Source: Candidula unifasciata (Eukaryota > Mollusca > Gastropoda > Stylommatophora > Geomitridae). From it: a DNA stretch of 64,000 nucleotides. The stretch covers positions 448,815-512,814 of the forward strand of contig CAJHNH020000235.1 in the NCBI GenBank assembly GCA_905116865.2, given 5' to 3'. The notes under the pieces are model-generated. The model searched no databases and was not told the DNA's origin. It saw only the letters and a list, made by a program, of their open reading frames with translations. Below are positions 1 to 64,000 of the stretch, one piece after another (the stretch's first letter is position 1; each line of letters starts with the position of its first letter). The position numbers and the translations under genes were made by a program.

Positions 1-170
1 AAGTGCCACCATGTGGATGAGGATCACCGTGAAGAGGTCCCAGAAACCACGTTCAGACAATTGGCCATATTTATGGCCTGCCTATATTGCGGCCCCTGGC
101 AACAGCCAGAGTGGGGCTTCAAATAACAAAAAATTACGTCCTAAAAAGGACGTAAGGATATATTTTTTTA
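1..170 (-). repeat. Dispersed repeat R1, truncated by the window edge
   Basis: Related to 14085-14285 (opposite face) and 60080-60200. Shared blocks include the CTGGGACCTCTCC-like and GGTGATCCTCA-like segments and a TTTATGGCCT motif. No ORF. It looks like a SINE or the 3' end of a LINE; class not assigned. Confidence 0.55.
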
Positions 171-219
171 TCAGTGTAACCAGGTAATCGCAGTTCCACC
201 TTTAAAGCAAAGGGGTCCC

Positions 220-445
220 CCTATAGTTGCTCCGTTCCTGTGCCAACGAAAAACCACAAAGGCCTCACGACACAGGTGAAAGTCTCCCTTTCTCTAGCCG
301 ATTCTCCAGCCTTATACCCTTTCCCAGTCACCGTATCTTCAATGTCTTACGTAAATCTTTGCAGAGGTCTGTCTCACTTCCCAAAATCTGTGCCATCCCT
401 TGCCATTCTATCAAGGCCAAAATGACATTTAATATCATGGACAGA
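220..445 (-). mobile_element. Non-LTR retrotransposon RT C-terminal relic (type RT-1)
   Basis: On the minus strand this stretch aligns with the better-preserved RT-1 copy at 57890-58280: the GTGAAAGTCTCCCTTTCTC block, the segment around the tryptophan-rich RRW...QD end, and the spacing all correspond. It is frameshifted and non-coding now. Confidence 0.5.
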
Positions 446-479
446 ATACCACAGCTTTTGACTCGCCAGTCAATCTAAG

Positions 480-905
480 AAATAAGGTGGGCACTAAACA
501 ATATTACACAGTACAGTAACTTCCTAAGGTAGACACTGGACTGTGGTTAGTCATCACAGAAATGAGGAAGGTAATTGTTAAATAACAAGGCAAGAGAAGA
601 CAGTAGACAGACACACTACAGTGAGACGTTAGGTTTGGGGTGGTCACTGAATAAGGAAGGAATGCGACCTTATTGTCATATTATTCAAGTAATAACACTT
701 TAATTAGTTTTTAATTTAGTTGCTTAAATTTAAATCAGGCTTACACTAAGTAAGTTACTTAGGACGGATGCTGAATCACAATGTAGTAGAAGTGTACTTT
801 CACTTCCTTAGGCGAGGAGTTCAGTCTAATGAATACAATACTAGTCGTCTGTTTTAATTAGACAAACAGAATACAATACAGAAAAGAAACTTGTATAAAA
901 TGAAC
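480..905. other. No feature seen (AT-rich, downstream of EFHD exon 1)
   Basis: This stretch lies in the first intron of the EFHD gene in minus orientation. I see no second EF-hand exon, no tandem repeat and no recognisable mobile element. Confidence 0.4.
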
Positions 906-909
906 TTAC

Positions 910-1073
910 TTATTAAAAGTTTTCTGAAAATCCTGAATCTGTTTCCTGGTGAACTCCTTAAACTCCGTGTACGGGTTAAAGACGGTTGTAGAAGGTAACA
1001 CCGGACTACCTTCTTCACCCTCGTTAATTAAATTCCTCCTGTTTAACTTTGCTGCCAGTTCATCCGTCGCCAT
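910..1073 (-). CDS. EFHD2: EFHD1/EFHD2 (swiprosin)-like protein, first coding exon, partial
   Basis: Encodes 54 residues plus two bases, beginning MATDELAAKLNRR and ending with VFNPYTEFKEF then TRKQIQDFQKTFN. This N-terminus (MATDELA start, then the FNPYTEFKEF(S/T)RKQI block just before the first EF-hand) is characteristic of swiprosins, Ca2+-binding, actin-associated adaptor proteins. The exon ends in phase 2 at a clear GTAAGT donor on the minus strand, just before the first EF-hand would start. The EF-hands and coiled coil must lie left of the window. The ATG at 1073 was chosen because it matches the family start; an in-frame ATG 102 bases upstream lies in probable 5' UTR. Whether it is the EFHD1 or EFHD2 orthologue cannot be told; invertebrates usually have a single gene. 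Confidence 0.85.
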
Positions 1074-1145
1074 TGCAGTTTTCTTGTTCAGCAGATGTTG
1101 GAGATTCGAATAAGCGGTCTCTCTGGTCCCGTTAATAAAGTTAAA
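1074..1145 (-). other. Probable 5' UTR of the EFHD-like gene
   Basis: On the minus strand a pyrimidine-rich tract ending TTATTCTTACAG reads into this stretch at 1145, so it may be the 5' UTR part of the exon behind a 5' UTR intron. Alternatively transcription begins nearby. No TATA or initiator element stands out. Confidence 0.35.
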
Positions 1146-1271
1146 CTGTAAGAATAAATGTTTATGTGGAGACAAATTTAAGGAACTGAATTACGTTTGA
1201 CAAGGATACTGATTGCAGACGACAGCACAGTATCGTTTCCGGTTTGTGTGACCTTTGACCTGATCATTCAT

Positions 1272-1983
1272 TCATTCAGTAGCATGTCCCTCGCGGAACC
1301 TCGCTGCCATAACAACCCTCCGGAAAACCTTCCTATCATGAGCAAGATGTCCTGCGTCTGATACACCCATCTGGAGATCATCTGCCACATCCTGCACCCA
1401 TCTTCTCCTTGGCCTTCCTCTTCCTCTCTTCCCAGGCATATACCCCTCCATTATTGTTCTCTCTAGACCTCCATGACGTTTCAAGTGACCAAAATATTTC
1501 AATTTTCTTTGTTTTATTGTCTTTACTAGCCAACCCTCTTCAATATTCAGCTCTTGAAGTATGGATGCATTTGTTCTTTTCTTTACCCAAGATATTCTTA
1601 GAACCTGTCTGTAACATTTATATTCAAATGCATTATATATGTTCCGCTTGTTTAGTAAGTGTCCAGGTCTCACAGGCGTATGTTGCAATGGGAAAGATGC
1701 ATGCTCTTAAAAATCTGACCTTTGTAATTCTATCTGTACAATTCCATAATTTATTCAGTTGTTTTAGTCTTTGAAGAGCAATTGATAGTCGCCGTTTAAT
1801 TTCTTTCATTGTGTCAACATTGTTGGTAACCAGTGACCCAAGATATTCGAAATTTTCCACCACTTCCAATCTTTCCTCATTAACATATATTTCCTTCTCC
1901 ATGGCAGTTTTGTTTGTATGCATTATCTTTGTTTTTGCTGTGTTAAGAAAATTTGACCTGATCGGAATGTGAATATTTCGCAT
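1272..1983 (-). pseudogene. Non-LTR retrotransposon reverse transcriptase C-terminal relic (RT-1)
   Basis: Two overlapping minus-strand frames carry consecutive parts of the same protein. The first (1983-1633) has the VENFEYLGSLV and YACETWTLTK motifs of the region after the RT catalytic core. The second (down to 1272) has LKYFGHLKRHGG and RGRGRPRRRWVQD, typical of the C-terminus of LINE ORF2 proteins that lack RNase H. The frame breaks near 1640 in an AT run. The catalytic YADD region and endonuclease are missing, so the copy is 5'-truncated and dead. A close relative is at 57890-58280. Confidence 0.85.
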
Positions 1984-2161
1984 TTTTTACCTTGCAGGGG
2001 TTGTGATAGACGAAACGTAGACAATGGACACCTGGGTTGTCTCACCTGGATGATTAATTGATTCTTCCCAGTCCTAGTTGTTACCTGAAGCTGGTGCACT
2101 AACACAAAGAAAATACTGGAGGAGATGGCGCCTTAGCTGCCCCCTACACATTTTATGAAAT

Positions 2162-2238
2162 TATATATATATATTTGTGTGTGTGTGTGTATATATATGT
2201 GTGTGTGTGTGTGAGTAGAGTAATAGCAGTAGTAGTAT

Positions 2239-2322
<84 letters not shown>
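2162..2322. repeat. Compound microsatellite (AT/GT)n then (AGT)n
   Basis: Alternating TA and TG dinucleotides (2162-2213) are followed by about 32 uninterrupted AGT triplets (2228-2322). The apparent poly-Val and poly-Leu reading frames here are repeat artefacts. Confidence 0.95.
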
Positions 2323-2323
<1 letters not shown>

Positions 2324-2454
2324 TTACACATCAATAGCCTGTTCAACTCATCAGGGTTTTCATCACAGTGTAGCAGGCTTTTTTTGCAGAATGTTGCTCT
2401 CATCACAGCCTACCTGGAAGAAACTCAATATCTCACCAGATCTTCTGCCTCGAA

Positions 2455-3045
2455 GATGATGAGGAAGAAGAAGATGTTCAGGAAGAAGAAGGTGATGAGG
2501 AAGAAGAAGAAGAAGATGATGAGGAAGAAGAAGATGACAAGGAAGAAGAAGGTTACGAGGAAGAAGAAGATGACAAGGAAGAAGAAGGTTACGAGGAAGA
2601 AAAAGATGACAAGGAAGTAGAAGGTTACGAGGAAGAAGAAGATGACGAGGAAGAAGATGTTGAGAAAGAAGAAGATAATGCAGAAAAAGAAGATGATGAG
2701 GAATAGAAAGATGATGAGGATAAGGAAGATGACGAGGAAGAAGTAGAAGAAAATGATGAAGATGAAGAAGAAGAAGATGATGAGGAAGAAAAAGATTATG
2801 AGGATGAAGAAGAATAAGATCACAAGGAAGAAGAATAAGAAGAAGACAAGGAAGAAGAAGATAACGAGGAAGACCAAGAAGAAAAAGACGAGGAAGAAGA
2901 AGATAACGAGGAAGACCAAGAAGAAAATGACGAGGAAGAAAAAGATTATGAGGATGAAGAAAAAGAAGATGACGAGGATTCAGAAGATGAAAATGATGAG
3001 GAAGAAGAAGATGAGGAGGAGGAAAAAGAAGAAGATGAGGAGCAA
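2455..3045. repeat. Polypurine GAGGAAGAA/GATGA minisatellite
   Basis: About 590 bases almost entirely A and G on the plus strand, with a local 36-base period around 2510-2640. One plus-strand frame reads as Glu/Asp-rich with only a few stops, but there is no start, splice context or conserved domain. It begins right after a segment (2370-2452) shared with RT-1 relics, so it probably grew inside one. Confidence 0.9.
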
Positions 3046-3320
3046 GAAGTTATTTGTTTATTTTTTCATTATCAAGAATGAAAATGAAAAATAAAAAAAT
3101 AATGAAGGAACACATTGTTTAAAAGTCATCTTTATTTATCATTTCACAACAGATCAACATGGCAGTCACAAAACAACAAATACACAAAAATATCTGGCAG
3201 TACAGAAGTAAAACTTTTAGCAGTATCATCCCTGACAGATGAATCAGAATAAAATGTCACTTTACAATATCACTGATACAGTCAAAGAATACAAACATAA
3301 CTTTACAATGTAACTGGTTT
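3046..3320. other. AT-rich spacer, no feature identified
   Basis: Carries TTTATTTA on the plus strand (AATAAA-type on minus near 3130), so it could hold a minus-strand 3' end, but no coding exon can be tied to it. Confidence 0.3.
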
Positions 3321-3329
3321 AGAAAAAAT

Positions 3330-3880
3330 CATCATCATCATGTAGCAGGTCCACCACGGTCTGCCTGAAAGAAAACTCGGCCTCTCCTCAGCTCTCCTGC
3401 CTCGTGTACTTTCATATTTAAAAAGTCACTTATATCTTGTGCCTATCTTCATGTTGGTTGGACCCTGCCCTTTCCTTCCCGGAAGCACACCTTTTGCTAC
3501 TATTTTTTCCAGTCTGCCACAAAACTTTATATGGCCAATTTTTCCTTCTGAGACAATCAGAATGCTTCTGGCACCATTAGTATCGGAACTCTTCGCTGGC
3601 TGATGAAGATGGGGACGGAGTGCTTATGGGATGCCCCAAGTGCTGTGATGTCGGTTCTTGAATCAAATAAAATCAGATCAGACAAGCTGTTTATTAGCCA
3701 ATCTTGCTTGATGTTCAAATCTTTTAGGATGTCAGTATTTCTTTGTCTATGGTATTTTGAGAATCTTTCTATATCATTTCAGCTCTAACCCCTATATTCT
3801 TTTGTAAGGACAGTGAGATAGTCCACGACTCACATCCATATGTTGCTACAGGGAAAATGAAAAATAAGTAACTTTACAAA
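3330..3880 (-). mobile_element. RT-1 relic interrupted by a family A tail
   Basis: Minus-strand RT C-terminal sequence flanks an insertion at about 3545-3685. The insertion is the 3' end of family A (CTGAAGATGGGGACGGAG, GTGCTGTGATGTCGGTTCTT, then an ATCAAA-rich tail) in plus orientation. RT-like sequence resumes after it. Confidence 0.6.
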
Positions 3881-3906
3881 ATTGCTAATTACAAAAACTA
3901 TATGGG

Positions 3907-4130
3907 AGTTGTCGTAGTTGAGCGTCTAAACGCTGGACTTTTTTTCTTCAAAAATGACCTAGGCTCACAGGTTGACCCAGCCTTGAGTGGGTACTGGGTG
4001 CAGTCCCAGGAAGTAAAGACGGCCGGCGTGATGCTGACCACATCACCCATCTTGTACCGATTGGTCTATAAAATATAGGTCTAGCCCTACATGCCCTATA
4101 GGCCTAAAAGGGTCCTTTACTTTTTTTAAA
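3907..4130 (+). mobile_element. tRNA-derived SINE, family A (SINE-A)
   Basis: Matches the intact copy at 37945-38223: GGAGT...CGT head, CTTCAAAAATGACCT, CAGCCTTGAGTGGGTAC, GACGGCCGGCGTGATGCTGA, a TATAAAATATAGGTCTAGCC block, and a T-rich end. The head is diverged. Confidence 0.8.
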
Positions 4131-4199
4131 TGATAATGTCAAGAGTGTCGACTTCATTGCACTCTTTCATTCATTATCTTATTGTGACATAATATGTCA

Positions 4200-4625
4200 A
4201 ATAGGGCTAGCAGTTTATTCATTCATTCCATCCCAACCTGTGTAATCAGATCAGTGTCATGGAGGGAACCCATTCCAGCACCCTTGGCCTCTCTCATCAA
4301 CGTTCATTTTAGGGTTTCTTTTGGGCGTCCTTACCTCTTTAATCCATTTATTTCCCATTTTAATTCATGTTTGGTGATTCTCTGCTGGTTTCTTCTCAGG
4401 ATGTGTCTACTGTAGCGCCATCTTCTCCGTCTTATAACTGTTGATGCTAACGGTTGCCCAGACATTTTTCCTATTTCTTCACTCCTTTTATATTCATCCC
4501 ATTTTATTTTCAACATTTTCCTCAGTAATTTGTGTTCGAATGCAACTTCATTGCACTGGATTATCCCGCATGGCTTGATCTCTAGCCACCTGCCTAGAGT
4601 GTCATGCAAAGTAAGAAAAACCACA
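4200..4625 (-). mobile_element. Non-LTR RT C-terminal relic (type RT-2)
   Basis: A minus-strand frame (4624-4331) has LRKMLKIKWDEYKR, then IRRRRWRYSRHILRRN, corresponding to the C-terminal region of jockey/CR1-like ORF2 proteins. A second copy with the same cysteine-poor tail lies at 53560-53930. Confidence 0.75.
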
Positions 4626-4629
4626 GAGT

Positions 4630-4900
4630 TATCACTTTACACTACAGAAAACCACACATTTATCACATTACAGCGAGGAAAAATCAGAAAATTATTGCAT
4701 TACAGCAGAGAACACCAGATAATTATCACATTACGCAGAGACAAAGAACATATCACAATTAGAAAAATACTACAAAGAAAACCACACAATTATCACATTG
4801 CTGTAGAGAATACCACACAATTGTGACATTACCATAGAATATATCATACAATTATCACATTACTATAGAGAACATAACAAAAATTATCACATTATATTAT
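4630..4900. repeat. Degenerate tandem repeat, about 33-base unit
   Basis: Repeated ACACAATTATCACATTAC-like words separated by AGAGAA/CAC blocks; eight or more diverged copies. Confidence 0.7.
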
Positions 4901-5168
4901 AATGATATTGATTCTTTATTAATTAAAAAAAAAAAAAGTAGACATACTTTTTAAAAAAAGTTTTTAAATACAGAAATAACCTCATCAGTAATATAGATTA
5001 GAGGAAATATAACGCTAATTAAAAAGAAAAAAAAGTTGCAATGAGGACAAAGAAGACAAATACATGGATTCTCATCAACACTATAATCATACACATATAC
5101 ACGATTGTCATGGGTGATCATGTTGTTCCAGAACTTGTCATCTCCAACAGTAAGTTGTTGTTGCTACT

Positions 5169-5560
5169 GTGCGTGGAGTCACCTTTATTTTTGTTCCGGA
5201 AAACTCAGGCGTCGATGGAAATGAAAGAGCTGACAGGTTGGCTGGATCCGCTATCACTACCGACGGTCAGCCTATGGATCATGCTGATATTATCAATGCC
5301 CTCAGAGAAATGGGAAGGATAGAGGACTTTGGTGGCAGTGAATCCACATCACTCGCCAGAATGGCAGACTTGGGAATTAAGATCGGCACAGCAAAAAACG
5401 AGACGCACACCAGACACGCCAGAAGACTTGTTAATCAACATAGAACTGGTACTATTAGCCATCGGACGTTGGGGTTCATACTGAGGGAAGGATCTGAGCA
5501 CCTATGGACATATCCGGAGTGCAATGAGGATAACCCAACTAACTAACTAACTAACTAAGT
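5169..5560 (+). mobile_element. Family B retroelement RNase H end with (AACT)n tail
   Basis: A plus-strand frame carries FVPENSGVDGNERADRLAGS (the end of an RNase H-like fold, with the conserved N-E-x-AD). It continues through [15 protein letters not shown] and the [10 protein letters not shown]...GSEHLWTYPEC terminus to a stop in an AACT repeat. The copy at 20146-20576 has the same end, so this is the true 3' end of a non-LTR element. 5'-truncated. Confidence 0.85.
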
Positions 5561-5639
5561 TGTTGTTGCTGTCCATCACAAATGGTGAAAAGCAACTTTA
5601 CGTAAACTCAACAATGATCAAGGATTGTGAGCTATTTTT

Positions 5640-5960
5640 GACATGGAGAGAATGGTGATGGGGGGTACAGTTTCTGGAACACAAGACAGAAGCCAACCTC
5701 CAGAGTGTTTGGGAATGAGCAGCCAGATGGGCTAGCTGGACTGGCCCCACTTGGAAGTGTACTGCAGCTGCATGAGGCGAGGTGATCTCTAGCTTGTGGG
5801 ACAAAGTAGAAGTTGAAATTGAAGATTCTGAAAACCCATACCTGGAGAGAATGATACAGTCGGGAGTGGCCGTAGGCTCTGGGTGCCTTTTGAGATTCAG
5901 AAGGAAGGCAAGACAAGTAGGTAACCAAATGTAGCCATAGTTTTCCTGTCCATATGGGGA
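5640..5960 (+). mobile_element. Decayed family A fragment
   Basis: GTGTTTGGGAATGAGCAGCC followed by GATGGGCTAGCTGG corresponds to the GNEQADRLA segment of family A with several indels. No intact frame remains. Confidence 0.5.
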
Positions 5961-6564
5961 CATTTTCCCATTCTGGAGCTTACCACAAAATATTCTCTTT
6001 TGAAGCTGATGGTCTCACATGCACATTAGGTGACTATTCCAACAGATCCCAATACCAGGTATCAGTTTGTGTACTAGCATCCTTCCCTTCCTTGACAAAT
6101 GGATATCAAGAGTCTTCTCATGTTGCCTTCATCTATATGTCTCATTGTGGCCAGCTCTCTCACCTCTAACACTGTCCTGACAAAGGCTTCTTTTATATCC
6201 TGTGCCCATCTTCCCGCTGGTGGACACCTGCCCCTCTCTTCTTGTACCATGCTATTATCAGGGCTTTTTTCTCAGGGTATCAATCAGTACATGTTTTGAT
6301 GTGGTCATAGATTAACCTGGTAACTACAAAATGAGAAAAGGAAATTAACACACATTTTGTTTTGGCACAGATTTCACATTTCTAAGTCACTTTGGAGAGA
6401 TATACTTAACATATATAGAGGAAACATACATATTTTGATGAGATTTTGATTTCACATATTTGTTTGTGTTGCGGGCCCCATTTTGGGAGGGGAAAAAAGA
6501 ACAGACATACTTAACCCCTAAGAAGTATGTAATATGTTGAATGTTGTTAAATGTTGAATTAAGA

Positions 6565-7190
6565 ATTGACATCACAGCACTAGGAACACCCCCCATAAGC
6601 GCTCCGTCTCCATCTTCAGCAGCAAGGGAAGAGTTAAAATTCTGATGGTACCAGTAACTGTCTGATTGTATATCCGTCTTCCTTTCCTCTGAATGTAGAG
6701 CATCGGCCAGATCCCCTTGTAACTCCTCCCAGTTCCATTCTCGTCAGACCGTAATTATCTATCTGTGCCTTGGCACTGTTCACTCGCTCCCAGAAGGCCC
6801 TCACAACATCCGACTTGTCATACATCAATTCACCACCAAGTGGTGCAGAACTGGCCAGTCTATCTGCCTGCTCATTTTCCAATACACCAGCATACCTGGA
6901 GAAAATATCCAAAGGATGCTAACTACCCGGGACCAATGAAGAGATGCTTGCCACTCTGCACGGAGCATGCCTGTCTTGATCTTTCTCAACATACTCTGTG
7001 AGTCAGTTACAATCATGACATGTGTGTATAGCTGATTCTCAAGCCAGCAGAAGGCAGCAGTGACTGCCTCCACCTCCATTCTCAAGCCAGCAGAAGGCAG
7101 CAGTGACTGCCTCCACCTCCATTCTCAAGCCAGCAGAAGGCAGCAGTGACTGCCTCCACCTCCATTCTCAAGCATGCCATTAAAGAACAC
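6565..7190 (-). mobile_element. Family A retroelement RNase H end, with internal triplication
   Basis: The minus strand encodes, in broken frames, an RNase H start (MEVEAVTAAFCWLE, IVTDSQSMLRKIKTG), the GVLENEQADRLASSAPLGGE block, and the short C-terminus before the CTGAAGATGG...TGTGATGTCA tail. A 43-base segment covering EVEAVTAAFCWLE is repeated three times at 7035-7175. Confidence 0.8.
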
Positions 7191-7194
7191 TAAA

Positions 7195-7330
7195 TTGGTG
7201 ATTCTGTTAAGTCATGTTATATCTGCCTGAGTGGCAAGGTACCAACAGTCTGCACACAAATAAGCCAAGTCCAGACATAGACACACAACCAGAACTTTCT
7301 GCCAGAGTTGGCAGCTGGTGAAAGCAAAAA
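7195..7330 (+). repeat. Dispersed repeat family E, partial
   Basis: Shares TGAGTGGCAAGG, CCAACAGTCTGCACAC and the AGAACTTTC...CAGCTGGT end with 21780-21900, 37430-37705, 44090-44264, 54560-54840 and, inverted, 62030-62220. Confidence 0.7.
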
Positions 7331-7699
7331 ATGAGAATTTATTTATATGTTTCTTGATTTAGACAGACAATTGGAAAAAAGTGTCAAAGGACAGTGTCAA
7401 AGGGACAGTGTCAAAGAACCAGTTTTAGAGAGACCGTACCTCAGTTACATTGAAGGACAGAGAGTAAAATGACTTACCCATCTAGTAAGAATGTAGTAGA
7501 TTCACGGGAACACAGTTGCCCTGGACCATGCCGCGTGAAGGGGACAAATCAGGAAGGGAGGGAAAATGAAGGAATAAATTATTGCAGAAAGGATAAGAGC
7601 TGTAACGTCTGAGAAGAAACACACTAGATACACATTATGGCAAAATTGGTCCTCAAATTCTATGCTTTAATTATGGAAGACGTTTCTCAATGTGGGCGG

Positions 7700-8195
7700 G
7701 TCTTGCTAGTCACACTCGCCATCTACATGGGCTGTGAGTCCCAAGTCTCCATATACCACACACAAAATAATATCATTTGGAAATTCAGAAAAATGCTAAC
7801 TAAGAATTGAGCTGGACCAAACTGCACATACGATCTTCTACAACAGAACATTAGGGCGGAAGGTGAAAGGAAGACCAAGAAAGAGATGGATAAATGGTGT
7901 AACTGGATATAAAAAAATATAAACAAAACTATCAAGGAAAGATATCAACTTGACACAGACACTTGGCAGAGAGTAGCTGCAGACCAACTCTTTTGGAGGC
8001 AGATAATGAAAGACGGACTGTTGCACTTTTATAGAGGCCAAACACTGCAAGCTATAGAGAGAAGACGTTTGAGAGAAAACCAGCCTCGGAACGATAGGGT
8101 ATCCACGTTTTTATGTGGAATATGTGGCAGAGACTGCCACTCCCGCATTGGACTTTACAGTCACAGCAGACAATGTTCCTAGGACAAGCGGCACA
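7700..8195 (+). mobile_element. Non-LTR RT C-terminus with zinc finger (RT-3)
   Basis: The plus strand shows KGRPRKRWINGV then, after frame breaks, a terminal CGICGRDCHSRIGLYSHSRQ-type CCHC/CCHH finger and a stop. This finger is a usual ending of one class of LINE ORF2 proteins. The copy is broken by stops and indels. Confidence 0.75.
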
Positions 8196-8309
8196 ACTCC
8201 ATGGTCCCAAGGGACTGAAGGTTGCCTACTACAACAATATTCAAGCCTCTTGAGAAGCAAAAGACAAACACAGAAAAACATGACGTGGGGCTACAACCCA
8301 GCAATAACA

Positions 8310-9130
8310 TAAACACAAGAGAAGAAGACACAATGCACAATAAATAACTAAAGTCATGCGAAATACAATTATTGAACCAACAAATTACTAACAATTTTGT
8401 TTCAAAACAGCAATTCATTCATAAAGGCAAATAGTTTTTGTGTAAATAAAATTACTGTAAATACAGTAAAATTTGTATATAATGTTTGTTCATCACTTAT
8501 TTACAAATATTTTGTATATCTGGTTGGTTACATGAAATTAACTATACACCAGCAACGAAACAAAATGTGAATACTTTCACAGAACAAAAAACACGGTATT
8601 TTGTATATACTTGACTGGGAATCGTGCACATAAATATTAAAACACATAAAATATATACATTTTGTTTTGGTCAGACTTTGAAACTAGATAGATAAAGATT
8701 TTTAAAACAGACACAGAAAGTAAACTGCACAATTTACTGCCTGGCATAGTTCACTGTATCTCATCAGGTTAAATCAACATATAAAGAAGCGCACAAAAGG
8801 GAATCGTTTTCACTTAAATACATAAATCACACTGTAAAGTTGGGTTGTACATCTCTTCACCAGAAATTTAACCGTATGGTCACCACGCTACCTTAAAATT
8901 TATCACATGCTCTTTTTGTTTACATAAAACATGAAAGTTTAGTTTTATTGATACGGCTTCAGGAGATATAAGCAATTTAGCAATTTATTGGTTATGTCCA
9001 CAATATTTAAATTTATAACAGGGAAACATTGCTGTGAAAAGATGTTTTTATTGGAGAAACTCCCAAAGACTAGGGGACATAGATATTGAAATAAGAATAC
9101 AAAAGGCAAGAGAAGCTTTCTTGGCACTTG
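8310..9130. other. AT-rich spacer, no feature identified
   Basis: No splice-bounded coding segment, tandem array or known element recognised on either strand. Confidence 0.4.
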
Positions 9131-9520
9131 GATTCATATAACTAGGGTTCCTATCTTCATGGTGCTAGGATCTATAGCACTAGGATTCAAATCTTAAAGA
9201 TATATAGCACAAAGATTTAAAGTACTAGGATTCAAAACTCTAGGATTCAAGGAACTAGGATTCATAACACCAGGCTTTATAGTGTCAAGATTTATAGCAT
9301 CAGGATTAATTTTGCTAGGATTCATGGAACTATAATTTATAGAAACTAGGATTCATAGCACTGGGGTTATAGTGTTAGGATTGATAGCACAACGATTCAC
9401 ATTGCTAGGATAGAAAGGCACTATGATTTATAGCTTGAGGATTCATGATACTAAGACACAAAGCACCAGGATTCATAACTCTTTCATGGTGCTAGGTTTG
9501 ATAGCGTTAAGATTCATGGA
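9130..9520. repeat. Degenerate tandem repeat (CTAGGATTCATAGCA-like)
   Basis: About 16-20 diverged copies of a 16-25 base word with variable spacing; an old, unhomogenised array. Confidence 0.8.
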
Positions 9521-9531
9521 ATACTGTAGGA

Positions 9532-9850
9532 GTGACCATAAGAGATAAGATCAGGAATGAGATCATAAGAGAAAAAGTCGGCACAGAACCAATTTTAAAT
9601 TACATACAAAGACATCAAGTGAAATTGTTTGCCCACTTAGAGAGAATGTCTTGTGACACCATACCATACAAAGCATACATGGAAAGAGAAGAAGGACGTA
9701 GAGCACGGGGTAGACCAAGAACAAGATGGAAGGATAACATCAGAGAAACTCTACAACAGCACGATGTGCTTATGGTCGAGGCGGCCAGAAGAGCTAGAAA
9801 CAGAACCTTATATCTCCCTCGACACCCACAGCGGTAAAAGAGGAAGTGAA
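9532..9850 (+). mobile_element. Non-LTR RT C-terminal relic (RT-4)
   Basis: An open frame of 101 codons contains IRDKIRNEIIREKVG, then QVKLFAHLERM, then RARGRPRTRWKDNIRE and an MVEAARRARNR terminus. The same architecture is at 17531-17870 and, inverted, 48636-49135. It ends near a GAAGAAGAAG tail. Confidence 0.85.
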
Positions 9851-9899
9851 GAAGAAGAAGAACTGTTCAAAGCACTATGAAATTTGTGGAAGTCAAAAC

Positions 9900-10250
9900 A
9901 AATTAAGTACCAGACTTACTTTAATGTTACATCAGTACTGCTGTAAGGAGCAGAAATATGGAGAACAACTAAAACAACTACTGATAATTTATAATGTTCA
10001 TATGCCAGCTTAGAAATGAGGGGCTAAATTGACATGATTTAATCAATCATTTGGAGCCTTGGGAGAGAATAAAACAGATACGAATAGTCAAGAGCTGAAG
10101 AAAAGATGCTGGCATTGGATAGAACACACTGAAAAAAACCTGGTGATAGTATAGATAGAAAGTACTCTCTCTGAAACCCACATGGTGACATAAATAGAGA
10201 AAGATCTAAAAAGATACAGAGCAGAGAAGAAAATTATGAGTTGTGAGTCA
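9900..10250. other. Spacer, weak RT-4-like similarity only
   Basis: Fragments such as GTAAGGAGCAGAAATATGG recall the YGxExW region of LINE proteins, but order and frame are lost. Nothing else seen. Confidence 0.3.
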
Positions 10251-10254
10251 AGAA

Positions 10255-10750
10255 CTGGCATAATAGCACTCAAGACATTCTCAATAGCGCCCCACCCCCA
10301 TCTTCAGCAGCAAACACAGATTTCCATTTTCTATGATACCAGTAACTGTCTGATTGGATATCAATCCCGCCCCTCCTTTGAGAGTTGAGCGTTAGTCAGA
10401 ACTACTCGTCACTCTTCGATGCACTATTTTCATAAGACCATGATCATCTGTTTGTTTCTCTGCACTGTTTTACTAGCTCCCAGAGGACTCTAAAATATAT
10501 CCAGCTTGTCATGAATCAGTTTACCACTAAATGGGGACAGAACCAGTCAGTCTATCTGCCTGTTCATTTCCCAACACATCAGCCAGACTTTGAGAGATTG
10601 TCCAAAGGACACTAACTACTGAAACCTCTGAAGTGATGCTTGCCACTCTGCACGGAGCATAACTGCCTCAACCTTTCACAACATGCTCTGTAAGTCAGTT
10701 ACAATCACATGTGTGTGCAGTTGGTTTTCAAGCCAACAGAAAGCTGCAGT
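10255..10750 (-). mobile_element. Family A retroelement relic, part 1 (host of a nested insertion)
   Basis: Minus-strand family A: tail at 10260-10320, the GNEQAD-equivalent near 10560, and RNase H codons up to 10750, where a second element interrupts it. It resumes at 11251. Confidence 0.75.
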
Positions 10751-11250
10751 CTTCTTCTTCAGCGATCTCTGGTCATGCGCATAATCCACTGTGTGTCATA
10801 AATTTGGATGTTTTTTCAAGGTCTCTTAGGTTTCCCCAAAGCTTAGTTGTCAGTTCTACTGGGTGTTGCCATATGTCGCTCCGCAGCTCTGCCAGGAGAG
10901 GACAGTCTTGCAGGACATGTTCTGGAGTCTGTTCAGCTTGAAGGCACTGGCAGAGAGCTGTTTGGCTCATACCTAATTTATGTGAGTGTTTATTGAGTCT
11001 GCAGTGTCCAGTGCGTAAGCGAAAAACTGTGAATTGGTCTGTTCTGTTCAAGTGTTTCAGAAAATCTTTTCCGTAGTTATAATTAGTGTTGGTTTTCCAA
11101 ACTGTTTCTGATTTTCTCTTAATGAGAGTTTTGACTTCTAGAAAAGATAGTGGCTGGTAGGTCTGTGGTTTGTTACTGCCTTCCTTGGCTAAAGCATCTG
11201 CGCTTTCATTGCCTTTGATGCCACAGTGAGACGGAATCCACTGCAAGTGA
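10751..11250 (-). mobile_element. Nested 5'-truncated non-LTR element (family D) with 13-bp target duplication
   Basis: On the minus strand an almost continuous frame carries PSHCGIKGNESADALAKE (RNase H end), [13 protein letters not shown], then CQCLQAEQTPEHVLQDCPLL, the Cys/His-bearing C-terminal domain of jockey/I-like ORF2 proteins. The element ends in a GAAGAAG tail. AGAAAGCTGCAGT flanks it at 10738-10750 and 11251-11263. A second copy with the same tail is at 28936-29310. Confidence 0.92.
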
Positions 11251-11310
11251 AGAAAGCTGCAGTGACTGCCTCCATCTCCATTCTCAAACTGCATGTTGTG
11301 GTATCATAAC
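11251..11310 (-). mobile_element. Family A retroelement relic, part 2
   Basis: Continuation of 10255-10750 beyond the nested insertion; GTGACTGCCTCCATCTCCAT is the EVEAVTA segment seen at 7035-7175. Confidence 0.75.
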
Positions 11311-11479
11311 ACAGGCCTTGTTGCACTAAATGACATCCATTTGCTTTTGCACTCATGCACTTCTTCTGCCTCTCGACACTGAGTAGAAAAGGAAAGACAG
11401 ATTCTAAATATGTGGGACAGACAGGAAAGGAATGACAGCAGCTGGAAAGTGATGGAGACAGATTGTGTGAGCTGATCAA

Positions 11480-11815
11480 GAATCTTTATTTGAATCTTTT
11501 CTCCAGGTAATGCAAGTGTTTTGGGAAACAAAGAGGCAGGCAGATTGTCTGGTACTTTCACCATTGAGTCTGAAATGCATGGCAAGCTAGATGAAGAGCA
11601 AGAGAACAATGTCGAGGTACAAACAATCATTTTGGAGAGTGGTGTTGTAGTAAGTGACCAGGAGATCTGGCCAGTTTTACACTCAGAAGAAAGGCAACAA
11701 ACATACAGTTTAACTACTGCTGATACCACCAGCATTAAAGTTCTTTGCTGGCTGCTGAAGATGAGGACTGATCACTTATGGAAAGGCTGCCTTCTTAACT
11801 CAACTCAGCTGATTT
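11480..11815 (+). mobile_element. Family A retroelement end
   Basis: The plus frame begins near FSPGNASVLGNKEAGRLSG, the RNase H end with E replacing part of the usual NEQAD motif. It runs to the family A tail (CTGAAGATGAGGACTGATC) and an ACTCAACTCA tail. It may also supply an AATAAA-type signal on the minus strand (11485-11490) for the transporter. Confidence 0.75.
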
Positions 11816-11854
11816 AGAATTTATGCTAAAACAAGATTTAAAGCAGACGAAAAA

Positions 11855-12222
11855 GAACTTATATATAGATATATTGGCAATCCTTCAAGCGGCGACCCTA
11901 GAGACCCAATCTATTGTGTGTTTACAATGTTTGAAACTGCGATTTCAGGGAATGTAATCATGTATTTGTTTACATGATCATAACAATGTTCTTTTATACT
12001 GAACATTGTGTCAAGTTGGGGTCAGGGTTAGGGTCAAGGTTGCAATAACCCAGACCCTAACTCCAAATTCAAACAATATTAAATATTAAAGAACATTGTT
12101 AAGATAAACAAACAATAGTTTTCATCTTTTACTGTTGTAGACACACAATAGATTGTGTCCCCTAGGGTTCGCCATTTGAGATAGCGCTGATGTATTTATA
12201 TATATATATATATATATAGCTA
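11855..12222. mobile_element. Foldback/MITE-like palindrome behind the transporter stop codon
   Basis: Left arm from 11890 (GGCGACCCTAGAGACCC, AATCTATTGTGTG) pairs with the right arm near 12140-12172 (CACACAATAGATTGTG, CCCTAGGGTTCGCC). Both arms continue outward into TATATA tracts. The centre has a second small inverted repeat (GGGTCAGGGTTAGGG against CCCAGACCCTAAC). No ORF; a TA target duplication is plausible but masked by the TA tracts. Confidence 0.85.
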
Positions 12223-12237
12223 TCCTAGCACTCTACT

Positions 12238-12419
12238 CTATTGGTAAAGTCCTTCCTCTTTACGTGGAGGCTGCAACTCTTTTATTTGTTCACTCAGCCC
12301 GGAGATAGTATTCTCAGGAAGCAAAGCATCTCCGGTGTACTCTACCATCGGCCCGTATCCCTGATGTTTTCTGTTTTCTCTGCTGTAATGGATGCCGTAG
12401 GCGAAATACACCACGAGTC
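12238..12419 (-). CDS. Transporter exon 12 (residues 597-656), terminal coding exon
   Basis: Acceptor CATTTTGTAG/GA. Encodes [18 protein letters not shown] and a cytoplasmic tail ending EEGLYQ, then a TAG stop at 12240-12238. The foldback element at 11855-12222 starts about 15 bases after the stop. Confidence 0.95.
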
Positions 12420-15400
12420 CTACAAAATGAAAAACATAATATTTAAGGAAACAATATTTAAAACAATGTTTTCCCGTAATAAATTTTAAAATGCGGATAA
12501 CTATATTTAAAGGCAAAAGGATTCACTTCATTGTATTGAATTATACCCTTTCTGCAGCCCTGTGGCATAAAGTAAGTGAACATGTTTCACAGTCCTCAAT
12601 GTACCAGAGTTTAATCTCATTGGTGGATGGTTGTCATGGTTTTCTGACATAAATAATCAGCAGGACCTTTGCAGAATGTTGCTCTCGTCGCATCAAACGT
12701 AAAAGTCTCGTCACATCACACCTAAAAGTCTCATCACGTCACACCTAAAAGTCTCGTCATGTCACACCTAAAAGTCTCGTAACGTCACACCTAAAAGTCT
12801 CTTCACGTCACACCTAAAAGTCTTGTCATGTCACACCTAAAAGTCTCATCACGTCACACCTAAAAGTCTCGTCACGTCACACCCAAAAGTCTCGTCACGT
12901 CACACCCAAAAGTCTCATCACATCACACCTAAAAGTCTTGTCACATCACACCTAAAAGTCTTGTCACATCACACCTAAAAGTCTCGTCACGTCACACCCA
13001 AAAGTCTCGTCACGTCACACCCAAAAGTCTCATCACATCACACCTAAAAGTCTTGTCACATCACACCTAAAAGTCTCGTAACGTCACACCTAAAAGTCTC
13101 GTCACATCACACCTAAAAGTCTCGCCACGTCACACCTAAAAGTCTCATCACACCTAAAAGTCTCATCACGTCACACCTAAAAGTCTTGTCACGTCACACC
13201 TAAAAGTCTCGTCACGTCACACCCAAAAGTCTCATCACATCACACCTAAAAGTCTTGTCAAGTCACACCTAAAAGTCTCGTCATGACACACCTAAAAGTA
13301 TTGTCACGTCACACCCAAAAGTCTTATCACGTCAGACCTAAAAGTCTCGCCACGTCACAACTAAAAGTCTCGTCATGTCACACCTAAAGGTCTTGTCATG
13401 TCACACATAAAAGTCTTGTCATGTCACACCTAAAAGTCTCGTCATGTCACACCTAAAAGTCTCGTCATGTCACACATAAAAGTGTCATCACATCACACCT
13501 AAAAGTGTCACCACGTAACACCTAAAAGTCTCATCATGTCACACCTAAAAGTCTTGTCATGTCACACCTAAAAGTCTCGTAACGTCACACCTAAAAGTCT
13601 TGTCACATCACACCTAAAAGTTTCGTCACGTCACACCTAAAAGTCTCGTCAAGTCACACCTAAAAGTCTCGTCATGACACACCTAAAAGTCTCGTCACGT
13701 CACACCCAAAAGTCTTATCACGTCACACCTTAAAGTCTCTTTTTCTCTAACCAATTCTCCTGCCCTATGTGCTTTCACAACCAATGCTTCTTTTACGTCT
13801 TGTGTCCACCTTTGCGAAGGTCACCTCGTCTTCTCAGAACAGCACCCTACATCTTCTCCAGGTCACAATGATGTTAAACATGGCCTAAATACTCTAGCTT
13901 CCAGGAAAAGATGCTGTTAATGAGCCAATTCTCTCTGATATTTAAACCATGCACAATGTCAGTGTTTTTTTCTTCTTCTTGGTCCACGTAGTCTAACAAT
14001 TTTTTTCTGTAGCATTTCAGATCAAAAGCATCTACGTTTTTTCTTCAGTGAGTGAGTAAAAGCCCACATGTTTTGTTATAGTACGTTTCATCCTTTTTAG
14101 TATGAAAGTTTTCATTATTTGAAGCCCTACTCTGGCTCTTGCCAGGGGCTGCAGTATAGCCCGGCCATAAATATGGCCTAAAGGATGAACGCTGTTTCTG
14201 GGACCTCTCCACGGTGATCCTCACCCACACGGTGGCACATTGTGTCATCGGGTGTTTATCGCTTGTGTGATGTCCTGGTGGGGTAGAAAGTCAGTCAGTC
14301 AAAAAAAGCCCATGTCACATCCATAAATTGCCACCAGAAAATGCATGATCTCAAACCGTTTACTTAAACTGGCTTGCAATTACTGTGACATAGATTCTTC
14401 ATTTTGTTTAGCTTCTACATTGCCAAAATCCATCTTTTTCTGGTATCTTTTGTTGTTCACTATTGCATCTAAATATTCCAAAACTGACATTTTTTAATCT
14501 CTTGGTTATCAATTTAAATATATAGTTAGTGGGCTGTAGGTTTTTCAGACAGAAGCACAAAAGTTGCACCATAAAGAGATTGAAATTCAGCAAAAAAGTA
14601 TTCCTGAAGATGGCACTACAGTTCTTCTTCTTCTTCTTCTTCTTCTTCTTCTTCTTCTTCTTCTTCTCTTCACCTTGTACCTCAGTGAAGTGTAGCGGAA
14701 AGGGGGGGGGGAGGGGGGGGGGGGAGAGAAAGATGTAACATTCGTTGATGAGCTCTGTCAAGAGCACTATTAAGACTGATGTTCATTTCTGTAAGGCTGT
14801 TCTTAATGACATCATTCCATATTTTTTGAGGTCTTCCACTCGCGACTCTGCAGCAGTGGATGCAAACATCTGCTGCAGCCAACCACTAGTCTGGAGACCT
14901 GGCTCAGTCTCTCAGTCTCTGGTTTCCTGCCCTTGAGAGCATAGCTTCTTCTTTTCTTCATAATAAATTTTTTTAACATAAAATGTATACTTGCCCAGCG
15001 TTGTGGTTTTTTAATAAGTGTCTTGTGCTTCTTGAATGGCTTGAGTAATAGTTTGTTCACCTTTTTTGCAGGATTCCTCTATGCCAGGGTTATTCAGCTG
15101 ATGGCCCTCAGGCCAGATGTGGCCCTTGAAGGCTTTACAACTGGCCCGCTGAGCATTGCCAGTTGTAGGGTATTAATGATCCCTATATGTTGAGGCTGGG
15201 GTGCCTGGTATCTGATGATCCCCATGTTCAAAATTGTTACCCCTGCATAAACTCAGTTGAATAGTCCTACTTTATTACATCTAACTAAGTCTCCTTGGTC
15301 TTCCTCTCACCTTCCACGCAGATGTTCTGCTAAAAGAACGTCTCTTATGCAGTCTGGTCTGGCTGCATTCTCTCTAGATGGCTGAACCATTTCATTCTCT

Positions 15401-18400
15401 GTCTTTCAATGTCATTTAGACATGGCCTTGCTCCAACCTTTTCTCTAATGCTGGTTTCTGTGACCCTGTGCCTTTTTTGTGATACTGGTGACCTTCTGGA
15501 AACAATCCAGTGCTATAAATTGCGGTTCATCTGCAGCAATTACAACAAATCAATAGTGGCACACTCAATTAATTGTAGAAGGCACCACACTTCTGTGGCA
15601 ACAGGCCACTTACCATCTGCAAACACTGTCATTACAAATAAAAAAATTTCAAGTCCAGAAATGGGCGAGAAACCAAAACTTTCCTCCTGAGTTTACTGAC
15701 AGAAAAGGCGAAGAGGACAAATAAATAAAATTATTAACCAAACAAGACCTGTTTAGCTTAGCTGTCAGTGTTTCCATCCACACAAAAATACTGGGTTTAT
15801 TTCACGGCTGTGTTGTTAAGTTCACATGTGCAGCTTTTTATAGAGATCTCTGGGGACTGCTGCCAAGCTTCAGAGTTTGTACTTTGTGGGACACTCTCTG
15901 CAGACAGCTAGCCATTCTGCAGATAGAAACACTGAGCTAGATGGGCATAAAACCCACTACAAAGAAGTTTATCCTTTCACCTTTAACCTTTAACCTTTTC
16001 TAGGAGGAACTGTTTGTTGGTGTTTGTGTGTCAGTAACTTACCGACAGTGATCCAGATGACCAGACGAAGCCAGGTCAGTTTCGTCAGTGACAGCATGAG
16101 AGCAATGTTGACCAGCATGCTTAGTGAGGGGAGCAGAGGGACTAGGGGGATCTGCAAAAAGATTGAATAGAAAGTAACGAGTTAGTTAATGCCCAGAAGC
16201 TCAGGTATAGGGGGCAGTTTGGTTCAAAGCCTCAGGTCTGGTAGGTTTAGGGCCTCAGGTCTGGTAGGGTTAATGCCGAGGAGCTCAGGTATAGGGGGCA
16301 GTTAGATTCAAAGCCTCAGGTCTGGTAGGTTTAGGGCCTCAGGTCTGGTAGGTTTAGGGCCTCTGGTCTGGTAGGTTCAGGGCCTCAGATCTGGTAGGTT
16401 CAGGGCCTCAGGTCTGGTAGGTTCAGGGCCTCTGGTCTTGTAGGTTCAGGGCCTCAGGTCTGGTAGGTTGAGGGCCTCAGGTCTGGTAGGTTCAGGGCCT
16501 CAGGTCTGGTAGGTTCAGGGCCTCAGGTCTGGTATGTTCAGGGTCTCAGGTCTGGTAGGTTCAGGGTCTCAGGTCTTGTAGGTTCAGGGTCTCAGGTCTA
16601 TAGGTTCAGGGCCTCAGTTCTGGTAGGTTCAGGGCCTTAGGTCTGGTAGGTTCAGGGCCTCAGGTCTGGTAGGTTCAGGGCCTCAGGTCTGGTAGGTTCA
16701 GGGTCTCAGGTCTGGTAGGTTCAGGGCCTCAGGTCTGGTAGGTTCAGGGCCTCAGGTCTGGTATGTTCAGGGTCTCAGGCCTGGTAGGTTCAGGGTCTCA
16801 GGTCTTGTAGGTTCAGGGTCTCAGGTCTGTAGGTTCAGGGCCTCAGTTCTGGTAGGTTCAGGGCCTTAGGTCTGGTAGGTTCAGGGCCTCAGGTCTGGTA
16901 GGTTCAGGGCCTTAGGTCTGGTAGGTTCAGGGCCTCAGGTCTGGTAGGTTCAGGGTCACAGGTCTGGTAGGTTAAGGGCCTCAGGTCTGGTAGGTTCAGG
17001 GCCTCAGGTCTGGTAGGTTCAGGGCCTCAGGTCTGGTAGGTTCAAGGCCTCAGGTCTGGTAGGTTCAGGGCCTCAGGTCTGGTAGGTTTAGGGCCTCAGG
17101 TCTGATAGGGTTAATGCCCAGCAGCTCAGATATAGGGGGCAGTTAGGTTCAGGGCCTCAGATCTGGTAGGGTTAAACAAGGATAATTCCTATTTAACTTT
17201 GATGCAGTCTGCGGTCTAAACAAAACCAATAGCATACACACACATTAACTGCATAAGGCAGCCTCCAGAAATGCCAACACCAACAGAATGATGATGATAA
17301 ATAACTAGCAGTGCCTTATGGGATTAACTGCATGTGCAACTAATGATCCTTTGTAACTACTCCTTTCGTTGATGATGAACTGTATTTCTGGTTTTGGCAG
17401 TTCTGATATTTGTTTCTCGAAGGACAATAATGGACATTCTGTGTGATTCTTGCTGGCACATCAACAAAGCTACCATTGCCAGAGTTGGACATTATCAAAG
17501 TCTAACCTACGTAAAATTAACGCCTGAGAAATGAGATGCCGGAGACAAGCGGCCAGCTTAAACATCCAAGACAAAGTTAGAAATGATATTTTCAGACAGA
17601 CTGTAGGAACACCATGCAACAAATTCTTTGAGAAACATAAAATCAAATGGTTTGGTCATCTAGTGAGAATACAGACAGAACAACTACCAACACAGGCGCT
17701 ACACAGGAACAGATCTGAAGTGAAAGCAAGAGGCCGCCCTGGGAGAACATGGATTGATGACATTAAAGAGCTTCTACACTGACACGGAATGACAAAAGCT
17801 AAAGCTGCCCATCAAGTAATGGATCACAAACTGTTCCTCCCCACAACGCTTAATGGCAGAAGTGGAAATTGATTATGATGATGATAAACGAAGCAACAAT
17901 GGGGTGACCCATTTGTTATGAAGCTGGTACTGTGATTATATAATTACCAGTTCATGGAACCTGTCTTGCATATATCCTACAAAGCAGCTTGAACAGGCAG
18001 ACAGACTGGTTGGATCTGCACCATAGGGTGGTGAATTGATACATGACAAGGCAGATGTGGTCAAGGCCCTTTGAGAACAGGCAACGGAATCAGTAGAGAA
18101 ACAAGATTATTATGGCCTGGAGAGAATGAGGCACCTGGATGTAACCAGAGGGTCTGGACGGCTCACTACACTCAGAGGAAAGGCATGAGAGACATATAAC
18201 CAGATTTTGACCGGTACCATCAGCACTGGAACTCTGTGCTGGCTGCTGAAGATGAGGACAGAGCATGCATGGGAATGCCCCAAATGCTGTGATGTCAATT
18301 TTTGACTCAATCAACTCAACTCATGTGTTTCATCAGGTATGGGAGAATGAACGAACTAAAGGTGGGTTTGACTCGTCTGCACTGAGGTCTGAACCTTAAT

Positions 18401-19923
18401 GAATGGCTAATATCAGAACTGGAACTATACAGCTCCTTAAAAAACTCTCTTTCTTACCTCATCTGACAGATTCTGAAAAAAACATTCACATCCTGTAAAA
18501 TGCAGCTTTTGCTTAAGCTATTCAACATTCAACTTCTCTAAAACTTAATTTAATAGTAAATTATTTTTGTTTTAAATCTATGTCACCCAAAAAGCCACAA
18601 ACGCAAAGCTTCTTGTTTATCTTGTTTATTCTAATCCCAAGTAAATGTTTTACCAAATTGCTTTAATGGCTTGTTCACGAGAAGCGTAGCCAATAACATT
18701 GGTTCTGTTTGCATTTGCTCAAATGTTTAAGATGACGGGGAATTATTATATTTGCTAAACATAGCATTTAGGTGGGGTTTTCTTGTGTAAAAATAGCTTT
18801 ATTTATAGAAACTCTGACACCAGAATTTCCCATGTCATAGTGGTAATCCAGTGATCAGTTTATAGGGTCGAGAATGTGTCACTGTATATATTTTTAGGCT
18901 CAAAGAGATGTAACCTGGGTAAATCTCTACTGAAATATTCCTCTTATTTTGTTTCATAAATTGAATTGTTAGGAATTTTTAGTGTGACCTTTGTAAAATG
19001 TATTTTTTTTTTTTTTAATTTAAAAAAAGAGGATTTTTGGGGAATTCCCAAAATAATAGTCACTGGCTTCATTTTTTTTTCTAGGTCACAGGGATGAAAG
19101 GGCTAAAGTGATCTTAGTTTTGCCATACTCGTCATCACCATGCACTATAATTCTTATACTGCCCTCTAGCATAGAACTGTTATCTAGAAAGATGCAAAGG
19201 TGCCAACAATGTAACAAATCCCACAATATATATTTATACTTGCCTGAAAAGTAAGGAATGCATCGTTCTTTTCATGGGCGACAATCACTAAGTAAAATAT
19301 GACGATTAACAGACTGAAGATGATCACTAGTAGCACAGCCCACCATGTTGCTTTCTGGGAATACAAAATTTGGATTTTATAGGAAATAATGAAACAAACT
19401 GTTAACTTATATGAATCAAATATTGATGTATTTATTAAATTAATTTACGGTTGTTAGCATTGCTTGAAATATTGAAATTCAGTCAAACAATCAGTTGCTG
19501 TCTCTGCAGTAGCTGGGATGGATCTTCAGTACAATCTGTCTCTCTCCCTGGTGTGCTCTCTCTAAGTTTCCAAAACTGCAGTTCATCCATCTTTAAATAC
19601 TCTCCTCCCATTTGTATATTTATGTCTTGCTCGGGGGGAAATGTAACGTTTGTTGATGAGCACTGCCAAGAGCACTATTAAGATTAAAATTTATTTCTAT
19701 AAGGCTGTTTTTAATGCCATCACTCCATTTTTTCCCGAGGTCTTTTGCTCACTATATACAAGCTGTTTCAGTGTGGCTTATTGGGATAGATAGTACAGTA
19801 TGATATTTAAAATATTTATATTCAGGCTAAGGACAGGACAAAACAAACTTCTTCAACACATGTCCAAACTTTTTGGTGCAGGAAATACAGAGACATGTTC
19901 CTGCAGGGTTGGTTGGTTGGTTG

Positions 19924-19957
<34 letters not shown>

Positions 19958-19958
19958 A

Positions 19959-20031
<73 letters not shown>

Positions 20032-20039
20032 GTTAGTTT

Positions 20040-20125
<86 letters not shown>

Positions 20126-23100
20126 AAGTTAGTTAGTTAGTTAGGTTATCATCATTGCACTCCGGACATGTCCATAGGTGCTCAGATCCTCCCCTCAGTA
20201 TGAACCCCAACGTCCGATGGCTAATAGTACCAGTTCTATGTTGATTAACAAGTCTTCTGGCGTAGCTGGTGTGCGTCTCGTTTTTTTGCTATGCCGATCT
20301 TAATTCCCAAGTCTGCCATTCTGGCGAGTGATGTGGATTCACTGCCCCCAAAGTCCTCTATCCTTCCCATTTCTCTGAGGGCATTAATGATATCAGCATG
20401 ATCCATAGGCTGACCGTCGGTAGTGATAGCGGATCCAGCCAACCTATCAGTCTTCCATTTCCATCGACGCTTGCGTCTCCCGGTACAAAAATAAACGTGA
20501 CTCCATGCACAGTTGACTTCTGTAATGATTCAAGCCATTGTCTTCGCACCGAACCTGCCTGAACCCTCCGGATCATACTCTTGAATCACTGAGTATACAT
20601 ACGCGGATGTAGTTTTGTGTAGGGTTTCAGCCAAAAAATGCTGAAAATGTACATTGTCAACTGCATGCTGACAAAACAGTTTTCTGACAGAAGGATCAAG
20701 GAACAAGAGGATATCTAAAAGAAGAAGAATGACTGAAGAAAAAAAAAGAAGGAGAATTAATCCTTGTTTTCTCACCATCAAGTACTCGGATCCCTCTAGC
20801 ACAACCAGCCACAAACCAACCATGAATATGCCCATTAGGATAACTGCACTTTTGACACCCTCTCCTGGTTCAAAGCGACGGAGAATAGGAACCTGTCGTA
20901 GGTTTTGTCGCAGACGACCAAAGTCATCATGGCTTTTGGACTTGGGCAGCATGCTACTCTTCTCGGACTGAAGATAAAAATAAAATTTATACATCAAATG
21001 CCTGATACAACAAAGTATCACAATATATTCAACAATATCTCTACCATTGCCAGTCTAAAGCACGGATGAGAAAGGAGTAGGGTTGGGCATGGGACCAGCT
21101 TCCTCACCTAGTAAAACATTATGGTGCTTTATTATTATCCTACCCCTAACAGGGAAAATCCACAGGTCGCGGGAAAGTCTAATATTTCAGGGGGTGGTAG
21201 ATAGGCTGCATGCAGGCATGAGACCTTGGCTGCATGCAGTCATGGGACCTAGGCTGCACTCTCTCGAGGGACCTTGGTGGATTGGGGTTAGGGCCAGTTC
21301 TAGATGTTTTGGGGTCATTAAAAGCATCAGAAAACCAGAAAACCCAGTCTTCCTACCCTCTAAAATGTTGGACTGCCCTGTGACGTCATCTAGGGTAGGA
21401 TATTAACAAAGAACCAAAATTATTTGCTACAGAAACTTGTAGGAAAGGATGCAATTCCATTGAACAAATGAGTCTGGTGTTGTGGGCTGCACACGAATGA
21501 TGTTTGCGGATGGAAGCTGCTCTGGGGAAATCAGTGGCCAGACCTGCACACTCATCATCATCATGAAGCAGGTCTTTTGCAGAACGTCACTCTCATCACA
21601 GTCTGCCTGAAAGAAACTCAGTCTCTCGCCAGCTCTTTCGACTAATAAGAGAAGAAGAAAAAGACCTTGGCTCTCTCCTTGACTCGTTGAAGGGAAGAAG
21701 AAGAAGAAAGAGAAGAAGATGAAGAAGAAGAAGAAGAAGAAGAAAGTTTTTTTGGCACAGAACATTAGCCTGTGAAGCCAGGAGCCAACAGTCTGCACAC
21801 AATAAAGTAGATCTGAAAAACACAATGAAGTCCTAACTGAAGATCAAAATCCAGACATAGATGACCAGACAGGGCTTTCCGTCGAAGTTCATAGCCAGGG
21901 AATGAATGAATGAACAAGAAGCAGAAGAGGAAGGAGGAAGAAAAAAGGAAGAAGAGGAAGTTATATTATGTTCACTGGTTATGAACTCTTAACGGAAAGT
22001 CCTGGTTCTGGTTCATAACCAGTGAATGAGTGCATGAAGAAGAAGCAGAAGCGGAGGCATAGAAGACAAGAGGAAGAAGAAAAATAGGAGGAAGAATAGA
22101 AAAGTAAAGTAAAGGTCTCTTTTCCATGCCTCTAGGCGGGTAGGGCATATAGGGCTAGACCTATATTTTTAGACCAAGTGGCACAAGATGGGTGATGTGG
22201 TCAGCATCACGCCAGCCAACTTTACTTCCCAGGACTGCACCCGGTACCCACTCAAGGCTTGGTTGACCTGGGAGTTCAGGTCATTTTTTTTTTAAAGTCC
22301 AGCTCCACCAAGGAGTGATCAATGACCTTACGATCCACACGCAAGCATCAAGCCGTTTCACCACGGCAATTTCCAAAAAGAGTAGAAAAAGAAATACTAC
22401 ATTTATAAACTTGTTAAGCAGAATCTAAACAAGAAAGTTGATTACCTTGACTGGTGTAGAAGGGTCAGATTTTGATAATGGGGTAACTTCCGTTGCTGTG
22501 ACAACTGGCGTATCAGAGGCAGCCATGACACTTGTTCCCTCTAATTGCTCTTCAGGTTTCAGCTGTGTAAATAATTACATCCCATAATTTATAAAGAAGA
22601 AGACTGATACAACCAAAGTATTACATCTTATAAGTAAATAAATCATCATCATGTGGCATTCCTAGGAGGGTTACAGGGTCCCCGGGGGGGGAGGGGGGGG
22701 GGAGATAATCTAGATTCTTTAGTCATGAGAGGGAGAAAACTTGAGTAAATCATGACTGTGGGAAAGTTGGAGGGAAAAAGAGGCAGGGAGAGGCTGAGAG
22801 AGACGAGGTTTGACTGTTTGACATGGTATGGAAGATCATCTGTGTCAGAACTGGTTGAAAGTATTCAAGACAAAATGTTCTTAATTTTATTACCAATGCT
22901 AAGGTTGTTAATACATGACTACTAATGCCACATAGTATGAAAGATCATTTGTGTCAGAATTAGTTGTAAGTAATCGAGACAGGATGTTGTTCGTTCATGA
23001 CTACCAATGCCACCACATGGTATGGAAGATCATTTGTGTCAGAACTAGTTGAAAGTAAACCAGATAGAAGGTTGTTAATTTTACTACCAATGCCAAGGTC

Positions 23101-26100
23101 ATTAATACATGACTACCAATGCCACCACATAGTATGGAAGATTGTTTGTGTCAGAACATGTTGAAAGTATTCAAGACAGAAGGTTGTTGGTACAGGACTA
23201 CCAGTTCCACATGGTATGGAAGATCATTTGTGTCAGAACTGGTTGAAAGTATTCAAGACAGAAGGTTGTTAATTTAACTACCAATGCCAAGGTTGTTAAA
23301 ACATGACTACCAATGCCACTACATAGTATGGAAGATTGTTTGTGTCTGAACTTGTTAAAAGTATTCGAGACAGAAGGTTGTTGGCACATGATTACCAGCT
23401 CTACATGGTATGGAAGATCATTTGTGTCAGAACTGGTTGAAAGTATTCAAGACAGAAGGTTGTTAATTTAACTACCAATGCCAAGGTTGTTAATTCATGA
23501 CTACCAATGCCACCACATAGTATGGAAGATTGTTTGTGTCAGAACTTGTTGAAAGTATTCAAGACAGAAGGTTGTTGGTACAGGACTACCAGTTCCACAT
23601 GGTATGGAAGATAATTTGTGTCAGAACTGGTTGAAAGTATTCAAGACAGAAGGTTGTTAATTTAACTACCAATGCCAAGGTTGTTAATACATGACTACCA
23701 ATGCCACCACATAGTATGGAAGATTGTTTGTGTCAGAACTTGTTGAAAGTATTCAAGACAGAAGGTTGTTGGTACAGGACTACCAGTTCCACATGGTATG
23801 GATGATCATTTGTGTCAGAACTGGTTGAAAGTATTCAAGACAGAAGGTTGTTAATTTAACTACCAATGCCAAGGTTGTTAATACATGACTACCAATGCCA
23901 CCACATAGTATGGAAGATTGTTTGTGTCAGAACTTGTTGAAAGTATTCAAGACAGAAGGTTGTTGGTACAGGACTACCAGTTCCACATGGTATGGAAGAT
24001 CATTTGTGTCAGAACTGGTTGAAAGTATTCAAGACAGAAGGTTGTTAATTTAACTACCAATGCCAAGGTTGTTAATACATGACTACCAATGCCACCACAT
24101 AGTATGGAAGATTGTTTGTGTCAGAACTTGTTGAAAGTATTCAAGACAGAAGGTTGTTGGTACAGGACTACCAGTTCCACATGGTATGGAAGATCATTTG
24201 TGTCAGAACTGGTGGAAAGTATTCAAGACAGAAGGTTGTTAATTTAACTACGAATGCCAAGGTTGTTAATACATGACTACCAATGCCACCACATAGTATG
24301 GAAGATTGTTTGTGTCAGAACTTGTTGAAAGTATTCAAGACAGAAGGTTGTTGGTACAGGACTACCAGTTCCACATGGTATGGAAGATCATTTGTGTCAG
24401 AACTGGTTGAAAGTATTCAAGACAGAAGGTTGTTAATTTAACTACCAATGCCAAGGTTGTTAATACATGACTACCAATGCCACCACATAGTATGGAAGAT
24501 TGTTTGTGTCTGAACTTGTTGAAAGTATTCGAGACAGAAGGTTGTTGGCACATGATTACCAGCTCTACATGGTATGGAAGATCATTTGTGTCAGAACATG
24601 ATTACCAGCTCTACATGGTATGGAAGATCATTTGTGTCAGAACTGGTTGAAAGTATTCAAGACAGAAGGTTGTTAATTTAACTACCAATGCCAAGGTTGT
24701 TAATACATGACTACCAATGCCACCACATAGTATGGAAGATTGTTTGTGTCTGAACTTGTTGAAAGTATTCAAGACAGAAGGTTGTTGGTACAGGACTACC
24801 AGTTCCACATGGTATGGAAGATCATTTGTGTCAGAACTGGTTGAAAGTATTCAAGACAGAAGGTTGTTAATTTAACTACCAATGCCAAGGTTGTTAATAC
24901 ATGACTACCAATGCCACCACATAGTATGGAAGATTGTTTGTGTCAGAACTTGTTGAAAGTATTCGAGACAGAAGGTTGTTGGCACATGATTACCAGCTCT
25001 ACATGGTATGGAAGATCATTTGTGTCAGAACATGATTACCAGCTCTACATAGTATGGAAGATCATTTGTGTCAGAACATGATTACCAGCTCTACATGGTA
25101 TGGAAGATCATTTGTGTCAGAACATGATTACCAGCTCTACATGGTATGGAAGATCATTTGTGTCAGAACATGATTACCAGCTCTACATGGTATGGAAGAT
25201 CATTTGTGTCAGAACATGATTACCAGCTCTACATGGTATGGAAGATCATTTGTGTCAGAACATGATTACCAGCTCTACATGGTATGGAAGATCATTTGTG
25301 TCAGAACATGATTACCAGCTCTACATGGTATGGAAGATCATTTGTGTCAGAACATGATTACCAGCTCTACATGGTATGGAAGATCATTTGTGTCAGAACA
25401 TGATTACCAGCTCTACATGGTATGGAAGATCATTTGTGTCAGAACATGATTACCAGCTCTACATAGTATGGAAGATCATTTGTGTCAGAACATGATTACC
25501 AGCTCTACATGGTATGGAAGATCATTTGTGTCAGAACATGATTACCAGCTCTACATGGTATGGAAGATCATTTGTGTCAGAACTGGTTGAAAGTATTCAA
25601 GACAGAAGGTTGTTAATTTAACTACCAATGCCAAGGTTGTTAATACATGACTACCAATGCCACCACATAGTATGGAAGATTGTTTGTGTCTGAACTTGTT
25701 GAAAGTATTCAAGACAGAAGGTTGTTGGTACAGGACTACCAGTTCCACATGGTATGGAAGATCATTTGTGTCAGAACTGGTTGAAAGTATTCAAGACAGA
25801 AGGTTGTTAATTTAACTACCAATGCCAAGGTTGTTAATACATGACTACCAATGCCACCACATAGTATGGAAGATTGTTTGTGTCAGAACTTGTTGAAAGT
25901 ATTCGAGACAGAAGGTTGTTGGCACATGATTACCAGCTCTACATAGTATGGAAGATCATTTGTGTCAGAACATGATTACCAGCTCTACATAGTATGGAAG
26001 ATCATTTGTGTCAGAACATGATTACCAGCTCTACATGGTATGGAAGATCATTTGTGTCAGAACATGATTACCAGCTCTACATGGTATGGAAGATCATTTG

Positions 26101-29100
26101 TGTCAGAACATGATTACCAGCTCTACATGGTATGGAAGATCATTTGTGTCAGAACATGATTACCAGCTCTACATGGTATGGAAGATCATTTGTGTCAGAA
26201 CATGATTACCAGCTCTACATGGTATGGAAGATCATTTGTGTCAGAACATGATTACCAGCTCTACATGGTATGGAAGATCATTTGTGTCAGAACATGATTA
26301 CCAGCTCTACATGGTATGGAAGATCATTTGTGTCAGAACATGATTACCAGCTCTACATGGTATGGAAGATCATTTGTGTCAGAACATGATTACCAGCTCT
26401 ACATAGTATGGAAGATCATTTGTGTCAGAACATGATTACCAGCTCTACATGGTATGGAAGATCATTTGTGTCAGAACATGATTACCAGCTCTACATGGTA
26501 TGGAATATCATTTGTGTCAGAACATGATTACCAGCTCTACATGGTATGGAAGATCATTTGTGTCAGAACATGATTACCAGCTCTACATGGTATGGAAGAT
26601 CATTTGTGTCAGAACATGATTACCAGCTCTACATGGTATGGAAGATCATTTGTGTCAGAACATGATTACCAGCCCTACATGGTATGGAACATATAGAGAT
26701 ATACAACCAGACTATTATTGCAACCTCTGGATTGGGACTCTGCGTTTGCTGCTTAAGATGAGGATGAAGCACTTATGGGAATTTTCTAATTGCTATGATG
26801 TCAGCTGTTAATTCATAACTTGTAACATAAAATCATTCAATTATCTTAATCTGACAGACATGTGTCACTGCACGCCTTACCTTAAACTGACATTTACTGA
26901 CAGGTTGGTACCGAAGGATGATGATGCTTGCAGATACAATTGTGTAACCAAACAATGTGCCAATGCTTATAAACTCTACCAACGTCGTGATTTCAAACAA
27001 CAAAGCCATCAGTGCAGCCAGTAATCCAAAAATGATGATTGCAAATATTGGTGTCTGAAATAAATATTTCTTATTTATACAAATCCAACCAAATGGTACA
27101 CACACTTTGGCAAGAGAAAACAATGTTTTAAAATAAATGTAATACTTAATTTATACAGATATCACTTGTAACACCCTTATTCTCCTTCTCCTTCTTCTGC
27201 CGCTGCTGCATTTATTTTGTTATTCGTGACCACTGTACTGTGAAGCAGACTAAATCTACTTCAAGTCTGGGTTGGTATTTAATTTTTTTTATAACAATAC
27301 AGACACCTGAGCCTACAGACCAGAGGCTGGACTAGCTCAGACATGTCATTTCCACCAAGTGCCAAGTCAATGCCACCAAGTCCCAAGTCAATGCCACTAA
27401 GTGCCAAGTCAATGCCACCAAGTGCCAAGTTACTGCCACCAAGTCCCAAGTGATTGACACCAAGTCCCAAGTCACTGCCACCAAGTCCCAAGTCACTGAC
27501 ACCAAGTCCCAAGTCACTGCCACCAAGACCCAAGTCCCTGCCACCAAGTCCCTAGTCACTGCCACCAAGTCCCCAGTCACTGCCATCAAGTCCCAAGTCA
27601 CTGACACCAAGTCCCCAGTCATTGCCACCAAGTCCCAAGTCACTGACACCAAATCTCCAGTCACTGCCACCAAGTCCCCAGTCACTGCCACCAAGTCCCA
27701 AGTCACTGCCACCAAGTCCCAAGTCACTGACACCAAGTCCCAAGTCACTGACACCAAGTCCCAAGTCCCTGCCACCAAGTCCCAAGTCACTGCCACCAAG
27801 TCCCCAGTCACTGCCACCAAGTCCCAAGTCACTGCTACAAAGTCCTAAGTCACTGCCACCAAGTACAAGGTCATGTCTCAAGTCACCAAGAATGATTCCA
27901 AGCTGAGTCCTGAGTCAAGTCATTTCATTTAGCAATTCATTTGAAAGAAATGCATGGGACAATGCTTTTGGATTAAACTGGTTGGTCTCTTACAAAACTA
28001 AAACAACAGCCAACAATTGTTAAAAATGGTATTATGTAAAATCACTTAACTATATATATAAAAGCCGAAGAAGTTGAATGTGAAAGCTTGATTTATCTAA
28101 ATAGAGTTTGTTCTGTCCTGTTTTATATACAGACATTTAAAATTGAGACGCTGGTCACCAGACTGGACAGTGGGTGACTGCAAAGAATGATTTGTATCAT
28201 CGATACACTACAAGTTATATGTCAAGTCAGGAGTCTTTGTACAAAACCCCAAGTTGAGTCACAAATCATTAATTATGAAATGAAAGTTACTCTCAAGTCC
28301 ACGTGACTAAAGATCTGACCACTGCTACAGACCCACCTGTGTTCGTGGGTGGATGTAAGCCAGAAAGTGAAACAAAAGTCCATCCTCTGCCATGGCATAG
28401 ACTGACCGAGGACACGAGAATGCAGAACCAAGTAACGATGTTGTTATCCCCAGCAGAGTCCCAAACGCAACAATGTACTTTGCCCAGTGAGCACCGACCT
28501 CATCAAAAGCAAATGGAAAAGCCGCTGAAAAAAGGGAAAGAAATGATAAACAATCTGTGAGCACCATTGATCTTTCCGGACAATCGGTATGTTATTGTAG
28601 TTTACGTGCACACCACCCCGGGGAATTCCAGGATGACTGTGTTCCGCTGCATGGCAATCATAACCCCTGGCATGGTTTGTGCAAATGGCAAGAATCCAAA
28701 TTAAATATAGGGGGTAATCAATAAACATGACCTTTATTACTGAGGCTTAAGGGAAAATATGAAATCAACTAAGCTTTGAAAAGCGATTGGGGGTCGTCAG
28801 GAAACCCCCATAATTGCTATTTTTGTTTACTATATTCACATCCTGGTTTATTAAACATAGACTCCCATTAAATGCAATTTAACTTCACTTTTTGAGAATA
28901 TGATTTTTGGCTTCTTCACTAGCAACAGCAATGCCTTCAAAAAATTTAATAAGACGAATAACAGTAAACATCTATAAGACCCTATCAGCAGACTCGAAAG
29001 AAAGCAACATACAACAATTTTCTGTCTACGAACAGGACACTGCAGGCTCAATTACCACACGCATAAAATAAAGATTGTACAGTCCCCACAGTGTGCCTGT

Positions 29101-32100
29101 CAAACAGGACCACAAACACCTGAGCACATTCTGCAGACCTGCCCACTCTACCTACAACTTCGAAAAGACACCTGGCCTCAAGAGCAAAGTGTGCAGAGCA
29201 AGCTATGGGGAACCATGAAGGACCTGCTACTGACATGCGAGTTCATAGAAGCAACCCACCTGATGGTCTGATCTGAGCATACGAATCCAAGCTCAAAGAA
29301 GAAGAAGTAACAAAAGAATCAAAAAGTGAATGAGATTTCAGGACTATTGATGCCACCACATGTCTTTGACATGTTTGTTCTCATATGCTCTTTTTTTTTA
29401 CCTGCTGCAATCCTGTTCTCTTTTTCTCCTAGTCTAAACCCACAATGTGCTGGACTTGTTTCATTTCTGACCATCTTATCGACTGACTCAACCTAAATGG
29501 GGTCAGGAAGTGTCATGGGAAATAAAGGGGGTTAGTATGATGTTGACCACCTCCACATGTGGGTTCTAGGGTCCCACTGGGTTGGGAGTCTGTGGAATGG
29601 ACACACTGCTGATAAACAAATATATCCTAAAAAGTGACTAGATAAGGAATTACTGAAATTGAATGATTTCGGCTGAAAGGTGCAGATATTATGTTATGTT
29701 TTCACAACTAACGTCGCTGCGTACTGGACAATCCCATGCGTGCTCAGTCCTCCGATGCAGCAGCCGCTCCAAGGTACTTCCACTGATTTTTCCCATGAGA
29801 AATCAATTATAGTGTTCCCTGTCTTGGCTTTGAAGACAGCATAAATGTGTTTTACTAAGCCTCACAGCCAAGCAAGTGAATTAGTTATTTAGAACACAAA
29901 ACTAATAAATATGTCAGAGACAAAATATATAAACTGTAGGGGCATCAGGAGCCTCTCTTGGCAGTGGTGAAACGTTGCAAGCTAGCTGGGTTTGGGCACA
30001 TGGGGAGACATGATTTGATTACAAAGACTTTACTTCAAGGAACATTGGGGGGTAGTCAAAGAAGATGAGGGCAAAGAAGAACCTGGAATAACAACATCAA
30101 GAAATGGACAGAACTAAGTTATCATACACACATTCATCAAGCGGAAGACAGAGAAAGATGGCGGGTTTTATGTGCTAGTGCTTTTATCAAGACACCTCCA
30201 CGACCCTGATGGGTCAAGGGTTATGTTATGTTATGTTACAGCCAAGCTGTAAACCACAATACAATGTGCCACCACCGTTTTCAAGATGAATACAGAAAAA
30301 AAATTCTTATTAAATCATCATCATCATGTGCTTTGCCGGTAAGTGTAGACTGTCATGCTTAGCGATCTCACACGATTACCACAATCAAGAATCAGGTCTG
30401 TGTTCTTGCTTCACTCCATTGACTCTTATGACATGCTTGTTAGGAAGGCAGTGGGCCTATTCTTGTTTTTTTCCCCACAGTGGGACCTGGGAACCCATCC
30501 AGGGAATCTGGTGTCATGAAATTAATATACTCTAACTTTAACTCTTGATCCTCTCAACTTTAACTCAACTCTTGATCCTCTCAACTTTAACTCTCGATCA
30601 CCATGACTTTAACTCTTGCTCCTATCAACTTTACCTCTTGATCCTCTCAATGTTAACTCTTGATCCTCTCAACTTTAACTCATGATCATCATGACTTTAA
30701 CTCTTGATCCTCTCAACTTTAACTCAACTCTTGATCCTCTCAACTTTAACTCTTGATCCTCTCAACTTTAACTCTTGATCCTCTCATTTTTAACTCTTAA
30801 TCCTCTCAACTTTAACTCTTGATGCTCATGACTTTAACTCTTGATGCTCATGACTTTAACTCTTGATCCTCTCAACTTTATCTCTTGATTCTCTCAACTT
30901 GAACTCTTGATTCTCTTGACTTTAACTCTTGATCTTCATGACTTTAACTCTTTATCCTCATGTCTAATAACTCTTGATCCTGTCAACTTTAAACTCTTGA
31001 TCCTGTCAACTTTAACTCTTGATTCTTTAGACTTTAACTCTTGATCCTCTTGACTTTAACTCTTGATTCTCTTGACTTTAACTCTTGATTCTCTTGACTT
31101 TAACTCTTGATCTTCATGAATTTAACTCTTTATCCTCATGACTATAACTCTTGATCCTGTCAACTTTAACTCTTGATCTTCCCAACTTTAACTCTTGATT
31201 CTCCTGACTTTAACTCTAGATCCTCATGACTTTAATTTTTGATCCTCCCAACTTTAACTCTTGATCTTCCCAACTTTAACTCTTGATCCTCACAATTGTA
31301 ACTCTTGATCCTCCCAACTTTAACTCTTGGTATAACCAACAGCTAGGGCTTTTTCCTAGAAAAAAAAGTGTCGGTACTCACAACAAAGTGTTAAACAGAT
31401 GCCAGCACTCACAACAAAGTGTTAAAAACAGATGCCAGCACTCACAACAAAGTGTTAAAAACAGATGCCAGCACTCACAACAAAGTGTTAAAAACAGATG
31501 CCAGCACTCACAACAAAGTGTTAAAAACAGATGCCAGCACTCACAACAAAGTGTTAAAAACAGATGCCAGCACTCACAACAAAGTGTTATAAACAGATGC
31601 CAGCACTCACAACAAAGTAGCGATTACAATAGTGGTGAATCCATCATCTATTTCTCAATACCTGTGTTTGTTTTCGAAATTTTAGGATTGTAAGTACATG
31701 TTTTTTTTCTTTTCAAAGATGGCGACTATTGCCATGGCAACCATTATTTTTTTTTTAAACTTAAAGTATGCAAATGTATTAACATATATCCCTACAAATG
31801 AGCATTATAAAATAATTGGTAAATCACTATTATTAATTTAAAATATTTTGATGTAGTGACCCCTTAACAACTCTCTGTCAGCGATTCTGAAGCTGTCCAC
31901 TTCCAAAACTAAGACCACACATAAACAGTTTATTAATAAATAGTATGTTGTTTGAAATATTTGTTTGTCCTCACATGGTAATAAGCTTTGGACTCGGTGG
32001 ATTGCGTGGATGAAACCTCCTATTGCTTCAATGGACAAGAAGGCATTTACCAGCAGGCTCTGTAGAGAGCTTCAAGTAAGGCAGGGCACTTAAAACACCT

Positions 32101-35100
32101 TGGTCATCCACTGGTCATCCACTGCACCTAGGTCCATTTCCAGTCGTCCTGCCATTGGATCAAGATGGACACAGGCAAGAGAGTAAGGTCGACGAATTGC
32201 GCAACTCTTCTTCCTTTAAATCCAAGTCCTTGCATAAGTCACTTTTCATCACTTTTCAATATGCTTTAAACACGAACAGTCACAATCAATGACCTCTGAC
32301 CTGAAGTGTTTGTGTCAAAGTAGGGAATCATCAGTGTCAAACTGGCGCTAGCTAGCAGGTACAGGCAGGTGACAGTCAGCAGCGAGAGAGCTGTAGCTTT
32401 CGGGATGCTCTTCTCTGGATTTTTGGCTTCCTCCCCGGCAACGGCAATGCCTTCAAAGCCGATGTAAGCAAAAAAGCAGGTGGCAGCACCAGACAGTGTG
32501 CCACCAAAGCCAAATGGGAAAAAGCCTCCATACCTGCAGGGAATGTTAACTTTCTGTAAAGTTAATACTTTCAATTGACTGTAAAAATGTAATTTAGTAA
32601 TTTTATCCTGTTGCTCTGCAAATGCTAAAAACAATTTGGGCCATGAAATTCCCAGAAGAATCATTTAAAAAATAACCATTTTACAAAGGTCACTAATAAA
32701 TTTGTAAGAAATTTATATATCTGCATTTTAATCCCCCCTCCTCCCCTTCCTTCCTCCCAGAAATAAAAAGATATAAAAAACGGGCAATCAATAATCATGT
32801 CCTGGGAAGTAGAGGCGGACGGCGTGATGCTGACTTCATCATTCATCTTGGGCCAATTGGTCTATAAAATATAGGTCTAGCCCTATATGCCCTATACGCC
32901 TAAAGATGTAGAAACCATAGAATTTAACTACACATTTTGAGAACAGGTTATTGCTGATAGACCTATGATTTGGTATTCACAGGATACCAAGTCACAAGCA
33001 GAAGTCACTAGATTTATTCGTTGGATGGTGACAGGATTAACTTGCGATTTAAAGAAAAGATGGTTGTTGGTTTGAACATCACGGCACAAGGGTAGTAACC
33101 CATAAGTGTTATATTCTACTTCTAACTCAAGTCTGAGTCCAAAGAATCTCAGCGCAGTACACAACTCCATAGCACCGGCGAGGATCCTAAACTATTTTGG
33201 TAGATTTTTACCTCCAAATTTTGCCAGGGCAGCGCCGTTAAGCTACTCTTTTTGATTTCTAACTGCCAAGGGATATTTTACATGCACAACAATACACACG
33301 GGCATCTGATCTCACTACCCACAGACCAGGGGAAGTTACTAGAAGTCCACGAGAAAAAATCCCAGCCTTCACAGCGGCCTGAACCTGGGACGTCCTGCAC
33401 TCGAGGCGGACGCCATGCCTGGAGATCACTCAACCCCCCTTTAAAGAAAAGATTGAAAACAGTAACTAAATTTACTCACCCTCCACTGATGGACCACAGA
33501 CTTGTGTTGGCAAATGTAAAGCCAGCGATGATGATGAACAGCAACACAAAAGCATTGAGTACAGTGAACACACTGTTGAAATTCACGGAAATCTTGGCTC
33601 CGAATCCGATGATGATGAAAGCGATGATGGTGATGCCCGTGGCTACAAGATCTGGATATTCTGAGAGCCACTCATTGTCTTGGGACAGATGACCTGAAAG
33701 GTCAAGGGTCAGAGTGTAATCTCTATTTTTAGAAATGGAAGAAAGGGAACAATAACTATTCCTAAAGATGCTGCCATGTGGCATTGGTAGTCATGTCTAT
33801 CCACAACCTTCTGTTTAACTTACTGTCAGTCTTATAGTCCATGCCGTGTGGCATTGGTAGTCATGTCTATCCACAACCTTCTGTTTAACTTACTGTCAGT
33901 CTTATAGTCCATGACATGTGGCATTGGTAGTCATGTCTATCCACAACCTTCTGTTTAACTTACTGTCAGTCTTATAGTCCATGCCGTGTGGCATTGGTAG
34001 TCATGTCTATCCACAACCTTCTGGCTTGTGTACTTTCAATCACTTCTGACACAGATGATCTTCCATGCATGATGTCAAAATGTCAAGCATCTTCTCTCTG
34101 TCTCCTTCTGCCTCTTTTCCCCTCCAACTTTCCTATGGTCATGATGTACTCCAGTTTTCTCCTTCTTATGACAAGACCAGCAAATTTAGATTGTCTCCTT
34201 CGTTTGTTTTAGTATCCAGAAGCCATGAGTTGTTAACCCTTAGGCTCGGTATTATGGATATCGCAACCTTTCGGCCTTGATTCCATTGTAAATACCGTAA
34301 ATCTGGGAGAAAATGTGGCTTTCCTGCCTACCCCCGGGATTGAACCCGGACCACAAGGAGTACGTCACCCGGTCTCCGCGAAATCCGGTTTAGCCAATTC
34401 CGCTAGAGAGCCGGGCATTGTCTCCTTCTGATGTGAGCAATCAGTTCTCCTCGTGAGTCAGTTGTTTTCAAGACATCTTCATTACTCTTTTTAAAAAAAA
34501 ATCTGTCAAGGGTGTTCTCAGATAAGTCTATAAAACGTTCTTCAGTGCTTTCAAATAACTGTTTTGCTAATCATCTAACTGTCCATAATTTACTTTCGTA
34601 TATCAAGATGGGATTCATATAGATCATGATAGTTTTCTTGTACACCTCAACAAACAAACTTAATTCATATGAAATCCTATATAAAACACATGCACAAACC
34701 AAGATGAGTAATTGTTCCATTTCTGATGGCCTGGTTAAAGACAGCATCTAAAGCTCCACTCCATGCCCTGGCAACAGAGGCTGCACCAATCACATGCTCA
34801 AGAATAACATTCCAGCCAATCAGAAATCCCCACAGCTCACCAATGGTCACATAAGTATAGGAGTAGGCGGAGCCAGCTAATGATTGGATAAACACATGTA
34901 CTGGTTAATACAATGGTAAGCAATGGTCATATTGTTATGTGAACAAGTGCAGAGCAATGAACATGGAGTTTTACTTGCTGCAACAAGCTAGTGTCCAAGA
35001 AAGCTGGCTAGATACCCAAACCAAATTTTCTCCCAAATACTTAAGTCGATTCTCTAGTAGACATAAACATTGTTTTATTTTCAGACTAAGGACATGGCAC

Positions 35101-38100
35101 AACAGACTTCACCAACGTATGCTCACATTTTTTGGGTGTAGGAAACAATTAGATGCCCCTGCAACTTGGCACCTGAAAATGCTAAGTATGTACATGATTA
35201 CGTAAAGTGTACGCTGCCAGAAGGGAAACGATCTGGCCTGTAACCACTTCAATCAAGACAAAGCTGTATGGTACACAAGGAGATTTGGACTGCATGAAAG
35301 CTATCGAAAGGCTCCTGCAGTTTTAAGTTTTCTGATATAAGGATCAAAGAAGAAGAAGAAGAAGAAGAAGAAGACGCTGCAAAAATTCCAGGTGTAGGAA
35401 GTTATAATGGAAAAGGCAAACATTCTGAGCTCTTCTCATGAATGTTTGCTATATGAAAACATAATGTTCGACATAACTCATGCAAGAATGTGTCATTAAC
35501 TTTTTCAGTCCAAGAAGATCATAGCTGATGTCCTGTTGTGACAGCCAAAATTATAGGTATATTACATCCTCAGGGACTAAATGTACAACACAGTGTAGGA
35601 GACAAATGTTTTGCTGTGACTAAACTTCACCATCATCAAGTGCCTTGCCAGCTGGTGTAGGCATTCATGCATCTCCACAGATGTCGGTCTTTGGTGGTCT
35701 GGATCAATTCCACTGATGATATTCTTCCATGCCACTGTCTTAAGCCATCCACCATCATTTCTCTTGGTCTGCCTCTGCCTTTTCTACCAGTGATCTTTCC
35801 AGTCGTCAGGATATTTTCCAGTGTACCTCTTCTCATCACATGACTTTAGAACTTTGTTTGTCTCCTTCTCATTGTTATATTTAATGTTCTACTATTATTA
35901 GCCATTTCACGTCAATCATTGTTAGTTATTCTGCCCGTCCAAGGTATTTGCAAAATTCTTCTCAAGAACTGCATCTCAGGTGCATCCAAACTCTTCTTAA
36001 TTTGTTTGCTCACATTACATGATTCTGCGATCGAAACTCACTGCTGACTGCATGGGTTTTTACCATGGTATGGGACGTCGCAGGTTGGCCCAGCCTAAAA
36101 TGTGTACCAGGATGGGCTGTCCTGGGAAAGTAAAGACAGCCGGCGTAATGCTGACCACATTACCCACCGAGTGCTGATGGTCTGTAAAAATATGGGCGCT
36201 CTTCCCATATGCCCGTTGCGCCGAAAGGCGTGAAAAGGAATCTTTGCTTGCTTACATGATTCACTGCCATACAACAGAACAGGTCCGATATAACATTTCA
36301 GTACTCGTTTTCTGATGATGGGTCTGTGCCGGACTAAAGAAACTTATACAGTGGCACTTTAGGTCATGGATGCCTCTAAGCATGAACTAATCGGTCCACA
36401 AACACAGTATCTGAATAAATTTTGACTTGACCCGCAAAAAATGCTTCGGTCCACGAATGCACAAACATGGCTTTGGGGCCATGTTTTTGGCTAACATACA
36501 AGAAAGTTGTACTCAGGTTTGTATGCTATGAAAGGTATTTATCTTTGCCTTGTTCTTGATACAATGTTTTCCTGGTATTGCATTTAATTACCCCTTTCAT
36601 GGCTCCCAGGAAAGTGAAAAGTGTTTGTGACCATGGTGTAAAGAAGTCTAAGCATATTACAGTAGAAAAAAAGAAGGATACAATAACTAAACATGAAAAT
36701 GGTGTTCATATTACCGATCTCAGGAAGCTGTAAGACATGACTAAATCTACAATCCATACTATCTACAATCCGTACTATCTACAATCCATACTATCTACAA
36801 TCCATACTATCTACAATCCGTACTATCTACAATCCACACTATCTACAATCCGTACTATCTACAATCCGTACTATCTACAATCCGAACTATGTACAATCTG
36901 TACTATCTACAATCCGTACTATGTACAACTCGCACTATCTACAATCTGTACTATGTACAATCCGTACTATCTACAATCTGTAATATGTACAATCCATACT
37001 ATCTACAATCTGTAATATGTACAATCCGTACTATCTACAATCTGTATTATCTACAATCCATACTATCTACAATCCGTACTATCTACAATCCACACTATCT
37101 ACAATCCGTACTATCTACAATCCGTACTATCTACAATCCGAACTATGTACAATCTGTACTATCTACAATCCGTACTATGTACAACTCGCACTATCTACAA
37201 TCTGTACTATGTACAATCCGTACTATCTACAATCTGTAATATGTACAATCCATACTATCTACAATCTGTAATATGTACAATCCGTACTATCTACAATCTG
37301 TAATATGTACAATCCGTACTATCTACAATCTGTAATATGTACAATCCGTACTATCTACAATCTGTATTATCTTAAAGAACAAGCTGCGCTAAAGATGACT
37401 GATGTGGTTAAAAGAGGTACTGTGTTAATTAAACAAAGCCCATCATTAGGAAAACAGGAACAGACCCACTGCCTCCCCAAAGCATGTCGTAAGAGTCGAC
37501 TAATTGGGGAGCTTCCTTTGAAGTCGGAGTGCATCCACCTGAGAGGCAAGGAACCAACAGTCTGCATTCAAGTGAATCAGATCTGTAAAACTGAGGCACA
37601 CTCAGGTTCTGGAGCAGGACAGCAGTTCAGAAGTGGATGAACAGCCAGAACTTTCCACCAGAGTGTACAGCTGGTAAACGAGAAGAAGAAGAAGAAGAAG
37701 AAGAATTTAACAAAGCTCTCAATTGTTAGAAGAAGTAGAATAATCAAAGTTAGCCACTGAGCCAGCAATCAAACCACTGCTTAGGATACAAACAAGAACA
37801 AAAATACAGGAAATACCCAAAAAGTTGTCCAAAGTTATAATGGAATGGAACTCTCCTTCGAAGGAGTAGTCTTCCTCCTACTCCTCTTCTATCTGCCTGT
37901 GCCAGCAATAATCAAACCCAAAGGTCAAGTTATACCATATACTGGGAGTCGCCGTGGCAGAGCGGCTAGACGCGCGCCGCGGATCAGAAGGTCGTGAGTT
38001 TGCTCCCTGGTGAAGCCGGACTTTTCTTCAAAAATGACCTTGGCTCCCAGGTAGACCCAGCCTTGAGTGGGTACCGGGTGCAGTCTTGGGAAGTAAAGGC

Positions 38101-41100
38101 GGCCGGCGTCATGATGCTAACCACATCAGCCATCTTGTGCCGTTGGTCTATAAAAATATAGGTCTAGCCCTATATGCCCTATATGCCTAAAGGCGTGGAA
38201 AAGGTCTTTCACTTTTTTTTTAAATACCATATACTGTATATTTTATATTTTGGTTACACATAAATCCATACAAATTTCAGGGTGAGATTTTAAAAAAAAA
38301 AAAGGGGGGGGGGTGGATATTGTATGCAGCTATCCGGGAAGGCTAACATGGTCAACAAATGCCCGCAGAAGTCGGATGTGTTGGCCAAAAGGTGCAAATA
38401 TCGCAGCTATGCTGTAAATGGACACAAGACAATTACATCTTCGGGTGAACGCAGAAGAAGAAGAAGTATGCAGCTATAAAAAATGATAGCCCTGCATGTG
38501 GAAAAAGGATCCTTTTCCACGCCTTTAGGCGATCTGGGCATATAGGGCTAGACCTATATTTTTATAGACTAATTAGCACTTTGTTGGTGATGTGGCCATC
38601 AAAACAGTGAGTCATACTAGTACGTAGGTGAGTCATACTCGTACGTAGGTGAGTCATACTAGTACGTAGGTGAGTCATACTAGTACGTAGGTGAGTCATA
38701 CTAGTACGTAGGTGAGTCATACTAGTACGTAGGTGAGTCATACTAGTACGTAGGTGTAATAAACCTTGGTTTGACTTGAAATGTACCTTGGCTCACTACA
38801 TATTGGCTTTTGCCACGGCTCCCTCTCTGGATGTTTACTGCTACAAAACTTGCACTGCTTTAACGTCTAGGGTTGACAACACAAACACCACTATGCTTCT
38901 TTGTACATGCCGTCAGTTTATTCTGGTCCATTTCTTCCACATGTTCAAACAATTATTCTCACTTTCATCGCTTACGACAAATTCAAACACTAGCCATTCT
39001 CGCGACATAAAGACGACATCTTCAATTACTACAACCATCTTCTCTGACTTCTGTTGATCAACTGACCACGAGTCTAGCTCGGGCTGCCCCTCGCTTGCTC
39101 CACTAGCCCCAATTATCTCGTGCTGTCACTTGTAACACGGACTTTCTGCTGGCCACAATGTACTCGTGGAGACCATGCAAAGCAGGGTCATTACAATAGG
39201 CATAAAAAATTTTTTAAATGTAGGTATGTAGATGCATTCATATGTGCAAGTGCAGTATGTAAATATAAATACTTACCTTTTGGGATTCGGGCTCCAAATT
39301 CGGCATAACACAAGGCACTAAGAAATGCGGCCACTCCAGCAAACAAGAAACTGAGAACTGTGGATGGCCCGGCCTTATCATGAACTACCGTACCTGGATT
39401 CATCGAAGGCAATAATAAGTTTAGCCACATTAAAAGGTAGGTTTATTTTTAGGGTTAGCACTTTTCCAACTTACTTAATTATTCGCTCCTCTTCTAACCT
39501 GGGGTATGGAGGTTGACTAGAGAGATCATCAAACTTCTCTATCATCAGTTTTCTTTCTGGCTTTGTTCCGTTCCAGTCCTCTGTAAGTTTGGGACTGTTG
39601 AATGATGTCTTCCCAGCAGACCCTGTGTCACCCTGGATCTATTCATCCACACATCCATCCATCTACGCATCCACCAATCTACATATCCACACATCCCCCC
39701 ATCCACCAGTCCACATATCCATGCATTCACACATCTGCTTTGTTTTTGGTTGATTTGTCTCTAATCCTTGCTATAATTGTGACTCACTGGTCCCGTATCA
39801 TAAAACACAGTCACAAACTGGCACTTGAGCTCAGTCCTTATTTGTGTTCAATTGATTGGCGCCGACAGATGGTTCTCATTGTTAATATGGACAACAAAAT
39901 ATGGTAGCTGTGTAAAGAGGCAGTCTATAAGTAGACTTGAAGCAAGTCACATGGAGGCAGGCTTATGGACAGACTAATAGATGGATGGATGGATGGAGGC
40001 ATGTATGTGTTGGATGCATGGATGGATGGATGCATTTATGGATGCATGCATGGATGGATGAGGCATGGATGGATAGATGCATGCATGGATGGATGGATGC
40101 ATTTATGGATGGATGCATGGGTGCATGGATGGATGGATGCATAGCTGCTTGGATGGATGGATGCATCGGTGCATGCATGGATGGGTTTGTGCACATATGC
40201 ATGGTGCATGGATGTATGTATGGATGTGTGCATGGATGCATGGTGCATGGATGGATGGATGGGTGAGTGGATGCATGCATGGATAAATGCGTGAATGGAT
40301 GCTTGCAAGGAGGCATGGATGGGTGGATGGAACCTGCCTTGTAGCCTGCAGTTCTCATGTAGCATGCAATTCTTATCACCCTACCAACCCACCAATCTAC
40401 CTGTCTTTCTGTCTGTCTGGATGAGTGCTTTCTTTGACACCTCTCTCACCTGTCATCTTACTAATCTACCTAAATACATACTTGTTTATCTGTCTGTCTA
40501 TCAGTCTGTCTGTATGTCTGCCACTCAGTCAATCTGAATGTTCGTGTATATCTCTGACTCTGAGTGTCAGTCTGTCTATGAGTCTTTCTACCTGCTAATC
40601 AGTCTATCTTCCAATCAGTTTGCATGACTATCTGTCTGTCTGACTGCTTGTTTATCAGTCTGTCTGTATGTCTTCCTAGAGTCTGTCTGGGTGTCTCTCT
40701 ATGAATCTGTTTGCCTGTCTATCAGTATGTCTATCCATCAGTCGGCCTGTCTCCATGCCTATCTACCAATTTGTATGTCTGTCTTGAGTGCATTTCTTAA
40801 CACCCGCCTCCCACCTGTCAACACAATGAAGCCCCCTCCCACCTGTCAACACAATGAAGCCCCCTCCCACTGTCAACACATAGAAGCCCTCTCTCACCTG
40901 TCAACACATAGATGCCACCTCTCACCTGTCAACACTGCCCATCTCACCTGTCAACACACAGATGCCCCCTCTCACCTGTCAACACATAGATGCCCCCTCT
41001 CAGCTGTCAACACATAGATGCACCCCTCTCACCTGTCAACACATAGAACCCTCTCTCACTTGTCAAAACATATATGCACCCGTCTCACCTGTCAACACAT

Positions 41101-41841
41101 AGATGCCCCCTCTCACCTGTCAACACTGCCCATCTCACCTGTCAACACACAGATGCCCCCTCTCACCTGTCAACACATAGATGCCCCCTCTCAGCTGTCA
41201 ACACATAGATGCACCCCTCTCACCTGTCAACACATAGAACCCTCTCTCACTTGTCAACACATATATGCACCCGTCTCACCTGTCAACACATAGATGCCCC
41301 CTCTCACCTGTCAACACTGCCCATCTCACCTGTCAACACACAGATGCCCCCTTTCACCTGTCAACACATAGATGCCCCCCTCTCAGCTGTCAACACATAG
41401 ATGCGCCCCTCTCACCTGTCAACACATAGAACCCTCTCTCACTTGTCAACACATATATGCACCCGTCTCACCTGTCAACACATAGATGCCCCCTCTCACC
41501 TGTCAACACATAGATGCCCCCTCTCACCTGTCAACACCGCCCCTCTCACCTGTCAACACACAGATGCCCCCTCTCACCTGTCAACACATAGATGCCCCAG
41601 TCTCACCTGTCAACACATAGATGCCCCCTCTCACCTGTCAACACCGCCCATCTCACCTGTCAACACATAGATGCCCCCTCTCACCTGTCAACACATAGAT
41701 GCCAGCCCCAATCATATGCCCAATGCCCAGCAAGGTGATATCGAAGGTGTTGAGACACCGGCTCAGCGAGGTCTCGTGCATGTCTTCAGGGATTGTCTTC
41801 ACCCTGGTGATCTTACTGATCCCTCGCTTGATGAACTCCAT
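12238..41841 (-). CDS. SLC7A: Cationic amino acid transporter (SLC7A, CAT subfamily), complete 12-exon gene
   Basis: Twelve exons (41685-41841, 39277-39393, 34700-34876, 33480-33693, 32301-32533, 28337-28524, 26881-27054, 22446-22562, 20776-20967, 19244-19354, 16043-16151, 12238-12419) join without a frame break into 1971 bases, 656 residues, the usual CAT length. Motifs: [10 protein letters not shown] before TM1, GAGIYVLTG in TM1, [58 protein letters not shown], and a [11 protein letters not shown] end. The glutamate in GELWG (residue 105) aligns with Glu107 of mouse CAT-1, needed for transport. About fourteen membrane segments are expected. The role inferred is sodium-independent uptake of arginine, lysine and ornithine at the plasma membrane. 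The soluble loop of exons 8-9 is the variable part. The start is residue 1 at 41841, or an ATG four codons upstream if no splice occurs there. Assignment to SLC7A1, 2 or 3 is not possible. Confidence 0.93.
12420..12689. other. Intron 11, start of an RT-1 relic
   Basis: AT-rich sequence next to the acceptor. From about 12650 the TTGCAGAATGTTGCTCTCGT block shared with other RT-1 relics begins, leading into the minisatellite. Confidence 0.5.
12690..13735. repeat. 23-bp minisatellite, about 45 copies, last intron of the transporter
   Basis: Tandem unit with core CACCTAAAAGTCTCGTCACG; variants alternate CG/CA/TG at CpG positions. The unit corresponds to the CACGxxACACxxGTGAAAGTCTC stretch of RT-1 relics (as at 265-290), and RT-1 sequence flanks it on both sides. 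Confidence 0.95.
13736..14020 (-). mobile_element. RT-1 relic, remainder
   Basis: Directly continues the minisatellite with TTTTTCTCTAACCAATTCTC and GTCTTGTGTCCACCTTTGC, matching the inverted C-terminal region of RT-1. Confidence 0.6.
14085..14285 (-). repeat. Dispersed repeat R1
   Basis: Second copy of the element at 1-170; carries GGACCTCTCCACGGTGATCC and TTTATCGCTTGTGTGATG. Ends in a short GTCAGTCAGTCA tail. Confidence 0.65.
14624..14667. repeat. (CTT)n microsatellite
   Basis: Fourteen or more CTT triplets, with G-rich tracts at 14700-14725. Probably a retroelement tail on the minus strand. Confidence 0.9.
14690..14950 (-). repeat. Dispersed relic shared with 19630-19755
   Basis: Common blocks include AAGAGCACTATTAAGA and TCTGTAAGGCTGTT/TTAATG. 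Resembles decayed LINE coding sequence; no frame survives. Confidence 0.5.
14950..15740. other. Intron 11, old LINE-like fragments only
   Basis: 15060-15470 contains decayed stretches (TGATGGCCCTCAGGCCAGATG, GTCTGGCTGCATTCTC) that look transposon-derived; no intact frame or splice-bounded exon. Confidence 0.35.
15740..15950 (+). mobile_element. SINE family D copy
   Basis: Shares the TATAGAGATCTCTGGGGA, GCTTCAGAGTTTGTACTTTG and CTCTGCAGA blocks with 60270-60410 and 63235-63415. Confidence 0.6.
16043..16151 (-). CDS. Transporter exon 11 (residues 561-597)
   Basis: Acceptor TTTTTGCAG/ATC, donor TGTCG/GTAAGT, phase 1. Encodes [19 protein letters not shown] and [12 protein letters not shown], the last two-span unit of CAT proteins. 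Confidence 0.95.
16196..17180. repeat. 23-bp minisatellite, about 42 copies, abutting a 3' splice site
   Basis: Core GCCTCAGGTCTGGTAGGTTC. The array begins about 45 bases upstream (in minus sense) of the exon 11 acceptor at 16152 and occupies the branch-point side of intron 10. Flanking units have a longer variant with AGCTCAGGTATAGGGGGCAG. Confidence 0.95.
17181..17530. other. Intron 10 spacer, nothing recognised
   Basis: Some RT-4-like words near 17480-17530 lead into the following relic; otherwise no feature. Confidence 0.4.
17531..17870 (+). mobile_element. Non-LTR RT C-terminal relic (RT-4)
   Basis: Open frame with [44 protein letters not shown]. It matches 9532-9850 in order and spacing. 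Ends in ATGATGATGATAA, a probable 3' tail. Confidence 0.85.
17960..18320 (+). mobile_element. Family A retroelement end
   Basis: Plus-strand equivalent of [10 protein letters not shown]...[12 protein letters not shown], then the conserved C-terminus and CTGAAGATGAGGACAGAGC tail ending in TCAACTCAACTC. Frames are broken. Confidence 0.75.
18330..19180. other. Intron 10, AT-rich, no feature identified
   Basis: Poly-T and poly-A runs near 19000-19030 only. Confidence 0.4.
19244..19354 (-). CDS. Transporter exon 10 (residues 524-560), GC donor
   Basis: Acceptor TATTCCCAG/AAA; the 3' end reads TTTTCAG/GCAAGT. Only a GC donor at this point keeps phase 0 with exon 11; the GT five bases later would shift the frame. 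Encodes the span [20 protein letters not shown]. Confidence 0.93.
19630..19755 (-). repeat. Dispersed relic shared with 14690-14950
   Basis: AAGAGCACTATTAAGATT and TATAAGGCTGTTTTTAATG blocks in the same order as in the other copy. Confidence 0.5.
19785..19900 (+). mobile_element. Retroelement C-terminal fragment (family H)
   Basis: The plus strand reads as [18 protein letters not shown] codons with a Cys residue downstream, corresponding to 35080-35372. It is cut at 19905 by the TTAG tract. Confidence 0.6.
19906..20145. repeat. (TTAG)n microsatellite, about 60 copies
   Basis: 240 bases of nearly pure TTAG with GGTT at the left end. On the minus strand it is (CTAA)n directly following the family B stop codon, i.e. 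the expanded 3' tail of that retroelement. Confidence 0.95.
20146..20576 (-). mobile_element. Family B retroelement RNase H end
   Basis: The minus strand carries [16 protein letters not shown], then [20 protein letters not shown] and [13 protein letters not shown], matching 5169-5560. One frame break sits near 20450. Its 3' end is the TTAG/CTAA tract. Confidence 0.88.
20776..20967 (-). CDS. Transporter exon 9 (residues 460-523)
   Basis: Acceptor TTTATCTTCAG/TCC, donor TTGATG/GTGAGA, phase 0. Hydrophilic start ([17 protein letters not shown]), then a membrane span ([19 protein letters not shown]). Confidence 0.93.
21115..21412. mobile_element. TIR element family F, copy 1
   Basis: Ends are inverted repeats (GGTGCTTTATTATTATCC, TACCC at left; GGGTAGGATATTAACAAAG at right). 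The body has GATAGGCTGCATGCA and CTAGATGTTTTGGGGTCAT. The other copy is 61709-61980. No ORF; a non-autonomous DNA transposon is likely. Confidence 0.75.
21550..21745 (-). mobile_element. RT-1 relic leading into a GAA tract
   Basis: CAGAACGTCACTCTCATCAC and CTGAAAGAAACTCAGTCTCTC match the RT-1 relic blocks at 2385-2450; AGAAGAAG repeats follow. Confidence 0.55.
21780..22020 (+). repeat. Dispersed repeat family E with GAA-rich tail
   Basis: CCAACAGTCTGCACACAATA and the ACTTTC/GAAGTTCATAGCCAG end of family E, followed by AGGAAGAAG-type purine sequence. Confidence 0.6.
22095..22385 (-). mobile_element. SINE-A, minus orientation
   Basis: Inverted copy of the 37945-38223 element: GGGCATATAGGGCTAGACC, GATGTGGTCAGCATCACGCC, GGACTGCACCCGGTACCCAC. 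It lies in intron 8, starting about 60 bases from exon 8. Confidence 0.8.
22446..22562 (-). CDS. Transporter exon 8 (residues 421-459), variable loop
   Basis: Acceptor TTTACACAG/CTG, donor GTCAAG/GTAATC, phase 0 on both sides, 117 bases. Hydrophilic, Ser/Thr/Glu-rich, no membrane segment. Because it is symmetrical, skipping it would keep the frame, so it is a candidate cassette exon. Confidence 0.85.
22735..26690. repeat. 3.9-kb satellite in intron 7: 194-bp dimers plus 46-bp monomers
   Basis: From 22735 a plus-strand RT C-terminus ([13 protein letters not shown]...; [18 protein letters not shown]) merges into tandem copies of its last codons. Starts of the TATGGAAGATCATTTGTGTC block at 23211, 23405, 23599 and 23793 give an exact 194-base higher-order period made of two unequal halves. 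Two long runs (24540-25560, 25920-26690) use a shortened 46-base unit with ATTACCAGCTCTACATGG. Within-array identity is very high. Confidence 0.96.
26690..26815 (+). mobile_element. Family A 3' tail
   Basis: ATATACAACCAGACTATTAT, then CTGCTTAAGATGAGGATGAA and GCTATGATGTCAGCTGTTA: the last 100 bases of family A, ending about 65 bases short of exon 7. Confidence 0.7.
26881..27054 (-). CDS. Transporter exon 7 (residues 363-420)
   Basis: Acceptor TTATTTCAG/AC, donor TTTAAG/GTAAGG, phase 0 on both sides. Encodes [37 protein letters not shown] and the conserved ILRYQP end. Confidence 0.95.
27330..27880. repeat. 21-bp minisatellite, about 25 copies
   Basis: Core CACCAAGTCCCAAGTCACTG. Because the unit is a multiple of three, several frames stay open on both strands; these are artefacts. 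Lies in intron 6. Confidence 0.95.
27900..28335. other. Intron 6 spacer, nothing recognised
   Basis: Moderately AT-rich; a faint AAGTCC-AAGTC echo of the adjacent minisatellite persists to about 28300. Confidence 0.4.
28337..28524 (-). CDS. Transporter exon 6 (residues 300-362)
   Basis: Acceptor TTTTTTCAG/CG, donor ACACAG/GTGGGT, phase 0. Contains [20 protein letters not shown] and the [14 protein letters not shown] signature. Confidence 0.95.
28898..28936 (-). pseudogene. Decayed copy of part of transporter exon 5
   Basis: On the minus strand this 39-base stretch reads [13 protein letters not shown], against [13 protein letters not shown] in exon 5 (32424-32464). About 34 of 39 bases agree. 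No splice sites flank it, and similarity stops abruptly at the family D element. Confidence 0.75.
28936..29310 (+). mobile_element. Family D retroelement end
   Basis: The plus frame has [35 protein letters not shown] and [11 protein letters not shown], then a TGA and an AAAGAAGAAGAAG tail. Matches the nested copy at 10751-11250. One in-frame stop near 28975. Confidence 0.85.
29310..29945. other. Intron 5 spacer, weak repeat content
   Basis: 29470-29560 contains SINE-like words (GGGGTCAGGAAGTGTCATGG, AATAAAGGGGGTTAG) too diverged to assign. A TTATGTTATG motif near 29690 recalls the tail at 30220. Confidence 0.35.
29945..30240 (+). mobile_element. Non-LTR RT C-terminal relic (RT-5) with (TTATG)n tail
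   Basis: The plus strand shows [35 protein letters not shown] and [12 protein letters not shown], then a stop and a GTTATGTTATGTTATG tail. One stop in the middle. Confidence 0.8.
30330..30510 (-). repeat. Family E-like fragment
   Basis: AGGAAGGCAGTGGGCCTATTC and the GTAAGTGTAGACTGTCATGC region resemble inverted family E (compare 37440-37500). Confidence 0.45.
30525..31330. repeat. 22-bp minisatellite, about 36 copies
   Basis: Core TTTAACTCTTGATCCTCTCA with CATGAC and TTGAC variants. Lies in intron 5. Confidence 0.95.
31366..31620. repeat. 33-bp minisatellite, 7-8 copies, in-frame
   Basis: Nearly identical units (CACTCACAACAAAGTGTTAA plus AAACAGATGCCAG) that encode an 11-residue repeat in one plus frame. 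No gene context; the open frame follows from the unit length. Confidence 0.95.
31625..32295. other. Intron 5, near exon 5: nothing recognised
   Basis: AT-rich 31700-31950; 32040-32200 has no repeat partner in the window. Confidence 0.4.
32301..32533 (-). CDS. Transporter exon 5 (residues 222-300)
   Basis: Acceptor CCCTGCAG/G, donor CTTCAG/GTCAGA, phase 1. Carries [39 protein letters not shown] and the [18 protein letters not shown] span; the most conserved core of the family. Confidence 0.96.
32805..32912 (+). mobile_element. SINE-A 3' part
   Basis: GGACGGCGTGATGCTGACTTC, GGTCTATAAAATATAGGTC and CCTATACGCCTAAAG. Intron 4. Confidence 0.75.
32940..33440 (-). mobile_element. SINE family C with 3' body, minus orientation
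   Basis: The minus strand reads from the tRNA-like head near 33440 (CATGGCGTCCGCCTCGAGTGC), through GACTTCTAGTAACTTCCCCT and ATCCCTTGGCAGTTAGAAAT, to AGGATCCTCGCCGGTGCTATG. Other copies: 48380-48630, 51835-52225, 56484-56760. It ends about 40 bases from exon 4. Confidence 0.75.
33480..33693 (-). CDS. Transporter exon 4 (residues 151-222)
   Basis: Acceptor CCTTTCAG/GT, donor GGAGG/GTGAGT, leaving phase 2. Encodes [20 protein letters not shown] and [20 protein letters not shown], two membrane spans, then an N-T-S sequon. Confidence 0.95.
33770..34660 (-). mobile_element. Non-LTR RT C-terminal relic (RT-6) with 70-bp tandem copies, split by a SINE
   Basis: Four 70-base units (33775-34045) contain the GGCATTGGTAGTCATGTCTA block, which is the inverse of the MTTNA(T) codons of RT-6. 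The rest of the RT-6 C-terminus follows (34045-34201) and resumes after the SINE (34429-34660). Compare 55625-56410. Confidence 0.8.
34202..34416 (-). mobile_element. tRNA-derived SINE with A and B boxes and 12-bp target duplication
   Basis: On the minus strand the element starts GCCCGGCTC, has TAGCGGAATTGG (a perfect match to the A-box pattern TRGYNNAANNGG) and GGTTCAATCCC (B box). ATTGTCTCCTTC flanks it at 34190-34201 and 34417-34428. It has no other copy in this window. Confidence 0.92.
34700..34876 (-). CDS. Transporter exon 3 (residues 92-151)
   Basis: Acceptor ATCATTAG/CT, donor CTTG/GTTTGT, phase 1 at both ends. Contains [20 protein letters not shown] with the transport-critical glutamate, ASVARAWSG, and an N-G-T glycosylation sequon. 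Confidence 0.95.
35080..35372 (+). mobile_element. Retroelement C-terminal end, family H, with GAA tail
   Basis: The plus frame holds [19 protein letters not shown], then frame breaks, a [15 protein letters not shown] end and AAAGAAGAAGAAG tail. Relative of 19785-19900. Confidence 0.7.
35630..36010 (-). mobile_element. Non-LTR RT C-terminal relic (RT-6 type)
   Basis: The minus frame has [39 protein letters not shown] and [17 protein letters not shown], then a stop. Upstream codons to 36010 are decayed. Confidence 0.85.
36020..36250 (+). mobile_element. SINE family B (SINE-B), 5' part diverged
   Basis: GCGATCGAAACTCACTGCTG, CATGGTATGGGACGTCGCAG, CAGCCGGCGTAATGCTGACC and the CTCTTCCCATATGCCC end match 57277-57556. 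Confidence 0.8.
36255..36745. other. Intron 2 spacer, nothing recognised
   Basis: Some RT-like words to about 36340 (continuation of the RT-6 relic beyond the SINE), then plain sequence. Confidence 0.4.
36748..37373. repeat. 16-bp minisatellite with 256-bp higher-order duplication
   Basis: About 39 copies of CTACAATCCGTACTAT. A block of sixteen variant units is duplicated: the same variant order ends at 37015 and again at 37271, exactly 256 bases apart. Confidence 0.96.
37430..37705 (+). repeat. Dispersed repeat family E, longest copy, with GAA tail
   Basis: Runs from GCCTCCCCAAAGCATGTCG, through CACCTGAGAGGCAAGGAACC, to CAGCTGGTAAACGAGAAGAAG and seven GAA triplets. The GAA tail makes it a likely LINE or SINE 3' end. 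Confidence 0.8.
37945..38223 (+). mobile_element. SINE-A, intact copy with perfect 13-bp target duplication
   Basis: ATACCATATACTG flanks the element at 37932-37944 and 38224-38236. The head GGAGTCGCCGTGGCAGAGCG has an A-box-like TGGCAGAGCGG and a B-box-like GGTCGTGAGTTTGCTCC. Central GGCCGGCGTCATGATGC and a 3' run of T end it. Confidence 0.93.
38334..38465 (+). mobile_element. 132-bp 5'-truncated retroelement with 12-bp target duplication
   Basis: GTATGCAGCTAT flanks it at 38322-38333 and 38466-38477. The insert ends GGGTGAACGCAGAAGAAGAAG. The part left includes AAGGTGCAAATATCGCAGC; parent element unknown. Confidence 0.9.
38490..38600 (-). mobile_element. SINE-A fragment, minus
   Basis: CCTTTTCCACGCCTTTAGGC and GGGCATATAGGGCTAGACC are the inverted 3' half of SINE-A; cut off where the AP-1 array begins. 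Confidence 0.75.
38607..38753. repeat. 21-bp tandem array, seven copies, each with a perfect AP-1 motif
   Basis: Unit starts every 21 bases from 38607; each contains TGAGTCA followed by TACTAGTACGTAG. Only one substitution (CTAG to CTCG) among the seven. Located in intron 2 of the transporter gene. Confidence 0.95.
38760..39270. other. Intron 2 spacer near exon 2
   Basis: No recognised element; C-rich 39050-39180 and not repeated in the window. Confidence 0.4.
39277..39393 (-). CDS. Transporter exon 2 (residues 53-92)
   Basis: Acceptor AATCCAG/GT, donor AAAAG/GTAAGT, phase 1 at both ends. Encodes TM2 ([20 protein letters not shown]) and the conserved AEFGARIPK loop. Confidence 0.95.
39475..39630 (-). 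mobile_element. RT-4 C-terminal fragment
   Basis: CAGTTTTCTTTCTGGCTTTG and TCCAGTCCTCTGTAAG match the end of the RT-4 copy at 48650-48790 in the same order. Confidence 0.75.
39635..40330. repeat. (CATC/ATGG)n tetranucleotide arrays in inverted arrangement
   Basis: 39640-39740 is CATC-rich on plus, 39975-40330 is ATGG-rich with TGCATGCATGG variants, i.e. the same repeat in opposite orientation about 250 bases apart. Long open frames here are artefacts. Confidence 0.92.
40385..40795. repeat. (CTGT)n-rich degenerate tetranucleotide repeat
   Basis: CTGTCTGT, TATCAGTCTGT and similar words throughout; leads directly into the splice-donor minisatellite. Confidence 0.9.
40800..41684 (-). repeat. 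28-bp minisatellite copying the exon 1 splice donor, about 33 copies
   Basis: On the minus strand each unit reads GGCATCTATGTGTTGACAG then GTGAGAG and a G run, identical to the last 19 bases of exon 1 plus its donor. The array starts at the real donor (41685) and extends about 885 bases into intron 1. Variant order repeats with a period near 192 bases (41018, 41209, 41401). Confidence 0.97.
41685..41841 (-). CDS. Transporter exon 1 (residues 1-53)
   Basis: Encodes the cytoplasmic N-terminus and TM1 ([18 protein letters not shown]). Donor ACAG/GTGAGA, phase 1. On its upstream side GGTTCCACAG directly precedes the ATG and could be a splice acceptor; if so, a further upstream exon exists. Both boundaries lie inside tandem repeats. 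Confidence 0.9.
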
Positions 41842-42250
41842 CTGTGGAACCATCAAATCACCACAGGTGTCAAGTGTTTGTTTGTTCGTTTGTTTATATG
41901 CCTGTCTGTTTGACTATATGTCGGTGTGTGTCTATATGTCTGTGGAACCATTACATCACCACAGGTGTCAAGTGTTTGTTTGTTTGTTTGTTTGATTATA
42001 TGTCAGTGTGTGTCTATATGTCTGTGGAACCATCACATCACCACAGGTGTCAAGTGTTTGTTTGTTTGTTTGTTTATATGCCTGTCTGTTTGATCATATA
42101 TCGGTGCGTGTCTATATGTCTGTGGAACCATCACATCACCACAGGTGTCAAGTGTTTGTTTGTTTGTTTGTTTATATGCCTGTCTGTTTGATCATATATC
42201 GGTGTGTGTCTATATGTCTGTGGAACCATCACATCACCACAGGTGTCAAG
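41842..42250 (-). repeat. 98-bp tandem repeat containing the exon 1 upstream junction, five copies
   Basis: Copies of the CTGTGGAACCAT junction start at 41842, 41940, 42022, 42120 and 42218 (periods 98, 82, 98, 98). On the minus strand each holds GATGGTTCCACAG, the sequence that immediately precedes the exon 1 ATG, plus a TTTG tetranucleotide run. Confidence 0.95.
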
Positions 42251-42930
42251 TTTTCATCGTCTATATGTCTACCTGTCTCTATTTCAATCTAACTGAATAA
42301 ATGTTTGTCTGTTTGTCTTTATGATTGTGTTTGTTTATACGTATGCCTGCATATATATCTGTCTATTTGCTCATATTTATGTCTGTTTATCCATATGTCT
42401 GTGTTTGTTTGTACATCTGGGTATGTCAATATCTCTGTCAGTTTGTCTACATGTATAGGCCTGTCTGTGTGTATACATGTATGTAATTGTCTCTGTGTCC
42501 GTCTCTTTGTATGTATATGTTTGTATGTATCTATATGTCTGTCTCTGTTCATATGTATGTGTGTCTATATATCTGGCTGTCTATATGTCTAGCAGTCTGT
42601 CTGCCTGACAGTCATCCTGCTTGTTTGTCTGCCTACATGCACGTATATGTGTATGTTTTTGAGTGTATGTTTGTGAGTGCATATATGTGTGTGTGTTTGT
42701 TGGTGCATATGTGTGTGTGTATTTGTTGGTGCATATATGTGTGTGTGTTTGTTGGTGCATATATGTGTGTGTGTTTGTTGGTGCATATATGTGTGTGTGT
42801 TTGTGAGTGCATATATATGTGTGTGTTTGTGAGTGCATATATGTGTGTGTGTTTGTGAGCACATGTGTGTGTGAGCGCATTTGTGTGTGTGTGGGTGTGC
42901 GTATGTATGTATGTAGGTAGGAAGTATTAA
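42251..42930. repeat. (TGTC/TATG) and (TG)n repeats with 26-bp TTGTTGGTGCATATA units
   Basis: 42300-42600 is TGTCTGT/TATATG-rich; 42650-42900 is a TG repeat with a regular TTGTTGGTGCATATATG interruption. Confidence 0.92.
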
Positions 42931-43480
42931 ATGGAGAAGAGATGACTACAGTGCTAAATCTAACACACGAGGTGACTAGAAAGTTGAACAGAGGGAATGA
43001 AAAAGACGAGACGAGCATAAATACAACTCAAAGTTTCAACCAACGTCTTTGTCAACAGATGACTAAATACAACACAAACTATAACAGGAATACTCAACAG
43101 ACAAGGCAACATAACTTCTAAACAATCGATACAAAAAATGTGCCCATGTTAACCCGGAAGATTTAACCAAAATAATTACACGTTTAGAAAAATTGTTTAC
43201 CGACATCGCATGATGGACTTTAGTGGTTCAGACAGAAAACAATTTATTGACAAAAGTGCGAAGATTTTCTGCAACTGCTTGATGTTCTCATTACTGCAAA
43301 TTTCTCTAGTCACCTTGGCAAAGTAAGCGTGTATGCGCGTATGTGTGCGCGTGTCCGTGTGTGTTTCGTGCGCGGGTCAGTGTGTTATGAGGGTGTAATG
43401 ACAGTCTGTATGCTGTGTCTAATATGTTGTATAAGTTTATTTTGTTGAAAATATCGACATTCTTTACGAACTTATTATCA
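42931..43480. other. Upstream of the transporter exon 1: spacer, possible 5' region
   Basis: Not repetitive to 43320, then GT/GC-rich (GTGTGCGCGTGTCC). A noncoding first exon could lie here, for example a minus-strand GTAAAC donor near 43200, but no decisive signal is seen. Confidence 0.3.
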
Positions 43481-43493
43481 AAGTGAAAAGGAA

Positions 43494-43516
43494 GGGGGGG
43501 GGGGGGGGGGGGGGGG
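43494..43516. repeat. Poly-G tract
   Basis: More than twenty consecutive G on the plus strand, just before a SINE-A head. Confidence 0.95.
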
Positions 43517-43529
43517 TCGCTGCAGTGTT

Positions 43530-44045
43530 GCGCTTAGCGCTCGCCTACGAACGGATCTCAAGGTCGTGTGTTCATGTCGGACTTATTTTCAAAAAACGAC
43601 CATGGCTCACAGGTCGACCCAGCCTTAAAAGGAGATCAAGCATAGTCGTGGGAAGTAAAGGCGACCACATCACCCACAGTGTCCATTGGTCTATACCTAA
43701 CCCTATATGCCTACTGGCAGCGTCCGTGGCTCAGGCGTTGCAAGTCCCATTCGTAATTCCAACGTACTGCGATCGAAACCCACTGCTGGCTGCGTGGATT
43801 TTTATCATGGTATGGGGCGTCGCAGGTCGAACCAGACTAAAATGGGTACCAGGATGTATGTCCTGGGGAAATAAAGACGGCCGGCATAATGCTGACCACA
43901 TTATCAACCTAGTGCCGATTGGTCTGTACAAATCTGGATGCTCTTCCCATGTGCCCAATGCGCCTAAGACGTGAAAAAGGATCTTTACTTTTCTTTTTCA
44001 CTAGATGCCTACTAAGCCTGAAGTCGTGGAAAAGGGTCTTATGGG
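43530..44045 (+). mobile_element. SINE-A copy split by a nested SINE-B
   Basis: SINE-A occupies 43530-43715 and resumes at 44005 (AAGCCTGAAGTCGTGGAAAAG). SINE-B fills 43716-44004. Confidence 0.85.
43716..44004 (+). mobile_element. SINE-B nested in SINE-A with 9-bp target duplication
   Basis: ATGCCTACT flanks it at 43707-43715 and 44005-44013. Head GCGTCCGTGGCTCAGGCG, B-box-like GCGATCGAAACCC, body CGGCCGGCATAATGCTGACC, T-rich end. Confidence 0.9.
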
Positions 44046-44089
44046 GTCGGGTGTGGATAGACCCAATGTACCATAATACGGTCTGTTTT

Positions 44090-44264
44090 CTTCACAATCG
44101 GATTGCATCTGTCTGAGAGGCCAAGAGCCAACAGAGTACACACATATAAGCACAATATTTTAGACGGTTGTGCACCAAAACTCAAGTTCTGGAATGAGAA
44201 AAAAATTCCAGAAGTGTACGAACAACAAGCACTTTCCGTCGAAGTTCACAGCCAGTGATTGTGA
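44090..44264 (+). repeat. Dispersed repeat family E preceding the GAA tract
   Basis: CTGTCTGAGAGGCCAAGAGC, CAAGTTCTGGAATGAG and CACTTTCCGTCGAAGTTCAC follow family E order and end in GATTGTGAAGAAGAAG. Confidence 0.8.
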
Positions 44265-44460
44265 AGAAGAAGATGAAGAAGAAGAAGAAGAAGAAGAAGA
44301 AGAAGAAGAAGAAGAAGAAGAAGAAGAAGAAGAAGAAGAAGAAGAAGAAGAAGAAGAAGAAGAAGAAGAAGAAGAAGAAGAAGAAGAAGAAGAAGAAGAA
44401 GAAGAAGAAGAAGAAGAAGAAGAAGAAGAAAAAGAAGCTGAAGAAGAAGAAGAAGGAGAA

Positions 44461-44491
<31 letters not shown>

Positions 44492-44642
44492 AAGAAGAAG
44501 AAGAAGAAGAAGAAGAAGAAGAAGAAGAAGAAGAAGAAGAAGAAGAAGAAGAAGAAGAAGAAGAAGAAGAAGAAGAAGAAGAAGAAGAAGAAGAAGAAGA
44601 AGAAGAAGAAGAAGAAGAAGAAGAAGAAGAAGAAGAAGAAGA
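44265..44642. repeat. (GAA)n trinucleotide tract, about 126 triplets
   Basis: About 378 bases of GAA with interruptions only near 44430-44465. Polypurine/polypyrimidine and able in principle to form triplex DNA. It is the expanded 3' tail of the family E copy immediately to its left. Confidence 0.96.
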
Positions 44643-44649
44643 ACGGCTG

Positions 44650-45050
44650 ACCAATAAGGCAGATGCCAATAGCTTGTTCAACCTTCACAGGGATTGTAAT
44701 TGCAGCACCAGTAACGGCGATACCAGCCTGACGACCCTACATTACACAACGGATGGAAGTTATCGAGAGGCGCTGATAACACAGCAGATGTGCTTTGAAC
44801 TGCAAAAGCTAAAAACTTTTCCAGCTGTTTCCATAATTATCATAAATCAGCGGATAGGTCCTTCTACAGAACATCTCTCTCGTCAGGGCACGCGTGAAAA
44901 TCCCTCCTTCTCTAGTCAGTTCTCCAAAAATGATCTGCTATGTCCTGCATTGCTCAGATATGACTGCGCTACCGTATAACAGTAGCGGGTACCACCTATC
45001 TTCTGTTACGCCGAATGTTGGGCGGCGTTTAATAACCCAACATCCCATAT
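44650..45050 (-). mobile_element. RT-1 relic
   Basis: 44865-45000 has CAGAACATCTCTCTCGTCAG and CGTGAAAATCCCTCCTTCTC, the same block as other RT-1 relics; 44690-44860 is unassigned. Confidence 0.45.
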
Positions 45051-45380
45051 TGTGCCAGCGGCTTCGGGCGGAGGAGCACATTTAGGAGGATACCAGCCTT
45101 ATCCTAAGAAGAGGAAATGCAACCTGAAAACTTTAATGTTATGGCAGGGCAGACCAGGCCCTTCGCCTTGGCCGGCAGCTGGTCTAGGAGGGAAGCTCCG
45201 ACAGGCGGACTCAGTTCTAATCTGGCAACTTCTGTAGCGTGCTTTGTTACGAACGTGCTGGTGTTACCTTTCCTTTGGAGTAAACAAGGCAGGCCGAAGG
45301 AGGGATCATGATACATGGGCAACATATAGTCTGTACAACCTGCCCAGCCTTTGTGCTATGAAGAGGAGGAACCCTTGTCT
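45050..45380. other. Unassigned G+C-richer segment
   Basis: Open frames of 60-73 codons on both strands, but no splice context, start signal or recognised domain. Base composition differs from the AT-rich surroundings. It may be a fragment of an unrecognised transposon. Confidence 0.3.
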
Positions 45381-45383
45381 TAA

Positions 45384-45500
45384 TATGGGCGGGTCTTGCT
45401 AGTCACAATCTCCTTCGCCATGGGTTGTGTCCCATGCCTAGCACAATATACACTATCGTCTGGAAAGACGGAAAGGTACCAGCAATGTGCAATGTAACCC
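45384..45500 (+). repeat. Dispersed repeat shared with 7690-7780
   Basis: ATGGGCGGGTCTTGCTAGTC occurs in both, followed by similar GCCAT...GGG(C/T)TGTG sequence. Confidence 0.6.
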
Positions 45501-45794
45501 TTGGATTATGCGATCATAGCCCTGAATGGTAGACCAACGTAGAAAATGCCAGTTACCCCAGTCAACATCCCCAAAAGTTACGACTAACTCTTGCTTTATT
45601 GCTTGCATGTTTGCAATGTGTGACCACGTTCACTACTGCCGAAAACAGCTTCGGTTATAACTGTGGTCTGTTTTTATTAGTGCCGATTTCAACGGCTGAA
45701 ATGATTTATTGTGCTAAAAGCTGTGGCCTATTGTCTAAGTTCTTTGCTATAATCAGCTTGATATTAGTTAACTTCCACCTTAAAAAAAATGGAA

Positions 45795-45880
45795 TGTTGA
45801 ATTAAGAAACGACGTGATAGCACTCGGGACACTCCCATAAGCGCTCCGTCCCCATCTTCAGAAGCAAGCGAAGAGTTTTA
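45795..45880 (-). mobile_element. Family A 3' tail, minus
   Basis: AATGTTGAATTAAGAAACGAC and CATAAGCGCTCCGTCCCC are the inverted end of family A (compare 6540-6620). Confidence 0.75.
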
Positions 45881-45884
45881 TTTC

Positions 45885-46611
45885 CTATTATGCTAGCGTC
45901 ATAATGACAATTTTAAAATGACCGCATCACTTTTGACATGCACCAAGAGGCTCGTTTGCCCAGTTATTTTTACCAGCTTAACACTCTTGACACCCATAAC
46001 AACAATATTGACAGGTTCCAACACAATGGCACGGTTACTGTAATTTCTAAGGCCCTTTTAAGCCCCCTGGTAAAACACAGCGGAATCAGGCCTACCCCGC
46101 TGTTACAAAATGATCTGCATTTCAATGCTGGCTGTGGGAATGCAGACGAATTGTCAAGGCGCAAACAAATCTGGTCCTGGGTCAGCAATAAGCGGCTTCA
46201 CACACAGATCAATACTCAACGTGTGTTTAGTTCACGCATATACATAACAACGTCTATCTATTTTTAATCCAGCTTACCTTAGGGCAGAAATTCACAGCTG
46301 GATTGCAGAGAAATGACTTTTATGTTATCCCAGTTCAAGAAACGAACCGTCCGGCTTTTTTCACGTGACGGTCTGGTTTCGTTAGGAATAAATTATGCAG
46401 AGACAAGCACATATCGCGTGCTGTGAGTTCTGTCGCACGTGAGAGCGGGTCCCGAAAAAACATTCGTGATTAGTTGATTGTTATTTCCCTAGCTGTGGTT
46501 GTGTGTTGTGTAGGTTTTTGTGGCCACGTCGCGAAGCTGTTTATAGTAGCCTATATAGTGTGGTAAATTATAGATAATTTGGATAATGTGGAAGTAATTG
46601 GGTATTAATTT

Positions 46612-46649
<38 letters not shown>

Positions 46650-46690
46650 CTCTCTCCAGTGGTTGGTTGTGTCTCGTTGAAGGAAGCCAG
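45885..46690. other. Mostly unique spacer; CpG-richer 46330-46530
   Basis: 46330-46530 contains ACGTGAC, CGCGTGCTG and GTCGCACGTGAG and is less repetitive than its surroundings, so it could hold a promoter. 46614-46646 is a (TC)n tract. No exon identified. Confidence 0.3.
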
Positions 46691-46734
46691 AAAAATATTA
46701 ACGATTGGGAGCGTGGAGACGTAGGAAGGAAAGT

Positions 46735-47235
46735 GGTGTGTGATGTTGAGTAGAGTTCACCGATTGGACATCACAGCACTTGAAACATTCACACAAGTGC
46801 CCCGTCTCTATCTTCAGCAGCCAGCGAAGTGTTCTAACTCTGATGGTGACTATGTCCGTCTTGTCTTTTCTCTGAGTGCGAAGTATCAGCCGAATCCCCA
46901 AGCCACTCCCCGTAGCACGATTCTCTTCAGACTGTGATAATCTAGCTGTGCCTCTGCGCTGTTCACTTGCTCCCAAAGGGTCTTGACAACATTTAGCTTG
47001 TCATGCACCAGTTTACCACCGAGTGCTGCAGATGGAGCCAGTCTGTCTGCCAGTTCGTTTCCCAACACACCTGCATTACCTAGAGAAAATATTCAAAAAT
47101 AATTACTCTGGGCATTTACCATCACAACATGTGTGTGCAGCTGAGTCTCAAGCCAACCAAAGGCCGCAGTGACCGCCTCTACCTCCATTCTCAATCTAGA
47201 TGCCAGGCTCTGCTGTAGATTCTTAAAGGACAATA
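46735..47235 (-). mobile_element. Family A retroelement RNase H end, minus
   Basis: The minus strand encodes, in broken frames, EVEAVTAAFGWLE, VLGNELADRLAPSA, KLNVVKTLWEQVNSAEAQLD and the RTLRWLLKIETG tail. Ends with GAGTTGA at the 46740 side. Confidence 0.8.
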
Positions 47236-47464
47236 AAATCAGTTCATCTGGGAGCGACAATTCCATTCGTTAAAGATTGGAACCAGTTACTTATATATTT
47301 ATTAGTGGGGGAGAGGGGCGCTCAAAGGACCTAAGCATGGTTTAAGTGAGTAATAATAAGAATACTAATAATGTATTTAATTGCAAATAAATATAAAAAA
47401 GTTCGAATGTATAACTCAGTACTTAACCAGAAAACCTGGACCTGTTCACGTTTCCCGGCCCATC

Positions 47465-47720
47465 TAAGACTTTCTCAGTCTGATCTAGGTCAGAGGGGTG
47501 TCACGTTGTACTGCTTTCTTTGAAAAGAGTCTCTCGTGTGACCTGGGCTGAGGCTGTAGGTTGAAGGGTTTTTGGGTTAGGGTCAATTCTAGATGTTCTG
47601 GGGTAGTTAAAAGCTGTGTCGTCGTGTAGTATAGAACACGCGACATCGGCGCTGATGTAATTGGAGGCAAGACCACGTGACACCCCTCCGACGTAGAAGA
47701 GTCTGAGAAAGTGTGAATAA
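47465..47720. mobile_element. Foldback element with family F-like core
   Basis: Left arm 47468-47508 (ACTTTCTCAG..., GAGGGGTGTCACGT) pairs with the right arm 47672-47714 (ACGTGACACCCCTC, CTGAGAAAGT). The loop contains TCTAGATGTTCTGGGGTAG, the same core as family F. Confidence 0.75.
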
Positions 47721-47724
47721 AAGG

Positions 47725-48375
47725 TCTGACCACGGCCATCTTAAGATATAAGATACAGATGGGCGTGGTCTGGCAATGTGTAAATGGGCAGGGAAACGTG
47801 AACAGAATCGACAACTTATATACATAATTGGTAGCCACACAGCCTTTTAAAAATATTTTTAGAGTGATATGTGTGTGTGCGTTTGTAAAGGGGGGAAAAA
47901 GGGAGGGACAAAAAGGGAGGGACGGGGGGGGGGGGGTGTTCTATGGGCTTTAGCTAACAGGTTTCCTCAATGAGAATTCACACCAAAAACGTTCGGACCG
48001 ACATGCGAGCGTCTAGACACTACCTCACAGCATCTCCTTCCGCGTCCCACTCCGGCCGCCTACGAATGATGGAGATCGATCGATCGATCAATAACGGTCG
48101 TCAGCTCTGGCGGGGCAACGAACAGCACCTTATTCCGCGCCTGCCTCGTGTGTCCCAGAGTTCTGTCTGTGCTGTACGTGTGAGGAATCAACCAGGAACT
48201 CTCAACCGTTCAGTAGATTCTGTAATGTGCTGCAATCATCGTTTTACTTACTGTTACGAGACTGCAGGACAGAGAGTAGACACACGGAAACCCGCTAGGG
48301 TGTATGGATGTCGATACATATTTTCTAAGATGAGAGGGGCAAAAGGGACAACAGCCTTAAGTATGTAATAAAAAA
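47725..48375. other. Partly CpG-rich unique sequence, possible promoter or first exon region
   Basis: A poly-G run at 47925; 47990-48300 has many CpG and no repeat partner. On the minus strand TAACA/GTAAGTAAAAC (exon end at 48252) is a strong donor and could close a noncoding first exon of the transporter. Unproven. Confidence 0.3.
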
Positions 48376-48379
48376 ATTC

Positions 48380-48630
48380 ATAGGAGGCTGCGTGGTCTAG
48401 AGGCATGGTGTCTGCCTCGAGTGCTAGAGGTTCCAGACTCAATCCCCGGTGAGGGCTAGGATTTTTTTTTACATGGCCTTGGACTTCTAGTAATTCCCCC
48501 TGGGAATTAACTGGGAACTAACTCTGGTTAGTGCAATCGGACGCCCGTGTGCATTATTGCGCACGAAAAACATCCCTTGGCAGTTGGAAATCGAAAAGAA
48601 TAGCCTAACGGCGCTGCCCTGGCTTACTTA
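48380..48630 (+). mobile_element. SINE family C, full copy
   Basis: tRNA-like head (GCTGCGTGGTCTAGAGGC; GAGGTTCCAGACTCAATCCC), then GACTTCTAGTAATTCCCC, GTGTGCATTATTGCGCACG and ATCCCTTGGCAGTTGG. Confidence 0.82.
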
Positions 48631-48635
48631 CTTAC

Positions 48636-49135
48636 TTATTTAGTCGCTCCTCTTCTACCTTGGGGTGTAGAGGTTTGCCAGAGAGATCGCCAGACTTCTC
48701 TATCAGCAGTTTTCTTTCTGGCTTTGTTCCATTCCAGTCCTCTGTCAGTTAGGGACTGTCGGATGTTGTCTTCCCAGCGCACCCTGGGTCGTCCCGGAGG
48801 TCTGGTTCCCTGGTTCTTAGCCTCCCATGCTTGCCATGGTGGCCGATTTTCTCCCATTCTGCATACATGTCCAAACCATCGTAACTGTGACTGATCTACT
48901 CGGGTTAGTAAGGGCTGGGTATCAAGATCTTGACGTATTGTCTGATTGCGGACTTTGTCCCTTCTTGTCACTTGGACCACCTTTCTCAGGTATCTCATTT
49001 CCGAGGCCTGCAGCTGGCTTTTGTGAGCTGTTGTCATTGCCCATGACTCACACCCATAAGTCAGGACTTGTACATAGGTAGAGTGGTAAACAGCCATTTT
49101 CGTCCTCTTGCCAATTTCTCTTTTGCTAAGAAACC
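48636..49135 (-). mobile_element. Non-LTR RT C-terminus, long open relic (RT-4)
   Basis: A 153-codon minus frame has YVQVLTYGCESWAMTT, RRDKVRNQTIRQDLDTQPLL, SQLRWFGHVCRMG, PPGRPRVRWEDNIRQSL and DREVWRSLWQTSTPQGRR. It is the least decayed RT C-terminus in the window, suggesting a fairly recent insertion. The catalytic core is absent (5' truncation). Confidence 0.9.
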
Positions 49136-49138
49136 CTC

Positions 49139-49330
49139 GGTTTATGGCTGCCCTGGCAAAATTTAGAATTAAAAATCTACCCTAGGTATTTCAGGATCCT
49201 CACCGGTGCTACAGAGCCTGTGCATTGTGCTGAGCTTCTTCAGACTCAGACTTGAGTAAGAAGAAGAACGGAGCACTTATGGGTTACTACCCGTGTGCCA
49301 TGATGTTGTTCAAACCTCTTTTCTGAAGCT
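49139..49330 (+). mobile_element. SINE family C 3' body
   Basis: CTGCCCTGGCAAAATTTAG, CAGGATCCTCACCGGTGCTA and GGGTTACTACCCGTGTGCC. It continues 48380-48630, so the RT-4 relic (48636-49135) appears to sit inside one SINE-C copy. Confidence 0.7.
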
Positions 49331-49539
49331 GTAAGAAGTCCTGGTAACAATCTCGAACGTTGCCTCCTCACCAACTGAAGATAGCATAGATGTTTCATGT
49401 TCTCTATAATAACTGAAATCATCAACAGCTTAGATCAACAAGAACCAAGCGTGAGAATTTGAAGTAAGGAAACATCCTTTACGTTCTGAGACTCCAGTGG
49501 CCCTTGATTTCTTGTGTTACCATTCTTCTTCTTCTTCTT

Positions 49540-49715
49540 CTATTTATATATATAATATGCATATTATTACATAAATATAACATGCTTCATTAATGAAATA
49601 CAACTGCTGTGCGAAAGATGGAAGTTTAGAAGGGCCGAATGTAAGACAGGCCTGCGTGCCTAATTTGTAACCCTTTGAAAATAAAGTTCGTTCGTTCGTT
49701 CGTTCTCTGCGTTCA
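49540..49715 (+). repeat. Dispersed repeat family G with (CGTT)n tail
   Basis: TACAACTGCTGTGCGAAAGA, GACAGGCCTGCGTGCCTAAT, then AATAAAG and a GTTCGTTCGTTCG tail. The inverted copy is 61165-61280. Confidence 0.85.
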
Positions 49716-49779
49716 CCAGCTGTAAACTCTGGTGGAAAGAATGAAGACGATGTCAAGCAAATATACAGCCTGTGTTTCA

Positions 49780-50460
49780 TTTCTCTAGTGTATGTTGGTG
49801 TGTCGGAAAACAAACAAGCCGACAGACTGACTGATTCTGCACCACTTGGTGGTAAATTCTTGCATGACAATCTAGATGTATAAGGCCCTTTGGAAGCGAG
49901 TGAACAGTGAGGAGGGGGGGCGGGGGGCAGAAATAGTTCATTAGGGTCTGTACAGAATGGTGCAGTGAAGCTCAATACTTAGGGGAGGGGAGAGACAGAT
50001 ATACAATCAGGCTGTTATTGGTATCATCTGAACTGGAACTACACACTTGCTGTTGAAGATGGGGAGGGAGCACTTATGGGAATGTCCCAAGGAGTATGAT
50101 ACTAGTTTTTAACTTATAACCCAAATTATAATCTGCACAACTTGGTGGAATACTGCTACATGATAGGGCAGACGTGGTTAGTGCCTTGTGGGAGAGCGTG
50201 TACAATGCGGAGGAGCAGATGGATCACCAGTTTGGTGAGATTGATGCAGTTGGGGGTGACGAGAGGTTCTGGCAGAAGCTCAAGGCTCAGAGGAAAGGCA
50301 AGACGGACGTTTAATCAGAAAGCTACTGGCACCATTAGTATCGGAACTCTTCGCTAAGTGCTGAAGATGGGGACGGAGCGCTTATGGGAATGCCCCGAGT
50401 GCTGTGATGTCGGTTCTTGAATCAAATCAAATCAATCAAATCAAATCAAATCAAATCAAC
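49780..50460 (+). mobile_element. Two family A 3' ends in tandem
   Basis: First copy 49800-50105 (GACAGACTGACTGATTCTGC, CTGTTGAAGATGGGGAGGG). Second 50125-50460 (ACATGATAGGGCAGACGTGG, CTGAAGATGGGGACGGAGC, GATGTCGGTTCTTGAATC) with an ATCAAATCAAATC tail. Confidence 0.8.
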
Positions 50461-50497
50461 TTATAACCCATAACTTTAAAACAAAAAAAAGACTTAC

Positions 50498-50552
50498 TTT
50501 GCCACTGGTCTTGACCTCTTGATAGTTGGGTGCCAAGTTTAATGCTCTATTC
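50498..50552 (-). other. Candidate upstream coding exon of the transporter (uncertain)
   Basis: 55 bases between a GGCACAG acceptor and a strong GGCAAA/GTAAGT donor. Only one frame is open (ALNLAPNYQEVKTSGK) and it ends in phase 0, matching the phase of exon 1 if the CAG before its ATG is an acceptor. The acceptor side resembles an RT-1 word (TTCCTGTGCCA), so chance is possible. Confidence 0.3.
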
Positions 50553-50599
50553 CTGTGCCAGTGAAAATCACACAAGGCAGCCAACAGATATGCCAACAC

Positions 50600-50940
50600 T
50601 AACAATCCCACACCAGAACTGCAGCCCACTGTTGGTGCAAGCAGTCACCTCTCAAAAGCTGAGACTGTACATGCAATAACCGATGTCATGCCCTCCCCAA
50701 CAAAATTTGCCACCCACCATTTGTACTGCAGTTGACAACATTAGGCTCTCACAACAGAAAAACCTTTCACATGAAACTGACAGCTCACAGTTTTGCACCA
50801 AGAACTCAAATCAGTCGCTTGGGCAATGGAACCTTTGGACTCCCAGTCCAGGAATAAGGAATTTGCATCAGTAAAAACTGACTGGACTCAAACAACTTTT
50901 CAGTGCATCAGTTGTAAGCCAGTCCTCTGCCACAATGGAC
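50600..50940. other. Spacer, nothing recognised
   Basis: No repeat partner or splice-bounded exon seen. Confidence 0.4.
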
Positions 50941-50944
50941 CAGA

Positions 50945-51230
50945 AAAATACCATATACTCTAATATTTCTAACACACAACATGAGGTTCAGGACAAAACA
51001 CCCTACATCCTGATAAATCAACGTACAACATGAGGTTTAGGGCAAAACAACATAAAATCTGATAAGTCAACGCACAACATGAGGTTCAGAGGCAAAACAA
51101 CATACAATCGGGCAAATCAACAAACAACATGAGGTTCGGGACAAACCAACCTATAACCTGATATATCAACACACAAAATGAGGTTTGGGACAGAACACTG
51201 ATATGCCAAACACACTAGATGAGGTTCTGG
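50945..51230. repeat. Degenerate tandem repeat, about 55-60 base unit, five copies
   Basis: AACATGAGGTTCAGGACAAA and variants recur near 50980, 51020, 51070, 51125 and 51175. Confidence 0.8.
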
Positions 51231-51234
51231 GAAG

Positions 51235-51830
51235 AAGACAAAAGCACTTTATTGTCAGAGATTTGCATGACAGCACAAAGTAAAGGATCAATTGGAAGTA
51301 TGTACAACAATCGCTAGTCTACATGCACAACAATAGACAAAAGAAAATCAATAACGCACTTACAACGGCAAGTGTTGTAACCAATACATCTAATGACCAG
51401 GGGCGTCTCCATAAAGAAATTAGATCAGGGTGGGGAGCAGGGTTTAAGCCCTGTTTGAGCATGCAATTGCAAGAGGACTTCAAGCGAAAAAACATAGAAA
51501 AGTGCGACAGAAATTACAATAACCAGGAAATAGTCTTGTAACATGTCAATGTCGTTGCCCCTCTTTGGTTCATGTCAAAAGTGAGGCAGCCATCTTTAAA
51601 CCATCATCATGATGTAACCGTGTTCACCTGCACTGTGGTGTCACATGCTTAACTCTCTTGACATCCTTGATAACAATACTGTCACGTTACAAAACAATGG
51701 CAGGGTTATGGCACACTTATTGTAATTTCTATCACACTCTTAAAATTTTAATTTGAAGCTGTGTCATATAACAATAAAACTTCTCTGATGAATAGGAAAT
51801 TAAAATAATTATATACAGTGAATTGAGGTT
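51235..51830. other. Spacer, nothing recognised
   Basis: A 72-codon plus frame at 51323-51541 has no recognisable domain or splice context. Confidence 0.35.
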
Positions 51831-51834
51831 TGAG

Positions 51835-52225
51835 GTTTGAACAACGGATCAACATCATGGCATACGGGTAGTATCCCATAAGTGCCCTGTTCTTCTAACT
51901 AAAGTTTAAGTTCGAAGAAGCTCAGCACAGTGCACAGGCTCTGTAGCACCAGTGAGGATCCTGAATTACTTCAGGTAGATTTTTAACTCAAAATTTTGCC
52001 CTGGCAGTGCCGTCACGCTAGTCTTTTTGATTTCCCACTGCCAAGTCATTTTTTTACGTGTGCATCAATGTACACGGGCGCTTGATCTCACTACCCAGAG
52101 ACCAGGGGGAATTACTAGAAGTCCAAGTCCCCGTGAAAAAATCCAAGCCCTTACCGGGGATTGAACCTGGAATCTCTAGCACTTGGGGCAGACACCATAC
52201 CTCGAGACCACGTAGCCCCCTTATA
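51835..52225 (-). mobile_element. SINE family C with body, minus
   Basis: Mirror of 48380-48630 plus 49139-49330: ATCATGGCATACGGGTAGTA, CTGGCAGTGCCGTCACGC, GGGATTGAACCTGGAATCTC head. Confidence 0.8.
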
Positions 52226-52319
52226 TACAGTGAACTGAGGTGTATAAGTTAGAGATGTTCAAGCCTAAAAATATGTTACCAAAATCAGGGGGTCAACTTT
52301 TAAATTAAAAGCAAAAGAC

Positions 52320-52485
52320 CAGTTTTGTCTTCAGTTGTACCGGGCATATAGGGCTAGAGGAATATTTTAAGACCAAACGGCACTTGCTGGGTGATGTGGT
52401 CAACATCACGCCAGCCACCTTTACTTCCCAGGCTAGGTCGACCTGGGATCAAGGTCATTTAAAACAAAATGGTCCAGCTTCGTTA
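52320..52485 (-). mobile_element. SINE-A, minus, truncated
   Basis: GGGCATATAGGGCTAGAGG, GGTGATGTGGTCAACATCAC and CCAGCCACCTTTACTTCCC. A second inverted copy follows at 52580. Confidence 0.75.
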
Positions 52486-52579
52486 TGACCTGCACCCCCG
52501 ACCCCAAAATTGTGTTGTATATTTAGTCCCCTGGGATGTAACAAGTCAAGTAAAATAAAGGATCTGTTTTGTTGTTTTT

Positions 52580-52835
52580 TTTGCCTTTAGCTTTAGACTT
52601 ACTGGGCATATAGGGCTAGACCTGTATTGTATGGATCAAGCAGCACTCAGTGGGTGATGTGTTCAAAATTGCACCGGCTGCCTTTACTTCCCAGGAGTTT
52701 ACCTGGTATCTATTTAAAGCTGCGTCGACCTAGGGACCTCAGGTCATTTCTTGAAAAAAAATCAAGCTCTGCCAGGACGTGAACCCATGATATTCTGATT
52801 AAAAGGCAAAGTGTCTAGCCACTACACCATTGCGG
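52580..52835 (-). mobile_element. SINE-A, minus
   Basis: TGGGCATATAGGGCTAGACC through CTTTACTTCCCAGGAG to a tRNA-like head with CGTGAACCCATG and TAGCCACTACACCATTGCGG. Confidence 0.8.
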
Positions 52836-52849
52836 TTTTCTGGGGACGT

Positions 52850-53555
52850 ACTATGCCTATAGTTGTAATGTCATTGCTGTTGCAACCGGACATAAGTTTT
52901 GGTCTTTTGAGACTGAAACAGTTAAAAAAGAAAACATCTATACGTAGATTTTTGCAAACGTCTGGTGGTGGGGTGTTGAGCCTGCCCCTGCCGATAACTA
53001 CACAGAAATATACAAACACACCCAGGCACTCAACAAGGGAAAACACAAAGCTATCTACAGCAATATCTACATGTCATGATTTAGCCAGGTTTTGATAATT
53101 TTAAAGCCATAATTTTAAAACAATTGTATCTTGCACTGTACACACACAATTTCCAATCAGTAATTTTTTTTTCACATTAAAAACACAAAAATCCTGGGTC
53201 GGCCGTAGCAACTATGAAGCCTTTCCTAGATGCTACTGAGAGAGGGGAACGTCTAAAGTTTCAAATACTACTGCTAGAGTACAGTTACATAACCAATCAC
53301 CCGAGAGCACATGCTCAAGCCACAGGTTATGCCAAAGAAGCTCCTTTGTGTTTGAGATGAGATGTTTGCCGAGCATAGGACAGCGGCCATATTGAACATC
53401 TATAACCTTTATTGTAAGATTGTAGACTTGAGACCTTTTTCTCTCTCTTGTATGCATATTATTAATATGTAATGTATACTCAAGGAAATATACATAATTG
53501 AAAGTGTGTCCATCATTCTGAATAACCCTCTATATATAAGATCAACATCATCCTG
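52850..53555. other. Unassigned unique sequence
   Basis: A 74-codon minus frame at 53457-53233 lacks any recognised domain. A TTTATT on plus at 53410 is a possible minus-strand polyadenylation signal. No gene call made. Confidence 0.35.
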
Positions 53556-53559
53556 TTTT

Positions 53560-53930
53560 GGCACCATATATCACCCAGGGCTTGCAGTCTAGTCCTATAT
53601 TCTGCTCTATTCTGTACAATCCTTTTAATATCATGGATGAAATCCAGTCCAGCACCTTTGGCCTCTCTTATCAACGTTCGTTTGAAGGTTTCTATTTCAC
53701 GCCAATATTTTCTTAACTCATTAGTTTCCCATACAATTGCCTGTTTGGTGAGACTCTCTGCTTCTTCTCACCATGTGCCAGATTTAGTGACATCATCTGG
53801 TTTCTTTTAATGGTTGATACCAGATCTTGTCCAGACATTTCTCCAATTTTGTATCTTTCTTGAATTCATCCCATTTAATGTTAATCAATTTCCCTGGGCA
53901 ATGCGCACAAGATGTTATCTATAAAACTGA
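53560..53930 (-). mobile_element. RT-2 C-terminal relic
   Basis: GGCCTCTCTTATCAACGTTCG and GGTGAGACTCTCTGCTTC correspond to 4280-4400, more decayed. Confidence 0.65.
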
Positions 53931-53944
53931 TACACATACATATA

Positions 53945-54240
53945 TATCCTAAAATATAAACACAGATGTAATGTACGGTCTACCAAATGTATCATATAAT
54001 AGAAACACAAACAAAATTATAAATAATCTAAGGTCTACCAAATGTATCATAATATAAACAAATAATCTATGATCTACAAACTGTATCATATAATATAAAC
54101 ATGAAGAGGATGTACGGTCTACCAAGTGTATCATATAATATAAACAAATAATGTATGGTATACCAACTGTATCATTTAATATAAACATGTAATATATAGT
54201 CTACCAAATGTATAATATAATATAAACAGATTTGAAATAT
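53945..54240. repeat. AT-rich degenerate tandem repeat
   Basis: GGTCTACCAAATGTATCATA and AATATAAACA recur about every 40-60 bases, six or seven copies. Confidence 0.8.
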
Positions 54241-54244
54241 AGTC

Positions 54245-54555
54245 TACACAGAAATTACACAGTAACACACAAGTTAACAATGTTTATTACATCACGTTGT
54301 TACATATAAACAGTGGATGACATAAAGTATCATACATTGTATTTGTCCAGTGGTACTAAATAAAACAATGCTGTAAAATGTTTGTTGGAGAGTCAGTTTA
54401 GAGAGCTAGGCCACACCACGACCCAGAACCCCAAATACCACACCGGACTTAGAAAGACAAAGAACAGGAATAGGCAGCCCAGGAATATCAGGTGTGACTT
54501 CACACCACAAAAAAATAGAACACTAAATAAGATAGACAAGGAACATTCCTTTATA
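54245..54555. other. Spacer, nothing recognised
   Basis: Possible 3'-end signals on minus (TTTATTACATC on plus at 54280) but no linked coding exon. Confidence 0.3.
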
Positions 54556-54559
54556 TAGC

Positions 54560-54840
54560 AGGCCTTCGGGCGGCTGAAAAAGGATCAAGTCTGGAATTTT
54601 TGTTTATCAAAGTGGAATTGGAAAAGACCCGCTGCCACTCAAATAAGAATGCCGTAAGAGCAGACAAACTGGCAGTTTCCATCGAAGTCGGCATGCATCT
54701 GCCCGAGTGGCAAGGAACAACCGTTTGCAAGGAAATAAGCCAGTAAAACGGGTCCACACGCAACACTCAGGTCCTGGCACAAAGACAAAACCTAAAAAGA
54801 TGAACAACTAGGACTTTACAGCCGGTGAACAAACAAGAAG
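54560..54840 (+). repeat. Dispersed repeat family E
   Basis: AAAGACCCGCTGCCACTC, GTCGGCATGCATCTGCCCG, GAGTGGCAAGGAACAACCG and GGACTTTACAGCCGGTGAAC in family order. Confidence 0.8.
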
Positions 54841-55009
54841 GATTCCCTCCATGATATCGAAGTGATTGTACAGCAAAGAAGGCAGTGAAGAAACAGACAG
54901 CAAGCTCTATGTAAGATATAATAGCTCAATGAGATAATGAATAAATGACTCGGACCTAGCTGGGTTTTCATGTTTATATCTGCTCCTTCTTTCTACTCCA
55001 AGACATTTA

Positions 55010-55225
55010 TGTTGCCTTTATATATTTATATCTTCTCTAAGACTGTTTATAGTGTCTTTATATCTATTCTGTCTTCTCTGAGATATTTATAGTGTCTTTA
55101 TATCTCTTCTGCTTTCTCTGAGATATTTATATAGTGTCTTTATATCTCTTGTCTTTTCTGAGAAATTTATAGTTTTATTATATCTCTACTGTCGCCTCTG
55201 AAACATTGATAGTGTCTTTATATGA
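55010..55225. repeat. Degenerate tandem repeat, 40-60 base unit
   Basis: TGTCTTTATATCTCTTCTG and TCTGAGATATTTATAG recur five times; followed by a C-rich run. Confidence 0.8.
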
Positions 55226-55229
55226 CTCC

Positions 55230-55620
55230 TCCCCCCCCCCTCCCCCCAATACAGTACACATACAATTCAATCATATAAATAATGAATTAAGACAGCTATA
55301 TACACTACACTACAAACATGCACAGTATTTATCATAAAATAATTCAGTCACAGAGACAACGTATGGACAAGAGCTAAAATATTCGCGATCACAGCCGAGG
55401 ATGAAGCAATGATGCAAATCTATGTAAAGGTTTTAACACCTTGTACGTATATTCATCATGATTTTGTATGCATAAACACCATATAATGACAAATAAAATC
55501 AAACTGTACAAGGTACAGAATATGTATACTTGACAACATTCAATATCAGTTAATGGAATAGTGAACGTCTGTAGCTAAGTCAAGAAGTGGAGTGACTATG
55601 CAAAGTATCTTTGTCTTTCT
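55230..55620. other. AT-rich spacer, nothing recognised
   Basis: No repeat partner, exon or signal recognised. Confidence 0.4.
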
Positions 55621-55624
55621 CTTC

Positions 55625-56410
55625 TTCTTCACGTCCAAACCTTGTGGCGTTGGTAGTCATGTCTATCCGCAATCTTCTGTCTCATGTACTTTCAATCAAT
55701 TCTGACACAGATGATCTTCCATACCTTGTGGCGTTGGTAGTCATGTCTATCCGCAATCTTCTGTCTCGTGTTCTTTGAATCAATTCTGACACAGATGATC
55801 TTCCATACCTTGTGGCGTTGGTAGTCATGTCTATCCACGACTTTCTGTCTTGTGTACTTTGAATCAACTCTGACACAGATGATCTTCCATACCTTGTGGC
55901 ATTGGTAGTCATGTCTATCCGCAATCTTCTGTCTTGTGTACTTTGAATCAATTCTGACACAGATGATCTTCCATACCTTGTGGCATTGGTAGTCATGTCT
56001 ATCCGCAATCTTCTGTCTTGTGTACTTTCAATCAACTCTGACACAGATGATTCTCCATGCCATAATGTCAAACTGTCCATTATCTTCTCTCTCGGTCTGC
56101 CTCTGCCTCTCCTTCCATCCAACTTTCCTACTGTCACGATGTACTCCAGTTGTATCCTCCTCATCACATGACCAAAGAATGGAGACTGTCTCCTTCTAAT
56201 GTGGACAATCATTTCTCTTCATGAGTCAGTTTCTTACAAGATACCTTCACTGCTCTTTTTATCTGTCCAGGGTATTCTCATCATTCGTCTATAAAACAAC
56301 ATCTCCGCAGCTGCCACAACATTTTTCACTAATCGACCAACTGCCCATGATTCACTTCCGCATTTCAGGGTAGGATTTATATAGTTTTCAAAATTCTCTT
56401 TATTTTCTCA
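55625..56410 (-). mobile_element. RT-6 C-terminus with five in-frame 84-bp repeats
   Basis: A 176-codon minus frame (56212-55682) starts IRRRQSPFFGHVMRR, then GKLDGRRGRGRPREKIMDSL. It continues as tandem 28-residue units containing [20 protein letters not shown] and MTTNATRY. The unit is exactly 84 bases (55723-56050), so no frame is lost. More upstream RT-6 codons to 56410 are decayed. Confidence 0.88.
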
Positions 56411-56483
56411 TTTGACAAACAGATGTCTCAACGGATGTCAAAGACCATTAGCACTAGATAAGTTTATCATAATCGAGTGAAAG

Positions 56484-56760
56484 AGCTGCGTGGTCTCGAG
56501 GTATGGTATCTGCCTAAAGTGCTGGAGGTCCCGGTTTCAAGCCTGGGTAAAGGCTAGGATTTTTTCTGTTTACGTGGACTTCTAGTAATTTCCCCTGGTC
56601 TCTGGGTAGTGAGATCAGACACCCGTGTGTATTATTGTGCATGCCAAAAATCCCTTGGCAGTTGCAAATCGAAAAGAGTAGCCTAATGGCTTTGAGTTAA
56701 CAATTTATCCAAAATATTTCAGGATCCTCGCTGGTGCTACAGAGCCTGTGCACTATGCTG
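56484..56760 (+). mobile_element. SINE family C
   Basis: Head GCTGCGTGGTCTCGAGGTAT, B-box-like GGTCCCGGTTTCAAGCC, body GACTTCTAGTAATTTCCCCT and CAGGATCCTCGCTGGTGC. Confidence 0.82.
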
Positions 56761-56774
56761 AGCTACTTTGCTAC

Positions 56775-57125
56775 TTTACTATGCAGGAGTGCGAGGAAAT
56801 GAAAGAGCAGATTTTCTGGCTACAAAAGCGAAAGATACGAGAACACTCGTGTTGGACAATGAAGATATTCTGAAGACCATATATGAACGACTTTTGGCAG
56901 AAGACACGAGATTAGATGAAATAACATAGGCAAGAATGTGTGAACAAGGAATTAAGTGTGGATCCGGCAAGGAGGGGCGGATGAGAAGAAGAGAACGGCG
57001 TGCGTATAATTAGTGTGCTACGGGAACACTTAGCATGTACACCTTGAGACACTTGCTGCGGGAGACGGAGCATCTATGGGTATACCTAGTGTGCTATGAT
57101 GTAGATTCTTAAATCAGTAAATCAA
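56775..57125 (+). mobile_element. Retroelement RNase H end (family C-RH)
   Basis: The plus frame reads YYAGVRGNERADFLATKAKD and NEDILKTIYERLLAEDTRLD before a stop, then CEQGIKCGSGKEGRMRRRER in the same frame. Ends GGAGACGGAGCATCTATGGG and an AATCAGTAAATCAA tail. Related to families A and B but distinct. Confidence 0.8.
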
Positions 57126-57276
57126 TGTCGAGGGAGACATAAGGTGCGGCTTCATGTTTTCTGGCCACCTCGACCACAGACACATCATGCTGCTGATGTT
57201 ATCTATCCATGTTGTTCTTGGTCTACCTCATGCTCTTTGTTCATCTCCTCTTTTAATGTTTGCCTTGTATGGTACT

Positions 57277-57556
57277 AGCTGCGTCCGTGGCTTAGGCACT
57301 GCGAGTCCGACTCGTAATTCTAACGCACTGCGATCGAAACCCACTGCGTGGATTTTTAAACATGGTATGAGGAGTTGCAGGTGGACCCAGCTCAAAATAG
57401 GTCCCAGGATGGCTGTCCTGGAGAAGTAAAGACGGCCGGTGTAATGCTGACCATATTACCCACCGAGTGCCGATTGGTCTGTAAAAATATGGGTGCTCTT
57501 CCCATTTGGCCAATGGGCTTAAAGGCATGAAAATTGATCTTTACTTATTTACTTTA
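57277..57556 (+). mobile_element. SINE-B, intact with perfect 13-bp target duplication
   Basis: CTTGTATGGTACT flanks it at 57264-57276 and 57557-57569. Head CTGCGTCCGTGGCTTAGGC, B-box-like GCGATCGAAACCC, body GACGGCCGGTGTAATGCTGA, TCTTCCCATTTGGCC. Confidence 0.93.
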
Positions 57557-57569
57557 CTTGTATGGTACT

Positions 57570-57885
57570 GAATCACAAGGCAGTTTATGTGGACAAACAT
57601 GTTTTTTTTCCTTGTTCTTGGTCTACCTCAGGCTTCATTTCTTAACCTTCTACAACAATGCAAAAAAATTCATGGTGATGGAAATGATGATGATGAAAAA
57701 TATAAATAAATAAAATCAGATAATGGATACAATATTGCACAGAGTCCACATGCAAGACTGCGTCAGTGGATATATCCAGTTTTAAGTACAATCTCTAGTA
57801 AAAAAACAAAAAAAAACTGGAGAAAAAAAAAACAGTAATCAATTATAGATCAAGTAGTGTATCTGTACTCTCACTCTGTCACTGA
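57570..57885. other. Spacer, nothing recognised
   Basis: A-rich tracts at 57785-57835 only. Confidence 0.4.
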
Positions 57886-57889
57886 GGAA

Positions 57890-58280
57890 AAAGATTGCAG
57901 TTTTTGAAATGAAATGCTATAGAAAAATTCTTAGAATACCATGGATCAGGAAGAGGAAAAACACCGACATTCTGAACGAGTTGAACATCAAGGAGAACTA
58001 GCTCATAAACAGCATTCTGTCCCGTAAGTTGAAGTATTTTGGTCACATCAAGCGTCATGGTGGCTTGGAAAAGACGGTGATGGAAGGTGCAGTTTGTGGA
58101 AGGGGAGGCAGGGGTCGACCACCGCGAAGATGGATACAAGACACTGAAGATGCATTGACATTGAAAGCACATGGGGCTGGAGAGCTGGCTAGAGAAAGGG
58201 ATACTTTCAGGCGTGCCGTGAAGAGACTGTCAGTGCCAAGAAACATGGCTTGTGTTGATTTATATCTAAATTACATATAA
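57890..58280 (+). mobile_element. Non-LTR RT C-terminal relic (RT-1)
   Basis: The plus frame has MKCYRKILRIPWIRKRKNTD, a stop, then LKYFGHIKRHGGLEKTVMEG and GGRGRPPRRWIQDTEDALTL to a stop at 58280. Sister copy of 1272-1983 on the other strand. Confidence 0.87.
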
Positions 58281-58349
58281 CTTATATTTTTCTTCTTTGT
58301 CTTTTGTTCACTCCAAAAAGATTATCTATATCTGCAATGTTATCTGTAA

Positions 58350-58465
58350 TGAAGGGGTGCCTAGTTGGTCATGTTCTTAGTACACTTGTTTCAGTACCAA
58401 GGCGCACATGCCAACTGGAGGTGACAGGTATAATTCCCGGCACGGTAACTATAGCTTTCAATTTT
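58350..58465 (+). mobile_element. tRNA-like SINE head fragment
   Basis: GGGGTGCCTAGTTGGTCATG (A-box-like TAGTTGGTCATG) and GACAGGTATAATTCCCGGC (B-box-like) at tRNA-like spacing. No clean cloverleaf can be drawn by eye, so a SINE or tRNA relic is more likely than a tRNA gene. Confidence 0.5.
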
Positions 58466-58469
58466 TATG

Positions 58470-59300
58470 TTGTCTAGTGTGTCCTCAGGTCCTTCTACTT
58501 CTTACTTTGAATGCTGATTAATACATTTTCTGTTTGTTTATATATATATATATGATATATATATATCATATTTCTACGGCAACAAGGGTTAACCTCTGTT
58601 TATTTATGTGAATGCTGTCTCTAGTACGAACTTCACTGGCTTTTGTAATTCACTCTGTGACCCGTAAAGTCTGGCTTTCATATAACATACGTAATTTATA
58701 TCTAGTTTATATCTAACTAGACTATATATAAATAGTTTATATAAAACTAGACTTAATTGCCCGGCTTTGCCTGGGATGGTGAAAGAAAATCTTATTCTTC
58801 CATTCTCTACCTCATCCTGGTCTCTACCGCTGCCATACTTGTAGTCCTAGTGGAAATAGAGTTCTAACTTAAACTCTATATTTAATATCCCGTCTTCCAC
58901 TTCATCTTTGTCTTCACCGCTGCCGTATCTTTAGTCATTGACCCTAACTGCACCCGAAGCATCCCCTGTAATACTAACACCAGTATTTAACAATCTCGGA
59001 TACAGACAAACAGACAAATGTATTGTCCCAGACACATACAGATATGTGGTTCCAAGGAAGATAACAGTGAAATATAATTTTTTTAAATCACCTTTTCAAG
59101 GGAAGTAATAGGAAGAAAAATATTCAAAGGGATAAAACACCAGCGAAAGTTTACTTTTACCGAATGTCGAAATAAATAAAGTAATACACAATAACCTATG
59201 CCGTCAATGTGACTGTTAAATTAAACACTGCAGTCAAAATGGCAAATGAAAGTTTAACCCGTGTTTTGGTTTCGAGGGGAATTAACAAGTCATTTATAAT
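58470..59300. other. AT-rich spacer
   Basis: A TATATATGATATATATATATCA palindrome near 58543-58570, and a repeated ATATCTAGTTTATATCTAAC region at 58690-58760. Otherwise nothing recognised. Confidence 0.4.
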
Positions 59301-59308
59301 CATCATCA

Positions 59309-59880
59309 TCAGGTGCCTTGTCGACTGAAATAGGTGATCATGCCTCTCCACAAACTGCGATCTCCTGTAGCATGTATCAGTTCGTGTGCTGACACACCTC
59401 CATGCCATGCAACAAGACTGTCAAGCATCTTCTCTCGTTGTCTTCCTCTATCCCTCCTTCCACAGATCTTTCCAGTGGTCACATGTTCTATTTTCCCTCT
59501 TCTCATAACATGGCCGAAAAATGATGACTGTCTCCTTCTGATGTCTGTAATAAGTTGTCTTCGGGCTCCCGCCTCTTTCAAAACCTCTTGGTAGCCTCAC
59601 AGCCATATGTTAAAACTGTATGTATGTAGCAAGGAAGAATTCTTTTTCTAACTCTCAATGACAAAGATATGTTGCATAAGATGTTCTTCATTTGATAAAA
59701 TTCAGTTTTTGCCTGTCCAATTCTGTTTCTTATCTCAGTAATGCATCTTCCATCTGATGTAATCCATGTGCCCAGATACTTAAATTTCTGTACTTGTCCC
59801 GAAATAAAACCAATGACATTTATTACACATTTAGGAATAATTCTTTTCTGTGATACCACCATTACTTCTGTCTTCCCATT
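59309..59880 (-). mobile_element. Non-LTR RT C-terminus (RT-6), two frames
   Basis: Minus frame 59862-59578 has VQKFKYLGTWITSDGRC, IRNRIGQAKTEFYQMKNIL and HTVLTYGCEA. After one frameshift, frame 59581-59309 has IRRRQSSFFGHVMRRGKIEH, GRQREKMLDSLVAWHGG and a SRQGT stop. Catalytic core absent. Confidence 0.88.
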
Positions 59881-60079
59881 ATTTCAAACTGAGGCCCATT
59901 CTTCCATTTTGTACCACCACAATTTATAACAAACACATGAAATACTGAGAGAGTTTGTGATTTTTGGTATAGATTTAAATCTAACTGATATCTAACACAC
60001 TTAACTGATTTATGCCAGTTATTAGTTTGGGTCGATCCCAGTTTGGCACTCAATTTTTGGTTATTTCAAAGTTCCACCC

Positions 60080-60200
60080 TAATATAAACCTAACGGCTGA
60101 GCACGGTTTCTGGGACTTGTACCAGGGTGATTCACATCCGAATGGCAGCACTTTGTGTCACTGGGTGTTTATTGCTCATTATGCGGTCCTGGTGGGGTCG
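60080..60200 (+). repeat. Dispersed repeat R1
   Basis: GGTTTCTGGGACTTGTACC, GTGTCACTGGGTGTTTATTG and GGTCCTGGTGGGGTC parallel 14085-14285 inverted. Confidence 0.7.
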
Positions 60201-60269
60201 AATGTCAATCATATTGAACTTATATCTAATTTAACTGTCCTATGGTACTGAAAAAGTTTACAGTGAACT

Positions 60270-60410
60270 GTGAATATGTTTACAATAGGTTACCCTGAGG
60301 GGGTCATCACTAGAGCTATGGAGCTTCTTGCTTTGTGCAACAATTTTCAACTGGTGAAGTAACACTGTGGAGAGAGACTGTAGCATTTGTGATTTAAAAA
60401 AAAAAAAAAA
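60270..60410 (+). mobile_element. SINE family D fragment
   Basis: GAGCTATGGAGCTTCTTGCTT and TGTGCAACAATTTTCAACTGG match 63320-63370. Confidence 0.65.
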
Positions 60411-60414
60411 AAGC

Positions 60415-61160
60415 ACAGCAGAGCTGTTAACCACAACAATGCCAACAGCCCTTCAACCCTGCCGGCCTAGAAATTGTGAATCTAGTTACTTCCGAATGTG
60501 ATACCTTCCCCGTAAACACAGACGTATCAGTATTTCTAATAAACTACCACCTCTTGTTCCTTTCTCCATACTGTTTGATCAGCCTTTATTGCTTGCTATG
60601 CCCCTCTCTAATCTGTAGTCTTCATTAGCTAGGAAAACTTGTGGTCAATTATTTTTTAAAAAGAACAATCTACGATCAGTAAAAAGACATGGTAATTCAC
60701 TGTACTGCAGGCAGAAAAAAAAAAGAACCTAGGACTGTATCAACGAGAGCTAATAAACTTGCCATTTATCACCATAAAAAAAAAGTAATGCAAAGAAAGG
60801 CAATTAGGACATATCAATGAGAGTTAATTCCCTTAATAGTTCTCGTCAGGGAAACAAAAAAAAATGCAAAAAAATTTACTCTTGTTCTGAATAATACAAT
60901 AATATCAAGTGTTTTTTTTTTCTTTAACGTATTATAATACAGGAAAATTAAATTTAATACAAAAACATGTAAGTTGTTGTGATGGAAATTTAAGCAAAAA
61001 CATAAACATCATAGCGAAAACATATCAATAATGATAGATAAATCATATAAACTTTCGCTTAAAAAAACACCATGAAAAAATTGTGACAAATAACAGTTAT
61101 TCTGTTTCTCGTAAAATAAATGTCTTTAAAACATTAAGTCAGTGACTGCTTGGAGAAACG
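60415..61160. other. AT-rich spacer, possibly kinesin 3' UTR or downstream
   Basis: Poly-A runs on plus; no exon. A long kinesin 3' UTR could extend here but no signal fixes its end. Confidence 0.35.
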
Positions 61161-61164
61161 GGGA

Positions 61165-61280
61165 ACAAACGAACGAACGAACGAACAAACTTTATTTTCA
61201 AAGGGTTACAAATTAGGCACGCAGGCCTGTCTTACATTCGGCCCTTCCAAACTTCCATCTTTCACACAGCAGTTGTATTG
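61165..61280 (-). repeat. Dispersed repeat family G, inverted
   Basis: CGAACGAACGAACGAAC tail, ACTTTATTTTCAAAGGG, TAGGCACGCAGGCCTGTC. Supplies an AATAAAG-type motif on plus, not minus. Sister of 49540-49715. Confidence 0.85.
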
Positions 61281-61482
61281 TAGGGGAGTAAGAACGAGGG
61301 TCAGCAGGACTAGAGAAGTAACTCCAAAAACTACATCAACACTTGTAACATGCTGGAAATATGTTCAGCGACAGATCCAGTGACTGGATTCATGCAAGAC
61401 CCCGAGATGAATCCAACAGACCCCTTTCTGAATCCGACAGACATCTTTTTGACACAGGAAAATCCTGTCAACGAGAATGGGT

Positions 61483-63908
<2,426 letters not shown>

Positions 63909-64000
63909 CTGGGGAATGGAACACATAACCAGGTGTTAATAACAAACATATACAGGTTAATACATTGAATGAACAACCCAGTAACTTGATGTACCAACCA
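63909..64000. other. Kinesin intron, continues off the window
   Basis: AT-rich with no further exon before the edge. Confidence 0.6.

Follow-up and report, generated by a model that had tools for sequence, protein, structure and literature searches.

A Tandem Array of Donor-Bearing Units at the Exon 1/Intron 1 Junction of a CAT4-like Transporter Gene in the Snail Candidula unifasciata

The window analyzed here (64,000 nucleotides of Candidula unifasciata contig CAJHNH020000235.1, positions 448,815 to 512,814; all coordinates below are those of the window) contains an SLC7 (CAT4-like) gene in which the end of exon 1, together with the 5' splice site that follows it, is repeated as a tandem array directly behind the exon. 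The array derives from the exon, its latest expansion is recent, and splicing from any of its downstream units would lead to a premature stop. In the reading that we consider probable, the array is a nearly neutral minisatellite lying over a splice junction, with copy 1 (the copy at the exon edge) as the dominant donor and some leakage of transcripts to decay.

Table 1. Features of the transporter gene and of the arrays at its first exon.
Feature	Position	Strand	Basis
Coding span, SLC7 CAT4-like gene, 12 coding exons by model	12238..41841	-	Pfam PF13520, PF00324, PF13906
Exon 2, 117 nt, multiple of three	39277..39393	-	Gene model
Diverged outlying donor copy (CAGGTGAGA at 40452), approximate boundaries	40394..40455	-	Local score
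Donor-side minisatellite, 33 units, 22-29 bp spacing	40807..41703	-	TRF and TTGACA unit split
Higher-order repeat blocks (short units at 220, 191, 191 bp)	40940..41542	-	Unit spacing
Intron 1 donor GT (true 5' splice site), at the array's edge	41683..41684	-	Gene model; P0002 reads ...VLTG/TVV across the join
Exon 1 (first coding), 157 nt with a phase 1 end, MEFIKRG...GAGIYVLTG	41685..41841	-	Gene model; source of the array's exonic half
Acceptor-side/5'-flank array, 5 copies, spacing 82-98 bp	41842..42251	-	Sequence copies and TRF

The transporter gene and the array behind its first exon

Exons 1-11 were modeled with consistent splice phases, and exon 12 (12419-12238) was read directly from the sequence. 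The predicted protein matches the Pfam families AA_permease_2, AA_permease, and AA_permease_C; its top-scoring solved structures are those of CAT1, and its best eight protein matches come from two sea slugs and from snails of land and fresh water, with the name cationic amino acid transporter 4-like given to several of them. A protein of Bradybaena similaris is 92% identical across its whole length. The Pfam matches and the homologues identify exon 1 as the genuine first coding exon of the transporter, as the original prediction assumed, and rule out a non-coding exon 1. Ten of the donors of the 11 modeled exons are GT and one is GC (exon 10, CAG/GCAAGT at 19244), which by the model gives a GC-AG intron.

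The deposited C. unifasciata protein (P0002) is identical to ours over the first 420 residues, with copy 1 joined to exon 2. Over the full length, the listed identity drops to 92%, which reflects the absence of modeled exon 8 from the deposited model and its 17 added residues before exon 10. P0002 omits modeled exon 8 (22562-22446) and reads past exon 7 (region 22446-26881), and the deposited gene model is probably wrong around exon 8/exon 10. The public annotation combines homology with introns from RNA-seq (RNA-seq is named under PRJEB41346; PMC8496239), and that it is partly homology-based counts against our reading.

Read on the minus strand from 41841, exon 1 ends ...GGGGCTGGCATCTATGTGTTGACAG at 41685, the last exonic base; GTGAGAG follows directly, with the donor GT at 41684-41683. 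TRF describes the array (40807-41703) with a period of 28, 33.0 copies, 83% matches, and a score of 1183, which is far beyond chance; a second fit to the same array has a period of 191 with 4.7 copies and 92% matches. When the minus strand is split at TTGACA, 33 units are obtained within 40800-41700, of which unit 1 is the real end of the exon; the two counts thus bear out the prediction of about 33 tandem copies behind the exon. The unit consists of ~19 terminal exonic bases, GTGAGA, and a G-rich stretch, and includes the 5' splice site of a real exon. Both the gene model and the join in P0002 place the true donor at the edge of the array, as predicted.

Two details of the original prediction need adjustment. 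The 28-bp unit stands as the TRF period, but the 32 spacings between units vary, with values of 28 (15), 29 (8), 22 (5), and 27 (4) bp. The statement that TTGACAG/GTGAGAG is kept in most copies goes a little too far, since this 14-mer (TTGACAGGTGAGAG) is intact in 15 of the 33 units; the 13-mer TTGACAG/GTGAGA is intact in 23. The 33 units represent 17 distinct sequences that are arranged in an ordered pattern.

Donor copies and their coding consequences

The donor 9-mers of the 33 units are dominated by CAGGTGAGA, with 23 occurrences (the real donor included), followed by CAAGTGAGA (three), CAGCTGAGA (three), CAGGTGGGA (two), and CAGGTGAAA (one); the remaining unit has lost a base. Thus, 22 of the 32 downstream units carry a CAG/GTGAGA identical to the true donor, and GT is in register in 28 of 32 (29 of 33 when the real donor is counted). 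Copy 1 and the 22 decoys identical to it pair with the 5' end of U1 at the same energy, -11.1 kcal/mol (the energies were calculated over 11 bases for array donors and over 12 for the other donors of the gene, and the comparison is therefore confined to the array). The description of intron 1 as containing near-perfect decoy donors is therefore accurate, and a preference for copy 1 from donor sequence alone is ruled out. This equality counts against our reading in that the donor sequence provides no explanation for the preference that it proposes.

The coding consequence of each decoy is uniform. Splicing from each of the 32 downstream positions (four of these have no in-register GT) results in a premature stop, at codon index 62 or 66, as the predicted truncation of the protein by use of a distal copy required: read-through encounters a stop at codon index 62, within the array, and use of copy 2 shifts the frame so that a stop is reached at codon index 66, in exon 2. 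Because all of these positions lead to stops, a functional transporter requires the copy 1 join (41685-39393). The functional donor at the exon edge is identified by the coding logic, that is, only copy 1 leaves the frame open, and it is at copy 1 that P0002 is joined.

The two counts, 22 of 32 donors identical to the true donor and 32 of 32 positions unproductive, are what would be expected if the decoys were rivals of copy 1 and the level of the transporter were set by the balance between productive and NMD-targeted transcripts. Such regulation would also be in keeping with human CBS, in which more repeat units are reported to go with lower enzyme activity (PMC5188458), and with human IFI6, in which downstream units are reported to be used; it is weakened by human ABCA7, in which one-unit retention is rare and independent of length, and by the near-identity of the 191-bp blocks described below, so that the ladder in its present size is young. 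The precedents for tuning of output by unproductive splicing, as judged by analogy, point both ways (ABCA7 vs IFI6), and we regard this explanation as unlikely.

The variability within the unit also bears on what may be maintained. Across 16 distinct units, seven of the 16 columns in the junction core are variable vs 13 of 13 in the rest of the unit (P = 0.001, which is overstated because the units are copies of one another). One unit with a lost base inflates the counts of change events, so the figures are given with and without it; when it is omitted (15 distinct units), the proportions are five of 16 and 12 of 13 (P = 0.002, again for units that are not independent). Judged from these columns, the cores could be being kept, and the less variable core counts to that extent against near-neutrality. 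The minimal change events within the core number six in the six intron columns vs two in the ten exonic columns (three intron-side vs two exonic without the base-lost unit). Such a bias toward the intron columns gives no impression of selection for strong decoy donors and may even hint at the opposite, although the events are few.

Origin and age of the array and repeats elsewhere in the gene

The exonic bases within the repeat code for the end of GAGIYVLTG. This motif at the exon end, either exact or slightly substituted and with no insertion, is present in 30 of the 32 homologues that were checked (molluscan and other); the searched motif is absent in two (P0027 and P0030). Because the unit carries the codons of a conserved exon motif, the array was derived from the exon. 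Descent of the exon from the array is ruled out by the presence of the motif in these 30 homologues with no array-derived residues.

Short (22-nt-spaced) units return at intervals of 107, 220, 191, and 191 bp. A single mismatch in 191 positions separates the two 191-bp blocks. That these blocks differ at a single base places the latest expansion of the array in the recent past, and the copy number is likely to vary between individuals given the near-identity of the blocks. The three units at the far end of the array have diverged from the others. Beyond this end, an outlying copy near 40453 shares the downstream flank of the far end of the array (local score of 30; for 300 shuffles, the maximum was 19 and the mean 9); the shared flank suggests that the donor region underwent an older and larger duplication. 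A further CAGGTGAGA is located at 2048 on the minus strand, outside of the gene.

The near-identity of the two 191-bp blocks is also a pattern that could arise if the copy number had been inflated or collapsed in the assembly, which was built on PacBio reads (25.6x) with wtdbg2 (PMC8496239). The PacBio read N50 of 9.9 kb is much longer than the 0.9-kb array, the assembly was polished with Racon and Pilon, and ~120x Illumina data were generated (PMC8496239); also, the 17 unit types occur in an ordered pattern. On this evidence, an assembly artefact is very unlikely.

The 5' edge of exon 1 is also adjacent to an array. The ~33 bases that precede the start codon occur in five copies ending GGTTCCACAG at 42218, 42120, 42022, 41940, and 41842; the last copy adjoins the ATG at 41841, and the homology ends there. 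We infer that the AG at 41842 is the acceptor that is used; the pyrimidine content of the sequence preceding it (0.53) is within the range of the ten other modeled acceptors (0.47-0.94). If so, both splice sites of exon 1 are arrayed. Use of an upstream copy would be expected mainly to lengthen the 5' untranslated region and, therefore, to be harmless. This five-copy array, the ~191-bp higher-order period, and the diverged copy near 40453 are additions of this analysis to the original prediction.

Tandem arrays account for 33.5% of the span of the gene, so it is unsurprising that one of them reaches a junction (the list of arrays was made by hand from the TRF rows, with overlapping rows merged and many small or low-scoring rows omitted). 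Among the 11 of the 12 exons that were compared with this list, exon 1 alone touches an array. Intron 7 contains a large composite satellite (22821-26689; periods of 46, 194, and 388 bp), and units that by eye look related to it (70 and 84 bp) recur at 33772-34023 and 55634-56058. A 23/84-bp array (16185-17109) stops 33 bp short of the exon 11 acceptor, which it does not include.

Precedents and the choice among donors

In the mechanism that we favor, a minisatellite would have grown by slippage or unequal exchange across the exon 1/intron 1 junction, and its growth on the intron side would be tolerated because an intact exon and the donor at its edge are always left in place. The spliceosome would take copy 1 for most of the functional mRNA, probably because copy 1 is the first to be transcribed and no other donor is nearer to the defined exon; U1 bound to the remaining copies would be surplus. 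Some transcripts would use copy 2 or a later copy, acquire a premature stop, and presumably be degraded.

The original prediction held that no case of an exon-intron junction amplified to this extent had been described; this is refuted by human CBS, ABCA7 (to ~427 copies), and IFI6, which also dispose of the idea that nothing like a splice-donor array is in print. The snail array is a further case of this known kind of splice-donor minisatellite/VNTR, in a mollusc; for molluscs, including gastropods, no described case of a splice-donor tandem repeat was found in the literature searched, which is no proof of absence. The added feature of the snail case would be arrays on both edges of one exon, provided that the acceptor at 41842 is the one used.

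The human IFI6 (6-16) minisatellite has a unit of 12 bp, a length at which extra units would keep the frame, whereas the extra units in the snail are all unproductive. Its tandem units, donor-bearing like those of the snail, serve as splice donors; two downstream units are reported to be used as donors (1995 work), which by analogy counts against the dominance of copy 1.

The CBS VNTR, c.1444_1467+7(16_21), has a 31-bp unit that by its name comprises 24 exonic and seven intronic bases in 16-21 copies (PMC2630376); it is located at the exon 13-intron 13 boundary, higher unit numbers are reported to reduce activity (PMC5188458), and it is also entered in a table of PMC1395315. As in the snail, the unit spans the junction, is not a multiple of three, and is present in many tandem copies; unlike the snail array, it has 16-21 copies, its polymorphism and association with activity are reported, and these accounts mention no acceptor-side array. 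A second CBS variant, 844ins68, duplicates the intron 7/exon 8 junction, and the more distal site is strongly favored (PMC2630376); by analogy, this also counts against our reading in that the first site need not always be the winner.

Support for our reading comes by analogy from ABCA7, in which a 25-bp VNTR of ~12-427 copies is located directly behind exon 18, in intron 18, with its first two bases as the donor (PMC5954066). As in the snail, the unit bears a donor and is not a multiple of three, so that retention of one unit shifts the frame; unlike the snail array, which starts ~19 bases inside the exon, the ABCA7 array starts at the donor GT. One-unit retention is reported at 2 +/- 1%, independent of VNTR length and measured with NMD active (PMC5954066), which favors a dominant copy 1 in the snail. 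Blocking NMD with cycloheximide substantially raised the stop-bearing transcripts (PMC5954066), so the 2% understates the use of decoys and counts to that extent against our reading.

In ABCA7, the skipping of the next exon (exon 19) increases with VNTR length (PMC5954066), a further difference from what is established for the snail, and an analogous effect could promote the skipping of exon 2 here. With exon 2 (117 nt) skipped, the frame is kept and is open through modeled exons 3-11, with 39 residues removed. The 0.9-kb array is short beside the expanded ABCA7 alleles and the splicing factors of snails may differ, and we consider a length effect on exon 2 distinctly unlikely.

The array also resembles the tandem AGGT duplications that are proposed to give rise to introns (the Rogers model), with examples described from fission yeast and from vertebrate ATP2A1 (PMC4974935); for humans, PMC2812944 discusses tandem repeats at exon-intron boundaries that create new introns. 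The snail units carry AG/GT, so segments bounded by GT...AG arise; unlike those cases, the snail junction already belongs to an intron, and no new intron is shown. By likeness to this type of intron gain and to recursive splicing, the use of a decoy might leave a GT...AG segment, the removal of which in a second round of splicing would restore the normal mRNA. The 23 units that read TTGACAG/GTGAGA would supply such pieces, and for fission-yeast genes with tandem 24-bp AGGT units, splicing that spans two or four copies is reported (cited in PMC4974935). The pyrimidine content preceding the AG is 0.24-0.53 in the snail array (12 units, copy 1 included) vs 0.47-0.94 for the 11 modeled exon starts, with overlap of the ranges, and we judge self-correction of this type to be extremely unlikely.

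It is similarly improbable, to the degree assigned to exon 2 skipping, that both edges of exon 1 are splice-site ladders (five acceptor-like copies and 32 donor copies) whose length sets the amount of functional transporter, with a fast-mutating repeat acting as an expression dial via unproductive splicing. At present, the snail array provides a clean additional example and not a new principle. Its occurrence suggests that minisatellites at donor junctions are not peculiar to humans, and the array could serve as a natural test of the way in which the spliceosome chooses among many identical 5' splice sites; if the length of the array affected output, it would constitute a mutable expression dial outside of the vertebrates.
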